DNA of 64,000 bases from Siphonodentalium dalli. Taxonomy: Eukaryota; Mollusca; Scaphopoda; Gadilida; Siphonodentaliidae. Shown piece by piece: positions 1 through 64,000 of this stretch. A program made the translations under genes and the position numbers. The notes below the pieces were generated by a model. The model saw only the letters and a program-made list of their open reading frames with translations, made no database searches and was not told the DNA's origin. Numbering within the stretch: the stretch's first letter is position 1; each line of letters opens with the position of its first letter. Location of the stretch: assembly GCA_032622095.1 (NCBI GenBank), contig CP136066.1, forward strand, positions 96,493,319-96,557,318, given 5' to 3'.

Positions 1-61
1 GCGTTCCTGTCTCGTTAAAATAGTTGGCATTTTAAATTTTCCATAACACTTTATAACTCTA

Positions 62-269
62 TGAATGTTCGATATGGACTATAGGTTGTTTGTCCGCAGT
101 AATTCACTTCAACAAACACGACTAACACTAGTCACATTGAGCTCAATCAACGTCAACTAACCCGCCGCTTTCTCACGGGCATAATCTTTGCAGCAAGAAA
201 ATATCAGAGTACAATTGTACCTGATATTTTCTTGCAGATATTTTCTTGCAGCTTCATCTGTACGCGCCC
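62..269 (+). repeat. Half-copy of a fold-back repeat
   Basis: This stretch matches the left arm of the palindromic repeat at 62529-62874. Both contain the landmark words TTGAGCTCAATCAACG, TCTCACGGGC and GCAGCAAGAAAATAT, then a doubled TTTTCTTGCAG. Only one arm is present. The match stops close to position 270, where the Academ-like transposon begins, so the transposon appears to have landed in or next to this repeat. No coding potential is seen. Confidence 0.7.
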
Positions 270-272
270 TAA

Positions 273-383
273 TAGTCCAGGCACATTAGACATAAAAATG
301 AGAAAGTAAGGAAAAAAATCGGAGAAAGCTGATTTTTTTATATGTTTCCGGGACACACATTGCGGATAAAGTGTGAAAAGTTA
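273..383 (+). repeat. Left terminal inverted repeat, outer part
   Basis: It holds the first two conserved blocks (17 and about 29 identical bases) shared with the complement of 11850-11920. It is cut off at 383 by the insertion whose TA duplication sits at 382-383. Confidence 0.7.
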
Positions 384-810
384 TGGAATCCTATTACGGC
401 CACTTGCTAATGGCGCTTTCGGCGCACTTTTTGTCGCTTTCGGCGCATCGCGCCGAAAGCGCCGAAAGCGACAAAATGTGCGCCGATCGGCGCACTTTTT
501 GTCGCTTTCGGCGCTTTCGGCGCGCGCGCCGAAAGCGACAAAAAGTGCGCCATTAGCGTTGTTTCGGCGCGCGCCGAAAGCGCCGAAAGCGCCGAAAGCG
601 ACAAAATGTGCGCCGATCGGCGCACTTTTTGTCGCTTTCGGCGCTTTCGGCGCGCGCGCCGAAAGCGACAAAAAGTGCGCCATTAGCGTTGTTTCGGCGC
701 GCGCCGAAAGCGCCGAAAGCGCCGAAAGCGCCGAAAGCGACAAAATGTGCGCACCGCGCCGAAAGCGACAGAAAGTGCGCCATTAGCGCGGTGCGCCATT
801 AGGGCATGTA
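384..810 (+). mobile_element. GC-rich hairpin MITE, left copy (inner end truncated)
   Basis: It starts with the terminal repeat TGGAATCCTATTACGGCC after a TA. The body is built from a few GC-rich words (GCGCCGAAAGC, CGACAAAAAGTGCGCC, ATTAGCG) in alternating orientation, making back-to-back perfect hairpins. The opposite terminal repeat is missing and the word pattern stops near 805. Long ORFs on both strands here are by-products of the repeated words, not genes. Confidence 0.75.
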
Positions 811-3109
811 TACAATTAAGTATGTGATCAGCCCAGCAGGGGTGCCGGAAGAGGGGGCAGCTGATCCCCTGCCCTTGACCAAGGGGGCAGGACTTGCCCT
901 TTTTCTGGAGACAGAAAATGCTGTGTTTAATCTCGTGTTTTTATAGCAAAATGTAACTTTTTGGGTCCAAATACCACCAATTTCACAAGGAATATTAATT
1001 TTTTGTCAAAAACGGCCATAAAAACCGACAAATACCTTTAAAATAGGGATTTTTGCCACAATGAATTTATGGTTGTTTTTTCCGAGTTTGCGGAGAAAAT
1101 TTCCTTTTTTGGGCAGAAAAGTGCCATTTTTGTAGGCTCTCCCCCCCCCCCCGATGCCCTTGGATGCTCCCGGCACCTCAGTGCAGATCGGACATGGCCA
1201 TATGTGTACAATGTATAGGCCTATGTATCAATTTTAAAAGGGAGGGGCTGAATTTTGCTGTAGATACACCTCTAAATGCTATAATTTGTCATTATTCAGA
1301 TTTAAAATTATTTATTAATATGGTACTTAACACATGTATGAATTTTCACTATAAATGAGTCTAAATATAGTCAAGTGATTAGTATGCATACATTTGAGCA
1401 ACTTTTTAAGTGAGTGTTGCCGCATGTAATTAAATGTAATATAATGAAAAAGTCTGTTAATAATTGAACACCACAACTGACTGTCACTAGCTGTGATAGA
1501 CTTGCAGTGAATATATTGATTGAGTAATTGGCAATCATGAATATTTTTGTGGGACAAACCCCAGCTTCTGGCATGATTCAGGGTACGTTCATACGCTGGC
1601 AAGTTTGCAAGGTACATTTTTGTGGGCATTTCGTCATAGAAAACCACATGGTGCCAGAATATGAACGGAAATATGCACCTAACATGCATCTTTACCAGAG
1701 CGAAAGACATCGGAAGTAACATTTATATAGTTCCACTTGTACTACCAGTGCTACCTCCAAATACCTGTATGATTTATTCTTGTGAGATAATTTGCATGAT
1801 ATTTACAGGCAAATTCCGGTAGCATCGTTACCAGTGGAACTACAGAGATTTATTTCGCACGTATACTAGTAGTTAGCCCCCCAACTTTGGTCAAAAGTAT
1901 AACAGTTGGAAATTTCATACTTGCCAAAACATTAGTTGGAAATTTCACACCAACAATAGGTGAAATATGTTCTTGTAGTTTGATTATAAAACAATTTATT
2001 GGGGGGGGGGGGGGAAATGTTCCTATGTTTGGTAAAAACTTTGGACAGAAATGGTCATCAGTTGGAAATTTTCCAACCTTAGGGGGGGGTAACAGATTGG
2101 AAATTTCCAACACTTGGAAAGCTTGTGTCCTGGTCCCTCCCCCGTGGCCAGTCAAAAACTTCTAGTTAATTTAAGAAAACAATATTGTCATACATTTGGT
2201 CAACATTGTCATTGGAATTGTCATCAGTTGAAAATTTTCCAACCTAAGTGGGGGGTGTAGGGTTTAAATTTACAACGGTAGGAAGGCTTGAGGCTAGTGT
2301 AGATGTTACGATTTCAAAATTTTCTTGTTAAGATTTCTAAATTTTCGCACACCGGATCGAACCATGGTCGGCCCGGTGTGTCATTGCCCCACATCCACAT
2401 GGCCAATACAAAACTGCTAATTAGTTTAGCAAAACAATATTTTACTACATTTGGTCAAATTTGTGGACAGAAACGGTCATCACTTCCAACCTGAGGGGAG
2501 TATGAGGTTTGAAATTTTCAAATAACTAATAAATGTTCAGGTTAAAATATCTGTCAATGTTCTCATACCAGGAATATAGAAATATAAAACCATGGCTTAT
2601 GAATATATTAGAAATTAGGCCTGACTGAGGTTCAAGGGGGGGGGGGTGCAAATGGAATTATTCAAAAACTTGTGTTGGTCTGATTCTGACTAAAGGGGGG
2701 ATGCAGTTGGAATTTCCCAAGGTGGACACCCCCCCCCCCAAACATGTAGTTGAAATTGAAGTCAGAAGAACCCCTCCCCCCAGATTGTGCCATGAAACTT
2801 TACTCTGCATAGTGCTTGTAGAGATATTATTCCATCAGTGCAAAACATGGGAACTTTTTTTATGTTCTAACATGGAACTTTATAACATTGAACAAACAAG
2901 GCAGAGAACATGTTGGACTCTCCGTTACCACATCCCTGCATCCATGCGAATGGGGGGGGGGGGTTCAGGAGCTGTGGCTTTTGAAGTTCACTCACCTAAT
3001 TGTAATTCCATATTTCTGATAAAACTTATAGATAATTTCACGGTGTGTAAAATTTAGAAAAAAATTGTCAACAATAAACGCCTCCATTTTAATGGCATAC
3101 AGAAGTTAC
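811..3109 (+). repeat. Passenger DNA: TTGGAAATTTCCAA-family repeats with poly-C/G tracts
   Basis: No gene is seen. Positions 1850-2520 are an inverted, diverged copy of the 722-bp unit at 35819-37260, sharing landmarks such as the palindromic GGCCCGGTGTG segment and TTGGAAATTTCCAAC. Homopolymer runs occur at 1141-1152 (C), 2001-2014 (G), 2636-2646 (G), 2729-2739 (C) and 2952-2963 (G). Positions 811-1840 are AT-rich with no recognised feature. Confidence 0.6.
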
Positions 3110-3111
3110 TA

Positions 3112-3535
3112 TGGAATCCTATTACGGCCACTTGCTAATGGCGCTTTCGGCGCACTTTTTGTCGCTTTCGGCGCATCGCGCCGAAAGCGCCGAAAGCGAC
3201 AAAAAGTGCGCCATTAGCGTTGTTTCGGCGCGCGCCGAAAGCGCCGAAAGCGACAAAATGTGCGCCGATCGGCGCACTTTTTGTCGCTTTCGGCGCTTTC
3301 GGCGCGCGCCGAAATAACGCTAATGGCGCACATTTTGTCGCTTTCGGCGCACCGCGCCGAAAGCGCCGAAAGCGACAAATAGTGCGCCGTTACGGCGCAC
3401 TTTTTGTCGCTTTCGGCGCTTTCGGCGCTTTCGGCGCGTTACTAATGGCGCACTTTTTGTCGCTTTCGGCGCTTTCGGCGCATCGCGCCGAAAGCGCCGA
3501 AAGCGCCATTAGCAAGTGGCCGTAATAGGATTCCA
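3112..3535 (+). mobile_element. GC-rich hairpin MITE, complete copy
   Basis: It has perfect terminal inverted repeats of about 40 bases (TGGAATCCTATTACGGCC onwards) with TA on both sides. The interior repeats the same GC-rich words as the 384-810 copy in inverted pairs and can fold into a chain of hairpins. It is 424 bp and non-coding. Its composition is strikingly GC-rich against the AT-rich surroundings. Confidence 0.8.
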
Positions 3536-3537
3536 TA

Positions 3538-3640
3538 AAAAGTCCCCGCGAATCCGAGTTGAGCTTTTTTAGTTATAGCGTTTTTTTGATGAAAAAAAAA
3601 ATTGAAAAAAAAATTCGACCCAGCTCCATATTTCTCATTC
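3538..3640 (+). repeat. Left terminal inverted repeat, inner part
   Basis: This continues the left terminus of the Academ-like element after the insertion. AAAAGTCCCC and AATCCGAGTTGAGC match the complement of 11796-11830, followed by A/T-rich imperfect similarity. Confidence 0.65.
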
Positions 3641-4238
3641 TTATTCGCCTTAGTAGGGTGAGAATCATAAATATCGTGCTGAATTATATTGAGAATACAT
3701 ATCCCCAACAGAAAATGCCAACTTTGTACCAATCCTCACACTCAATGGTGAAATATTCACGAAAATGTACAAAATTACGAAAAAAAAATTAATTGTTTTC
3801 ATACACACAACGGTACACAACGTCCATTAAATCAAATCTACGACTACTTTGGGAGTTAAATTATATATCAAAAATTGCAGAAAAGCAGTGGCTTTATAAT
3901 GATATATAACAATAGTCATTTATTCCATAATGAACTGGTGAAACGTGTGAAATATTAACCATACCCCCTAAACTCAAATTCAAACGGCATCGACTTTTCT
4001 CATTCAATTTCCTGATGAAAGTCGTTCAAGGCTATATTGCATCAAAAAGAGCGTTGTTCGCCTACACTCAAGATGCATTGGCATGTAATGTGTGCACGCC
4101 CTTTATAAACAAATTTGTTACGACAACGCTCTTTAATTCCGCATTCCAGGTCTGTCCATTGCACAATTTGCTCTGTTCAGTATTGGACACTCCGCATTTG
4201 ATGCCTAGATATTGAAACCAATGATCCCTTGATAGATA
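3641..4238. other. Transposon interior without recognised features
   Basis: AT-rich sequence between the left terminal repeat and the internal inverted repeat. I see no convincing ORF or repeat. Confidence 0.5.
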
Positions 4239-4261
4239 CATATGGGGACATGACAATCTGC

Positions 4262-4671
4262 GGAATGGGATGGAATATGGAATAGAACGACAATCTGCGG
4301 AACAGAATTTCAAATTGCGTGGAACGGCCGATATCTCGAGGAATACAGGGCGTATGGCGCTCATGTTGGTGTCTAACGAAAGGCCCACATTCGCCCTATC
4401 CACACATATTAACCCCGCCACTGACCGGACACCAGAAGTTGCATTATTTGATCGAAAACTGACCTAACATGGGGTGAAATTTGGGATAGCATGGCAATCT
4501 GCGGAACGGAATTTCAAATTGCGTGGAACGGCCGATATCTCGAGGAATACAGGGCGTAGGGCGCTCATTTTGGTGTCTAACGAAAGGCCGATATTCGCCA
4601 TATCCACACATATTAACCCCGGACACCGGAAGTTGCATTATTCGGTCGAAAACTGACCTAACATAAAATGC
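4262..4671 (+). repeat. Two tandem 204-bp units (left arm)
   Basis: Units starting at about 4270 and 4474 share CAATCTGCGGAAC, GTGGAACGGCCGATATCTCG and GAAAACTGACCTAACAT. Each unit is open in one frame for up to about 65 codons. That is a consequence of a 204-bp (68-codon) period without stops and is weak evidence for a protein. Confidence 0.75.
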
Positions 4672-6355
4672 CACAAACACGAAAAACTGCGTTCGACATT
4701 AATGTTTAGAATTTAGATTTCTCGACGAATACGCTAGCAAACACCAAGTTTTAGGTATCAAATAACGCAGTGGAATACTGTGCACTCGTTTTTATCTACA
4801 ATATGGCTGTTTTAGTGCGAAAACTGTAATAGCGAAACGCAAACAAGCGCCGATAAAACAGCTAAAAATAGACTCGATGTTTACATTTACACGATCGATT
4901 TCAGCTGGTATATTCAATATAATGGGGCGTATAGTATATCAAAATGTAGGATTAGACACAGGGAATGTATTTTTTTCCAAATGGGTCCACCACGCGGTGA
5001 AATTGTTGCAGAAATTCGCTCCAAAATATTCGCACTTCAGTTGTGACTAAAAGCCCAGATGCCGGAGCCCGGCGACTAAAAGCCAAGTTACAAAATAGAT
5101 TAACTGGTTTGAACGCATGAATATGTCAATGGTCAGACTGTTGGAAATAATACCCAATTTTTTTTATAGACTTATATAAACACTTACGTGTGAAACTCGA
5201 ATTTTAATTAAATCCATGATTGTGTAGTCTCTCGTATATCACGAACACTGCGCGCACACATTTTATTGGAATACATGCCATCTTTGCCTTGTGTTTTGTT
5301 TAGTTTAGTTTTTTTGGCGACCAAAGATGAGATGTGTTCGCACCACACTGTGCTAAGGCCAATGAAATCACTGAATTTCAGATTATCAGCTTAACCGCAT
5401 TATTTCATTAGTATCTGAAGCAAATTAATGAACACCATAAACAATAGAAAATTAACACAGCTCTTCGTGCGGGATAATCTTTAAAGCCAGTGACACCTCA
5501 GTCATCCTGACAGACTGTACAAACATAATGATAATGGGGCATTATGCATCATGAATATTTTTGTTAATTGGAATTGTCAAATCTAACATGCATGTTGTGG
5601 CTTCTAAGTAAACAAATTACCAGTTTTTTTAAATGGAGGCATGATGTTAAAGGACTCTTAGTTGCAATTAAGACCCTCGCAATAAATGCTTCAACAAACG
5701 CTCTTTATTGACTACCCTATACATGTTCTATGTATACTATAGGGCGACTGTATATACACAGACGGTATAGATAACTTTTAAGAGTGTTAACAATATTTTA
5801 TTAGAACGAAAAAACAGAACGTCACATTTACAATGTATACATAGAAAAATAACAAATAGTTCAAATGGCGATATGATAACAAGCAACAAGCAATATTCAT
5901 GCGTTCAAACCAGTTAATCTATTTTGTAACTTGGCTTTTAGTCGCCGGGCTCCGGCATCTGGGCTTTTAGTCACAACTGAAGTGCGAATATTTTGGAGCG
6001 AATTTCTGCAACAATTTCACCGCGTGGTGGACCCATTTGGAAAAAAATACATTCCCTGTGTCTAATCCTACATTTTGATATACTATACGCCCCATTATAT
6101 TGAATATACCAGCTGAAATCGATCGTGTAAATGTAAACATCGAGTCTATTTTTAGCTGTTTTATCGGCGCTTGTTTGCGTTTCGCTATTACAGTTTTCGC
6201 ACTAAAACAGCCATATTGTAGATAAAAACGAGTGCACAGTATTCCACTGCGTTATTTGATACCTAAAACTTGGTGTTTGCTAGCGTATTCGTCGAGAAAT
6301 CTAAATTCTAAACATTAATGTCGAACGCAGTTTTTCGTGTTTGTGGCATTTTATG

Positions 6356-6767
6356 TTAGGTCAGTTTTCGACCGAATAATGCAACTTCCGGTGTCCGTTC
6401 AGTGGCGGGGTTAATATGTGTGGATAGGGCGAATATCGGCCTTTCGTTAGACACCAAAATGAGCGCCCTACGCCCTGTATTCCTCGAGATATCGGCCGTT
6501 CCACGCAATTTGAAATTCTGTTCCGCAGATTGCCATGCTATCCCAAATTTCACCCCATGTTAGGTCAGTTTTCGATCAAATAATGCAACTTCTGGTGTCC
6601 GGTCAGTGGCGGGGTTAATATGTGTGGATAGGGCGAATGTGGGCCTTTCGTTAGACACCAACATGAGCGCCCTACGCCCTGTATCCCTCGAGATATCGGC
6701 CGTTCCACGCAATTTGAAATTCTGTTCCGCAGATTGTCGTTCTATTCCATATTCCATCCCATTCCGC
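6356..6767 (-). repeat. Two tandem 204-bp units (right arm, inverted)
   Basis: Inverted copies of the 4262-4671 units. They are candidate subterminal or regulatory repeats because they sit just upstream of the transposase gene. Confidence 0.75.
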
Positions 6768-6790
6768 AGATTGTCATGTCCCTACATATG

Positions 6791-6987
6791 TAATTTTGCC
6801 TGTTGTTGATTATTAGAGTCTTGTGTTATTTGTAGAACTGATCAGTTATGTTGTTGGCATATCACTTAGCGTTACCTGTTGATACCTTACGGTGACAACG
6901 AAGCAGGTCCGCACATTGATATCTGTTCTGTGGTATTGTACTTGAGTTTATTGTGTCTATCATCTTTTTTCTGTTGTGACTTTGGCA
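6791..6987 (+). promoter_or_regulatory. Presumed 5' leader/promoter of the transposase gene
   Basis: A non-repetitive stretch between the inverted-repeat arm and the first ATG of the transposase. No clear TATA box or initiator can be singled out, so the role is inferred from position only. Confidence 0.3.
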
Positions 6988-9942
6988 ATGGATAAATGTA
7001 TCAAATGTAACGATGAGTTGACCGGCTCGTCCGGAATAACTACACTTGGTGAGCGGGGTATAGAAAAGTTGGTTGCTGTAAGCGTCGAGCTTGGCGATAA
7101 TCTTTTTGCCGGTTCGAAGAAACCCACAGTTGGTGAGAAAATTCACAGATTCTGCTACAAGAATTATACACGGGAAAGTTCTGTAAGAAAAAGTAATAGA
7201 ATGTCTCTAGATGCAGCTGAATCTGACGAAGCTGGTCCATCTATGACAAAAAAATTGCGCTCTGATCAAGATGCTTTCAATTTTAAACTCCATTGTCTGT
7301 TCTGTGGAGAATCCGCCGACAAACAAACTCATATACCCGTTCAACGTAGAAGAGAAGTCCACACCGTTGAAACATTGACTCTTGTTGATAGTATCAGAAC
7401 CCGTTGTTTGAAACGTAGTGATGAATGGGGTGAGTCTGTACTTACTCGGATCGGTCGTGCTATCGATCTAGTGGCCGAGGAAGGTCGGTATCACCATGAT
7501 TGCTGGACAGGATTTGTCAGAGATAAGCCTGAGCGAACTCTTTCACGGGGTAGGCCTGTTGCAGACAAGAAAGCACTTGCATTCCATGAATTGTGTACCT
7601 TTATGGAGAACAGCGATGAGTGTCAGTTTTCCTTGAGCGAATTGGCAGAGACGTTTGAATCGTATCTTGGTGACGAAGTCGGTTACACAATTAAACATCT
7701 TAAAACCAAACTGCTTGAGCATTTCGGTAGTAGAATCTCTATTACAACACTGAGGTCCCTAAAAAATGTTGTCACATTCAGAGATTCATCAGACAAAATA
7801 CTATATGATTCGTGGTACTCAGACAAATGTACCAATGAAACCGATGAACGTATGCGCATCGTCAAGAAAGCATCGGCTATAGTCCGCGATGATATTCGGT
7901 CAACCATTTACGAGTGTGACGTTTATCCCAAACCCGATTCGTTATCTGTATCTAGTGATCTACTACCCGATACACTCCAAACCTTGTTACAAGGGATTGT
8001 TGCTCCGTCGCAGCGTGGGCAAAACATCCAAGCCAACCAGAGACGCGTGACAGCCATAGGTCAGTCTCTAATAAGTTCTTGTCGGCCCCGTTCATTCTTG
8101 TCACCAGTATTATTGTCGGTAGCAGTTTACATACATAGGAAATTCGCATCTCGGGAATTGATCGACATTCTGAATGGACTAATGTTCTCTTCTAGCTACC
8201 GGGAAGTTCAACAATACGTTCATTCTGTCATGATAAGCAAAGGTCCGTCGCCTAGACTTGCGAACTTCACACAATTCGTTTTCGATAACGCCGATTGTAA
8301 TGTGCGCACGCTAGATGGCAAGAATACTTTCCATAGTATGGGAGGCATCGCCTGTATAACTCCAAGCAGAGATCACACAGAAGAGTCTCCGATAAAACGA
8401 CTAACTGGTGATCATTCGAATATTGGCTCTGGTGAATTCGGGTACATCCCTTTGAAAGGTTACAGTAAACCAAGCAAATCGGGTCTTGACGAAATTGTGA
8501 TGAAGGATTTATCAACATTGGGTGAATCTGATCCGAAAAATTTGAAACTCGCAAAAACAGTCGACAGTCTTTGGTCTTTGACGCATGTACTGAGAGTACC
8601 TTGCCCATCTTGGGCTGGATATATGCACATTGTCACATCATCAGATGATTATGAAACAAGTGATGTCGAGATACTTCCCTTTATTAATTTTGATCCATCC
8701 AACCCGAGCACAATTTACACTGCTCTCATGTTTGCACAAACTGAATGTGAGAAACAGGGACTGAACGTTTGTCCAGTGACGTTTGACCAACCACTTTATA
8801 TCAAAGCAGTGGAGATTGTGTCTTCGTCAGATAAGTTGACAAAAGTTTTCGTTAGACTCGGCGGCTTCCATATGATTATGTCATATTTAGGGGCAATTGG
8901 TTCGATCATGGCTGGTAGCGGCTTGGATGAACTTTGGAGGACTGTTTATGCTGGTGGGTCAATCCATCATTTGATCAGTGGTCATGCATATTCAAGAGCA
9001 GTTCGTGCCCATTTGCTAACACAAATTGCCATTACAAAACTTGTGTTTGAAGAAAGCCGAACACTAGATAACATAGACTGCACAGAAGTCAATGAAATAT
9101 TCTGTGGACTTGCCAGAGGTGACTGTACAACAGCTGACGCTGTCAATCAAGAAAGTGTCAACCATCTACTGTCAAAATTACACGAACTGCTCCAGAATGC
9201 GTCCGTAGGACGCACAGGAAAGCTTTGGGTACAATACTACGAGCAAATAGGTCTTCTCCAGTTGTTCTTGAGAGCAGAGCGCACAGGCGACTGGGAACTC
9301 CACACATATTGTGTTCGCAATATGATTCCAGTATTTCACGCAGGTGGTCATTTTGCATACGCAAAAAGTTCTCATCTCTATTTGCAGCAGATGAATGAGC
9401 TAACAGAAATAATGCAACAGGATGATTTGAAGTTGTTCACTGAGAAAGGTTACTTTACCATAAGGCGCTCAGATAAATTCTGGGACGGGATATATTCTGA
9501 TCAGACCATAGAGCAGTGTTTAATGAGAATGTTCAAGCTCCCTGGTGGTCTCACACATGGCAGGGGAATAACCGATAGCACTGTTGCGAAATGGGTACAT
9601 GGACTACCTCTTTGCCTTCCGATATGTAATGCTCTCGAAAATTTTGTTAATGTTCACACTGGTCATGGCGAACAACATCGGGATCTCCGTCAAAGTTCAC
9701 AATTGACTGATGCCAATGATATCACCAAATTATTGAACTGGCTCAGAGTGCATTCCCCCTTTCAGATTAGAGATCCACTACAATTAGTCTCTATAGCGAC
9801 CGGGTTTGTGGCCGACGAAACTGTGAACTGTGACCAAGTTCGCAAAATTGGTGAATGTTGCGTATCGAATGTTGTAAGCAAAACGTTCAACAGCATCAAA
9901 CTACGACGTGTTGACACTGTGAAGTCCGTGGAAGTAAGGTAG
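6988..9942 (+). CDS. Academ-like DDE transposase
   Basis: A 984-residue ORF counted from the first ATG (6988); an upstream in-frame GTG at 6976 is less likely as a eukaryotic start. Two zinc-binding modules open the protein: C4-x2-C7 with H53-x2-C56, and C103-x2-C106 with H169-x2-C172. An RNase H-like core is suggested by FVFDNADCN (D433), FDQP (D600), then GDWELH (D768/E770) followed by the FHAGGHFAYAKSSHLYLQ block. These give candidate catalytic D, D and E residues. LPGGLTHGRG and AKWVHGLPLC follow near the C-terminus. The likely role is cutting and joining transposon ends in the nucleus. The nuclease/CXC region follows immediately in another frame and may belong to the same polypeptide. 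The ORF is intact over nearly 3 kb, which argues for recent activity. The family call is from motif layout and recollection of Academ. Confidence 0.75.
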   Translation: MDKCIKCNDELTGSSGITTLGERGIEKLVAVSVELGDNLFAGSKKPTVGEKIHRFCYKNYTRESSVRKSNRMSLDAAESDEAGPSMTKKLRSDQDAFNFKLHCLFCGESADKQTHIPVQRRREVHTVETLTLVDSIRTRCLKRSDEWGESVLTRIGRAIDLVAEEGRYHHDCWTGFVRDKPERTLSRGRPVADKKALAFHELCTFMENSDECQFSLSELAETFESYLGDEVGYTIKHLKTKLLEHFGSRISITTLRSLKNVVTFRDSSDKILYDSWYSDKCTNETDERMRIVKKASAIVRDDIRSTIYECDVYPKPDSLSVSSDLLPDTLQTLLQGIVAPSQRGQNIQANQRRVTAIGQSLISSCRPRSFLSPVLLSVAVYIHRKFASRELIDILNGLMFSSSYREVQQYVHSVMISKGPSPRLANFTQFVFDNADCNVRTLDGKNTFHSMGGIACITPSRDHTEESPIKRLTGDHSNIGSGEFGYIPLKGYSKPSKSGLDEIVMKDLSTLGESDPKNLKLAKTVDSLWSLTHVLRVPCPSWAGYMHIVTSSDDYETSDVEILPFINFDPSNPSTIYTALMFAQTECEKQGLNVCPVTFDQPLYIKAVEIVSSSDKLTKVFVRLGGFHMIMSYLGAIGSIMAGSGLDELWRTVYAGGSIHHLISGHAYSRAVRAHLLTQIAITKLVFEESRTLDNIDCTEVNEIFCGLARGDCTTADAVNQESVNHLLSKLHELLQNASVGRTGKLWVQYYEQIGLLQLFLRAERTGDWELHTYCVRNMIPVFHAGGHFAYAKSSHLYLQQMNELTEIMQQDDLKLFTEKGYFTIRRSDKFWDGIYSDQTIEQCLMRMFKLPGGLTHGRGITDSTVAKWVHGLPLCLPICNALENFVNVHTGHGEQHRDLRQSSQLTDANDITKLLNWLRVHSPFQIRDPLQLVSIATGFVADETVNCDQVRKIGECCVSNVVSKTFNSIKLRRVDTVKSVEVR

Positions 9943-11294
9943 TGATTGACCCCACAATTCTGTTCAACCGCATCACATGTGTTATTCAGTCACAAGCAGA
10001 GATGGAAGAGTATCTCAAATATGAACTCGCCCCGAAACCAACAGCATTGTTTGATTCTGCTGGAATGAGGAAGACACAGAAAAGCACGCTCGGTAAGATC
10101 CTCAAAACATACGGTTCCGAGCAAACTAAAATCCCAGAACATTCTCTGTTTGTTGTAGATGGTGGATTTTTATTGAGGGCAGTTGTATGGCCTAAACAGT
10201 CGTCATATAAGGACATATGTACATCATATTCCAATTATCTAGTGAGACATTTTGGGGCGAACGTCGTGGTTGTTTTTGATGGTTATGCTTGTACAATGTC
10301 GACAAAGGGCATGGAACAAGCCCGTAGATCTAAAAACAGGTATTCCATTGATATCAATATCTCACCCGAGTTACCAGCCACCACACCCCAATCCGATTTC
10401 CTTGCAAATGCCAAGAACAAAACCCAACTGATCGATCTTCTAATGCAGGAGCTATCTGCTATCAATATTCAGTCCAAGCAGGCCGAGGCTGATGCTGATG
10501 TACTGATAGCCGAAACTGCACTTGACATCGCTCAAGATGACAACAATGTTGTCGTTGTGGGAACAGACACAGACTTGTTAGTCATTCTTACCTCTCGAGT
10601 TCAACCGGGATGTAATATTCACATGATGTATTCCATTACCCAAAACTTACTAGTTTCAGTTAGTGAAATAGCAACCTCCTTGTAGCACATTCTATAAGTG
10701 GTTGTGACACTACTTCTGCACTCTTTCGAGTTGGTAAGAAGAAAGTATTCAGTACAATTGTCTCCGATGTTACTAGCGACTCACAACAGTATGTCAACAC
10801 AATTTTGGCGGATGACAGTACACCAAGTGCAGTAGCCGCTACCCGGGGAACAACTTCTCCTGATCTTATACGGGAGTAAAACTGTTTCCTCTCTCGACCA
10901 ATATAGATATGTCACTTACAAGCGTTATGTTGCAAAATCTAAACTGAATAAACCCATCGACCTAGCCTCACTCCCACCAAGCAGCGATGCTGCACAACAA
11001 CATGTCTACAGATGTTATCTCCAGGTCCAACAATGGCTGGGCACTTCGCTTCCTCCGACGGATTGGGGGTGGTCGCTAGACAATGGACTTCTTGTACCGA
11101 CTGCAGCCACAAAGCCATGTGCCCCCGATAACCTACTGAATCTGATCAGTTGTGGTTGCAAGAGTGCTTGTACAAAAAGGTGTGGGTGTAAGAAGGCAGG
11201 ACTCTCTTGCTCAGGTTTGTGTAATTGCAGTTCGGATTCTTGTAACAACCACAGAAACACTGTCCTGTCGGAAATTTCTGAGTTCGATGAATAA
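9942..11294 (+). pseudogene. XPG/FEN-like nuclease plus CXC domain, frame-broken
   Basis: The first part (9942-10685) has the acidic motifs of FEN/XPG nucleases: VVDGGFLL, VVVFDGYA, the EADADVLI acidic cluster and VVVGTDTDLLVIL. After the stop at 10683, coding continues one frame over (10679 to about 10855) with the HSISGCDTTSALF motif. It then returns to the first frame (to 11294) with LYGSKT, an LQVQQWLG block and a nine-cysteine CXC cluster (11151-11243, spacing C-x-C-x3-C-x3-C-x-C-x6-C-x3-C-x-C-x4-C) like Tesmin/TSO1 DNA-binding domains. The nuclease could trim transposition intermediates and the CXC could bind DNA. VIDPTILFNRI, before the first internal Met, reads as coding, so the transposase frame probably once ran into this one. 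A 56-nt GTAAGG...TTCAG intron (9934-9989) would also join them in frame. Confidence 0.65.
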
Positions 11295-11699
11295 TATGTA
11301 TATAGGTCATGTCATTTCTGTATATAGCGTTGATAATAGTCAATGTAACTTAATCCATGTTGATTGATTTGTACATCGAAAATAGTTGAGTTCTCATGCT
11401 GACGAATTTTATGCCAAAAGGGGAACTCGGCCAGAAGCAGAGGGGGTCTTCCATAATGTCTATTTTGTAAGCAATGATAAAAGTCTTCAAATGGTGGTGG
11501 ATTTTTTATCGTCTGTCCAACTAACATCCCGTTCTGTACTACGACCCTTTGGGCAAATCCGTTAGGAAAATCGTAATTTTTTGCGTAAATCCGATACTTT
11601 TTTGTGAATTTTCAATAATTTTTCGCAGAAATTGTCACAGAATGCACATTTTCCTCTAGGTAAATGTATATTAGACATTATGTAGCTCGAAATACGCCT
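11295..11699. other. 3' untranslated part of the transposon
   Basis: AT-rich DNA between the CXC stop codon and the right terminal repeat. No gene or repeat is recognised. Confidence 0.4.
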
Positions 11700-11920
11700 A
11701 AACAAAAAATACAGTTGGATCAATTCGAGGTTACAAAGTTCGTGCGATTTTTTTTGATTTTTTTCAAACGCGTTTTCGAAAAAAGGCTGTAGAAAAAAAA
11801 GCTCAACTCGGATTTTAGGGGACTTTTGTCTAATCGTTCAGTGACATGTACTCGACATTCCCTGAAAAAATCAGCTTTCTCCGATTTTTTTCCCTAGTGA
11901 AACCTAATGTGCCTGGACTA
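11700..11920 (-). repeat. Right terminal inverted repeat
   Basis: The complement reads TAGTCCAGGCACATTAG, GGAAAAAAATCGGAGAAAGC and AAAAGTCCCC with AATCCGAGTTGAGC, matching 273-383 plus 3538-3640. The flank begins TAA. Confidence 0.7.
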
Positions 11921-11926
11921 TAAGTT

Positions 11927-12040
11927 TATATTTTAACTCTAACTTAATATTTTAACTCTAACTAAATATTTCAATTCTAAGTTAATATTTTAATTCTAAT
12001 ATTTCAATTTTAACTCAACATTTTAACTCTGACAATTTGT
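11927..12040 (+). repeat. AT-rich ~20-bp minisatellite
   Basis: Degenerate tandem copies of a unit like AATATTTTAACTCTAACTTA directly follow the transposon's right end. Confidence 0.7.
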
Positions 12041-12404
12041 ATTTTTGCATTCCGGTAAATTTGCCATTCGTAAAACTACTTCGTACTCAACAGACTTTCA
12101 AATAATGGGAAAATTGTTACCTTATTCTTCGACTCGGAGACTAACAACAACATTTTGGGTACAGTATCCCTTTAATATTTTTATTTCAATGTTTTAATTG
12201 TAGCTTCAAAGTAAGAAGCTAAATACAAATCTACTACTAAAAGATATAATGTTGGAATTAAAATATTATAATTCAAAAGTTGAAATTGGAATGAACATAA
12301 AATTTATCTCAGAATTGAAATGTAAATATTAAAACAAACATAAAACGGATATATTGAGTTGGAATTGTGACCCGAATGTTCCGCGTATACATTCTATAAC
12401 AATT

Positions 12405-12506
12405 CTATCGAAAGAGGTCGCGGAAATTGCCTATCTCACAAGCTTTCTCAGTGTCGCTATCCTTGTCGATGCGTGATGCGGCGTTTCTGTTGGATCTTAT
12501 TTGTCC
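12405..12506 (-). CDS. Candidate terminal exon of an unknown host gene
   Basis: On the complement a strong acceptor (TTGTTCTCCCAG) precedes an open frame of 33 codons ending in TAG. Only this frame stays open for the whole length. The coding start is phase 0 and the residues are hydrophilic (GQIRSNRNAASRIDKD onward, ending FRDLFR). A TTTATT on the plus strand near 12179, read as AATAAA on the minus strand, could serve polyadenylation. It may belong to the same minus-strand gene as the 44986-45109 exon, but the phases do not fit directly, so further exons would be needed. The protein is not recognised. Confidence 0.35.
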   Translation of the reverse strand, partial: GQIRSNRNAASRIDKDSDTEKACEIGNFRDLFR

Positions 12507-13151
12507 CTGGGAGAACAATGATTACTGTTGTCAATAATTTGATGGTTATTTTTAAATTGCATCTATATATACAAGGGGCGTTTCAGACAGGAACATAATA
12601 ATAATTATAATATAATAATAAATAATTATGTTGAGATGTATTTCAAGCCATATATGGTAGTAAAATGTTCGATTATATCTGTTTTCAAGCATTTGCTGAA
12701 TATATTTCTTTTATATAATACAGGAATGGGTCGACAAGTATTATATCATGTTATGAATTTCTACTTGATGTTCTGCATGACGTGTAACATTATAGCATTC
12801 AACACACAACGCAGGGAATGTATCAATTGTTAGTACTTGTTCCTTAATAATATATTTCACAGTGGGGGCTATGGTACCAACTCCAGATTGCATGATTTTT
12901 TGCCATGTTTGTGAGTCGATATCTCAATAAACATTGAAATGATTACCCGCAAGAAATTTCACGATTTTAAGAGATGCCAATTAGACTTGGCTCAACAAAT
13001 TGACCTATTCTATTTCAAGTATGCAATCTCGAGCTGCATGGAACCTACATTTACTGTGGAGTACCGGTGCATAATTATTAACTAAGGAACAGGTATTATT
13101 CCTAAGAAATATATTATAAACTTAATTCCCTGTCAGAACGTGAACAAATTA
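12507..13151. other. No gene seen
   Basis: AT-rich single-copy sequence; nothing recognised on either strand. Confidence 0.4.
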
Positions 13152-13409
13152 TCATGATTTGAACTGGTGGATTATGAACTTTAACGGACTGGAAACAAGA
13201 AAGTGAACGCCCGTTTGAATCTGGATGTAACTCATTTCAGAGTTGATATCACCTAAATCCGTGGACAAATAAATCAGCTGCGTTTGGCTCAGGTAAACTA
13301 ATTTGGCTGGTTTTGGCATTTCCGCGCACATTGTATAACAATTGGAAGCATTATATGTGGATCGGAAAGTGGTGAAATCCTCGCAATTCGACCCGATTCG
13401 AATAATCAT
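13152..13409 (-). CDS. Candidate exon or ORF, unknown protein (85 aa)
   Basis: An open frame on the complement begins with ATG directly after a good acceptor (ATATCCTTTTCAG) and ends at a stop at 13152. The product begins MIIRIGSNCEDFTTF and ends FIIHQFKS. Base composition is more balanced than the flanks. I do not recognise a domain. It could be a host terminal exon or a piece of an unidentified mobile element. Confidence 0.35.
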   Translation of the reverse strand: MIIRIGSNCEDFTTFRSTYNASNCYTMCAEMPKPAKLVYLSQTQLIYLSTDLGDINSEMSYIQIQTGVHFLVSSPLKFIIHQFKS

Positions 13410-13452
13410 CTGAAAAGGATATCAAAATCCCCACTCGAGGACGCTCTCTTCG

Positions 13453-13930
13453 GTGAAAAGGATCTCTGGAAGACCTCAACAAAGTAATTTATCACTACAG
13501 AGTTTGAGTATGACAGCGACCAGACGATACTGTTCTCCCAAGTCGCGGACGACCTCAATATCCAGCACAAAGAAAACACTTACATCAGCCGAGTTGGTTA
13601 ATTTGGCAAGAAGCTCTGAGCAGTTCTCTCAGAAATGTACTGATGCACAGTTACCAAAACATGAAGAACCAATTGTAGACCAAATAAAATCCCAACTCAC
13701 CGAACTGGTAAACAGCGGGGTAAAAAGAGCCGTTGCCGATGTTGTCTACCATGCATGGAAATGTATAGAAAGCAGTTGAAAGTTCAATGAATGCCCTTTC
13801 TGACTCTATAAATAACCTCCATTCCAATGTGAAACAACTGAGGGAAACAAACAACCAACTGATTGGAAATGCACAACAATCCGATAACGACGACGTGAAA
13901 GAAGCACAGTATACAGACAAGAAAACCATA
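13453..13930 (+). pseudogene. LINE ORF1-like N-terminal/coiled-coil relic
   Basis: A first frame (13453-13779) gives a Ser/Thr/Arg-rich start, then a helical stretch including EEPIVDQIKSQLTELV. A one-frame shift near 13765 continues with SMNALSDSINNLHSNVKQL and RETNNQLIGNAQQ. The heptad-like pattern across the shift suggests a coiled coil, as in the first ORF of many LINE elements. Similarity ends around 13925, where a dispersed repeat beginning ACAAGAAAACCATA takes over. The matching C-terminal part may be 14899-15339. No intact product is possible. Confidence 0.4.
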
Positions 13931-14560
13931 ATCAGAAATGGTAACGCCCTCACGATCATATTATTAGCCATAAATATAAATTATAATATAAAATATATTG
14001 GTTACATGAATTCACCGCCTCAGAATTCCGTTAAAACAACTAATCCTTCGAATTATTACAAAAACTACGGCTTATTACTGCAGGTTTCTCATTCACCACA
14101 CCATAAAGCTTCTAAATGCGGATCAAAAATCGGAGGTATTGTGTTCCGGTCAAGAGTGCATGGTCCAGCCATTGTTCATACCTAAATATTGAAAGCAATT
14201 AACGCGGTCATAATGATTACATACTGCAACTCTAAGACATCCAGCGGATACACACCCCCACGAAAACCCGAAATGTGTTGTCCTGCGAGAAATCCCATCG
14301 CTATACAGTAATGCCCTAAGTAATCGACTTCTTAACCACAGGATGCAGAATTATGGGTAACTTTTCAGGATTTAGTCGGAAATATGGCTTGTTGCCATTC
14401 ATCGGAAAGCTCTCGGGGCTCAATTTGACACGGCCAGATTAGCATTCCTACAATATCCATAAATAAGATCATATATTATATACCCATGATTTTAATTATA
14501 GAATATAAAATATATTGGTTTCGCGAATGACCAACTCAGAATTCCGTTAAAATAACAATA
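13925..14560 (+). repeat. Dispersed repeat, two partial copies
   Basis: The words ACAAGAAAACCATAATCAG and AAATGGTAACGCC recur at 59050 and 63867 (as CATAGTCAG). The following stretch with AAAATATATTGGTT and CAGAATTCCGTTAAAA recurs at 14468-14560. This interrupts the LINE ORF1-like region. No gene is seen from 14190 to 14898. Confidence 0.55.
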
Positions 14561-14898
14561 AGCAACCAGCACCTAATTAACGAACAGGCGGCAGACTCGA
14601 CCGTCTCGAGCCACAACTATCAGTGGGCTACAGAACGAAACATATCTATAAAAGTTGAAATATAAGACTTACAAATTATCTTTTTAATTTCTTTTATTGG
14701 TAATTGAAAATAGCTTGTCACAAACCAAAAATCAACATTATTGACATAATAATGTAAAGGACAATAAACGAAATTGAAATTCACAACTACACCTTTTATC
14801 GGACTCGGCCTCCTGGTCGCGTAGTTCGACTTTTAAATAAACCGGAAAAAACAATTTTCTATTTATAAAACGCTCATCGGCCCACGTCTTTCTAATAT

Positions 14899-15339
14899 TT
14901 GACCAACAGTATACACGCGGGCGTGCTAATGAGTCTTCGGTTTTTTAAATTTCTTATCTGTGATAATGTAACCAACATTTATAAACTGGGCTTTCAGCCA
15001 ACTACTAAAATGATCATTCAGTTCTGTGAAGATAAATTGGGAATAGCTGTTACCCAAAAGGATATTGTGACGTCACATCCACTCGGTAAGGCACAAATAT
15101 GTTCAACAGGAACAAGAAAATTCAAGGAAATGAAAATACAGGAAAAGCTACAGCCTCCAATAACTCCATCTACTCAAAAAAAACAAGCTTACTGTGATGT
15201 TTGTTATTGTGAGATTCACATATTGGCATGTGAAAAATGCTATTTTCATGTCGAAAAAACTATTCTGATATGTGAAGACCTCACGACCAAAAGACAAGGC
15301 CTCATCGCGCATGAAAACATTAAATGGTGCCAGACTTAA
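14899..15339 (+). pseudogene. LINE ORF1-like C-terminal relic
   Basis: A 146-codon frame. FCEDKLGIAVTQKDIVTSHP resembles the region of LINE ORF1 proteins that normally ends in an HRLGK-like motif (here HPLGK). YCDVC with CEKCYFH suggests a zinc-binding knuckle, and ICEDLTTKRQGLI resembles the common EDLT...L segment. The order of these blocks is somewhat scrambled compared with typical ORF1 proteins. This supports decay or rearrangement. Assignment is by motif recollection only. Confidence 0.4.
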
Positions 15340-15389
15340 CAAGAAACAATTCAATTCACTCATACTGGAACGGAAATATATTTTACAAA

Positions 15390-16075
15390 TGATATCTATT
15401 TTTGAAGTTTGTTTATTTCTTGAGATGTGTAATAATCTGTGACCCAGAAATACGTGGTCAAACGAAAGGTCTCGGACAAAATTGCGGATGAAGATGGATA
15501 ACTCTAAAATCAAGTGGTAATACGGCCAAATTTCGAGATACTTAAAGGTATTCAATCCGATCAGATGCTCCTAGATTAATATTTCTTTGGCTTCGGGGGT
15601 AACAAATATTTGATTTGAGTCGAGGAACCCGCCCATCAAAGTTCAGAGTGATCACATATATCGATTTTTGAAGTTTGTTATTTCTCGAGATGTGTAACAA
15701 TATGTGGCGCAGCAACACGTGGTCAAACGGAAGGTCTCGGACAAAATTGCGGATGATGATGGATATAACTCTAAAACAAGTGGTAATACGGCCAAATTTC
15801 GTGATACTTAAATGTACTCAATTCGATTAGATGCTCCCAGATTACTATTTCTTTGGCTTCGGGGGTAAAGTATTTTATTCGAGTCAAGGAACCCACACAT
15901 CAAAGCGCAGAGTGATCAAGTATCGATTTTTGAAGTTTGTTATTTCTCGAGATGTGTAATAATATGTGGCCCAATAACACTTGGTCAAACGGAAGGTCTC
16001 GGACAAAATTGCGGATGAAGATGGATAACTCTAAAATCAAGTGGTATTACGGCCAAATTTCTTGATACTTAAGTA
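15390..16075 (+). repeat. ~264-bp tandem repeat, about 2.6 copies
   Basis: Landmark CTCGGACAAAATTGCGGATGA occurs at about 15471, 15736 and 15999 (spacings 265 and 263). Each unit includes TCTTTGGCTTCGGGGGTAA and a GTCGAGGAACCC or GTCAAGGAACCC word. Single diverged copies of this family occur at 24170, 41652, 42450, 44842 and 45290. Confidence 0.85.
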
Positions 16076-16339
16076 ATAATACGGCCATATTTTGTTGAAC
16101 AAAATGTTGATAAATAACAAGTTTTGGAAATTTGATACCATATTTGACAGTGGTTAGCATTATTTTGTTGTAATAAAACGATTCTTATAACTAAAACGTA
16201 TCTTGAAGAAATGTTGTTGTTGTTGTATCTTGATGATATGGGGACCGTCTGATAGGATTGAGTACTTGCTCCCGTAATTTTAACCATGAGACTATTTAGA
16301 CCGTAAGTTGATTGAAATGAAACACCGTCTAATCTTATT

Positions 16340-16541
16340 TAGACTGTAGGGTATCATAAAGGATTTAGTCATACAAAGAGTAAGACCCAAGATGGCCGCT
16401 AGCGGCCATGTTCTTTTAACATAATTCAGAAATGAAAGTGTTAATGACACTGTAGCTCAACATGGAGAGGGGGTAATTCCATGTTATACATTCAATGGGG
16501 CGACTAGGAATGCGGACAGTTGAAATGTCTAAGTAATACTA
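16340..16541 (+). repeat. Monomer of the ~285-bp degenerate array
   Basis: Contains AAAGGATTTAGTCATACAA and AAGATGGCCGCTAGCGGCCA, the same layout as the 19206-20845 array. The 1365-bp element inserted at its right edge. Confidence 0.6.
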
Positions 16542-16550
16542 GATATCAAC

Positions 16551-17915
16551 TAGTCCAAGTCTTCTTGTACTAAAACCAGCTAAGATATTGGGATGGCGAT
16601 GCTGGTGTTTAATCCAAGACCGCCCTATATGCTCGCTTATGACACGGCTTAAGCGTTAGTGACCCGCTCAAATAAAACCACAATTATATGAAATAAAATA
16701 TCACAATTGCGACAATAAACGGATATTTTCCGCAGAAGACATGCTATTTTATCTGAAACCCACATCAGTTGTGAATTTAAAACGGTAATTTAATGCGAAA
16801 AGAGACATTTACCTCAATGTTTACAATTTTTTAAAAGTATGCGAACTCGGTTGACCTCGCGAACTGTGTTCGGCATTTTCCGTTGAAAATATTCCGTAGA
16901 TTTTGGACAACAACGCAAATTACGAAGAATTCTCCATTGTAATCGTAATTATGTGTGTCAATAAATAAAATAATAAATAGATTAATTAAACATTGAAGAT
17001 ATAAATGTAATACATTAAATAAATTACGGGGAATTACAACCCTCTCAAATTTTAAAACAGTGTAAACACAACGAGTATTAGAATAAATAATATGGTGCTA
17101 CATTTCCCACATTTGGTGGACTTCGGCGAAATTAAGATATATACTAAGCGAACAGAGCAATATACTGCTCTTGTTAAGCACACAAAAAATCAAACAAAAT
17201 TTGTATAAATTTTTAACCTTAAGTTTGAAAAGTCCCACTAAAACGGAAGAACTATATTTCGAAACTGTGTGATTCGGTTCTCCGATTATTTTATCAACAC
17301 AAAAGTCAAAATGCACATGGATGAAAATCACACACATGGCAAGTCAGACACAAGAGTTCTAATTTGCTCCAATTTTGACAAGTTGCTTGCGAAAATTGTC
17401 AACAAAACTACCGTTCTGATCCTCCATTATGTCATTAAGTTTTTAGTGCGGGAATTGTTCTGAAAGCACATAGAAAACTGGACTTTCGGGCGATCGGTTT
17501 TCGCCATTTTTGTTCGGAAAACCCGCGCTATATATAGAAACGGAAAGTAGAATTCCCAGAACAAACAGCGGATTATGCCGAACTTATTCGGACCACTTCG
17601 GCTTTCGGTTAAAACGTAAACAAACAGAGAAACAAATCGATGTTTGTGGCAATCAACCGGAATATTCTATGTGTAATTTAACATTAAAGTTAGATTATTA
17701 TACACCATTATGACCATAAGATGTAAGCCTTTCCGATGTATATAGCATCATGTATTGATTTGCTAGGTAAATCGAGTAAAATACACCACAAATTCCCGCC
17801 ACAGATCGTGGGCGTAACTCGTGTGATAGGATTGGTATACAAGCGGGCTTGGACTAAACACCAGCATCGCCATCCCAATATCTTAGCTGGTTTTAGTACA
17901 AGAAGACTTGGACTA
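16551..17915 (+). mobile_element. Non-autonomous MULE-like element, copy 1
   Basis: The long terminal inverted repeats begin TAGTCCAAGTCTTCTTGTAC and run over 70 bases at both ends. A 9-bp duplication GATATCAAC flanks the element (16542-16550 and 17916-17924). Length is 1365 bp with no credible gene. Long termini and a 9-bp duplication fit Mutator-like elements. The second full copy at 47715-49079 has the same length and its own 9-bp duplication. Confidence 0.85.
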
Positions 17916-18027
17916 GATATCAACATGAAGAGATTTATATAAAGTAAAATCCAAGATGGCCGCTGGTAGGCATGTTTTCATATGCAATTCAAAACATTTT
18001 ATAGCTGACATATAGTTGTCATATATG

Positions 18028-19206
18028 GCGAACTCGGTTGACCTCGCGAACTGGTTCGGCATTTTCCGTTGAAAATATTCCGTAGATTTTGGACAACAAC
18101 GCAAATTACGAAGAATTCTCCATTGTAATCGTAATTATGTGTGTCAATAAATAAAATAATAAATAGATTAATTAAACATTGAAGATATAAATGTAATACA
18201 TTAAATAAATTACGGGGAATTACAACCCTCTCAAAGTTTAAAACAGTGTAAACACAACGAGTATTAGAATAAATAATATGGTGCTACATTCCCCACATTT
18301 GGTGGACTTCGGCGAAATTAAGATATATACTAAGCGAACAGAGCAATATACTGCTCTTGTTAAGCACACAAAAAATCAAACAAAATTTGTATAAATTTTT
18401 AACCTTAAGTTTGAAAAGTCCCACTAAAACGGAAGAACTATATTTCGAAACTGTGTGATTCGGTTCTCCGATTATTTTATCAACACAAAAGTCAAAATGC
18501 ACATGGATGAAAATCACACACATGGCAAGTCAGACACAAGAGTTCTAATTTGCTCCAATTTTGACAAGTTGCTTGCGAAAATTGTCAACAAAACTACCGT
18601 TCTGATCCTCCATTATGTCATTAAGTTTTTAGTGCGGGAATTGTTCTGAAAGCACATAGAAAACTGGACTTTCGGGCGATCGGTTTTCGCAATTTTTGTT
18701 CGGAAAACCCGCGCTATATATAGAAACGGAAAGTAGAATTCCCAGAACAAACAGCGGATTATGCCGAACTTATTCGGACCACTTCGGCTTTCGGTTAAAA
18801 CGTAAACAAACAGAGAAACAAATCGATGTTTGTGGCAATCAACCGGAATATTCTATGTGTAATTTAACATTAAAGTTAGATTATTATACACCATTATGAC
18901 CATAAGATGTAAGCCTTTCCGATGTATATAGCATCATGTATTGATTTGCTAGGTAAATCGAGTAAAATACACCACAAATTCCCGCCACAGATCGTTGGCG
19001 TAACTCGTGTGATAGGATTTGTATACAAGCGGGCTTGGACTAAACACCAGCATCGCCATCCCAATATCTTAGCTGGTTTTAGTACAAGAAGACTTGGACT
19101 AGATATCAACATGAAGAGATTTATATAAAGTAAAATCCAAGATGGCCGCTGGTAGGCATGTTTTCATATGCAATTCAAAACATTTTATAGCTGACATATA
19201 GTTGTC
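18028..19206 (+). repeat. Tandem segmental duplication of 16841-18027
   Basis: This segment repeats 16841-18020 with only a few differences (period about 1186). It includes the element's right terminus, its GATATCAAC duplication and about 100 bp of flank. Copying of the flank shows it is a DNA duplication after insertion, not a second transposition. The junction shares the word TATGCGAACTCGG apart from one base. A collapsed or doubled haplotype in assembly is an alternative. Confidence 0.8.
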
Positions 19207-20845
19207 ACCCCGAAGATCAATATGATGTTTGGTGACGATCAAATGACGGATACGGTATGTAGGTGTGCTAAAGGATTTAGTCATGGCATGATGCAAAGAG
19301 TAAAATCCAAAAATGGCTGCCGGTTGTTATGTTTTTTAACATCTTGTGGTCATAAAATTTTCCATTTCGATAGCTCCCACCTAGAGGTGATCCGAAACAT
19401 GCCTGTAAATTTTCGAGACAATTCTCCAAAAAAATCCATGATGTGTGCTGCATGTCTGTTCACATATTTCGGACAAAAAGTGATGGCTCCCATCTAGAGG
19501 TCAGCCCGAAGTTCCATATGAAGTTGGTGACGATCGGATGAGGGTCTGTACGCTGTGCCCAATGATTTAGTCGTGCAAAGAGTAAAACCAAAGATGGCTG
19601 CCGGCAGCCATGTTTTATGGCAGAATGACTCCAAAATGACTCGTTCCATTGTTGCCTGTAGCCCGTGCTAATGGATTTAATTCTGAAATCCAAGATGGCC
19701 ACAGGCGGCCATTTGTTTTTTGCCGAATGACCCCAAAATGACTCGTTCCCATCTACATGGTAATGTCAACAGCCATTACACTTACACATTTCATAATGAT
19801 CCAACCAAAAGTAGATATGTAGCCCGTGCCAAAGGATTTAGTCCAATATGGCTGTCGGTGGTCACGTTTTATGGTCGAATGGCCCCATCTAGATGTCAAT
19901 GTCAACAGCCATGACAAATTTCATGATGATCCGATCAATGCTAAAGGAAATTATTGACGGACGTCTGCACACACACACGCACGACGGTTATCGACCAATG
20001 GCAATAGCTCAAACTTTACAAAGTAAAGTTGAGAAAAATGATAAGCACTCATCTAAAGCCCACACATACGATCTATATCAAGATTGGTGACGATCGGGTG
20101 AAAGATGTGACCTGCGGAATGTGCTAAAGGAGTTATTCATACAAAGAGTAAAACCCAAGACGACCACTGGCAGCGATGTTTTTTAACAGAATTTTTAAAA
20201 ATGGTACACTCCCATTAAGAGGTCATCCCGAGGATCCATGTGAAGTTTGGTGACGATCTGATGAGGGATGTGGCATTCAGGGTGTACCAGAGGACTTAGT
20301 TGATCTCAGACTAAAAGCCAAGATGGCTGCCAGCTGCCATGTTTTTCATCGGAAATCGTTCAAATTTAATAGCTCCCATCTAGAGGTGATCCCAAACATG
20401 CCTGTATATTTTCAAATTATCGCCGATAATTGTGGGCTGCATGGTGTGCCGATCGATTCAAATCTTAAATCCAATATGACCGCTGGCGGCCATGTTTTTG
20501 GCAGAATTCGGGAAAATATTGTTAGCTCATATCTGTAGAGACTGAGTTCAGCACCGAAGCTTGGTGACGATCGGATGAGAGATGTGGCCTGCATGGTGTG
20601 CTAAAGGATTTATTCATACAAAGAGTAAAATCCAAGTTGACCACTGACAGCCATTATCTTTTAACAGAATTCGGGCGGGTGGTAAGTTCACACTAGAGGT
20701 CGAAGATCCATATGAAGTTTTGTTGGCGGTCGGATGAGGGATGTGGTCTGTAGGGTGTGCCAAAGTAAATTGTTGACGGACGCACACACGGACGACCAAC
20801 CAATGGCAATAGCTCAAACTTTACAAAGTAAAGTTGAGCTCTAAT
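19206..20845 (+). repeat. Degenerate ~285-bp array (YY1-like AAGATGGC words)
   Basis: Monomers carry AAAGGATTTAGTCAT, CAAAGAGTAAAATCC, AAGATGGC with a nearby GCCATGTT, CTCCCATCTAGAGGTGATCC and TTTGGTGACGATCGGATGA in order. AAAGGATTTA-type words occur near 19271, 19562, 19841, 20127, 20291 and 20605. Two copies end with CAATGGCAATAGCTCAAAC followed by a short hairpin (ACTTTACAAAGTAAAGT) at 19995-20036 and 20800-20840. Non-coding. Confidence 0.7.
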
Positions 20846-21452
20846 GAACTGTCAGTACAACAAGGCAAGACATTTCTGGACACTTTATAAGAGATAACTT
20901 TTTATAGGAAGACACGTGTGCATTATGTGCCTGATCTTATATAAAGCGCAACACATTAAGTTGCAAATGACCACATTACCGGTACGTGGGCAATGCTTCA
21001 AGAAGACTTACATACGAATCATGATTCACTGGATTGAATAATAACGACACATGTAAATTTCACAGAAAATACTGAATATCACAGTGTACGTGGGATAGAC
21101 TCAGATGACAACGATGGAGTCAATGACTACGAACGACTAACACCAGTCGTCCTAACTGTATATGTGTGACACTAAGCCCGTTATGATCTGCAATGTAGCT
21201 GTAAGCACCATTCAGTTGACAACAAGTATCAATAATCCAATAATTTAATATGTAGTCATATCAATCTTGTTGAGAATGTTTTCGTTAGACCCAACAGGCT
21301 GAATATTATCGGTGACATTATAAAGCCATTCGACACATCATACTTTTGCCAATTACTGTATCTTGTGGCATAACTTTATCGAAATATTGCATTTATTACT
21401 GATTGATACAGTGGGTCAAAAAGCTAGTGTTTAGTTTATCTTCATATACAGT
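20846..21452. other. No gene seen
   Basis: AT-rich unique sequence; no feature recognised. Confidence 0.4.
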
Positions 21453-21567
21453 ATGGCAGCACATGATCGCCAATTAGTGATATGCACTACCAAATTTCGA
21501 GCAAAATACGAAATTCTCAATTGGGTTCAGCTGAGTCCAGTGTTAAATTTTTATCGCCACTGTCCCA
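21453..21567 (+). CDS. Weak candidate first exon (unknown)
   Basis: An ATG (ACAGTATGGCAGCAC context) opens 38 codons (MAAHDRQLVICTTKFRAKYE onwards) that run into a consensus-like donor CCCA|GTAAGTATT at 21567/21568. Beyond the donor the sequence becomes T-rich and non-coding in character. No downstream partner exon was found and the protein is not recognised. It could be chance. Confidence 0.2.
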
Positions 21568-22160
21568 GTAAGTATTATCTTATCACCTCCAATTTTTTTC
21601 AAACTACGTTTAAGTTTCATTCTTATAAAGTTGTTTTTTTTTAGGAAAAATCCAATTTGCGCATAATAAATTATCATCTTACGAAAAATGGCGACATTTA
21701 TCCAATATACTGGCATATCCATAGAGTATGATGTTAAAATTTGATCGCAACTGTAGCCAACAAGAAGCAACTGATTACATCCAAATTTTCTGATATATCT
21801 ATGGTTCATACCTATAGTAGTTTCGAGCAATTTCAAACCGTACTGATCACCATCTACCAGATGGCACTCTCTATCATTTTATGTAAATACGAAACGCTCT
21901 CTAAATTAAGTCGATCCCGATTTAGGCTCCCCCCCCCCCCCCCCCCCCCAATTCAAGAATGGAAACAAGTCAATTCGAAAACACACCTAGTATAAATAAT
22001 ACATTTCACATCGCTTTTAACAAACAAAAAATGACTAAATGGCTGATTCGGTGATTTTGATTTTTACTGCGAGAAAAAATCAACAAGAGTCTGCTCATTT
22101 TGTTTATTTTTACTATTTTATACATTTATTCGATTGGATATACGTATATATCGTACCATC
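21568..22160. other. No gene seen; poly-C tract
   Basis: T-rich then mixed sequence with a C run at 21929-21949. Nothing else is supported. Confidence 0.4.
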
Positions 22161-22164
22161 TAAT

Positions 22165-23640
22165 TAGCTGCCAATCCGCACTCAATCGCGTCTTTTTTCA
22201 AATTAAAGTTTGTTTATTTATGATTGGAAGCATTTCTAACAGCTCTCCTGAATCAAATTCCGACGTTTGGAGAAACTTGTCAGTTGCACAGGGACGTGGA
22301 CACGTGGGTTGGTTGGTGTTTCAACCCCCATCCCAACTTGGGTTAATTGCCAAAAGTTGGAGATCTCATTCCTGACACAACCTTAGTTGGAAATTGACAT
22401 CAGCTATAGGTTGGAATTATTCGCATTGGATGATTTTCCAACCAGTAATTAGTGGGGAATTTTGGTATGAATTGGTCATCAGTTGGAAATTGTCTAATCT
22501 TAGGGTGTGTCAGGTTGGATATTTCCTAGGGGTGTGCAAATGGAATTCTGCGAACCTGGGAGTTTGGTGTCTGGTTCAAGGAGTATGCAGTTGGAAATTT
22601 GAAGGTGGACCCCCCCCCCCCCCCCCCCCCCCCTATGGGAACACTCTAGCCACGTCCCTAGAACTTGTTCGTGAGGGTATTTAATAAAAATTAATTGACT
22701 GACATTTCGACTATAGTCCTGCGACCCTAGAATAAGCTTTATTTTTATGTTTGTGCGATTGAGAGATGCAGTTCACATGCAATCAAGACCAGTCTTTGTA
22801 AACATGCACCCAGAGTCATATGGTTTCTATTTTATATGTGGGTATGTAGTTTACTCAAGACTGCCACAAGACCACAGCAATAGCTATATGTACCGGTACC
22901 TCAAAGCTTTATTTTCCAACTAATGCAGAGCACTTGGGCCACACAAGTGACTGTGGTCGATACTATACATTCAGAAACTGATGTGCGAAACGACTGCATT
23001 TAACGAAAAAAAAATTAAATATGGAATTGTTATAAGACTAGATAGTACATATATGTATCTGATAATCCATATATAAATATAATATAATCCTACTATTTCT
23101 CGAATAAGAAGGAACATATAATTACGAACAGTGTAGAAGATACATTCAGGTTTGTGTGAATTCGATCATACAATGATGACGTTATTCACCGAGTTTAGTT
23201 GAAATCGACATGTGTGCGGGCGACATTTTATGGATGGAATTATTTTATGAAATGGACATGAAGAAATTGACAGTGAAATTCACAAGCTTCGCCATCAACG
23301 GAAGGTCTCCCCCGGCGTTACTATCAGTAATGGCTAATTTCAGAAAAATTCTCCAAGTTTACACCCGACAGCACAAATTTTCTCCTTATATTAAATAATT
23401 TGATATGGATGGTTCATATTCTGCAACAATTTGTACCCTGCAAGGGACGGGTTCGTATGTTTTATTGGGTTTTAAAACTGCGAGGTGAGAAAATCTCGGT
23501 TTGTTTACATTATTAATGTTCTGATTCCGATTACGGAATCAGAATAAGATTACCACGAAATAACGATTACGGTCTGTTCGTTTACGGAACCATATTGTAC
23601 GGAGTGTAATCGGTAATCAATAATCGGAATCAAACCAAGA
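22165..23640 (+). repeat. Diverged, rearranged copy of the 33691-38408 element
   Basis: 22165-22640 follows the left arm of the 4.7-kb element (GTTTGTTTATT, TCCTGAATCAAATTCCGA, ACTTGTCAGTTG, ACAGGGACGTG, then the TTGGAAATT section and a C run at 22610-22633). 23455-23640 is an inverted match to 34850-35010 (AATCTCGGTTTGTTTACAT, ATTCCGATTACGGA). The 22700-23450 part is unassigned. Confidence 0.6.
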
Positions 23641-24198
23641 AATAACGCATCAGGCTATACTTCGTTTTCAGGTTTTTGCAGTTTTTGGACCAATTAACAA
23701 CCAGTCTATTCAAGAGGAGACATTCAGTAAACTTCCATATGAGTCACACAAACAATGGCAGACGACCGCTGTATAGTAAATTGCAAGTATAGGCAATTGT
23801 ATCAACTTCGAGACGAAAATCTGTTATTAAAATGTACTTTTACTTCCATGAAGTAGAAACTTAAGAAAGTTGTTGCCGAATTCGCCATTATAATGGTCCT
23901 TGTTATAATCGAACCAGCCGCCCGACTCGTAGTAGCCTGTCCCTTTCTGTCATACTGAGTCCGGGCCTCCATAAGTATATATGATATATTCCAGAAAATT
24001 ATCTCATAACAAATAAAATAGTTTTGTTTGTATTATACACAACATACAACACCGAAATACTATTGATGGTGTATGCACCATGCCATGCATGCATCATACT
24101 ATACACACACACTTACCTCGTTGAGGGTACCACGTTACTTCAGTGAGCTTGTCACGTGAAGATGCGAATTAACGCTCCAAAATTACTATTTCTTTGGC
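23641..24198. other. No gene seen
   Basis: Mostly unique AT-rich sequence. A donor-like GTAAGTG on the minus strand near 24116 lacks an open reading frame upstream, so it is not called as an exon. Confidence 0.35.
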
Positions 24199-25108
24199 TA
24201 AAACCAGCTAAGATATTGGGATAGCGAGATGCTATAGTTTTAGTACGAGAATGTCATGTTGCCATTTTGTTTGGCATGAGTTAAGCCCAGGGTTGGTGGT
24301 GGGAATTGTAGTCTATTTTACTCGATTGTTCTCAACCAATCATTATCTGATTATATATATATCGGAATGAGTGACATCTTATGGTCATAATGGTGTATAA
24401 TACTTTAACTTTCATGTTATATAACACATAGAATATTCCGGTTTATTAGGACTAACATCGGTTTGTTTACGTTTTAAACCGTAATGTACTCGGCTAAGTT
24501 CGGCTTCTATGCCGTCAATCGAATGCGCCCATACCAATCGAATATTACCCTTTACTCAACACCGTGTGCTGTTAAGATATTCCACCGCTACCGCTAGTAT
24601 GTGTTTATTTGTATTGTAAGTGGTCCTACATTACTTATTAGTTGAACATTTCTTAAACGGAACGTCTCGCGATATAAAAAAAAAATTTACTTAAAATTAC
24701 CGGGTATTAGTGATATAATTAATTCAATTTACGACCACTTTGTTTTGTTTATGTTTACCTTACGATTGCTAGAATATTTTCGCCGGAATATGCCGCTGTC
24801 ACTTCCTGAGGTCAATTAAATTCGCAACAATATGTCAACACTACGGTAAATGTCTCTTTTCACATTAAATTATCGTTGTCAATTGGCAACTGATGTGGGT
24901 TTCAGAACAAATATCATGTCTTCTACGGAATAAACCCATTTATTGTCGCAATTGTGATATGTGATTACATTTAATTGTGGTTTATGTGAGCTGGTCACTA
25001 ACGCGTAACTCATGTCATACACAAATGGTAACGGGACGTTCTCGCACTAAACTGGCATTCCGCTATCCCATTATCTTAGCTGGTTTTAGTACGAGCAGGC
25101 TTGGACTA
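24199..25108 (-). mobile_element. Diverged MULE-like copy, inverted
   Basis: The complement contains the terminal sequence TAGTCCAAGCCTGCTCGTAC, then AAAACCAGCTAAGATAATGG. Further matches are CACAATTGCGACAATAAA, CTGAAACCCACATCAGTTG and AACCGGAATATTCTATGTG in the same order as copy 1. The other terminus is truncated at TAAAACCAGC (24199) and joined to the 264-bp repeat family. It is older than copies 1 and 2, judging by divergence. Confidence 0.75.
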
Positions 25109-25885
25109 GATTTTGTCCAGAATTTTTTTTTTTTTTTTTAAATCAGAAGGAACCGTAACAAATCATTATTGAACCGTCACAAAACCGGCAATTGAATAAC
25201 TTCGGATGTAAGAATTCCTATATACAGCGACGAGACATGGGGAATCCATCGTGCTGACACAAAACAACCATAATCCGGCGTGTATATATATGTACGAAAA
25301 ATGGGGATGGTATAGCATTCTTGTTATATATACAATGTACGATGCTAACAGTACTGTTTGCTCTGAAATCCATGCCACGAATTCATCTTCTATGGAATGT
25401 AATTCGCCATGTCGTCCATATAGGTCTACAATCACTCGATGTATTCCGGTTCTATATACATATATCTGTTATGTATTGCATTGTACATTGCGTTGATAAG
25501 TTGGCTCTAATTGCGAATTCTCAATTTATGTCTGAGCACATCATGCAGCGTCCGATCCATAAAGGGAAGTAAACCAGTTAGACCAGTTGGAGTTAGAAGA
25601 ATTCTATATAATAACCCCACGTAACAAATTAACGTTTTCCAACTTCGGTTTCGATCATGATTCATGATTCACTTGCATGGCACTATATATATACACTGGG
25701 TGCATGGGGACTGCGACGGACTGAGAAATTGTTCGCGTCCGATAAATGCTATGATGACAACTGAAGTTAACACTGCCGTTATTAGTAGAGGCTTTTATGT
25801 ACTCCCGTGTGCATTTTATGATTATACTGCTGATATTGCTTGATATCCCAGGCACCCTTAGGCAGCAACCGATTGCCTTAGGCAG
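25109..25885. other. No gene seen
   Basis: AT-rich DNA with a T run at about 25123-25139; nothing recognised. Confidence 0.4.
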
Positions 25886-28800
25886 CTGGGTCGCGACTGG
25901 TTGATTTTATGACGTCATCAAGATAGCCCACATGCAACATTTCAGAGTAAATACTGAGTCAGTTTGATTAATAGCTAGTAGTGAATAGCTGATAGAAAAT
26001 TGAACAATCTCTATCTGTTGAGATAAAAATACATCATACTTCCCCTTAATAGAAAAAGTGGCTGCCATAATCCAAGATGGCCACTAAAATGGCGACCGAA
26101 TTTTGGAAAATTGATGAATTTTCACATTTTCCTCTTAAATCTTTAACGGATATTTGAAATTTGTAGCTAATAGCGACCTATATTTGAATAAATTATAATA
26201 TCCAACCAAAACTAACCAAACTTTGGGTCTTACTCCTACAAACTATCTTTAAAATGTAAATTCAAAAATGTGCTATGAAATTTTACCAAAATTATTTTCT
26301 GGTATTCTAGCCAAGTGTTAAACAGAAAATAGCTGAATTTGATAAAGAGAATGTAAAGCAATATTGAAATATGTGGACTGCCATATAATTACACTCAAAA
26401 TATTGCATATTCGTTCAAGATGGCTGCGAATATTGAGAAATCATCAAATATGTTAAATTTTCATTGATATCACTCCTAGGTTGGGGCATAGTGAGAACAT
26501 GCGAATATATTTGCTCCCTGTTCGCGACAGACCGTGGAGTACTGGTATACTTTGTAAATTTGGTGAACCATGTCTATTTTACCCCAGAATTCTGCAGAAT
26601 GATACCACAAAAATTTGATAAAATCATCATCATGGCAGCCATTGGCAGAGTGGGCACTGAGTCAGGAATGATATTTCACACAGAAAACGGAAAGGATATT
26701 TTCATCAATGATAGTATTGCATTAATCTTCCCTTGAAAAATAACATTTACCCAAAGACCAAGATGGTTGCCAAAATGGTGACCGAAAATATTAAACTTGT
26801 TTAATTGTCACACATGCCCCTTACACCATTTTCGGTTATTTGTAAACTGTAGCAATTAGGACTTGCTGTACAGCATATTATGTTCTAATTTTGGTAAAAT
26901 TTTGATGCCCATCTTCTGAAAAAAATCGCAATTTAACCAATGCACTTTGTAATTTCACAATATCCTGCTTCTCGTGGGTCTATGTTAATGTTTGGTAGAC
27001 ATTGGCAGAATTTTATTTTTAAAAAGTGTTCACAGTTTTATATATGGTTATTGTCATTCACGTATGCTTGAAATTTATCAATTTGAACTAAGATGGGCGC
27101 TAAAATGGCCATCAAACTCACAATTATAAATTGGACTAATGTTCACATATATCGCTTTTCAAATGTATATACCAACGTCCGTAGATATATTCGCCCAAAT
27201 TAATGAAATATTACCGTGTTGTGAATACGTTTGAAAAAAAATCGTTTTTAATTTACTTTCGGGACGCCAGGAACTCAAACTGAATATATGTGATCATTGC
27301 ACTGTGGGGGATATGCTCCTCGAATTTTCATTCCGCCCGAGCAAAGTCCGATTCCGTTGTGAAATTTTCCGGCAGAAAAACTTATAAAGACAGATATAAG
27401 ATAAGTTTGATAACATATTACGGTAATGTTTACCTCTAGCTTCAACAGATACATGTTCCCTAATCATGTTGTTGCCCAAAAAGCCAGCAAACTGTTGTAA
27501 TCGATTATTTATGTTTTCGCTCCGATTCCCCCTGTATGTTCCGTTGTCGCCATAGTATGTTCTACTGTCGCCCGAGCAATACTCTTCAGATTTCGACTAG
27601 AAACGTCCATTTTTCTGGCGATAAACGACTCCATGGAGCGGCCCTTAGCTTCTGTCTTCAAAATGATGACGAAAGTAAAGGGGCATGCAATCAGAATATT
27701 TATGCAGTACATTCTCATAAAATTATCAATGTTATCGATCAATGTTTTCATTTTCCTGATATAAACAGTATTCGTCGTTGGAAAATTTCCTACGTCAGTA
27801 TAATAACCAGTCGCGAATTTTACTTTGAAGACGTGTAGACAAGATGGCGTCCATCATGACCGCCGTTTTTCAGACCATACCCTAAGTCAGTTTATGCAAA
27901 GTATTACGGGAAAATCTCGTAAAATGTATACAAATGTATATATTTTCGTGAAGGCAGACAAAAAAATGACATTGTTTCGGGCAAAATTGAAACTCACCAT
28001 TTAAGATGGCCGCCCAAAATGGCCACCGGAAGTTGAAAATATGACGTTTTTTCACAAATATCTTCTAGATCAGTTCATACTATTTGAAACTGGTTGATTA
28101 ATATGACTTTATTTTGTATATTAACTGATCATTGGATCAATTAAATTTGCCTCAAAATCCGCGGTATAAAATTTCACAAAAATTACAATTGGGAATCTAG
28201 TCATATTTCAACAAGAAATGGACAAAACCTTGTAATATAAGTGAGGCATATCATTACCTATGAATATTCCAACTCAGTGGAACAATAATTCTTGCTTTGG
28301 CCTAAAATGGCTACCAAAATGGCCACCAAAATATGGAAAATGGCCAATGTTGCCCCAGGGTGTCCTGCAATAGCTTACAAGTTGTGGTTGATGTATAACA
28401 TTGGATATTCTGCATTCTATACATTGAATACTAACATGTCTGATACACCATGGATCGTTGTTACTATTGTTACCATTGGAATCACCGGAAATATTGGATT
28501 TTTCTATCACAAACTTGACATAAATATCGTAAAATATTCACTTTTCAGGGTTGGACCATTTTTTCAAGTAAATGCAACTATCTTTGGTATCAAAGGTGTT
28601 TATTGTTTTCGTCTATTTTTAATGTGTCACACTACGGTGTTTATAGACAAAATTGCTCAAATTGGCTTTAGTAGGGTCCTTTATGTACTTCCGTGGGAAT
28701 TTTTTGAACAAATGTAGAGACTATGATATTATGATAGGGTATCATTTACTTTGTCCGAAAAAGTTTGTTAGACTTCATTGGTCCGCGACTGGAGGGAATT

Positions 28801-29540
28801 ATGACGTCACAAAGATGACGGCATTGTCAGTTCAGTTCATATGTAGGGTTGTCCTAAGAACTGATGGATTCTGCGCATATTTCTTAATTGTTATACATTT
28901 TTTCCAGTAAGGGCAATTCATCAATAGTAGTTATCAAAGTACAGTACCCAAATTCACGGGGAAATGTTATTCTAGTCAAAGATGGCTGCCAAAATGGCAC
29001 CAGAAAATCAACAATTTAGCGATTTTCAAGAATCTCATGTAAATGATCTTCCGTTTGGTAGCGACTGCGAATTGTGACAATTCAGTGTTTTCTTATTTCT
29101 TCAGCAGTGTAGTGCATCAATTTTATTGTACAAAACATGTTCGATCTGTCAAAAATCCACTTTAGACAATCGAATTATTGCATTTTGTCAAAAAAAATTC
29201 CGATATTCTAGCAATAGATTTCAAGAAATGAGCGGAATTCAGTGAGGGAAATATTCGTGCCACATTCGGAATTATTATCAAACTTCAACAGAACTGTTCA
29301 ATTTCATCCAAGATGGCTACCAAAATGGCAGTCAAAATACAAAAGTCAGTGTTCGTTACACCACCAAATGTCGCTCTGGCATTCCATCATGGGTTAGTCG
29401 GCTACTTTTCAGTAAATGCGAATAGCTTTAATTTCTTATGCAAATTAACGGATGTCCTATACTGCATTCGTGTCATCTCTTCAAATTTCCTGATATTAAG
29501 TGAGATGGGAGTTGAAGAGAAAATCCAACTCTCTATGTGA
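25886..29540 (+). repeat. Degenerate ~335-bp array with AAGATGGC landmarks
   Basis: The repeat edge carries TCGCGACTGG followed by a TGACGTCA-type palindrome (25886-25925, again at 28790 and inverted at 33655-33690). AAGATGGC-like words followed by AAAATGGC recur near 26069, 26419, 26758, 27088, 27841, 28004, 28303, 28979 and 29310; many spacings are 300-350 bp. ORFs across the array, such as one at 28292-28717, follow the repeat words and are not called as genes. Confidence 0.6.
27294..27751 (-). pseudogene. Relic of a mobile-element (transposase-like) protein
   Basis: On the complement, the stretch with RSMESFIARKMDVSSRNLKS then TEHTGGIGAKT is followed, after a frame change, by NNMIREHVSVEARGKHYRN, then YICLYKFFCRK. 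The order FxxxK-x-DVSSRTLK, GG, HxxxxxARxxHY, Y-L-FC is familiar from uncharacterised transposase-like proteins in invertebrates. Two frames and a stop between the blocks mean it is not functional. Part of the adjacent DNA (27301-27350) is repeated inverted at 41545-41605. The exact family is not known. Confidence 0.35.
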
Positions 29541-30470
29541 AATTAGAAAGTATGTGTAGACCTCCATCTTAGCTTGAGGGACAAATTTTATCTCAATGTC
29601 TTGCCTTCTGTGCTATACTCTAGGCCAGAGTACTAATTGAGAAATAATGTTGGTTACCATATCAAATGCAATTGATGATGCAGATAGGCTTTGGTGTTAG
29701 TTCTTTTCGTGACATCTCCTCAGTAGAAAATGCCTATAGCATATATGCATATATGAAAGCAATACATAACTATTTATTGTGATATCTATGAGGTGTACTT
29801 CTCAGCTATACCATTTTCTTGGCAAGCAAGAAATAACACATCCTTGTTTACAAAACACAAACAATAGTAGAATTAATTATATGGCTGTCATTTGGCCTTC
29901 TTGTCTCAATAATATATGCCATGTAACCTTGAATTAAATTTGCACGGTAACACAATTTGAACCTCGTTTTGCTGAACTTGACATGTTCCAATCGTATTGA
30001 TAACCACGACATATCAAAATAGAATAGACCCCCATATGTGGATAATACATTCGTAAAAGGGGTAGCGTCCCATATCAAGATTGAAGTGATATATTGTGAA
30101 TATTGTGGAGACCTTATATGACGTTACTATATGTTAGTGACATCCCAGGACATGTTTATTCAGTTGAAATGAATATTATCATGCACCAGGCTAGATCCCC
30201 GATACCAGGCGAAGTGTGTGTCTGGTGCTTGTCTTTCCTCGTGTTCAGTTAATTGAATACGAAAGATGTCTTGGTATGAAGACAGTAGGAATGTTATGGA
30301 CCATTGATAGTATACAGCAAATTGATTTCTATGATTTAGGCATAGAGGTTTAGTGGGGACAATGCATTGCGTTTGTACAGTTCAACGGGAAAGTGCTTAT
30401 TGGCAATGGTTATGATTTTGCTGCCGGTCCCAATTGATTAATGATTATTTTGACGTTTATCGAAATCAAC
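29541..30470. other. No gene seen
   Basis: AT-rich sequence flanking the hAT-like insertion; no repeats or ORFs recognised. Confidence 0.4.
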
Positions 30471-30478
30471 AGGGACTG

Positions 30479-31639
30479 CAGGGTTGGGGATAATCGTAAT
30501 CAGTAATCGTAATCAAAGTAATCGATTACAAAATTTGGAGTAATCGTCTGTAATCAGTAATCCCATTTTTTTATTACAAGTAATCGTAATCGATGACTTT
30601 CAAATGTACCTGTAATCATGATTACATTTTGATTACTTTTTGATTACTCTTACTAAAATATCCATATGGCTGTCTATTGGATACGCATAGTCTCATACTG
30701 TAGTACTGTGGAGTGTGCACAGATACAAACAACATATCAGAAAGTTAGTACAATTGTTTCATGTGTGTTGTTAGTGCTACACTGTGTACATTCTGGAAGT
30801 GGACACAGATAACATACAATTACTGAAATGTTGAATACAGCTTGTACGGCAATACACTTATGATACAGACAATGAAATGTCCTAATAAGAATAAAATAGG
30901 CTAGCCAACTTCTATAAGGATTAAATATTATTGGGAATGCTGTAGACAATGACTGTAGAGTCACACTTGTACAATAGGGCTAATTAACTGAACAAAGAAG
31001 GTGTGATGTACATCGGTAGACCTAATTAGCTGGTTTGTCATTGACTGCACTCATGAGTTAAGCCTCATTTAATCCTAATCAGGATATCAACTGAATGGAT
31101 GATCATCAAATAAATCTTAGTGTTATTTTCATTGCTCGTTATTGAATCTAAAATAACATGCGAATAATTTATAATTGTTTCTAATGATAGCTTCATAAAT
31201 AGTATGGGCTAGTTTCAATGCATGTAAGAAAAATATATTAAAAATAAATTCACATAAATAAATACACATAAAACATAATATATTCCCAACAAGTTGTGGA
31301 CAACTTCATGGTGAAACCTCACCAATACATGTAAATGTAAAAAGTCTATGTGTTTATTGCTTGTTTTTTCTATATTGTTTCAGTCGTTTCTTGTTTCCAT
31401 GTTATGTAGTGATGTTTTTATTCAATCAAATTTGATATTTTAATTTGATTTATTTCATTATTTATTCCTATGCGATCAAAATGATTGAAAACTAACAATT
31501 GTAATCATATGTAATCAAAAAGTAATCGATTACATTTACTAAAGTAATTGTAATTGTAATCGATTACATTGGGGAAAAAAGTATTCAGTAATCGTAATCG
31601 TAATCATGTAAATCAAAAGTAATTGGAATCGTAATCCTG
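30479..31639. mobile_element. Non-autonomous hAT-like element
   Basis: An exact 8-bp duplication AGGGACTG flanks it (30471-30478 and 31640-31647). The ends begin CAGGGTT (left) and CAGGATT (right, complement), as expected for hAT termini. Clusters of GTAATC/GATTAC words lie just inside both ends (30487-30655 and 31500-31636), typical of subterminal transposase-binding repeats. The 1161-bp body has no gene. Confidence 0.8.
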
Positions 31640-31647
31640 AGGGACTG

Positions 31648-32800
31648 CGCAACTGCTCTGCATATCCAACCCTGCAGTTTAGATTACGAAAGAATGTGAA
31701 TGGTAAATGTAATAGATATGAGCCAAAACTAGACAGGCGATACTTATTATATCACTAATTCCTGTGTTTTGACGAGCTGTACGGACACAAGGTGGGAAAC
31801 GGGTGTAGAATCCATTGGTAGTGATGGGTCTTGTGGTGGCATGTCATCAGTTTGATTTATTATGTCAAATATACTCTGGAATCCAGGTTCTGAATACTGA
31901 ATGACATAATGGGGCAAAGTAGTCCACTAACTTCTTACAACACAATGTGAAGTAATAGTTGGAGTTAATAACAGCTCGTGCTGGGCCATGTTGATTCTGA
32001 GGCAGAACGTTATGAACCAAAGGAAATGAAGGAAGTTGAATTAGCACGCGTAACTATGAAGGCGGCCATGGTTCACTATAATAATGGCTGTAATACAAGT
32101 GAATATATTGCTTGAGTTCTGGTTCAAATGTATCACGATACAATCTTGGTCGTCATATTAATGCACATGTGGAAATGTACCAGTACTTAGTATGAACTGG
32201 TGACAAGAAGCAGTTTAAGCATAAGGCAATCATAAACATTTCTTCCTCTAGATATATCTCTGGCAGAATGGTAGAAGCAATCAACTTGTGTCGATTTCCC
32301 ATTCCAATTACCAAGAGTACCGATACAAGGATTCATTTTACGAAGACTGGGCTTTTATAGCTATTATTTCAGAAAACTGGCGGTATACATGTACCATGGT
32401 GAAATGGATTAAAGTATAGCTATACTATCCGAATAAGACCCCGGGCGATCTCATTGTCTAAGCCAGTCACTGTTAACTATACACAGTAATCTGATTGAGT
32501 CCGTCGATAGACCTTTTGGTATACGAGTAGATATACTCAATCGTTATCGATATGCATGAACGTATGGCGATCAAATGCATCAGTTGGCTCTGGTAGCCGA
32601 CAGCGCCTGAAGTTGGCAGCTTCATTATTCTCTCCACATACCATATTGGTATCTTTTAAAATATTTATATAATATCAGAATCGAATTTGGCACACGTCCA
32701 TATACTTATCTTGCTTGAACATATATTTTTGTTTTATATAGTGAACGGTACGTTCTCACCGAAAGCCCATGTATGATAACGATTTGCGTATGTGTAATTC
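31648..32800. other. No gene confidently seen
   Basis: Mostly unique sequence. On the minus strand 32480-32660 is open in two frames without a clear splice context, so it is left uncalled. Confidence 0.35.
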
Positions 32801-32814
32801 TTACACGGTGGGAT

Positions 32815-33690
32815 ATATTGCCGCCACATTGGCGGCCATCTCGATTACAATAAGATATCAATAACTCCGGATTACCTAAATAGGAATACATTCATGCATA
32901 TATCTAACACCGATATATCGTTCTCCTGTAGTGGACAAGTTGTTTGGTGTATAAACAAATATAACGTTCGGCGAATTTTTACGATGCTTATTTTAGAAAA
33001 TAATTGTCATGCGAACTCGCATTTTGAGTCATTGCAATAAGACAACTAATAGGAATGTGTCATAACATGGCGATTATTTATTTGGAAGAAGCAAATTAGT
33101 CTACTTCATTCTCCTTCTACATGAATTTTGGCCGCCATCTTGGACTAAGTTGACAGTGTCTGGATCCAGTTAGATGTAGATACCTTATGTCTTATGTAAT
33201 GATCCTACTCATTTCCAATACCGATTAATTCAAATTTTCTTTAAGGAAATAGTTATAATATACAAAAGTATATTATAGCGAAAATTCATACCACTTCCTT
33301 TAAACTATCGGATTTGGAGAAGAAAATCAAGGTTATGATCCGAGAAATCAATTATTTTGATGTCTAAGTGATTCATTAGCAAGAATAAATATAGATATGT
33401 TCTCTAATCGTCACCAGTTCGATACAATCGGAAATGATGTAGGCGACTTATATGGAAAATCATAAATTATCCCACATTCGGTCGCCATTTTGGCGGCCAT
33501 CTTTGATCAGGAGGACAAATTTTTATACATAAATATAACATGGCCTCACACCATACACTTTTCAAAAGGATTGTCATATATTTTATATCACAATTATATT
33601 TTTATCATGAAATCCAACAATAGCGAACTTAAGAAAATGAGCATGGTGGCCATCTTTGTGACGTCGTCAGACTACCCAGTCGCGACCCCA
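32815..33690 (-). repeat. Inverted part of the AAGATGGC array
   Basis: GGCGGCCATCTCG, GCCGCCATCTTGG, GCCATTTTGGCGGCCATC and GGTGGCCATCTTTG occur near 32832, 33130, 33485 and 33650. These are the reverse complement of the 25.9-29.5 kb landmarks. The edge carries GACGTC and CAGTCGCGACC, mirroring 25886-25925. Together they bracket 25.9-33.7 kb as one inverted arrangement. Confidence 0.6.
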
Positions 33691-36600
33691 GAGCCGTAAT
33701 TTCGCTAAAATCCGGATTGAGAATCCAAAGCCGATTACGGGGGGCGGAGCTAATTTCGGATTCTAGGTCAGATTTTGAAATCCACGTGGTCTCCGAAAAT
33801 CTCTCCCAGCGTCAAACATGGCTCATGTATTTGACAAAAGTATCATTTGTATCTTATATTTATAAAGTGCATGTTTGTTGTGAAATCATGCTTTTCGTCT
33901 ATGTGTATATACACGGCACATAATTTGCTGCAAATCCGACTTAATCGCATCTTTTTTTTTCAAGTTAAAGTGTGTTTATTAATGTTGGCAAGCATATCTA
34001 AACATGACAGCTCTAGGCCTCCTGAATCAAATTCCGAAGATGTTGCGAAGAACACACAAAACTTGTCAGTTGAACAGGGACGTGACGACAGGTGTTGCTT
34101 GGGTGTCTCGACCCCCACCCCGATTTTTGGTACAATTTGCTAAGCTGTGCAGTCATTCATACGTGAGGAAAATCAGGATTATTTTGACTAACTGTTTCAA
34201 ATAATGATACGTACAAGCCAACAAACGCAACAAACAAACAAACCCGATTTTAAATAAATACATATACAAACTTAATTATGACTAACTCGGGAGATCGAGG
34301 GGGTGTCCAGTGATCTGTATATATGTTCAACTTGTTTTGGTAGTCATGTTGCTTTGCCATTACTAATTATTTATTTTTTCAGTGTAATAACATTTGGGAG
34401 AGGGGGTACCCTTAAGTGAGTCAGTACTTGTCCCCCAATTCCTTTGTATGTATAAACAAATGTATGTGTTATATATCATGTGTTATCTAAATTTGACATA
34501 TATTTGAAATAAATATATCTAAACTAAACTTTGGTACATTCCAGCAGTCGGAAATTTCATGCATGACACAACATTAGTTGGACATTAATTTGACACCATA
34601 TATAGGTTGGCATTGTTCTCATTGTTTGATTTTTTTCAACCAGTAAAAGTTGGTAATTTTCCAATCTTAGTGTTTGTCAGATTGGATATTTCCAAGGGGA
34701 GCAAATTGAATTCGGCGAACCTGTGAGATTGATGTTTGGTTCAAGGGGGGGAAGTTTGTGGTCTGAGGCGTTATTTCGCTAAAATCAGATTCAGATTCTG
34801 GATTCAGATTACAGATTGGTCCCCGTACGACTTGGTTCGGCAAAAGAACAGACCACAAATTTGCAGAATCAGTAAACGAACAGACCGTAATCCTAATTTC
34901 GTGGTAATCCGATTGGGATTTGGATTCCGATTACGGACTCAAATGTTCATAATGTAAACAAACCGAGATTTCGCCACCTCGGAGTTTAAAAACACAATAA
35001 AACATAAGAATCCGTCTCTTGTGTACAAATTATTGCAGAATATAAACGATCTATACCAAAGAATTTTAAATGCGGAGACAAATTTGTTTTATTGAATGTA
35101 AACTGAGAGAATATTACTGAAATTAGCCAAATAATAACGCTATTGATAGTAACGCTGGGGGAGCACTTCGGTTGATGGCGAAGCAATTGTAAATCATAGT
35201 TGATTGTCACTTTCATATGTCCATTTCATAATTCCATCCATAAATACCGCACGAACGCATGTCGATTTCGAATTCGGCGGATACGTCACCATTGACCGAA
35301 TTCATATGAACCTGCATGGATTGTCTTCTGCTGTGTTCGTAATTATAATGTTTCTTCTTATTCAAGAAATAGTAGGATTATATATATATATGATATCGAT
35401 GGATTATCAGATACACGTATGTACTATCATCAGGGATGTGGCTAGAGGGTCTCCGCTGGGGGGGGGGGGGGTGTTCACCTTGGGAATTTCCAACTGCACC
35501 CACCCCCCTTTGAGTCGGAATCACACCAACACAACTTTTTGCATAATTCCATTTGCACCCCCCCCCCTTGTACCTCATGCTCAGGCCTAATTTCCTATAT
35601 ATTCATAAGCCATGCTTCTGTTTTCCCAGTATGAGAACATTAAGATATTTTAAACTGAAAATTGCCCCCAAAAAAACAACTAGTGATCTAATTCCAGACA
35701 AATGCACACAGCTGCCGACAACAGACCAGGAAACACAGGGCCGACCATGGTTGTTTGGCCCGGTGTGAGAAAATTTTGAAAACTATATACAAGAAAATCG
35801 CAAATCCTAGCATCTAGACTGGCCTCAACTGAAGCTTTCCTAGTGTTGGAAATTTCAAACCTCATGCTCCCCCTCAGGTTGGAAAATTCTTCAACTGATG
35901 ACCATTTATGTCTACAAGTTTGACTAAATGTAGTAAAATATTGTTTTGCTAAACTAATTAGCAGTTTTGTATTGGCCATGTGGATGGGGCAATGACACAC
36001 CGGGCCGACCATGGTTCGGCCCGGTGTGCGAAAATTTTGAAATCTGAACAAGAAAATCGCAAAATCCTAACATCTAGACTAACCTCAAGCCTTCCTACTG
36101 TTGGAAATTTCAAACCCTACACCCCACTTAGGTTGGAAAATTTCCAACTGATGACAATTCCAATGACAATGTTGACCAATTGTATGACAATATTGTTTTC
36201 TTAAATTAACTAGAAGTTTTTGACTGGCCACGGGGGAGGGACCAGCACACAAGCTTTCCAAGTGTTGGAAATTTCCAACCTGTCACCCCCCTAAGGTTGG
36301 AAAATTTCCAACTGATGTCCATTTCTGTCAAAATTTTTGACCAAAAATAGGAACATATGCAAATATTGGTCGAAAAACAATAAATTGTTTTATAATCAAA
36401 CTACAAGAACATTTTCAACCTATTGTTGGTGTGAAATTTCGTTGTGGCAGGTATGAAATTTCCAACTATTGAAAATATAGCTCTCTGCTGGGGGGGGGGT
36501 GAGACACCCCACACCCCCCCCCCTCTAGCCACATCCCTGACTGGCCTCAACTGAAGCTTTCCTAGTGTTGGAAATTTCAAACCTCATGCTCCCTTCAGGT

Positions 36601-38408
36601 TGGAAAATTCTTCAACTGATGACCATTTATGTCTACAAGTTTGACCAAATGTAGTAAAATATTGTTTTGCTAAACTAATTAGCGGTTTTGTATTGGCCAT
36701 GTGGATGGGCAATGACACACCGGGCCGACCATGGTTCGGCCCGGTGTGCGAAAATTTTGAAATCTGAACAAGAAAATCGCAAAATCCTAACATCTAGACT
36801 AACCTCAAGCCTTCCTACTGTTGGAAATTTCAAACGCTACACCCCCACTTAGGTTGGAAAATTTCCAACTGATGACAATTCCAATGACAATGTTGACCAA
36901 TTGTATGACAATATTGTTTTCTTAAATTAACTAGAAGTTTTTGACTGGCCACGGGGGAGGGACCAGGACACAAGCTTTCCAAGTGTTGGAAATTTCCAAC
37001 CTGTCACCCCCCTAAGGTTGGAAAATTTACAACTGATGTCCATTTCTGTCAATTTTTTTTAACAAAAATAGGAACATATGCAAATATTGGTCGAAAAACA
37101 ATAAATTCCCCCCAATAAATTGTTTTATAATCGAACTACAAAAACATTTTTGTTGGTGTGAAATTTCGTTGTGGCAGGTATGAAATTTCCAACTATTGAA
37201 AATATAGCTCTCTGCTGGGGGGTGAGACACCCCCACACCCCCCCCCCCCTCTAGCCACATCCCTGACTATCATCTAGTCTTATAGCAATTTCATGTTTCA
37301 TCTTGAAAATATTTTGTTTTGTTTAATGCAGTCGTTTTGCACAATAGTCTATGTATAGACAACAGACATATGTTCTAGGGACGTGGTTAGATGTTTCCTC
37401 AAATTTCAGGCCAACTGCACACCCCCCCCCCCCCCCCCCCCCCCCCCATTGAACCAAACATCAATCTCACAGGTTCGCAGAATTCCATTTGCTCCCCTTG
37501 GAAATATCCAACCTGACAAACACCAAGATTGGAAAATTACCAACTTTTACTGGTTGAAAAAAAAAATCAAATGTACCAAAGTTTAGTTTAGATATATTTA
37601 TTTCAAATATATGTCAAATTTAGATAACACATGATATATAACACATACATTTGTTTATACATACAAATAAATTGGGGGACAAGTGCTGACTCACTTAAGG
37701 GTAAGTATATATTATTACACTGAAAAAATAAATAATTAGTAATGGCAAAGCAACATGACTACCAAAACAAGTTGAACATATATACAGATCACTGGACATC
37801 CCTCTCCCGACTTAGTCATAAGTTTGTATATGTATTTATTTAAAATCGGGTTTGTTTGTTGCGTTTGCTGGCTTGTAAGTGTCATTATTTGGAACAGTTA
37901 GTAAAAATAATCCTGATTTTCCTCACGTATGAATGACTGCACAGCTAAGCAAATTGTACCAAAGTTTGTGGTGGGGGTCGAGACACCCAAGCAACCCCTG
38001 TCGTCACGTCCCTGTTCAACTGACAAGTTTCCTGTGTTCTTCACAACATCTTCGGAATTTGATTCAGGAGGCCTAGAGCTGTCATGTTTAGATATGCTTG
38101 CCCTCATCAATAAACGCACTTTAACTTGAAAAATAAGATACGATTAAGTCGGATTGGCAGCAAATTATGTGCCGTGTATATACACATAGAAGAAAAGCAT
38201 GACTTTCACAACAAACATGAACTTTATAAATATAAGATACAAATGATACTTGTGTCAAATACAAGAGCCATGTTTGACGCTGGGAGAACATTAAACGTAG
38301 TTTCGGAGACCACGTGGATTTCAAAATCTGACCTAGAATCCGAAATTAGCTCCGCCCCCCGTAATCGGCTTTGGATTCTCAATCCGGATTTTAGCGAAAT
38401 TACGGCTC
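33691..38408. mobile_element. 4.7-kb element with ~1-kb terminal inverted repeats
   Basis: 33691-34752 and 37433-38408 are inverted copies, beginning GAGCCGTAATTTCGCTAAAA at the left and ending with its complement (one mismatch beyond the first bases is possible). The arms include the poly-G/poly-C junctions. The middle (34753-37432) holds two tandem 722-bp units and GATTACGGA-rich DNA. No gene with a recognisable domain is present, so it is a non-autonomous or fold-back type element. No clear target duplication was found. Confidence 0.75.
35819..37262 (+). repeat. Two tandem ~722-bp units
   Basis: CTGGCCTCAACTGAAGCTTTC starts at 35819 and again at 36541. Both units run through GGGCCGACCATGGTTCGGCC, repeated TTGGAAATTTC words and end in a C run before CTCTAGCCACATCCCTGA. 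The 1850-2520 region is a diverged inverted relative. Confidence 0.85.
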
Positions 38409-38416
38409 AGGGGGTC

Positions 38417-38779
38417 TAACAATTTTTTTTCTTAAGTAGAGACCATATACTGGCTCATGAGCATGGCCTCTATATTTGTTCATGATTTTCCCATGGGAGC
38501 CCAAAATCGGACATAGGCGACTATAGTATTTTTTTTTACATATATCCCGAACATTGTTCCCTACGTTATCCCAAAAGGTAGCAAATTGTGATTAACTTGG
38601 TTATTATACGTGTTAGCTAATTAACTGACAGCTACGTTTTATTCTGTTTGTCCCACGAAAAATTCATTTTAAAGTTGCAGCATGGAATTTTGCGGAGAAC
38701 CTCCTTTGTGATTCTGGCAATATTGTTGAAAGGAAATGGGCAGTACTTTGAGACGGAACTGAGACGAACCATGATATGT
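38417..38779. other. No gene seen
   Basis: AT-rich DNA with some resemblance to 33420-33480; nothing firm. Confidence 0.35.
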
Positions 38780-40620
38780 GGCTATTGTGTATATGATATA
38801 AGGAGTGGCTGTATGGTCATGTGTGAGGTGATTCGGTATACATGTAGTGACTGTACGGTGTATGGTTGTGTGTGGCCGATGTGTCGTTATGGACATTGAT
38901 ACGGTGTATGGATATAACGAGAGTAGCCACATGGCCATCCGTGTGTTGTTCATGTATATATGGAGTGAGTGTAAGGTCGTGGGTGGGATGTATATGTGTA
39001 CCGTGTGTGGCTGTATTATGACAGGTTGGTGTGTATATATATGTGTGTATTATCTGTATGATCATGGGGGAGAGCGTAGATAAATAGGGAGTGATTTTAC
39101 GGTTATGGTTAATGTGCATAGGTGTACATGGGATGACTGTATGGTCAGTGTATGTGCATACCTGTAGTAAGCTGGATGGTCATTGGCAAGCTTGTTGGTA
39201 TATAGGGATTGCCCTTTTGGTAACATGTACATGTGTACATTGGGTTGCTATCGCTTTCCAAAATAACTCAATGATATGTTAATCAATAGAGAGGTCATGA
39301 CATGTCAGAGAGTTCTCAATCTTGGTGGTGTTTATGTATGTGGGGGAAAAGTTAAATGTGGAAAGCGATAGCCACCCATTATCACAAAGTCATTCGACAT
39401 ATACATAAACACCACATACATAACAATATAGTGACCTACTTTATAGACGTACAACTGACCCATGACCACGGATTATCACACAACCATGAGTCACAATGCA
39501 GACACACCGGGTATACTCCTAAACATGACCCATAATCATATAGTCACTCATTGTATATCCATTCACCTCACCATTGGCCATACGGTCATCCCCTATATAA
39601 CTATTCTCCACACATATGGTCAAATAGACATTCAATATATACATCAACACCACAACAATGACTATGGAGTCACTCCGGGTATACATATGCACCTCACCAA
39701 TGGCCATATAGCCACTCACTTCATACACATGGCACCCGGTATACTCCTTCATCTGACCTATGACCATATAGTATCCCCGTGTGTACCAATACAAAACATT
39801 CATACATGATCATGGTCAATCACTGCATACATATCCACCTCACCATTGGCCATGTCACTCCCTGTATCCCTGTTTGTCATACCATAGCCGAATAGCCACT
39901 CAGGGTATACTAATACACTCCAGGAATGTCAGTATAATCACTCCTTGTATCCATATGCACCTCATTCATGGTCACATAGCCACTCGTTATATATACACAC
40001 ACACCTCGCACATGACCATATAGCAACACGTGTGTATACCCGTATAACATACACATGACCATACCGCCACGAGTCACCAAGCAGTAACACCAGGTATACT
40101 CATGCACCTGAGACATGACCATTTAGTCACTGCCGTATAGATAGGCATTACATTTGTGATCATACAGTCACTCACTGTATACCTACATGTACTCACCTCT
40201 CCATTGACCATACATCCACTACATGCATACCTATTCGACACACATAATGAAATCATTCCATATTTATCCACACACCCCATCCCTGATCATACAGACAACA
40301 CATGGTCATCCTACCCATGACGTTACTCCGTATATACATAAACAACACATAGATGACCATGTAGCTATATCCATATACCACATCAATGCCCATATAGGCA
40401 CACCCTGTGCACCGTACTGGATACACACATTTATATAATCACACCATGCATACCGATTCACCTCACACATGGCCATGCATGACCTCTCCATGTATACTTA
40501 TACATCTTACAATGGACAACCCACTCATAACTTTTAACTCCTTGTATTCCTATTCACATCAATATTCACCTCATCTATGATCATGGAGTAATTCACTGGC
40601 TACCATCTTGGCATCCACCC
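38780..40620. repeat. Degenerate minisatellite in two opposite orientations
   Basis: From 38810 to about 39240 the units read TATGGTCATG-like with GTGAC words. From about 39455 to 40610 they read as the complement (CATGACCATATAGTCACTC, GTATACATA, CACCTCACCATTGGCCAT). Unit length is roughly 40-60 bp. ORFs in the field are products of the repeat. The reversal point carries an inverted pair GCTATCGCTTTCCA (39244) and TGGAAAGCGATAGC (39359). Confidence 0.75.
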
Positions 40621-41073
40621 TGTATCCAGTTGATATTGTTTTTGTTATCTTAATGGACCAGAATAGCCACATCGCATCAAAATCAACACCAGGGACGTAT
40701 AAGATGCTAAATCATTATTGGACAAATTACCATCATATAGAACGGTCGTGGAGCCATACAAATGAAGCAAGTAACTGAATTACGGTAAACGGTTATACAT
40801 GTCAGGAATCGGAAAGCTGAAAATGTGCATGTCGTGAATCGGAACACTCCGAAAACAGAATCGGAGCGTATGGTAGTGTTACATTGAAGGCATGTCAGGC
40901 TAAAATGGCGTATTTTGATCAACTGTCTTTTTAAAGTAACGATGGGATGTTTGCGGACACACATAAGCTATTTGTTCTTCAAAACATTATTACTTTCGCA
41001 TCGAAATTCACATTTGTTCGCAATACTTTTTTTCTTTGCGTGTGGATTTAAGTGAGCAAACCCTTGTAATTTG

Positions 41074-41320
41074 TATAAAATGATTTATTAGCTCATTCCA
41101 TAGCTTTCGGCCATAGGCCTTCGTCAGTGGAAAACGATTAACACAGTAAAGTCTACATGTTGCTCTGACATCAACTCATTCGTAAATGCCAGACGGATAA
41201 CGTACGTTCATTGATTGAGTTGATGTCAGAGCAACATGTAGACTTTACTGTGTTAATCGTTTTCCACTGACGAAGGCCTATGGCCGAAAGCTATGGAATG
41301 AGCTAATAAATCATTTTATA
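41074..41320. mobile_element. Penelope-type terminal hairpin (105-bp perfect arms)
   Basis: 41074-41178 and 41216-41320 are perfect inverted copies around a 37-bp loop. Each arm, read outwards, carries CTGACGA, a GGCC-TAT-GGCC helix, GAAA, then GCT...AGC and TAA. This layout resembles the hammerhead ribozyme-like motif known from Penelope-like retroelements. An extra A before GGCC and the lack of an obvious helix I mean ribozyme activity is doubtful. Confidence 0.6.
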
Positions 41321-42949
41321 TTAATGACAATTGGTCCCTTTATCTGGACTTTATACATATACATTGTAATTTGGTTCAGCGTCATATATATAGGATTAAA
41401 GAATAAATAAGTGAGGGTAAAACACATTAGAAAGACGTCCCCTCATTTGAATCTGTCATCCCATGACCTGCTTCACCGATATTCACTAATTTGTAAACAT
41501 AGTCGTAGAAAATCGAGCAAAACTTTCACGGAACATATACCGCTCGGAATCGGAATTTTGCTCGGGCGGAATGAAAATTCGAGGAGCATATCCTCCACAG
41601 TGGATTATTGTATCATTATAAGACGACCATAACGAGGACGCCGAACGCAAAAGGTGGGTTCCTCGACTCGAATCAAATATTGTTTACCCCCGAATCCAAC
41701 TAAATAGTAATTAAAGACATATTGTGGACTTATTTCACTGAATAAAATCAGTCTGTTAGTATCCAAACCCTAACCCAATTGGGGGAATGTAGCAATGAAC
41801 TACGATTGTCGAAAATTACAACCACGTCGACTCTACCATTTCAGAGAACACAACGGTTGAACTGCGCACAAATGTAAATATTTATATCTTGTTCGGGACG
41901 CATTATTGTGCATAAATTGAAACATTGTGGTAATGATTTCACCAATAGTCACTGCGTGTAATTCGTTTATAATAATGACGTTATTTTCTGACTATTTAGA
42001 TATCAAATTTATGAAAATAACTTATTTTAGCATGATTAATTGTTTTTCCGTTTGGAACCCACAAGTGGAGTGTTCCACATCACTTTAACTTGACAACACT
42101 CTTTCTTTCTGAATTATATCACTCTATCCCCTCTTAGAACAGTATATTATCGGATCTAACATGTTATCCCCGTATGCTAAATTTTACCCTATATGGTATC
42201 TATTCTGATACCAAGGGTAACTTTCTTGTTCCGAGGAATTAAGACTTAATAAAAGTCGTTTAGGCTTGTTGTCTTATCCCCGTTTTTAACATGTGTTGTA
42301 ACTGTCAACTTGGTTGTATATGTTCGAAAATAAAATATTGTTTACACTAAATAATTAATACTGAAGTCTGAAAACCAAAAAGAAAAAAGACAAAATATTT
42401 TTCGAAAGTGAAATCATAAAAAATAGGATTAAAGATACATAATCCGATTTTACTCCTCTATATTCCTATTTCGTCGGCTTCGGGGAAAAACTAATATTTT
42501 ATTCGAGTCGAGGAGCCCACCCATCAAATCTCAAAACTATCGATTTTGTAAACTTTATTATTCACCACATCGAATATTTGGCGGCCTAGCAAAAATTCCA
42601 ATGATCTTCTTCCAGAAATATATGGACATGCGCGTCCGCCGTCGTGAAAGTTCGATAGGTCGCGCAATATCACAGTTCGCTGTGACTTTGCATGTCGATC
42701 AGCGCTATTGCAAATTAACTTTGGAATATAACACGACGAAAAGTAACGCCAGCAACAACAAATAAGTTAACTTGTGATCATTGACGTGCGGATACATACA
42801 TATACTTATTTACGAACCGGTAAGAATGTTTTAATAATGCAGATGTACATGTTATGTAACAGAATGACGGGTACGCGTGGAAATATATTTGTTTACACTT
42901 GTGATGACATGTGATGACATGTGTTGAGTAATTCAACTAAAACTAGAGA
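41321..42949. other. No gene seen; scattered repeat fragments
   Basis: 41545-41605 is an inverted relative of 27300-27350. 41652-41720 (inverted) and 42430-42540 are single copies of the GTCGAGGAACCC/GGCTTCGGGGG family. The remainder is unassigned AT-rich DNA. Confidence 0.45.
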
Positions 42950-43049
42950 TGTGACTGTCCCAATGGGACTAAGGATATCCCCGTGTTTTTAAAATACTAA
43001 GATGTTTCACATGTCAGTAAACATTTAGTTAAAATAACAGTTCCCATTG

Positions 43050-43470
43050 CAGGTGCACAACCCTAACCCTAATCTTAAACATATTGACCGAAAAATGTAG
43101 GAATAAAAGCTCGGACAAAATTATGCATGTCGAAAAAGGGGAATAACTCCACACAAAAAAGTCGGACAGACATCATAATCGCAGGTGCACATGTTCCCAT
43201 GGTACTAAATGTCAGTGCCAAAATTTAAAAAAACATTGACCTAAAATTGCAGGAATAAAAGCTCGGACAAAATTATGCATATTGCAAAAAAGTTTCTAAG
43301 TCGAAAAGGGGGGATAACTCCACCAACAAATGTCGGACAGACGTCATAATCGCAGGTGCACAGGTTCCCATGGTAATAAATATCTGTGCCAAGTTTTTTT
43401 TTGAATTGACCTAAAAATGTAGGAATAAAAGCTCGGACAAAATTATACATGTTGCGAATATTTGCGGGGG
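43050..43470 (+). repeat. Three tandem copies of a ~150-170 bp unit
   Basis: AGGAATAAAAGCTCGGACAAA recurs near 43100, 43252 and 43422, each followed in the first two units by TCGGACAGAC and CATAATCGCAGGTGCAC. Non-coding. Confidence 0.8.
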
Positions 43471-43969
43471 GTATAATGATTGGCATCATCATATATGGAA
43501 TTTGTAAACCACAATTGCTCGTTTTACAAACCGCCAAGAAAAAACGTTAATATAGCTGATTATTGCTAGACTTTTTCGTCAAATATGATATCGTTAAATA
43601 CATTTATTCGTAATACACTAATTTGGATTAGATAACTAAATCGGCTTTTGTTGAAATTCCGTTTTTGTTGTAACTTTTGAACTGAACTTGGGACTTTAAA
43701 TGCATATATATACTAATAAGTTACAACTAAAATGACCGAATTTACGAAGATATTGTCTTTTAGATTGCAGAAATTAAAACATTTTGATGCGAATATTAGT
43801 GGAAAAATTGAACATAGGATTGACCATTGAAATCTTCAAAATAAAAAATGACGTTAAAACTCTTATTATTCCATATTTTATGCTGATTTTCCGTATTTCT
43901 GCGTATAATGCTGATATAGTTTTAAAATGACAGAATGCAGCATGTAATTGTGTTCTATATGGAAGAAAT
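43471..43969. other. No gene seen
   Basis: AT-rich, unassigned. Confidence 0.35.
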
Positions 43970-44240
43970 TAAAGATATTCAATCCGATTCGATGGTCCCC
44001 CATATAATCATATTCCAACAACAACAATTTTAAAAATCGATTAATTGCCCAAAAATAATGCAATGAAAACAAAATAACTTATATGTGTCTGTCAACATTG
44101 GTATAAAATCGCCCGAAACGTTTTATTTATCAACATGTTGTTCGACGAAATGTGGCCATATTATCAACACAAAGCCTCTTGATTTTAGAGTTATCCATCT
44201 TCATCCGCAATTTGGTCCGAGACCGTCGGCTCGTCGACGT
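43970..44240 (-). repeat. Inverted copy of a dispersed repeat
   Basis: The complement matches 45425-45610 and 16020-16265 (GATGGATAACTCTAAAATCA, AACATGTTGATAAATAAC, ATATGGGGACC). It appears to be the same composite family as the 264-bp repeat. Confidence 0.65.
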
Positions 44241-44263
44241 TTTACTGGGCACCAATAGTCTCG

Positions 44264-44830
44264 ATTATGAGTCGACTGGACCAATTAGCCCATGGCGTTT
44301 CACCAAGATTGATCTCTATTCATTACGGTTTGCTAAATTGTATTCCGCTACGATATATATATAATATTGCACGATAGATCGTCCAGAATTGTGTTTGACC
44401 GTGGTAATTTCCTCATTGACTCACATATCATGCATGTGGTACGTTTTTTTTTATGATCTCAATGCATGCATGTTTATCTACTTATATTAATTGCATTAAT
44501 AAGAATAACCATGGCTGTTGACAGAAATGGGTTATTCATTAAGTTATCAAATGGACTTGTGTGTTAGCATGCAAAATATAACATTGCGTGTTGAGTGAAG
44601 ATCAATAGCGACAAGAAATTCACAGGTAGATACATCATTGAGATATCGACCGTCGCTGGTAGAGCTTGGTAGACTCATTGTACGAATTAGCAGAGGGCGA
44701 CATGGCTTGCTATGGCATATTAATTACGACGACCAATTAATTGTCACCAAACTCCACCATAATAAATTGTCACACCTACCATGACATCGCTACTGCGGTA
44801 CGTGTGTCCGCAGCCAATAACCATGAGCTT
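44264..44830 (+). repeat. Dispersed repeat R, continuous copy
   Basis: GAGTCGACTGGACCAATTAG through GTCCGCAGCCAATAACC is one uninterrupted stretch here. The same sequence is split at 58690-58880 and 61286-61618, which shows that 58885-61285 is a later insertion. Confidence 0.75.
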
Positions 44831-44837
44831 TGATAGG

Positions 44838-44935
44838 TGGGTTCCTCGACTCGAATCAAATATTTTTTATCATCGAATCCAAATAAATAGTAATTGATGG
44901 GGCGTTTAAGCGGATTATGCATCTTTAAGTTCCGA
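44838..44935 (-). repeat. GTCGAGGAACCC-family copy, inverted
   Basis: It is inverted relative to 45252-45370 and the pair brackets the exon candidate at 44986-45109. Shared words include AGATGCATAATCCG and ATTTATTTGGATTCG. Confidence 0.65.
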
Positions 44936-44985
44936 TGCTATGTATATGTTCGGCTAATGTATTATATATTAAATTGTAAACAAAC

Positions 44986-45109
44986 CTTTCCTAGACGAAC
45001 CGCCCACTGTTTTCGACTTGGTGCGAAGACCGTCTGCCTCTAAGGGTGGCTTTGTCGGCGGCTCCATGGTTGGCCTGTGGATCCGGAACTTGTGATCACG
45101 CTTACTCAT
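44986..45109 (-). CDS. Candidate host-gene exon (124 bp)
   Basis: On the complement a good acceptor (TTTATTTTTCAG) is followed directly by ATG and 41 codons plus one base, then a donor AAAG|GTTTGT. The other two frames stop within two codons. The frame uses GC-rich codons unlike the surrounding DNA and encodes MSKRDHKFRIHRPTMEPP, then a Lys/Pro-rich and Ser/Gly-rich tail ending SSRKG. It may be the first coding exon of a minus-strand gene with a 5'-UTR intron, or an internal exon. The protein is not recognised. The exon lies between two inverted repeat copies, as expected for an exon surviving in transposon-filled introns. Confidence 0.5.
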
Positions 45110-45251
45110 CTGAAAAATAAACAATCATTTTGTTATTAAAATGAAAAATTGGCCAGGGCCACCTAATGCGCACGAGAGTGGACTATAAACGATATCGAAA
45201 CCTTCGGAGGACATATAGTTTTTTATATGCGATTTTTCTCTCTTTTTAGGA

Positions 45252-45610
45252 ATCTTTTAAAGATGCATAATCCGATTAAGCGCCCCTCAATTACTATTTA
45301 TTTGGATTCGGGGGTAAAAAATATTTGAATGGAGTCGAGGAACCCACCTGTCAAAGCTCAGAGTTATTAGATATCGTTTTGAAATCTATTTATTTTTCAC
45401 AATCGAGATTAATAGTGGCCCAGTGGACGATCTCGGACCAGATTGTGGATAAAGATGGATAACTCTAAAATCAAAAGGCTTTCTGTTTGTTAATAATAAG
45501 ACCAATTTTCATCGAACAACATGTTGATAAATAACACGTTTCGGGCAATTTTATACTGTTGTTGTTGGAATCTGATTATATGGGGACCATCGAATCGGAT
45601 TGAGTACCTT
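45252..45610 (+). repeat. Dispersed repeat copy (264-bp family and tail)
   Basis: Contains AGATGCATAATCCGATT, TGGATTCGGGGGTAAAAAAT, GAGTCGAGGAACCCACC, GATGGATAACTCTAAAATC, then the GTTGATAAATAACACG tail, matching 15580-16265. Confidence 0.7.
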
Positions 45611-45910
45611 CAACAGTTTCAGAGGATTCATATCAGATCGTGCATATCCACATATCCTTGTCCCTGTACTATAGATTCCCAATACCCGTGTTTTGACTGT
45701 GGGGAACGTGTCGAATACTATGGATACCGGCAATTTACAAGTGCATGTGTGCTATTTCGCGTCATTTACAAGAACAGACAAAATCCAGTACTATAGATCT
45801 CCGTTTTCTGCGCGTGCAGGCGAACACGTGTTAACGGGTAAAAGGGACTTACTCTAATGTTATACATCAATGGATATAGCAATGACTATTTGAGTCAGTT
45901 GGCGAGTGGT

Positions 45911-46168
45911 TTAGTTGATGTATACATCTATGTGACAAGTTTCCGATAGTTGTGTTATTTTGTCCACAATTACATGCGCACTGTGAAAATTCATTTCATC
46001 GATATACTGTTGAGATGTTTTATCCCACATTGATTGCGTATTAGTGCGGAATATAGGGAATTCAATGTACGTATAACGTGACACCCCATCCAATCTATTC
46101 ATATCTGAACCCACACGTCCCATGACGGTCAGCTTGTTCCGCCTCCACATGTGATTGCTACTACACAA
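45911..46168 (-). CDS. Hypothetical ORF (85 aa), doubtful
   Basis: An open frame on the complement begins MCSSNHMWRRNKLTVMG and includes FRTNTQSMWDKTSQQYID. The amino-acid mix is plausible for a protein, but there is no recognised domain, no clear splice signal and no neighbour supporting it. It may be a relic of a mobile element or chance. Confidence 0.2.
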   Translation of the reverse strand: MCSSNHMWRRNKLTVMGRVGSDMNRLDGVSRYTYIEFPIFRTNTQSMWDKTSQQYIDEMNFHSAHVIVDKITQLSETCHIDVYIN

Positions 46169-47705
46169 ATGCTTACATCATTTTACGCTGAACACGAGTA
46201 AAAAAGATCATAAGTGAAAACGCTCTTTATAAGAGGTAGATGTTTTCTTGATCTACATCATATAAGACTATATATACAGCTTTTACTGGCTGTCCTTGTA
46301 TTTACATGGTTCATGGTAAAATATATTTAATGATGTATGTACGAACACAAAGGGATAGAGACGGATAGAGTGATCATAATTAACAAATAAACCTCACCGA
46401 CAGAAAAAAACCTACACATGGTGATTATATGGTGTCAGATTGAGCAGGGTAACGTTTAACTGTATGTCGTATACATACGATTTCAATACATGTACAATGT
46501 AATCGAAAACAAACTGAATTGCCGGAGATAACAGACTGATAAAAAATATTTTCAAGTGGAAAGGGTGCAAATATATAATTCAAGTATATTTTCCAAAGTG
46601 TTGCTGTTACTTTTTGTTTAAGGAGAAACTTAGATTTTACAACCAATATTATACTGAATGTAGGAAAACATCATACTAATGCTATAAAGTATAATGTGCA
46701 GTTATATTAGCTGGAAAATTTAGCTATTGGAATGATTACAACCTATTCTCCAGTTTTGATTTTCAAACTCAGTGCCATTTTCTGCCATGAAATCGCGGTA
46801 ACATTCATGCATAGGGTCTCCACTGCCCGAGTGCACCTCCATCCCTTGATCCAGATATTATTTCCGAGTCAGGAAAACTATATTTGCACCCCATTCGGTT
46901 GAAATTCTGCAATGGTTACTCAAGATTTCCAACTGTTAGAAATCTCCAACCCAACAACTCCAACCGATCGAAACCTCTCAACTGATTGCCATTTAACTCC
47001 ATAATTCAAGCAATATATGGGATCATCGTGAACTTTGGAACGAATATTATAGTGATGCCCCAACCCCCTATCGACACGTCCCTGCATGAAATTCCCAATT
47101 CGGCCCTGTCACAACATAATTTATGTGGAAACCCCTATTTATCAAAGGCAAATTCTCTCTGTTTATGAACCCTATCTCAAGATATATCTATATATGCATA
47201 ATTTGAAGCCAGCATCCCAACATGATACGACATTGATGTTATTGGCCCCGTGAGAACTTAGCACGACGACAAATGGTTAATGGATGAGTGCGCAATACAT
47301 CCCAGCGATAATCCTACATATCGACATTCGCACGCGTTTCATTGCGGTGACTACCACTCATTCAGCATCGTATACTTGTAATTTTAACACCGTCTTCTAC
47401 CCGACGATGTGTTATTTCTGTACTATGGAACTCCCTAAGTTGGTAATTTATCAGCCCGTCAAGCCTTATAGAAGTGAGTTCTTGTTTAAGTTGTTTTCCC
47501 CAAGATAGGCAATTCGCGTACTATAGAATAACAAAAAGATGCAGCGTTAGGGCACTCCATTCACCCCAAAAACCGAGCAGCTTGCTGCTGAAATGAATCC
47601 CAGTTACAGATGGCTCGACGAGAATATCATATAAGTCAGTTCACAACAATGTATGGTGTGAACAAAGAGTAATCGACTATTGTTAAATTCCAATAAACAA
47701 TGCAA
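46169..47705. other. No gene seen
   Basis: 46840-47000 is a decayed member of the TTGGAAATTTCCAA family (GATTTCCAACTG, AAATCTCCAACCCAAC). The rest is unassigned. Confidence 0.4.
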
Positions 47706-47714
47706 GTTATTTAC

Positions 47715-49079
47715 TAGTCCAAGTCTTCTCGTACTAAAACCGGCTAAGATATTGGGATGGAGGTGCCGGTCTTTAGTCCGAGTTCCAGGCCCATGCATTC
47801 TTATGACACGACTTAAGCGTTTGTGACCCGCTCAAATAAAACCACAATTATATGAAATAAAATATCACAATTGCGACAATAAACGGATATTTTCCGCAGA
47901 AGACATGCTATTTGATCTGAAACCCACATCAGTTGTGAATTTAAAACGGTAATTTAATGCGAAAAGAGACATTTACCTCAATGTTTACAATTTTTTAAAA
48001 GTATGCGAACTCAGTTGACCTCGCGAACTGTGTTCGGCATTTTCCGTTGAAAATATTCCGTAGATTTTCGACTGACCACGCAAATTACGATGAATTCTCC
48101 ATTGTAATCGTAATTATGTGTGTCAATAAATAAAAAATAAATAGATTAATTAAACATTGAAGATATAAATGTAATACATTAAATAAATTACGGGGAATTA
48201 CAACCCTCTCAAAGTTTAAAACAGTGTAAACACAACGACCATTAGAATAAATAATATGGTGCTACATTTCCCACATTTGGTGGACTTCAGCGAAATTAAG
48301 ATATATACTAAGCGAACAGAGCAATATACTGCTCTTGTTAAGCACACAAAAAATCAAACAAAATTTGTATAAATTTTTAACCTTAAGTTTGAAAAGTCCC
48401 ACTAAAACGGAAGAACTATATTTCGAAACTGTGTGATTCGGTTCTCCGATTATTTTATCAACACAAAAGTCAAAATGCACATGGATGAAAATCACACGCA
48501 TGGCAAGTCAGACACAAGAGTTCTAATTTGCTCCAATTTTGACAAGTTGCTTGCGAAAATTGTCAACAAAACTACCTTTCTGATCCTCCATTATATCATT
48601 AAGTTTTTAGTGCGGGAATTGTTCTCAAAGCACATTAGAAACTGGACTTTGCGGCGATCGGGTTTCGCTATTTTGTTTGGAAAACCCCGCGCTATATATA
48701 GAAACGGAAACTAGAATACTCAGAACAAACACCGGACAATGCCGAAGTTCTTCGGAACCTGAGTTCGGCTTTCAGTTAAGTAAACAAACAGAAAAAACAG
48801 CGATGTTGGTGACAATCAACCGGAATATTCTATGCGTAATTTAACATGAAAGTTAGATTATTATACACCATTATGACCATAAGATGTCTCTCTTTCCGAT
48901 GTATATAGCATCATGTATTGATTCATTAGGTAAATCGAGTAAAATACACCACAGATTCCCGCCACAGATCGTGGGCGTAACTCGTGTGATAGGATTGGTA
49001 TGCAAGCGGGCTTGGACTAAAAACAGCAAATCGCCATCCCAATATCTTAGCTGGTTTTAGTACAAGAAGACTTGGACTA
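47715..49079 (+). mobile_element. Non-autonomous MULE-like element, copy 2
   Basis: Its termini match copy 1 (TAGTCCAAGTCTTCTCGTAC and the inverted counterpart). A 9-bp duplication GTTATTTAC flanks it (47706-47714, 49080-49088). Length is exactly 1365 bp as in copy 1, with scattered substitutions and small indels. The short ORFs match those of copy 1 by descent and are not credible genes. Confidence 0.85.
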
Positions 49080-49416
49080 GTTATTTACAAGAATACAATT
49101 GCTCGAGTACTATAGAACACAAGTCTCGCTTTACAAGACTATATAGGAAATTACCGAGGAACGTTCTCCGTCGGTTAAAACACGGCTATTGGGAATCTAT
49201 AGTACAGGCCCCTGAACAGACGACATTTTTGTCTTCTGCTTCGAAATGTGTTGGTCACAGTGTACTCTCTCAGTACCATAATAAGTAAATATGGCATTAT
49301 GTACTCATCCTCCATTGTTGAATGGACAGAACAGTTTCTATGTTTGTAATAATGTAAAAATATGTAAATATTTGCAAGCATCAAGAAAAATGGCGGTGAG
49401 CTCTGAAGGTGGTATT

Positions 49417-51797
49417 CACTGGGTCCAATACGCTCCATGTGATTTTGCGCTGGGGTGATCATTGCTCCCGTGTTTAACGTGATTTTGTACCCGTCCTGTA
49501 GTGATTTTGTTGAATATTGTGTGTCGCCAGCAACAACAATGGTAAGTTTGATAAATATTTGCAGGATATCGTTACGTTTTCATGCGCGGTTGGGTAGAAC
49601 ATGTCCCAAACATGGATACAACACCATTCCCGTGGCTGTGGACCGTATATATATATGCTGAGAGGCGCCGATCACTGAGAATTCTGACTGAAAACAAGTA
49701 GACCGCTCCCTCAAATGCAATTTTGTACACCCCGGAGCTTTCCCACTCGGTGTTAGGTGTCTCGCGTCGTTGGTGGGTCAATATACCATGCAATATGCAC
49801 ACAAGTTTGCGAGTAAAACATCATTTTCCGTTTAAATAAAACGTTTTCCCAGCACACACTAGGCTCCTGTTCTAATTTTGGTGAGGCTCCTGTTCTTTAT
49901 ACCAAATAAATCGCATGCTCCTGTGCTTTCCATTGGAAATCTCATACAACATTTGGTAGAAGATTGCACAATTTGAACGGATTTTCAATGTAAAACGTGG
50001 GTGAACATGTTGTCTAAAGGTAGTGTGAATATCCAGCGATTGATTGGGCTGTAAATATGGTCGAAAAGCGAGCTATTTTATATCACGGACTGAGCAACAC
50101 AAATCGTGCATAAATGCATGTTCGTATTGTTAATATAATGCAAATACAACACAACACTAACGAGACCACTAAAATTTCTATTTCCTGATGAATTACACGT
50201 GTTATCACTGCAAGGAGAAGTACGCCTGCTCCACGGAAACACTCGCTCATATGCAAATGGTCCACGAAGAAGCGCCATTATCATTATACATAAGGGAATC
50301 CGAGAGTTTTGGGGTATCGAGGAAAAAGGCGGTGTATACATTCGAATATAGTCTATAGAGACTAAATGCCATTTTTCGTTTCCCGATCTGTGAGATTATG
50401 TTTCAGTGGGTAATGCGATTGATCGCGCAATTTTCCAATGGACCAATGAAACAGCTACCGCGGTTAAATAACAACTATTCGTGGGCGGACTGTCCACAGA
50501 AATCGCACCGCACACACAAATTGACAGTGTGGCAAAACAAAATGACATCACGTAATTGACAGCGCGTACCCGATTACATGCGATATGGGACCTGTCAATC
50601 ATCGTTGCTCCAAAAAAACGAAAATTGATCGATAGTCATCAGACTGAATAGATAATGATATATTTATTCGATATTTATTCAGACTGCGGATAAACGTATA
50701 ATTTTATACGCGACAGATGTGTTGTCATATATAGTAGTTTGTTCGCGTCTATGTGATTATAAGCTTATCTGATACAATTATTATATGTCAAGTTATTATT
50801 ATTCAAAAGTGTTTCTGTGACTTTTAATTAATCATGTGCAGTACTCCCTGCAATCATTTTCATTTATGTAAGATTTCAAACCAGGGTTTGGTAAAACATT
50901 CAGATATGAACCTTAAATTCGAGTTAAGGGCCTTTATGGTAGACCTACAGCAGCTGCCATGTCTAAAAACTAAAACGTCTAGTTGACGACGCTATATATG
51001 GGATTTATGACATATATGTGTAATGGAATGCATGTCTTATTGTGTGGTGTCGGCAGCAGCAGAAACATTAGTATGTTTACTGGCATAGGTACACCTTGAA
51101 GTTGCCACTAAATTGTCCAAACCAAATTAAGTAAAGTCAACCGTAATTTAATATAGAACAGGAGCACACATAACACATATTTACATTTACAGTCTCTATA
51201 CGTCTGCTACAACATAACAAACGCACGAAATCCCGCGAATTGTCTAGCCAAACCTGTCAAATGCATGTACATAATGTTGCAGTCATCATAGAACAGTAGC
51301 GAATTTAATCACTTCACGAACAGAAAGCGAATACATAATCCACCCGAGAACAGGAGCTATTTTTCGATCATTTTAAACTGCTAATTCTCACTGATATATT
51401 CGAGTTAGCGGAACTAATTTTGGCCGAATTGTAGACTGGCACATCCGCAACGATACGCAGTAAAAAAATCGCTGTTATATTCGGGATTAATACCACTTTT
51501 GATGTCATGAAAGTTCAATGGAAAATGTACACAAATGAATGGCTGATGGAAACATGTGCGGTATGACCCCACATTCCTGTCATCTTCACTTATTATTGTT
51601 GTGTTATGATGATTATATATCTAAGTACATTATTCAATCAAGATATTAGCTAATTTGCTACAACTTCTCACCTTTCATCCAGCATTTGTAAGTCGTTCAC
51701 TTGGTCCAAATCGTACCGCGAACAGGAGCGCGTCACTTTAGCACGGGAGTGGTGATCACCTAAGCGCAAAATCGCATGGAGCGTATTGGACCCAGTG
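49417..51797 (+). mobile_element. 2.4-kb TIR element with 5-bp duplication
   Basis: The termini are ~56-bp inverted repeats beginning CACTGGGTCCAATACGCTCC. GTATT flanks both sides (49412-49416, 51798-51802). A GAACAGGAGC word occurs inverted at the left (about 49862, 49885, with a variant at 49916) and direct at the right (51156, 51348, 51721), suggesting subterminal binding sites. CAC termini with a 5-bp duplication recall Transib-type elements, but no transposase is present and the superfamily is open. Confidence 0.8.
50188..50358 (+). CDS. Small ORF with a C2H2 zinc finger
   Basis: This 56-codon ORF starts at ATG 50188. Residues 5-26 read CYHCKEKYACSTETLAHMQM then VH, giving C-x2-C-x12-H-x4-H, a textbook C2H2 finger spacing. 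The tail is basic (SRKKAVYTFEY). It lies inside the 49417-51797 element. An upstream in-frame stop limits extension, but it could be an exon. A plausible acceptor (ATGTTTCAG) at 50402 precedes a further open stretch ending near 50560. It may be a captured host exon or part of an element-encoded DNA-binding protein. No other finger is seen. Confidence 0.4.
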   Translation: MNYTCYHCKEKYACSTETLAHMQMVHEEAPLSLYIRESESFGVSRKKAVYTFEYSL

Positions 51798-51802
51798 GTA
51801 TT

Positions 51803-52803
51803 AGTATATCGACAAACACTTGATCTGTTTTTATTTTAAATGTCAATATCTCAGGTTTTGAGAACATTGAACAGGAGCTGTTCATTTTATTGAAAACAGT
51901 TGGCCTACAGTCTGAGCATCATATGATTTCATAATTTATATTTTTTATATATATTAAATTAATCTCATGGATTATTTTTCCAACTATCAAATATAGACCT
52001 ATGATGTATTTAAGTTTTTCACACCAAGATTGAATATTTCCCTACTTTTAGACTGAAAAAGCCATCAGTTGAAAAAATAGGGTGCTAGAGTGGAAATGTT
52101 CAAGTTAGAAAGTTGAAAAATATATTTTCACATTTGCCGACTGACTGTGGACGCCATGCATCACACAAAAGTTCGAAATTATTATCGAAGCTTTAACCCA
52201 GTAACATGTGTTAGAACATGGAGTCTAGCAACCCATCCAGTGACTTGATATACGATTTTAATAACAATATATGCCATAAAATATTATTAACTTTAAGATA
52301 CTATAATTCATCACCATTTGGAACGTTGGTGTCTCAGAAGGTGCCCATATATTAATAGAAAATAGCTGAAATCACAGAAATATATCCCCCGTTGCGGCTC
52401 CCAGAATGCAACAGAATTCAGACTATTGTTTATTTTCAATGGACGGGGAATAATGGACTTTGTGCAGAAACTTGAGCATAGAACACACGTCGATATCACA
52501 ACAGAAACAACAGGATCACAGTTTATTAAACGAATAAGTTGATAATACAATGTTTTGGAGCTTCCTCTTTCAAATGGTATATAAATATGGCATATATTTT
52601 ATATAATGTGATCTGGTGGTTTGAAAATTAGTGGGGCTTTAGGATAGATAATGCATGGTGAAAATCCAGGTTCACTCCAAAGAGCGATCCCTTGATCCTC
52701 TAATCTCTTGATCCCTATATATATCTCAATCGCTGGTAGTCCTAAAGTCAAAAACATTTTGTATAAGATGCTGAAATGCATCTGCTAATCTCGTTAACAT
52801 ATC
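51803..52803. other. No gene seen
   Basis: AT-rich. One further GAACAGGAGC word at 51869 lies outside the element, and short TTGGAAA-like relics occur around 51970-52110. Confidence 0.4.
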
Positions 52804-53184
52804 CAGGGCCTGGAACCTACGTCACCGGAAGGGTAACCCTAACATCAAAATAACTGTAAATAAAGTTCGACTCGCTACTTCGACATCGATTTTTAAATAA
52901 ATACAATCGATTTCGATGTAGTATTATAAGCAAAGGAGCTATGCGACCTGCAAATCTCAACAAATACAGAAACCGAAAATCGGAAAGAATTGCTCAGGGC
53001 CTGGAACCTACGTCACCGGAAGGGTAACCCTACATCAAAATAACTGTAAATAAAGTTCGACTCGCTACTTCGACATCGATTTTTAAATAAATACAATCGA
53101 TTTCGATGTAGTATTATAAGCAAAGGAGCTATGCGACCTGCAAATCTCAACAAATACAGAAACCGAAAATCGGAAAGAATTGCT
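52804..53184 (+). repeat. Two tandem ~191-bp units beginning CAGGGCCTGGAACC
   Basis: CAGGGCCTGGAACCTACGTC starts at 52804 and 52995, with near-identical units including GTTCGACTCGCTACTTCGAC and ATCGATTTCGATGTAG. The complement of the first word occurs at 57377-57397, so the units may be one end of a larger element. Confidence 0.85.
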
Positions 53185-54346
53185 TATAATGAGAATTTCG
53201 CGTTCGCAATTCAAAATCGCGTCCGATTTCCTATTTTCGTGCAGGTGTTAACGCCAACATTTCATGTTCTCCGCGCCCTAAACTCATTTAAAAACCGTAT
53301 ACATTGAGTTTCGGGATATTATAAATGCTAAAATTTTAATCAATAACAAAAAAATAACTTTTCCGTGGTTTGTTTGTAAATTTCTTAAGACACAAAGAAT
53401 TTGTATGAATTTGTCTATTAATGGTAACGCCCACATCGCGTTGACGCTCACATATTGGCCTGTTTGCACTAACAATTGAGTCACCATCCGTATAATCCGG
53501 TAGATGAATCCGGTGTTCACATATACACACTCTGTTAAATGCGTTACAATACACAAATGGCTGTTATAGAGATGCCAAATACTATTTGATAATACTATAT
53601 ATAAAGACGAACATAAATTAATGGCATAATCATTGTTTTTATGTTCTCGTTGTATATTCGGTAGTTTAATTAAGTGTATGCCATGTCATTCGTTCTCTTA
53701 TTCCATATTCATTGTAGTATTACTTTATTATTCCAGTCTATTTCCGTTGGTTGAATCCATGTTAATTTGTTCATATTTCCAGTTTCGTCTGAAATACTTC
53801 CAGTTTAGTCTGAAATACTTGTCCTGGCTTGTCGTTAAAACATTATCATGCAATAAAGATTTCTTTAATTATATTCTATTACTAACATTCATTGTTTACC
53901 CATGTTTATTGATAATTAATTGAATGTGTTATTCGGTCCAGGAACCTTCGTTGTCAAACAATTAATCTGGTCACGCATCAATTATATTCGCAATCCAAAA
54001 CCAAAACATCGGGATATATGTAACGGATAAATACACCCTGTCCCATCATCAGTCAATAATCATAAAGTATGGTTAGGTACTCAAGTCCCAAAAACTAATT
54101 GGTCATATATATATTAACTATAGCAGGTTATATAGTAAATTGTGAACATAATGTGGTTCCTGTGGCTGGATATTCATTTAGTTTGGTTATGTTTAACATT
54201 ATATATTACAAAATTTTATATAAACTGGATATTCCGTTTATTGAATACTTTTGCGGACAAAAATAATATATACAAGGGAAAAAACCAACTTAAAGTTAAA
54301 TAGAAGAAAAAATTACAACAAAAAGAGGCTTGTTGTGTCGTCTAAG
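53185..54346. other. No gene seen
   Basis: AT-rich. A short direct repeat TTTCGTCTGAAATACTTCCAG / GTTTAGTCTGAAATACTTG occurs near 53784-53822. Nothing else is supported. Confidence 0.4.
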
Positions 54347-55890
54347 AGGGGGGGGGGGGGGTCTACAAACAAAATTCCGTATATAGGTCCGATCCAGAGG
54401 CGGAAAAAATCGTGCTTGTAATTGTTTTCTATATAGCAGCTATAGTGACCTCTTTAGCCTCAGATTTAGCAACATTCTGGATTTCACAGGATCCCGGACC
54501 ACTTCACAGTGGACCACCGTAATAGCGTTCAGGAAACTTATTATCAGCGGAAGAAATATTTAGTAACACAATTAATATATTACCCAGTTGTATTACTTGA
54601 ATAAAAGTAATAAAACATAAAAACTGTATCACAAATTGGATACTACATGGTGAATACTCAATTATGACTATATATATCATTAACATGATTGTTGCATAAC
54701 CTGAAATTGAAAAGGGTACCTCATAAATTTCTAATGTCTGAAATACTGTCTTGTCCTGGCATGTAATCAAATTCATTCCTCCTGGTTATTTCTCATCTTG
54801 AATGATTGCAAGTAATGTTAATTTGCAACAATTATCAAAATTAAACTGAATTGGTCATGATGAATGACCGTTAACTGTTTACTGCTCAGACAATCCCAAC
54901 TGAAGGTGACGCTATTCTCGTTGAATTTCCGAACTTCATCTTGGAGCTTTACTGCTCAACAAGACTAAACTAAAATACTAATTGTATACTGTTATCACTT
55001 ACAAATAGATGAACTGAAATAAAGTGATGCATTAAGAAATGACATTCAATTCTTAATTCTGGTCTATCACCATACCAAACCACATCAAAATTCGACAACC
55101 GACACTTAACTTATATTGCAAAAGCTTTGTACGGACTGAATTTCATGATGTCGAACACGGCCCATAACTCTGGTAGGCATTAATAGTCACAACCCGTGAT
55201 ATTATGCATATTCGTTCCCCATTTCTGGTCCGTCACCATGCCATAGGGTATAAAAATATGACAACCGACTCTTGAGTTATAATGCAAAATGATTGTACGG
55301 ACGGACGGCTCGAGACGTCAACTATATACCCGCCGACTAATATTGGGCGGTATAATAACCATATATCTATGTGTATACCTAACCAAAAACAATTCCCCTC
55401 CCCCACCCCACCCCACCCCACCCCGGTGGAGAAGACTTAAAAGAGTTATTTGGTCATCTACAAATAATTGTGGAACCCCTGACCTGTTTACCACTATTTA
55501 CACTGGTCGGTGTTCTCTGTCAGACACAACACACTCGATTTATTAAGGCTATAATGGGGTCTAGGGCGATTTGTGACATATAGTGTACCTACACAATGCT
55601 TTATTATTGTTGTTAGATACTGAAAACACACGGAAACGTCTGGAAATACAGATTATTTTTCGTTTTTTTCTGATCTGTGTTTACCAATTAGTAAGACAGC
55701 TAACACAGTTATTGAAGAACGGCTAAAAAAAACTCTGAAATTTTGATAAAAATATGAGAAAGAGGGGGTGGGTCCCCAAAATTCTGGAGGAAAACAATAT
55801 TTTTTGGGGTGGTGGGTCCCTCTGGTCAGAAAAAAAACTTTTTGGTGTGCAATTTTTTTCCAGACCCCCCCCCCCCCCCCCCCCCCCCCT
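54347..55890. repeat. Simple-sequence tracts in unassigned DNA
   Basis: G run 54348-54361, CCCCA microsatellite at about 55397-55424, and a C run 55865-55889. No gene is seen between them. Confidence 0.7.
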
Positions 55891-57376
55891 GGCTGGCTCA
55901 ACCAATTTTCGTGACTGGTTATCTAGCTAAGCCGGCTTAGTCACGACGTTCGTGGCTGACGAAATATGGCGGCTCAGTCGGCTGAGACGTTATCATTCAG
56001 AGTATTTCGTTTCCGAAATTTTCCTAATACCCGGTTATAGACACCCGCTGGTTTTAGCGTTTGTTGTGAACCCGCGCGCGCGTAGAATTCCAGACCACGC
56101 ATGTTTTTTTGGTGTTGGGGTTTTCCGTTATGGCGAGAATACACGAAGGCCTCAGAAAATGACTGGCAGGGATGTACTATGTAGTTTCCCATCTATACAA
56201 TCGGTATAAGTTACATTGCGACTTCAGACGGCTATCATCACTGGCATCTTGCGATATATGCATGCATCATTGAATGCTGAATCCGATAGTATTGATATAT
56301 AATATGTCAAACTATTTTCTAGTACCTTAAATTCTACATGTTATGTGCATATATTGACAAATGTCAGCGATATGAGACTGAGTCGTGTCGAAATAAACGA
56401 TTTCGCCATCGGCAGTCACTGCATTTAATTAGTATATAAGAATGACGGTGTGTGTTGTTATTAAGATATAACATTTGTAAAAATAACTACTTTGAACAAG
56501 ATTATTCTCCACTTCTATTCGATCACCTTACCGGAGTGTTTCACATCACTTTAAAAGTTTTTTCTTTTATTAATTTCAGAAACATTTGAATTTGAAACAA
56601 AAATTGAATAATACAACTTAAAGCTTCTTCCTGGTTCAACTCAAGCAGTGGCGATATTGCGATTTATTCATTTATCAAAGTTTGGTTTATTTTAGCCTAT
56701 AATTATACATGTATATGATGCATCAACCAGAATGACCCTTTTTCTTATTCCCTATAATAATATTGATATATAAAGGTCATATAATTACTTATTATTTTAT
56801 TCATTTATGTCTTGTGATAGTTATTCCGTGAAAAACGTATTAATTAGCCTGCCACAAGTGAAGTAGTCTACTTTTGAGCCGATATATACCGATTCGCCTC
56901 GGCAATATTCGGGTATCTTATAGCGAGGGAAGAATTATACTCTTGCGCTGCCATAAGTTCCAGTAACTGTGAAGGCATACACTACTCACTAGTCCTAAAA
57001 CTAATTGTGATATTCGGCAAGTGAAAGAAAGAATTCAGCCAAATTGCCAATTTTGGAATCAAATGTTGACTATATGTAGGCGTTACCATTTATGTCACAA
57101 TTCCAGTTTTAAAAGTCAATGTAGGCGTTACCATTTTAAAACTCTGAAACATGCCTCCAAAATTGGTGACGGAAACCACCTGAACGCGATAATCTTTACA
57201 ACCGTTACATATATATATCTCTCGGTATAGATGACTGTGAGCTAGCAAACAATGTTCTACAGCTCATAAGCAATGATTTGTTTAGTGGTTTATGAACATA
57301 GTTTGCAAAAACGATAAATACTTACTTCGAGTCGCACCGAGCAGCCGCCATTTTTCGGTGAAAAACTTTGTTTTAT
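55891..57376. other. No gene confidently seen
   Basis: A locally GC-richer patch (55930-56110) contains ATGGCGGCTCAGTCGGC and a CGCGCGCG run. It could be a promoter or first exon but no donor or continuing frame supports it. The rest is AT-rich; a short duplicate TGTAGGCGTTACCATTT occurs at 57075 and 57120. Confidence 0.3.
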
Positions 57377-57397
57377 GACGTAGGTTCCAGGCCCTGA
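57377..57397 (-). repeat. Inverted end-word matching 52804
   Basis: The complement of this short site is CAGGGCCTGGAACCTACGTC, as at 52804 and 52995. ATATC lies on the outer side of both 52804 and 57397, a possible 5-bp duplication. Confidence 0.4.
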
Positions 57398-57990
57398 TAT
57401 CAGATTGTGATAGCTATTCAAATAAATTATGCTGGTATGTTGATGCCAAACTGGGCAGTGGATGAATAGTTAGTATTGTGCAAGCAGACATTCCAGCTAA
57501 CCGACTATTAAATTAAGATCAAATATGCGGGCATTGAAGTGGGTACATGCACAGTCGGTCCATATGGCCCATATATGGTTATTTGTTTATGGGCCTGTTT
57601 TGGACACCCATGCCTCAACCACAGGCATAATTTCTTTGCAGCATGAAGGGAACAAGAATGTTTACTTGTTATGTATCTGACCAAATGCTTGAACAACTTC
57701 AAGATAAAGAAAATGAATGAGCCTAACAAAAACTGAAATTGAGTTAAAATAATTTAATATCTATATTAATAAAAGAAATAATAGTAATATATAGACAAAT
57801 ATTGTTCTTATTCCAATCATAAATATCGCATAAATAGCATGTTATTGTCAAGATCGTAAGCCATGTTAATTAAATAAAATCCATCTGATAATGTACAGTA
57901 CGTAAAATGTGTGCGAATCGCAAAACACTCAATATAACGGGGGGACTTCCACTGAGTGAAAGGTTAAAATTGCCACCAAATTGAATACAA

Positions 57991-58635
57991 TTGACCGATA
58001 CTCCCATGGCTACAATCTCGGACAGGTCGGATTTACTTAACACACCCATTACTGAGGGTGAAATCGCCACTTGTATAAGCCATTTAAAGTCAGACAAAGC
58101 ATCATCCGATGACGGAATCCGCAACGAATACCTAAAAGCTTCAGCGGGAAAACTCATGCCGTTACTGATAAAACTCTTTAACTACGTGCTCGATATAGGG
58201 TGTATCCCGGATTCATGGCTTGTGGGTTCTATTATCCCAATATATAAAAAGAAAGGAAGCAAGCAGGAACCAGGCAATTATTGGGGTATAACATTATTGA
58301 GCTGTTTGGGGAAACTATTTACGTCAATTTTGAATACGAGACTCACACAATTTTCTCATATGTTCAATGTAATTCACGAAAATCAGTCAGGATTTCGAAA
58401 AAAGCACTCGACCATTGACAACATTTTTATAATTAATTCTTTACTTGAAATAGCTAGATATAAGAAAAAGAAGATGTTCTGTGCATTCATAGATTTCGAG
58501 AAAGCTTTTGATAGAGTTTGGAGAGAAGGTATGTGGTATAAACTCAGATTAAACCAAATCACTGGTAAAATATATCGCGTAATTGTGAATATGTATGACA
58601 TTTTTTTGGAGTTTGGTGACAATTGGCCAACATAA
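57991..58635 (+). pseudogene. LINE reverse transcriptase, N-terminal half
   Basis: A 214-codon frame covers the first reverse-transcriptase blocks. These are EGEIATCISHLKSDKASSDD, GIRNEYLKA, a helix leading to IPDSWLVGSIIPIYKKKGS, GNYWGITLLSCLGKLF (the usual R after NY is W, likely CpG decay), NQSGFRKKHSTIDNIF and the catalytic FIDFEKAFDRVW (domain A). It stops after FGDNWPT. The SP/QG block and YADD motif do not follow here. The YADD region lies at 61640-61998 on the same strand, beyond nested insertions. No endonuclease part is seen upstream. The clade (L2/CR1/jockey-like) is undecided. Confidence 0.8.
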
Positions 58636-58689
58636 TTTATATGCCATAGGAAGTCATGTCGCCCGCCGCATATTCACACAGTGAGTCGA

Positions 58690-58880
58690 CTGACCAATTA
58701 ACCCATTGCGTTTCACCAAGGCTGATCTCTACTCATTACGTTTAGCCACATTGTATTCTCTACCATACATAAAATTGCACGATCGATCGTCCAGAATTGT
58801 GTTTGAACCCATTCACTCACATATCATGCACGTGGCATGTTTTATTGATATGATCTGAATACATGTTTATCTACATATAT
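58690..58880 (+). repeat. Repeat R, left piece of a split copy
   Basis: GAGTCGACTGACCAATTAAC to ATGTTTATCTACATATATTA matches 44268-44480; its continuation is at 61286-61618. Confidence 0.75.
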
Positions 58881-58963
58881 TATTTTCACGCGTATTAAGT
58901 CAGTTCCCCAATTGCGTGTTTTATTTTGCGACGTTAAATTCTACGCATAATTAGGCTAGCATC

Positions 58964-59065
58964 ATGTGGACAGATGAAGCTGTATCGGAATTGTTGGAAG
59001 AGATGCAGATAAGAGAAAGTATATGGAATAAACAAAGCGACATAACACTTACAAGAAAACCATAG
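58964..59065 (+). pseudogene. Myb/SANT-like N-terminal fragment (33 aa)
   Basis: ATG at 58964 opens MWTDEAVSELLEEMQIRESI followed by WNKQSDIT. W-T-x-E-A-V-x-x-L-(I/L) followed by W-N is the first-helix pattern of Myb/SANT-like or MADF domains found in Harbinger-type element proteins and some host factors. The frame is cut at the edge of the ACAAGAAAACCATAG repeat, so only a fragment remains. Confidence 0.35.
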
Positions 59066-59295
59066 TCAGAAATGGTAACGCCACCAAGATCGTATTATTA
59101 GCCATAAATATAAATAATAATACAATTATTCTATAAACTAGCTTTCAAATTTTATGCGGGAAATTTGCGTACTTCCATATTTCAAGTTTTCCCGTTTCTC
59201 GTGGCATACATTACTTTCATCAAACTGTCTTCTTTATTACACAAGCTGATTCACCCGGGCTGTTTCCCATCTGCTTTCCGGTGAAAGGTGCGATT

Positions 59296-59830
59296 TGACC
59301 TTCAATTGACTATTTCGAAAGTCAAGGTCAGGTCAGGGTCATGATTTGTCCAGTCCAAAACACCCCCACCCGTAGAAAACTACCCATAGGTATCAAATTT
59401 CGTCGAAATCCGTCCGTTTTACCCAACTTGACCTTTAATTAACAATTTTGAAGGTCAAGGTAAGGTCAGAGTCATGATTTGACCCGTCCAAAACACCCCC
59501 CCCCCCCCGACAAAAGTACCCATAGGTATCAAATTTCGTCGAAATCTATCCGTTTTATCCGAGTTGACCTTTGATTGGCCATATTGAAGGTCAAGGTCAG
59601 GCCGAGGTCACGATTTGACCCGTTCAAAACTCTCATCGGACCAAAGTATCCCTAGGTATCAAATTTCGCCGAAATTTGTCCGTTTTACCCAAATTGACCT
59701 TGCATTGACAGTTTTAAAGGTCAAGGTCAGGTCGGGGTCACGATTTGACCCGTTCAAAACACTTCCCGGACACAAATACCCATAAGTATCAAATTACGTT
59801 GAAATCTATGGAAAGCCGAGGAGGACATGT
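59296..59830 (+). repeat. Four ~120-136 bp units rich in AGGTCA half-sites
   Basis: Each unit has TTGACCTTT or similar, a spacer, AAGGTCAAGGTCAGGTC-like direct repeats, GATTTGACCCGT and CATAGGTATCAAATTTCG. The GATTTGACC landmark falls near 59341, 59474, 59610 and 59730. A C run lies at 59496-59508. Confidence 0.85.
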
Positions 59831-60220
59831 TGGTTGCTAATTGCTTGATATACGACGCGGTATTTTGAAGGTGTTTCAAACTAGGAGATAGAAGTATTCT
59901 GCCTTTCAAATGGTGATGAATTATAGTAGTTTATTCAAATTTTATGGCATAAATTGTTATTAAAACCGTATATACTATAAAAAATTAATGACTCGAAAAT
60001 TAAGTGGGCCTTTAAACAAAGTCACAATTGCATTTAGGCTCATCTCATACTCGTCCATTCAGCGATATTCTACTGCGCAGTTTGTTATAGCCTCCAGTAT
60101 TTATTGAGCGTTATACCCCCAACTGTTATAATTCGCCTTTAGCAGGCGTACTCTTGCCTCAGATTATTGAGATATTAGGTCACACATAATCACATTAAAT
60201 CGCATCGTAACATAGCAATT
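59831..60220. other. No gene seen
   Basis: AT-rich, unassigned DNA within the insertion. Confidence 0.35.
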
Positions 60221-60239
60221 GTGTGGGCTCCTTGGCGTG

Positions 60240-61040
60240 AATATGTAATGAGAAATAAGGTAATACGTAATGACATTAAACTCAAGAAAACCCTCGAAAA
60301 CAAAACAAAATCACATTTAATGTTTTACGTTATTTCCTTCATAAAAAGAATCTTCGTGATAATGAACCCTCTCGTTACTTTAGAATATAGAATTAACCTT
60401 AAAATAAAAAAAATCTTTGGAACACAGAACCTTCGGAATAACGAACCTTCGGATTGGTGAACCTTCGGAATAGCGAACATTCAGAGAAATTTCGGAATAG
60501 TGGACCTTCGGGATAGTGAACCTTCGGAATAGAGACATGCCCCCCAATATTCATATTATATGCCCAGAGTTCAAAGGTATGGACCCATAAAATTCTAAAC
60601 TTGGCCCTTAAAATATTGAACTCCAAATTGGAGCACACACAGAACACCACTTAAGTCAACTGAACCTATGTCATGTCCCAATGCGGGAGGGTCCATATAT
60701 ACCACAACATTCATAGTATATGCCAAGAATTCAAAGGTATGGGCCCACGTAATGACATAAAATCTCAAGAAAACCAGCGAAAACAAAACAAAATCACATT
60801 TAATGTTCTAAGTTAAGTTATTTCCTCCTGTATCTGTATCGGTGTGCGCGCATGATCAGTTCGGATGTGAGCGCACACTCCATATAAAGAATCTTTGTGA
60901 AAATGAACCCTCTCAAATTAGTCTCAATACTTTAAAATATAGAATTAACCTAAAAATAACAAAAACCTTCGGAATAGAGAACCTTCGGAATAGCGGACCT
61001 TCGGGATAGCAAACCTTCATAATAGAAGCATGTCCCCACA
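60240..61040 (+). repeat. Duplicated segment with 16-bp AACCTTCGGAATAGCG repeats
   Basis: Two copies of a ~300-bp segment (about 60280-60545 and 60770-61030) share AAAACAAAACAAAATCACAT, TAGAATTAACCT and a run of AACCTTCGGAATAGCG-like units (60427-60535 and 60962-61024). ORFs here are repeat artefacts. Confidence 0.75.
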
Positions 61041-61285
61041 ATTACACCGGTGACGTAAACACATGTGCCAATCTTAGTTGTACTCTCGTAATTATCGGTA
61101 CGATGAAACGGTGACGGAATCTGACGAGGTTTGCCGAATGTACAATCACCCAGTGAATTATCGATCGACCATGCGATATCAAAAAACCAAAAGCTAGAAA
61201 CACCACACTACGGTGGCGTAATAACTGATCGCAATGTTTGACCCACTTTTATATATGCTGAGAAATTACACCGGTGATTTGTTCT

Positions 61286-61618
61286 TAGTAAGAACAATCA
61301 TGACTGTTGACAGAAACGAGGTATTTATTAAGTTATCAAGTGGACGTGTGTGTTAGCATTAAAATATAACATTGCATTTTGAGTAAAGATCAACAGCGAC
61401 AAGACATTCGGTTAGATAAATCATTGAAATGTCGATCTCGACGCTGATAGAGCTTGGAAGAGACTCATTGTGTGAATGTGCGGCGGACGACATTGCTCGC
61501 TATGGCACAGAAATATGACGACCAATTGTCACCAAAATTGCACCATAATTAATTGTCACACCTACTATGCCATCGATACTGTGATACGTGTGTCGGCAGC
61601 CAATGGGAACAGTTTCTA
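61286..61618 (+). repeat. Repeat R, right piece of a split copy
   Basis: AGTAAGAACAATCATGACTG to GTCGGCAGCCAATGGGAAC matches 44500-44822. Confidence 0.75.
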
Positions 61619-61639
61619 ATGAAATGGAGAGAAAACTAG

Positions 61640-61998
61640 ACTGTTATCTGAAATTGTGTGTCCTTTTTTTACGCTGACGATACAGTTTTATTCGCCGAAT
61701 CAAAAAAAAGATCTGCAGTACCAGTTGAACTGTTTCGAAGACTACTGCCATATATGGAAACTAAAGGTTGACATTCCGGAAACCAAGGTAGTTTACTTCT
61801 CGCGGGGGCGACAACCCAAACATCTTGGCTTTTCATTCAATAATATTAATCTAGAAGTGGCTAGCTCATTCAACTATTTGGGTATACCTCTTTCCAGAAA
61901 TGGGTCATTTACAGAAGCTAAACGCGCTGCAGTTAGAAAGGCTACTCATTCAATGTATGAAGTCTTCAGAATCGGGAGGGTTCTAGAAGAAATTCCAA
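61640..61998 (+). pseudogene. LINE reverse transcriptase, YADD region
   Basis: The frame starting near 61665 reads FFYADDTVLFAES, the catalytic YADD block (domain C). At an A-rich run (61700-61710) the frame shifts and continues as KKDLQYQLNCFEDYCHIWKL, then ETKVVYFSRG, FNYLGIPLSRNGSF and RAAVRKATHSMYEVFR, which is the usual post-catalytic order. It ends where the left arm of the palindrome begins. Same strand and order as 57991-58635 indicate one element interrupted by later insertions. Domain B is absent, so part was lost. Confidence 0.75.
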
Positions 61999-63448
61999 AC
62001 CAATATTTTGACCAAAAGTAGGAAGAAATTCAAATGTTGGTCTAAACCACAAATTCCACATACATTACTGGTTGAAAAATCAGACCACCAGAACAATTTC
62101 AACCCATTATTTGTGTATTATTTCCAACTAATATTGTTTCCAACTGTTGAAAACTTAGACCATATATGGCGGGTCCATGTCCCCACATGCACCTCTGTTT
62201 GGTAACGTTATTTACGCCACAGCCCCACGAACCAAGCAAAATCCACAACTCTAGAAACTTCATATAGGGTCACCATGGGGTGGGGTCATCCGATTTGCCA
62301 CAAAACCATGATAACGTTTGTCACCCCACATATGCATGTACTATGAAATTACAACATAGGCATGTACCTATTTCCAAATAACGTGACCACTTTCTCATTA
62401 TGTAGAAGGTCTTTTTGCATGATATCAGCAACGTTGCTACAGGTCGGTGGGTGTCTCATCCCATCCGACTTCGTTAATATAATAATGTCAACAGTTGGAC
62501 ATTTCAAAAAGTTATGAATTGCCTTTATGGACGCAATTCACCCGAACCAGCACGACTGACACTGTTCTGATTGAGCTCAATCAACGCCATCTAAACCGCC
62601 GCGTTCTCACGGGCGTAATCTTTGCAGCAAGAAAATATTAGTGTAAAGTTGTACCTGATATCTTCTTGCAGATATTTTCTTGCAGCTACATGCGGACGCG
62701 CCATAATGGCGCGTCCACGTGTAGCTGCAATAAAATATCTGCAAGAACATATCAGGTACAATTGTACTCTGATATTTTCTGAGATTACGCCCGTGAGAAA
62801 GCGGCGGGTTAGATGGCGTTGATTGAGCTCATTCAGAACCGTATTTGTCGTGCTGGTTCAAGTGAATTGCGTCCGGTAAACAACCTATAGTCCATATTGG
62901 AAATTCATAACATTATTAAATTTCCAACTGTTGACATGGATTACCGTTGTCGGTGGGATCAGGCACCCACCGACATGTAGCCACATTGCTGCTCTCATAT
63001 GCAAACAGACCTTCTATATATACTGAGAAAGTGGTGACGTTATTTGAAAATAGGTAAACGCCTATGTTATAATTTCATTGTACATGCATATGTGGGGTGA
63101 CACAAGTTATTATGGTTTTGTGGTAATCAGATATACCACACCCATTGAGACCCTATATCAATTGTTCTTGAGTTGTTGGTTTGGCGTGGTTCGTGGGGCT
63201 GTGGTGTATATTTCGTTACCAAACATACAGGAGGCATGGGACCCGGGCCCACCCCCAACTATGGTAATTTTTCACCAGTTGGAAACTTCATAACTAACAC
63301 AATATTAGTTGGTAATTTTACAACAACAATGGGTCGAAATTGTTCTGGTAGTCTGATTTTCCAACCAGTAATGTATGTGGAATTTGTTGTTTTAGACCAA
63401 TATTTGCATTTCTTCCTACTTTTTGCCAAATAGTGGTTTGAAATTTCC
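61989..63448. mobile_element. 1.46-kb imperfect palindrome (fold-back element)
   Basis: Arms of ~720 bp are inverted copies centred near 62707 (GGACGCGCCAT/ATGGCGCGTCC). Matches run from the edges (CAAAAGTAGGAAGAAAT and its complement) through CACCCCACATATGCATGTAC and CACAGCCCCACGAACCA to the centre. The inner 62529-62874 is itself a family member, also present at 62-269. It interrupts the LINE relic. No gene. Confidence 0.85.
62529..62874. repeat. Inner palindromic repeat with GGACGCAATTCAC ends
   Basis: Both ends read GGACGCAATTCAC followed, after a short variable stretch, by GAACCAGCACGAC. The arms contain TTGAGCTCA and TCTCACGGGC. One arm of the same family lies at 62-269. Confidence 0.8.
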
Positions 63449-64000
63449 TCTAGGTTCATCCCTCCCCGATGTACAGTCAAAATTCAAGTTAAAAACAAAC
63501 AAAAACAAGACATGTGAGGTGCCAGGTGGGAAATTCAAAACAGATGGGAGGGGTGCCATATTAGAATTATGTGATCTTGGGAGATGAGTTTGTCCTGGTT
63601 CAAGGGGTGTACAGTTGGAAATATCACATGGACATCCTCCGTCAACGGAAACCCTATATTTCTATTTGTTCCTACGCACATGTCCATATAATACGTCAGC
63701 GATTCGGTCAACCCATCTAAAATGGAATTACGAAGTCAGTTGTTGAAACAGGCGATACTATTGATAGATCATAACTCAAGTGCGTGAACTGTTACCAGCG
63801 CATCCGTTACAGATTAGTTAACGGATACCGATGACCACCAATCAATGTGAACACATATCGACCACAGGCGATACAAGAAAACCATAGTCAGAAATGGTAA
63901 CGCGCTCAAGATCATATATTATATACCCACTAGCTGGGTACCCGTCCTGACGGGGAGAGTCGTTGTGTTTTTTTTTTTACACCAACACCCCAAAAATGGT
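63449..64000. other. Repeat remnants to the window end
   Basis: 63500-63640 has TTGGAAATATC-type relics. 63867-63900 is a copy of the ACAAGAAAACCATAGTCAG repeat, followed by TATATTATATACCCACTAGC and a T run. No gene is seen. Confidence 0.45.

Follow-up and report, generated by a model that had tools for sequence, protein, structure and literature searches.

The analysed window, a 64,000-nt stretch of Siphonodentalium dalli contig CP136066.1, carries near its start a DNA transposon that spans positions 273-11920, with matched ends and TAA on each side (Table 1). The terminal 17-mer TAGTCCAGGCACATTAG (273-289) returns as an exact reverse complement at 11904-11920 (17/17), and with up to four substitutions allowed the sole other match in the window carries four; further inwards, 312-338 matches 11865-11891 at 27/27 positions. 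These blocks bear out the matched terminal repeats claimed in a first-pass annotation of this DNA. Its left repeat (273-383) holds as a repeat but not as the full extent, since the repeat resumes beyond a nested insertion. Likewise, 273-11920 stands as one element with respect to its ends, but not to its internal unity: two nested insertions, left unseparated in that annotation, make up, together with one copy of each of their duplications, 5,708 of the 11,648 bp (49%). Once insertions are subtracted, the Academ-derived part of the span comes to ~5.9 kb.

Table 1. Features of the transposon and its immediate flanks (positions in the window).
Feature	Position	Strand	Basis
Left TAA, presumed target duplication	270..272	.	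equals 11921-11923
Outer left terminal inverted repeat, up to nested insertion 1	273..381	+	17/17 and 27/27 blocks vs 11865-11920
Nested insertion 1	382..3537	.	AAAAGT 6-bp duplication at 376-381 and 3538-3543
Inner left terminal inverted repeat	3538..3589	+	83% complementary to 11776-11827
Nested insertion 2, fold-back-like	4245..6782	.	8-bp duplication TACATATG at 4237-4244 and 6783-6790
984-aa transposase-like protein, free of internal stops	6988..9942	+	ORF list, Pfam search
5' nuclease (FEN/XPG-like) core, frame 1	9915..10685	+	PF02739; alignment with T5 D15, PolA, Xni
Nuclease frame 2: HSISGCDTTSALFRVGKK, resembles 5' nuclease helix-two-turn-helix with an Asp	10673..10864	+	alignment
Nuclease C-terminal part, frame 3, ends in CXC cluster	10836..11294	+	ORF list
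Nine-cysteine CXC-type cluster, CxCx3Cx3CxCx6Cx3CxCx4CxN	11151..11249	+	cysteine pattern
Right terminal inverted repeat	11776..11920	-	complementarity to left repeat
Right TAA, presumed target duplication	11921..11923	.	equals 270-272

Insertion 1, with the ends TATGGAATCC...GGATTCCATA, sits inside the left terminal inverted repeat of the Academ element; the opposite terminal repeat contains AAAAGTCCCC, uninterrupted by it. It consists of a ~424-nt GC-rich left unit, a ~2.3-kb middle and a complete 428-bp palindromic MITE-like unit (3110-3537). Kolobok elements generate target duplications of 4 bp. An assignment of insertion 1 to KolobokP, whose direct repeat units are of similar length (~450 bp in the available part of PMC9587614), was rejected in view of the 6-bp AAAAGT duplication and of a left unit that lacks its right end. 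Insertion 2 lies upstream of the transposase ORF and has the ends GGGACATGAC...GTCATGTCCC, with arms of ~880 nt that contain subrepeats at 204-nt spacing and are complementary over 100% of the inner 505 nt and 98% of the outer 382 nt. The longest listed stop-to-stop frame wholly within it measures 94 aa.

The transposase ORF is still open in this copy, as sequenced: the frame 6946-9942 runs over 998 codons, with the 984 residues counted from the ATG at 6988, and the probability of 998 stop-free codons arising by chance, (61/64)^998, is ~1e-21. The nearly intact transposase ORF of the first-pass annotation was confirmed. A Pfam profile search returned no significant match for this protein; D433, D600 and E648, picked by pattern only, are what we take to be its candidate catalytic residues.

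Downstream, nuclease-like and CXC segments occupy 9930-11294. This region had been annotated as a single stretch (9942-11294), but it is spread over three reading frames: the first nuclease frame differs from that of the transposase, and two further frame shifts follow within the nuclease. An intron inside the nuclease was set aside as an explanation because the flanking peptides abut. Read at face value, the sequence does not allow a complete nuclease to be produced from this copy. Alternatively, the frame changes might be assembly errors (the first perhaps a natural ORF boundary) in a coding part that is in fact intact, a reading compatible with AcademX. The peptides look continuous across the changes, the third of which adjoins short C/G runs, and the transposase codons are free of stops; yet the copy is probably old, given its two nested insertions, one of which interrupts a terminal repeat, and we regard intact coding as rather unlikely.

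As to the identity of the nuclease, PF02739 (5_3_exonuc_N) was matched by the first-frame piece with E=0.0015 (18.8 bits) and by a sub-piece with E=0.00064 (19.9 bits), both below the Pfam cut-off of 34.3 bits. The overlapping stretch weakly matched PF05991 (NYN_YacP), another nuclease-like family (E=0.033 and 0.013). XPG_N and XPG_I were absent from the Pfam matches of the nuclease, and frame 2 alone had no Pfam match. Against a profile built from T5 D15, PolA 1-324 and Xni, the X-joined nuclease pieces scored 12.5 bits, compared with a best score of 8.9 bits among the 1,430 of 2,000 shuffles listed and of -1.1 bits for the transposase pieces, 4 of 7 of which were listed; hhalign assigned a probability of 26.8% to the match with this profile. 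Two single-sequence AlphaFold models (mean pLDDT 37.7 and 36.2) were unusable for fold comparison.

Along the alignment, the order of acidic motifs is the same as in T5 D15, the PolA 5' nuclease domain and Xni/ExoIX, and most positions align, although the nuclease here is strongly diverged; FEN1 and XPG presumably share this order, too. The first Asp, two acids of EADD and both Asp of TD.D align. The second Asp meets an Asp in PolA and Xni and is off by one column in T5, and the helix-two-turn-helix Asp, encoded in the shifted frame, aligns with T5 and PolA. Among the unaligned acids, the final EADD position is occupied by Val in this protein, and an Asp of GDLGD in T5 is opposite a gap. Motifs, the 12.5-bit profile score and the PF02739 matches together support the annotated nuclease as a predicted, diverged FEN/XPG-like 5' nuclease with most expected acidic residues kept, at scores below the Pfam cut-off. 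Because of XPG_N, XPG_I and 5_3_exonuc_N only the last matched, and below cut-off, we label the protein 'FEN/XPG-like' and do not file it as a FEN/XPG member.

The last nuclease frame ends in a cysteine cluster. CXC domains have been described with nine Cys and an Asn two positions past Cys-9 (PMC3447885). The cluster here has nine Cys in the same order and the Asn at the same place, as do the CXC domains of MSL2, LIN54 and TSO1. Compared with MSL2, four of the eight gaps differ: that between Cys-2 and Cys-3 is 3 residues here vs 11, the others deviate by 1-2. Since no CXC family was among the Pfam matches of the element's proteins, we speak of a 'CXC-type' cluster, an assignment supported by cysteine number, order and trailing Asn rather than by a profile, and in this form the annotated CXC cluster holds.

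The nuclease of AcademX elements is of the XPG type. Kojima (2020) as well as Kapitonov and Jurka (2010) are reportedly the references for this lineage of the Academ superfamily. Judging by its architecture, the length of its duplication and motif patterns, we consider the element a decayed AcademX-type cut-and-paste DNA transposon of ~5.9 kb that was formerly autonomous, with a probability of roughly 85%. In the accessible portions of PMC10045372, target duplications are 3 or 4 bp long in AcademX and 9 or 10 bp in AcademH, tied to the encoded nuclease and helicase, respectively. The present copy resembles AcademX, by description only, in its transposase and nuclease, its terminal inverted repeats, its presumed 3-bp flanking duplication and its size, yet it is frame-broken. 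AcademH belongs to the same superfamily and also encodes an accessory DNA enzyme, but has a helicase in place of the nuclease; no helicase family was among the Pfam matches of the element and the flanks share only TAA, which argues against AcademH. The insertion-free size is near the mean of 5,565 bp for curated bivalve Academ elements, 100 consensus sequences of which are listed in the part of PMC10294476 at hand. With AcademX already a named lineage and so many bivalve consensus elements curated, the rarity that had been ascribed to a nuclease-equipped element was not supported.

Besides, the copy might belong to another or an unnamed DDE superfamily that independently combined an XPG-like nuclease, a CXC-type module and 3-bp duplications. 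This would fit a transposase that has no significant Pfam match and whose candidate catalytic residues were picked by pattern only, and, going by extracts of the respective sources, Zator likewise gives 3-bp duplications (PMC10045372) and different types of accessory nuclease occur in several Kolobok lineages (PMC9587614). Yet KolobokE, KolobokD and KolobokP, while also DDE transposons with accessory nucleases, use other folds (PD-D/ExK, DEDDh, His-Me finger) within another superfamily (excerpts of PMC9587614). Transposase, nuclease and a 3 or 4 bp duplication are moreover the stated AcademX combination (PMC10045372, in part), and the matches listed in the literature on Academ/XPG transposons, as far as their extracts go, include no other superfamily with this combination. 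A different superfamily is thus improbable, and the Academ-like identity given in the first-pass annotation remains the best reading, with nothing pointing elsewhere, albeit with a transposase that has no significant Pfam match. That the nuclease is a separate gene or chance neighbour, as the frame change between the two ORFs might hint, is very unlikely: both lie on the same strand within the same matched ends, nine codons (9915-9942) are shared by their open frames, and AcademX is named as nuclease-encoding (PMC10045372, in part).

Sequence relatives were also sought among viruses and prokaryotes (IMG/VR and GTDB) with back-translated patterns. For the transposase, 4 and 17 stretches matched, for its conserved stretch 18, and for the nuclease 104 and 27, none of which was confirmed by tblastn. 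One IMG/VR contig (L001) matched the motif HA-x-SGCDTTS, applied as a degenerate DNA pattern; this hit was put down to chance, as the contig's ORF list contains no such transposase or nuclease. XPG_I found no match over the L001 record, whereas among 14 control genomes it matched 4, all of them archaeal. A tblastn search of phages with a nuclease piece gave no match, and PDB sequence searches no relevant one. Rfam and tRNA scans yielded nothing that pointed to the host lineage.

The flanks qualify the annotated TAA duplication. TAA is present on both sides, and the fourth base next to it differs between the flanks in either direction. However, in the AT-rich right flank (11924-12100) TAA occurs at 14 of 175 positions, so that for the single copy examined a chance TAA has a probability of ~8%. 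Besides, the left flank is similar to one of the two arms of a large palindrome, with the start of the Academ element at its symmetry centre: the left TAA aligns to 62704-62706 and the dyad of the palindrome repeat is at 62705. The right flank, by comparison, is unrelated to the palindrome and does not supply its other arm, so that the two TAA triplets may match by chance. A 3-bp target duplication is accordingly plausible, though not proven.

For an AcademX-type element, transposition may be pictured as follows. The transposase would bind the ~150-bp terminal repeats via N-terminal zinc-finger-like and/or CXC modules, and its RNase H-like DDE site would cut the transferred strand and join it across a 3-bp stagger. 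We infer a role in transposition for the XPG-like nuclease, perhaps formerly part of the same polypeptide: it would handle the non-transferred strand, cutting or trimming its 5' end, or process flaps where the element joins donor or target DNA. In Tn7, TnsA completes the cuts of TnsB, and the split between nuclease and transposase might be likened to that pair. It is conceivable, yet very doubtful, that AcademX integration is drawn to hairpin or cruciform tips and aimed there by the structure-specific nuclease, in which case the missing right arm could be the result of one-sided capture where the tip of a hairpin had broken; extracts of the literature on hairpin- or cruciform-targeting transposons held nothing on Academ among the matches listed.

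Taken alone, the locus most likely represents a damaged member of an already described lineage that combines a transposase with a flap-nuclease-like enzyme; about half of its span is later insertions. To our knowledge, how one transposon divides cutting between its DDE transposase and its structure-specific 5' nuclease has not been tested. The copy adds a clearly bounded AcademX-type example in which foreign insertions are separated and the acidic motifs of the nuclease are mapped, along with a testable oddity, an element end located at the centre of a palindrome.

The first-pass annotation had placed an Academ-like DNA transposon with a transposase, an XPG-like nuclease and a nine-cysteine CXC cluster at 273-11920, and the element itself was borne out. 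Its left end, TAGTCCAGGCACATTAG from 273, has an exact reverse complement finishing at 11920, an inner 27-bp block of the terminal repeats matches perfectly between the two ends, and a TAA stands directly before the left end and directly after the right. With up to four substitutions permitted, the terminal 17-mer had a single further match in the window, which carried four. According to a published description, AcademX elements generate duplications of 3 or 4 bp and AcademH elements 9 or 10, a difference tied to the encoded nuclease and helicase, respectively (PMC10045372). The present element fits the former, and we regard it as a probable, though unproven, AcademX member (about 0.85). The lineage is most likely already known, a member having been correctly spotted at first pass, and this copy is in a damaged state.

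Coordinates of the probable Academ element, its nested insertions and its coding features
Feature	Position	Ends, structure or pattern	Flanking repeat
Academ element	273-11920		TAA, 270-272 and 11921-11923
Insertion 1	382-3537	TATGGAATCC...GGATTCCATA	AAAAGT, 376-381 and 3538-3543
Insertion 2	4245-6782	fold-back-like	8-bp duplication TACATATG, 4237-4244 and 6783-6790
Transposase ORF	6946-9942	stop-free over 998 codons	
Nuclease, first frame	9915-10685		
Nuclease, second frame	10673-10864		
Nuclease, third frame	10836-11294		
CXC-type cluster	11151-11249	CxCx3Cx3CxCx6Cx3CxCx4CxN (pattern match)	

Half of the element's span is made up of two nested elements. Insertion 1 splits the left terminal repeat after 381; once its flanks are rejoined, the repeat continues via AAAAGTCCCC into ATCCGAGTTGAGC, a stretch present without interruption in the right terminal repeat, so that the opposite end of the transposon serves as an empty-site control. 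The two terminal repeats are identical in 139 of 158 ungapped columns, counted across the whole alignment, which includes several gaps. Insertion 1 looks composite. Positions 3110-3537 form a complete, palindromic MITE-like unit of 428 bp, the left part of which is nearly duplicated, in direct orientation, from 382 to ~805; the two bracket 2.3 kb, and since a single 6-bp duplication surrounds the whole, it may have been mobilised as one unit. As single-stranded DNA, the 428-bp unit forms an exceptionally stable fold, with an energy of -255.7 kcal/mol and a z-score of -36.7 relative to 100 shuffled sequences. Insertion 2, probably recent, is built from a pair of long inverted arms, 100% complementary over 505 nt (inner) and 98% over 382 nt, with a subrepeat spacing of 204 nt, and the ORF listing gave no frame above 94 aa lying wholly inside it. 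Together with one duplication copy each, the insertions take up 3,162 and 2,546 bp, and of the 11,648 bp, 5,940 remain after their removal. For comparison, the mean length of curated Academ elements from bivalves is 5,565 bp (PMC10294476).

The transposase-like protein comprises 984 aa from an ATG at 6988. Pfam returned no significant family for the full protein (zf-RING-like alone, E 0.064, below cut-off), matches below cut-off to zf-RING-like, zf-BED and PHD_4 for the N-terminal part, and none at E up to 10 for the middle part. Its motifs FDNADCN...TLDGKNTFHSMGG, TFDQP and LGGFHMIMSYLGAIGSIMAGSGLDELW presumably resemble those of Academ-like transposases in animal proteins, with D433, D600 and E648 as candidate catalytic triad. 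The first 180 residues hold thirteen Cys and His, among them C4, C7, H53, C56, H102, C103, C106, H125, C140 and C172, which could form zinc fingers.

The aligned aspartates of the nuclease are arranged as one would expect for a divergent enzyme of the FEN/XPG type, although this does not prove membership. XPG_N and XPG_I were absent from the Pfam matches of the nuclease pieces, and 5_3_exonuc_N (PF02739) stayed under its curated cut-off of 34.3 bits, both for the first-frame piece (E 0.0015, 18.8 bits) and for a sub-piece (E 0.00064, 19.9 bits). NYN_YacP (PF05991) ranked next (E 0.033 and 0.013). A small profile representing three 5' nucleases (phage T5 D15, residues 1-324 of E. coli PolA, and Xni) scored 12.5 bits on the X-joined pieces, a value reached by none of the 1,430 shuffled controls listed of 2,000 (best 8.9 bits) and compared with at best -1.1 bits among four listed of seven transposase control pieces; hhalign against the same data gave a probability of only 26.8%. 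In the MAFFT alignment, the Asp of VVDGG coincides with an Asp of all three references, and that of VVFDG with one in PolA and Xni, lying one column off in T5. The DAD of AEADAD stands opposite E-A-D, with Val next where the third acid would be expected, and both Asp of GTDTD stand opposite TD.D of T5. The Asp of SGCDTT (second frame), followed by a VGKK turn, faces Asp in T5 and PolA and Ser in Xni, and one more T5 Asp sits opposite a gap.

For the CXC-type cluster, Pfam gave no profile support (only Metallothio_Euk, E 0.46, and CSRNP_N, E 2). A pattern spanning the cluster and the usual CXC spacing matched once in the six-frame window, a count that is not independent, as the pattern was designed on the cluster. 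In the MSL2 study, the CXC domain has nine zinc-binding cysteines, spaced CxCx11Cx4CxCx6Cx2CxCx2C from the residue numbers given, and CXC and pre-SET domains always carry Asn two residues after Cys-9 (PMC3447885). Our cluster agrees with this in cysteine number, order and Asn position, yet four of its eight gaps deviate, one strongly.

The coding sequence shifts frame near 9.94, 10.68 and 10.84 kb. As the flanking peptides look continuous, introns seem a less likely cause than small indels or sequencing errors, although the change near 9.94 kb could alternatively be a natural boundary separating two ORFs. The transposase ORF is open, but the copy as sequenced cannot encode the complete nuclease together with its CXC tail.

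The left flank (1-272) resembles each arm of a large imperfect palindrome that starts near 61,986 and reaches 63,450 or beyond, the right limit being the end of the slice examined. Positions 12-271 are identical to its left arm in 188 of 260 columns and positions 50-268 to its right arm in 178 of 219; between the two arms, 607 of 765 columns are identical. A BLAST alignment of the flank to one arm extends as far as 62706 (85.5% across 172 bp). The palindrome centre reads GGACGCGCC-ATAAT-GGCGCGTCC, and since the Academ TAA aligns to 62704-62706 around the dyad at 62705, the transposon starts at the symmetry centre. On the right, 11921-14000 had no BLAST match to the palindrome (E up to 1e-4) and no second arm. 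The target may have consisted of a solo arm that ended at this point, insertion may have removed an arm, or the two TAA copies may coincide by chance, TAA occupying 14 of 175 positions in the right flank. This flank opens with an AT-rich tandem array of 19-bp spacing (11917-12025), whose first in-register unit takes in the last four bases of the transposon. A dispersed repeat family with G/C runs, its BLAST pieces 67-87% alike, occurs at 1878-2739, 22332-22622, 34527-34646, 35461-37202, 62078-62135 and 63252-63400. Elsewhere, a reverse transcriptase fragment at 57985-58635 (PF00078, E 5.3e-16) probably derives from a LINE, and long stop-free frames on both strands at 38669-39809, rich in His, Thr, Ile and Tyr, are probably a translated tandem repeat.

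From the list of parts alone, we infer a division of labour within the Academ element. The DDE transposase would act by cut-and-paste at the roughly 150-bp terminal repeats and join the element to its target with a 3-bp stagger, the CXC-type and N-terminal cysteine modules would hold the DNA, and the XPG-like nuclease may cut or trim either the non-transferred strand at its 5' end or junction flaps.
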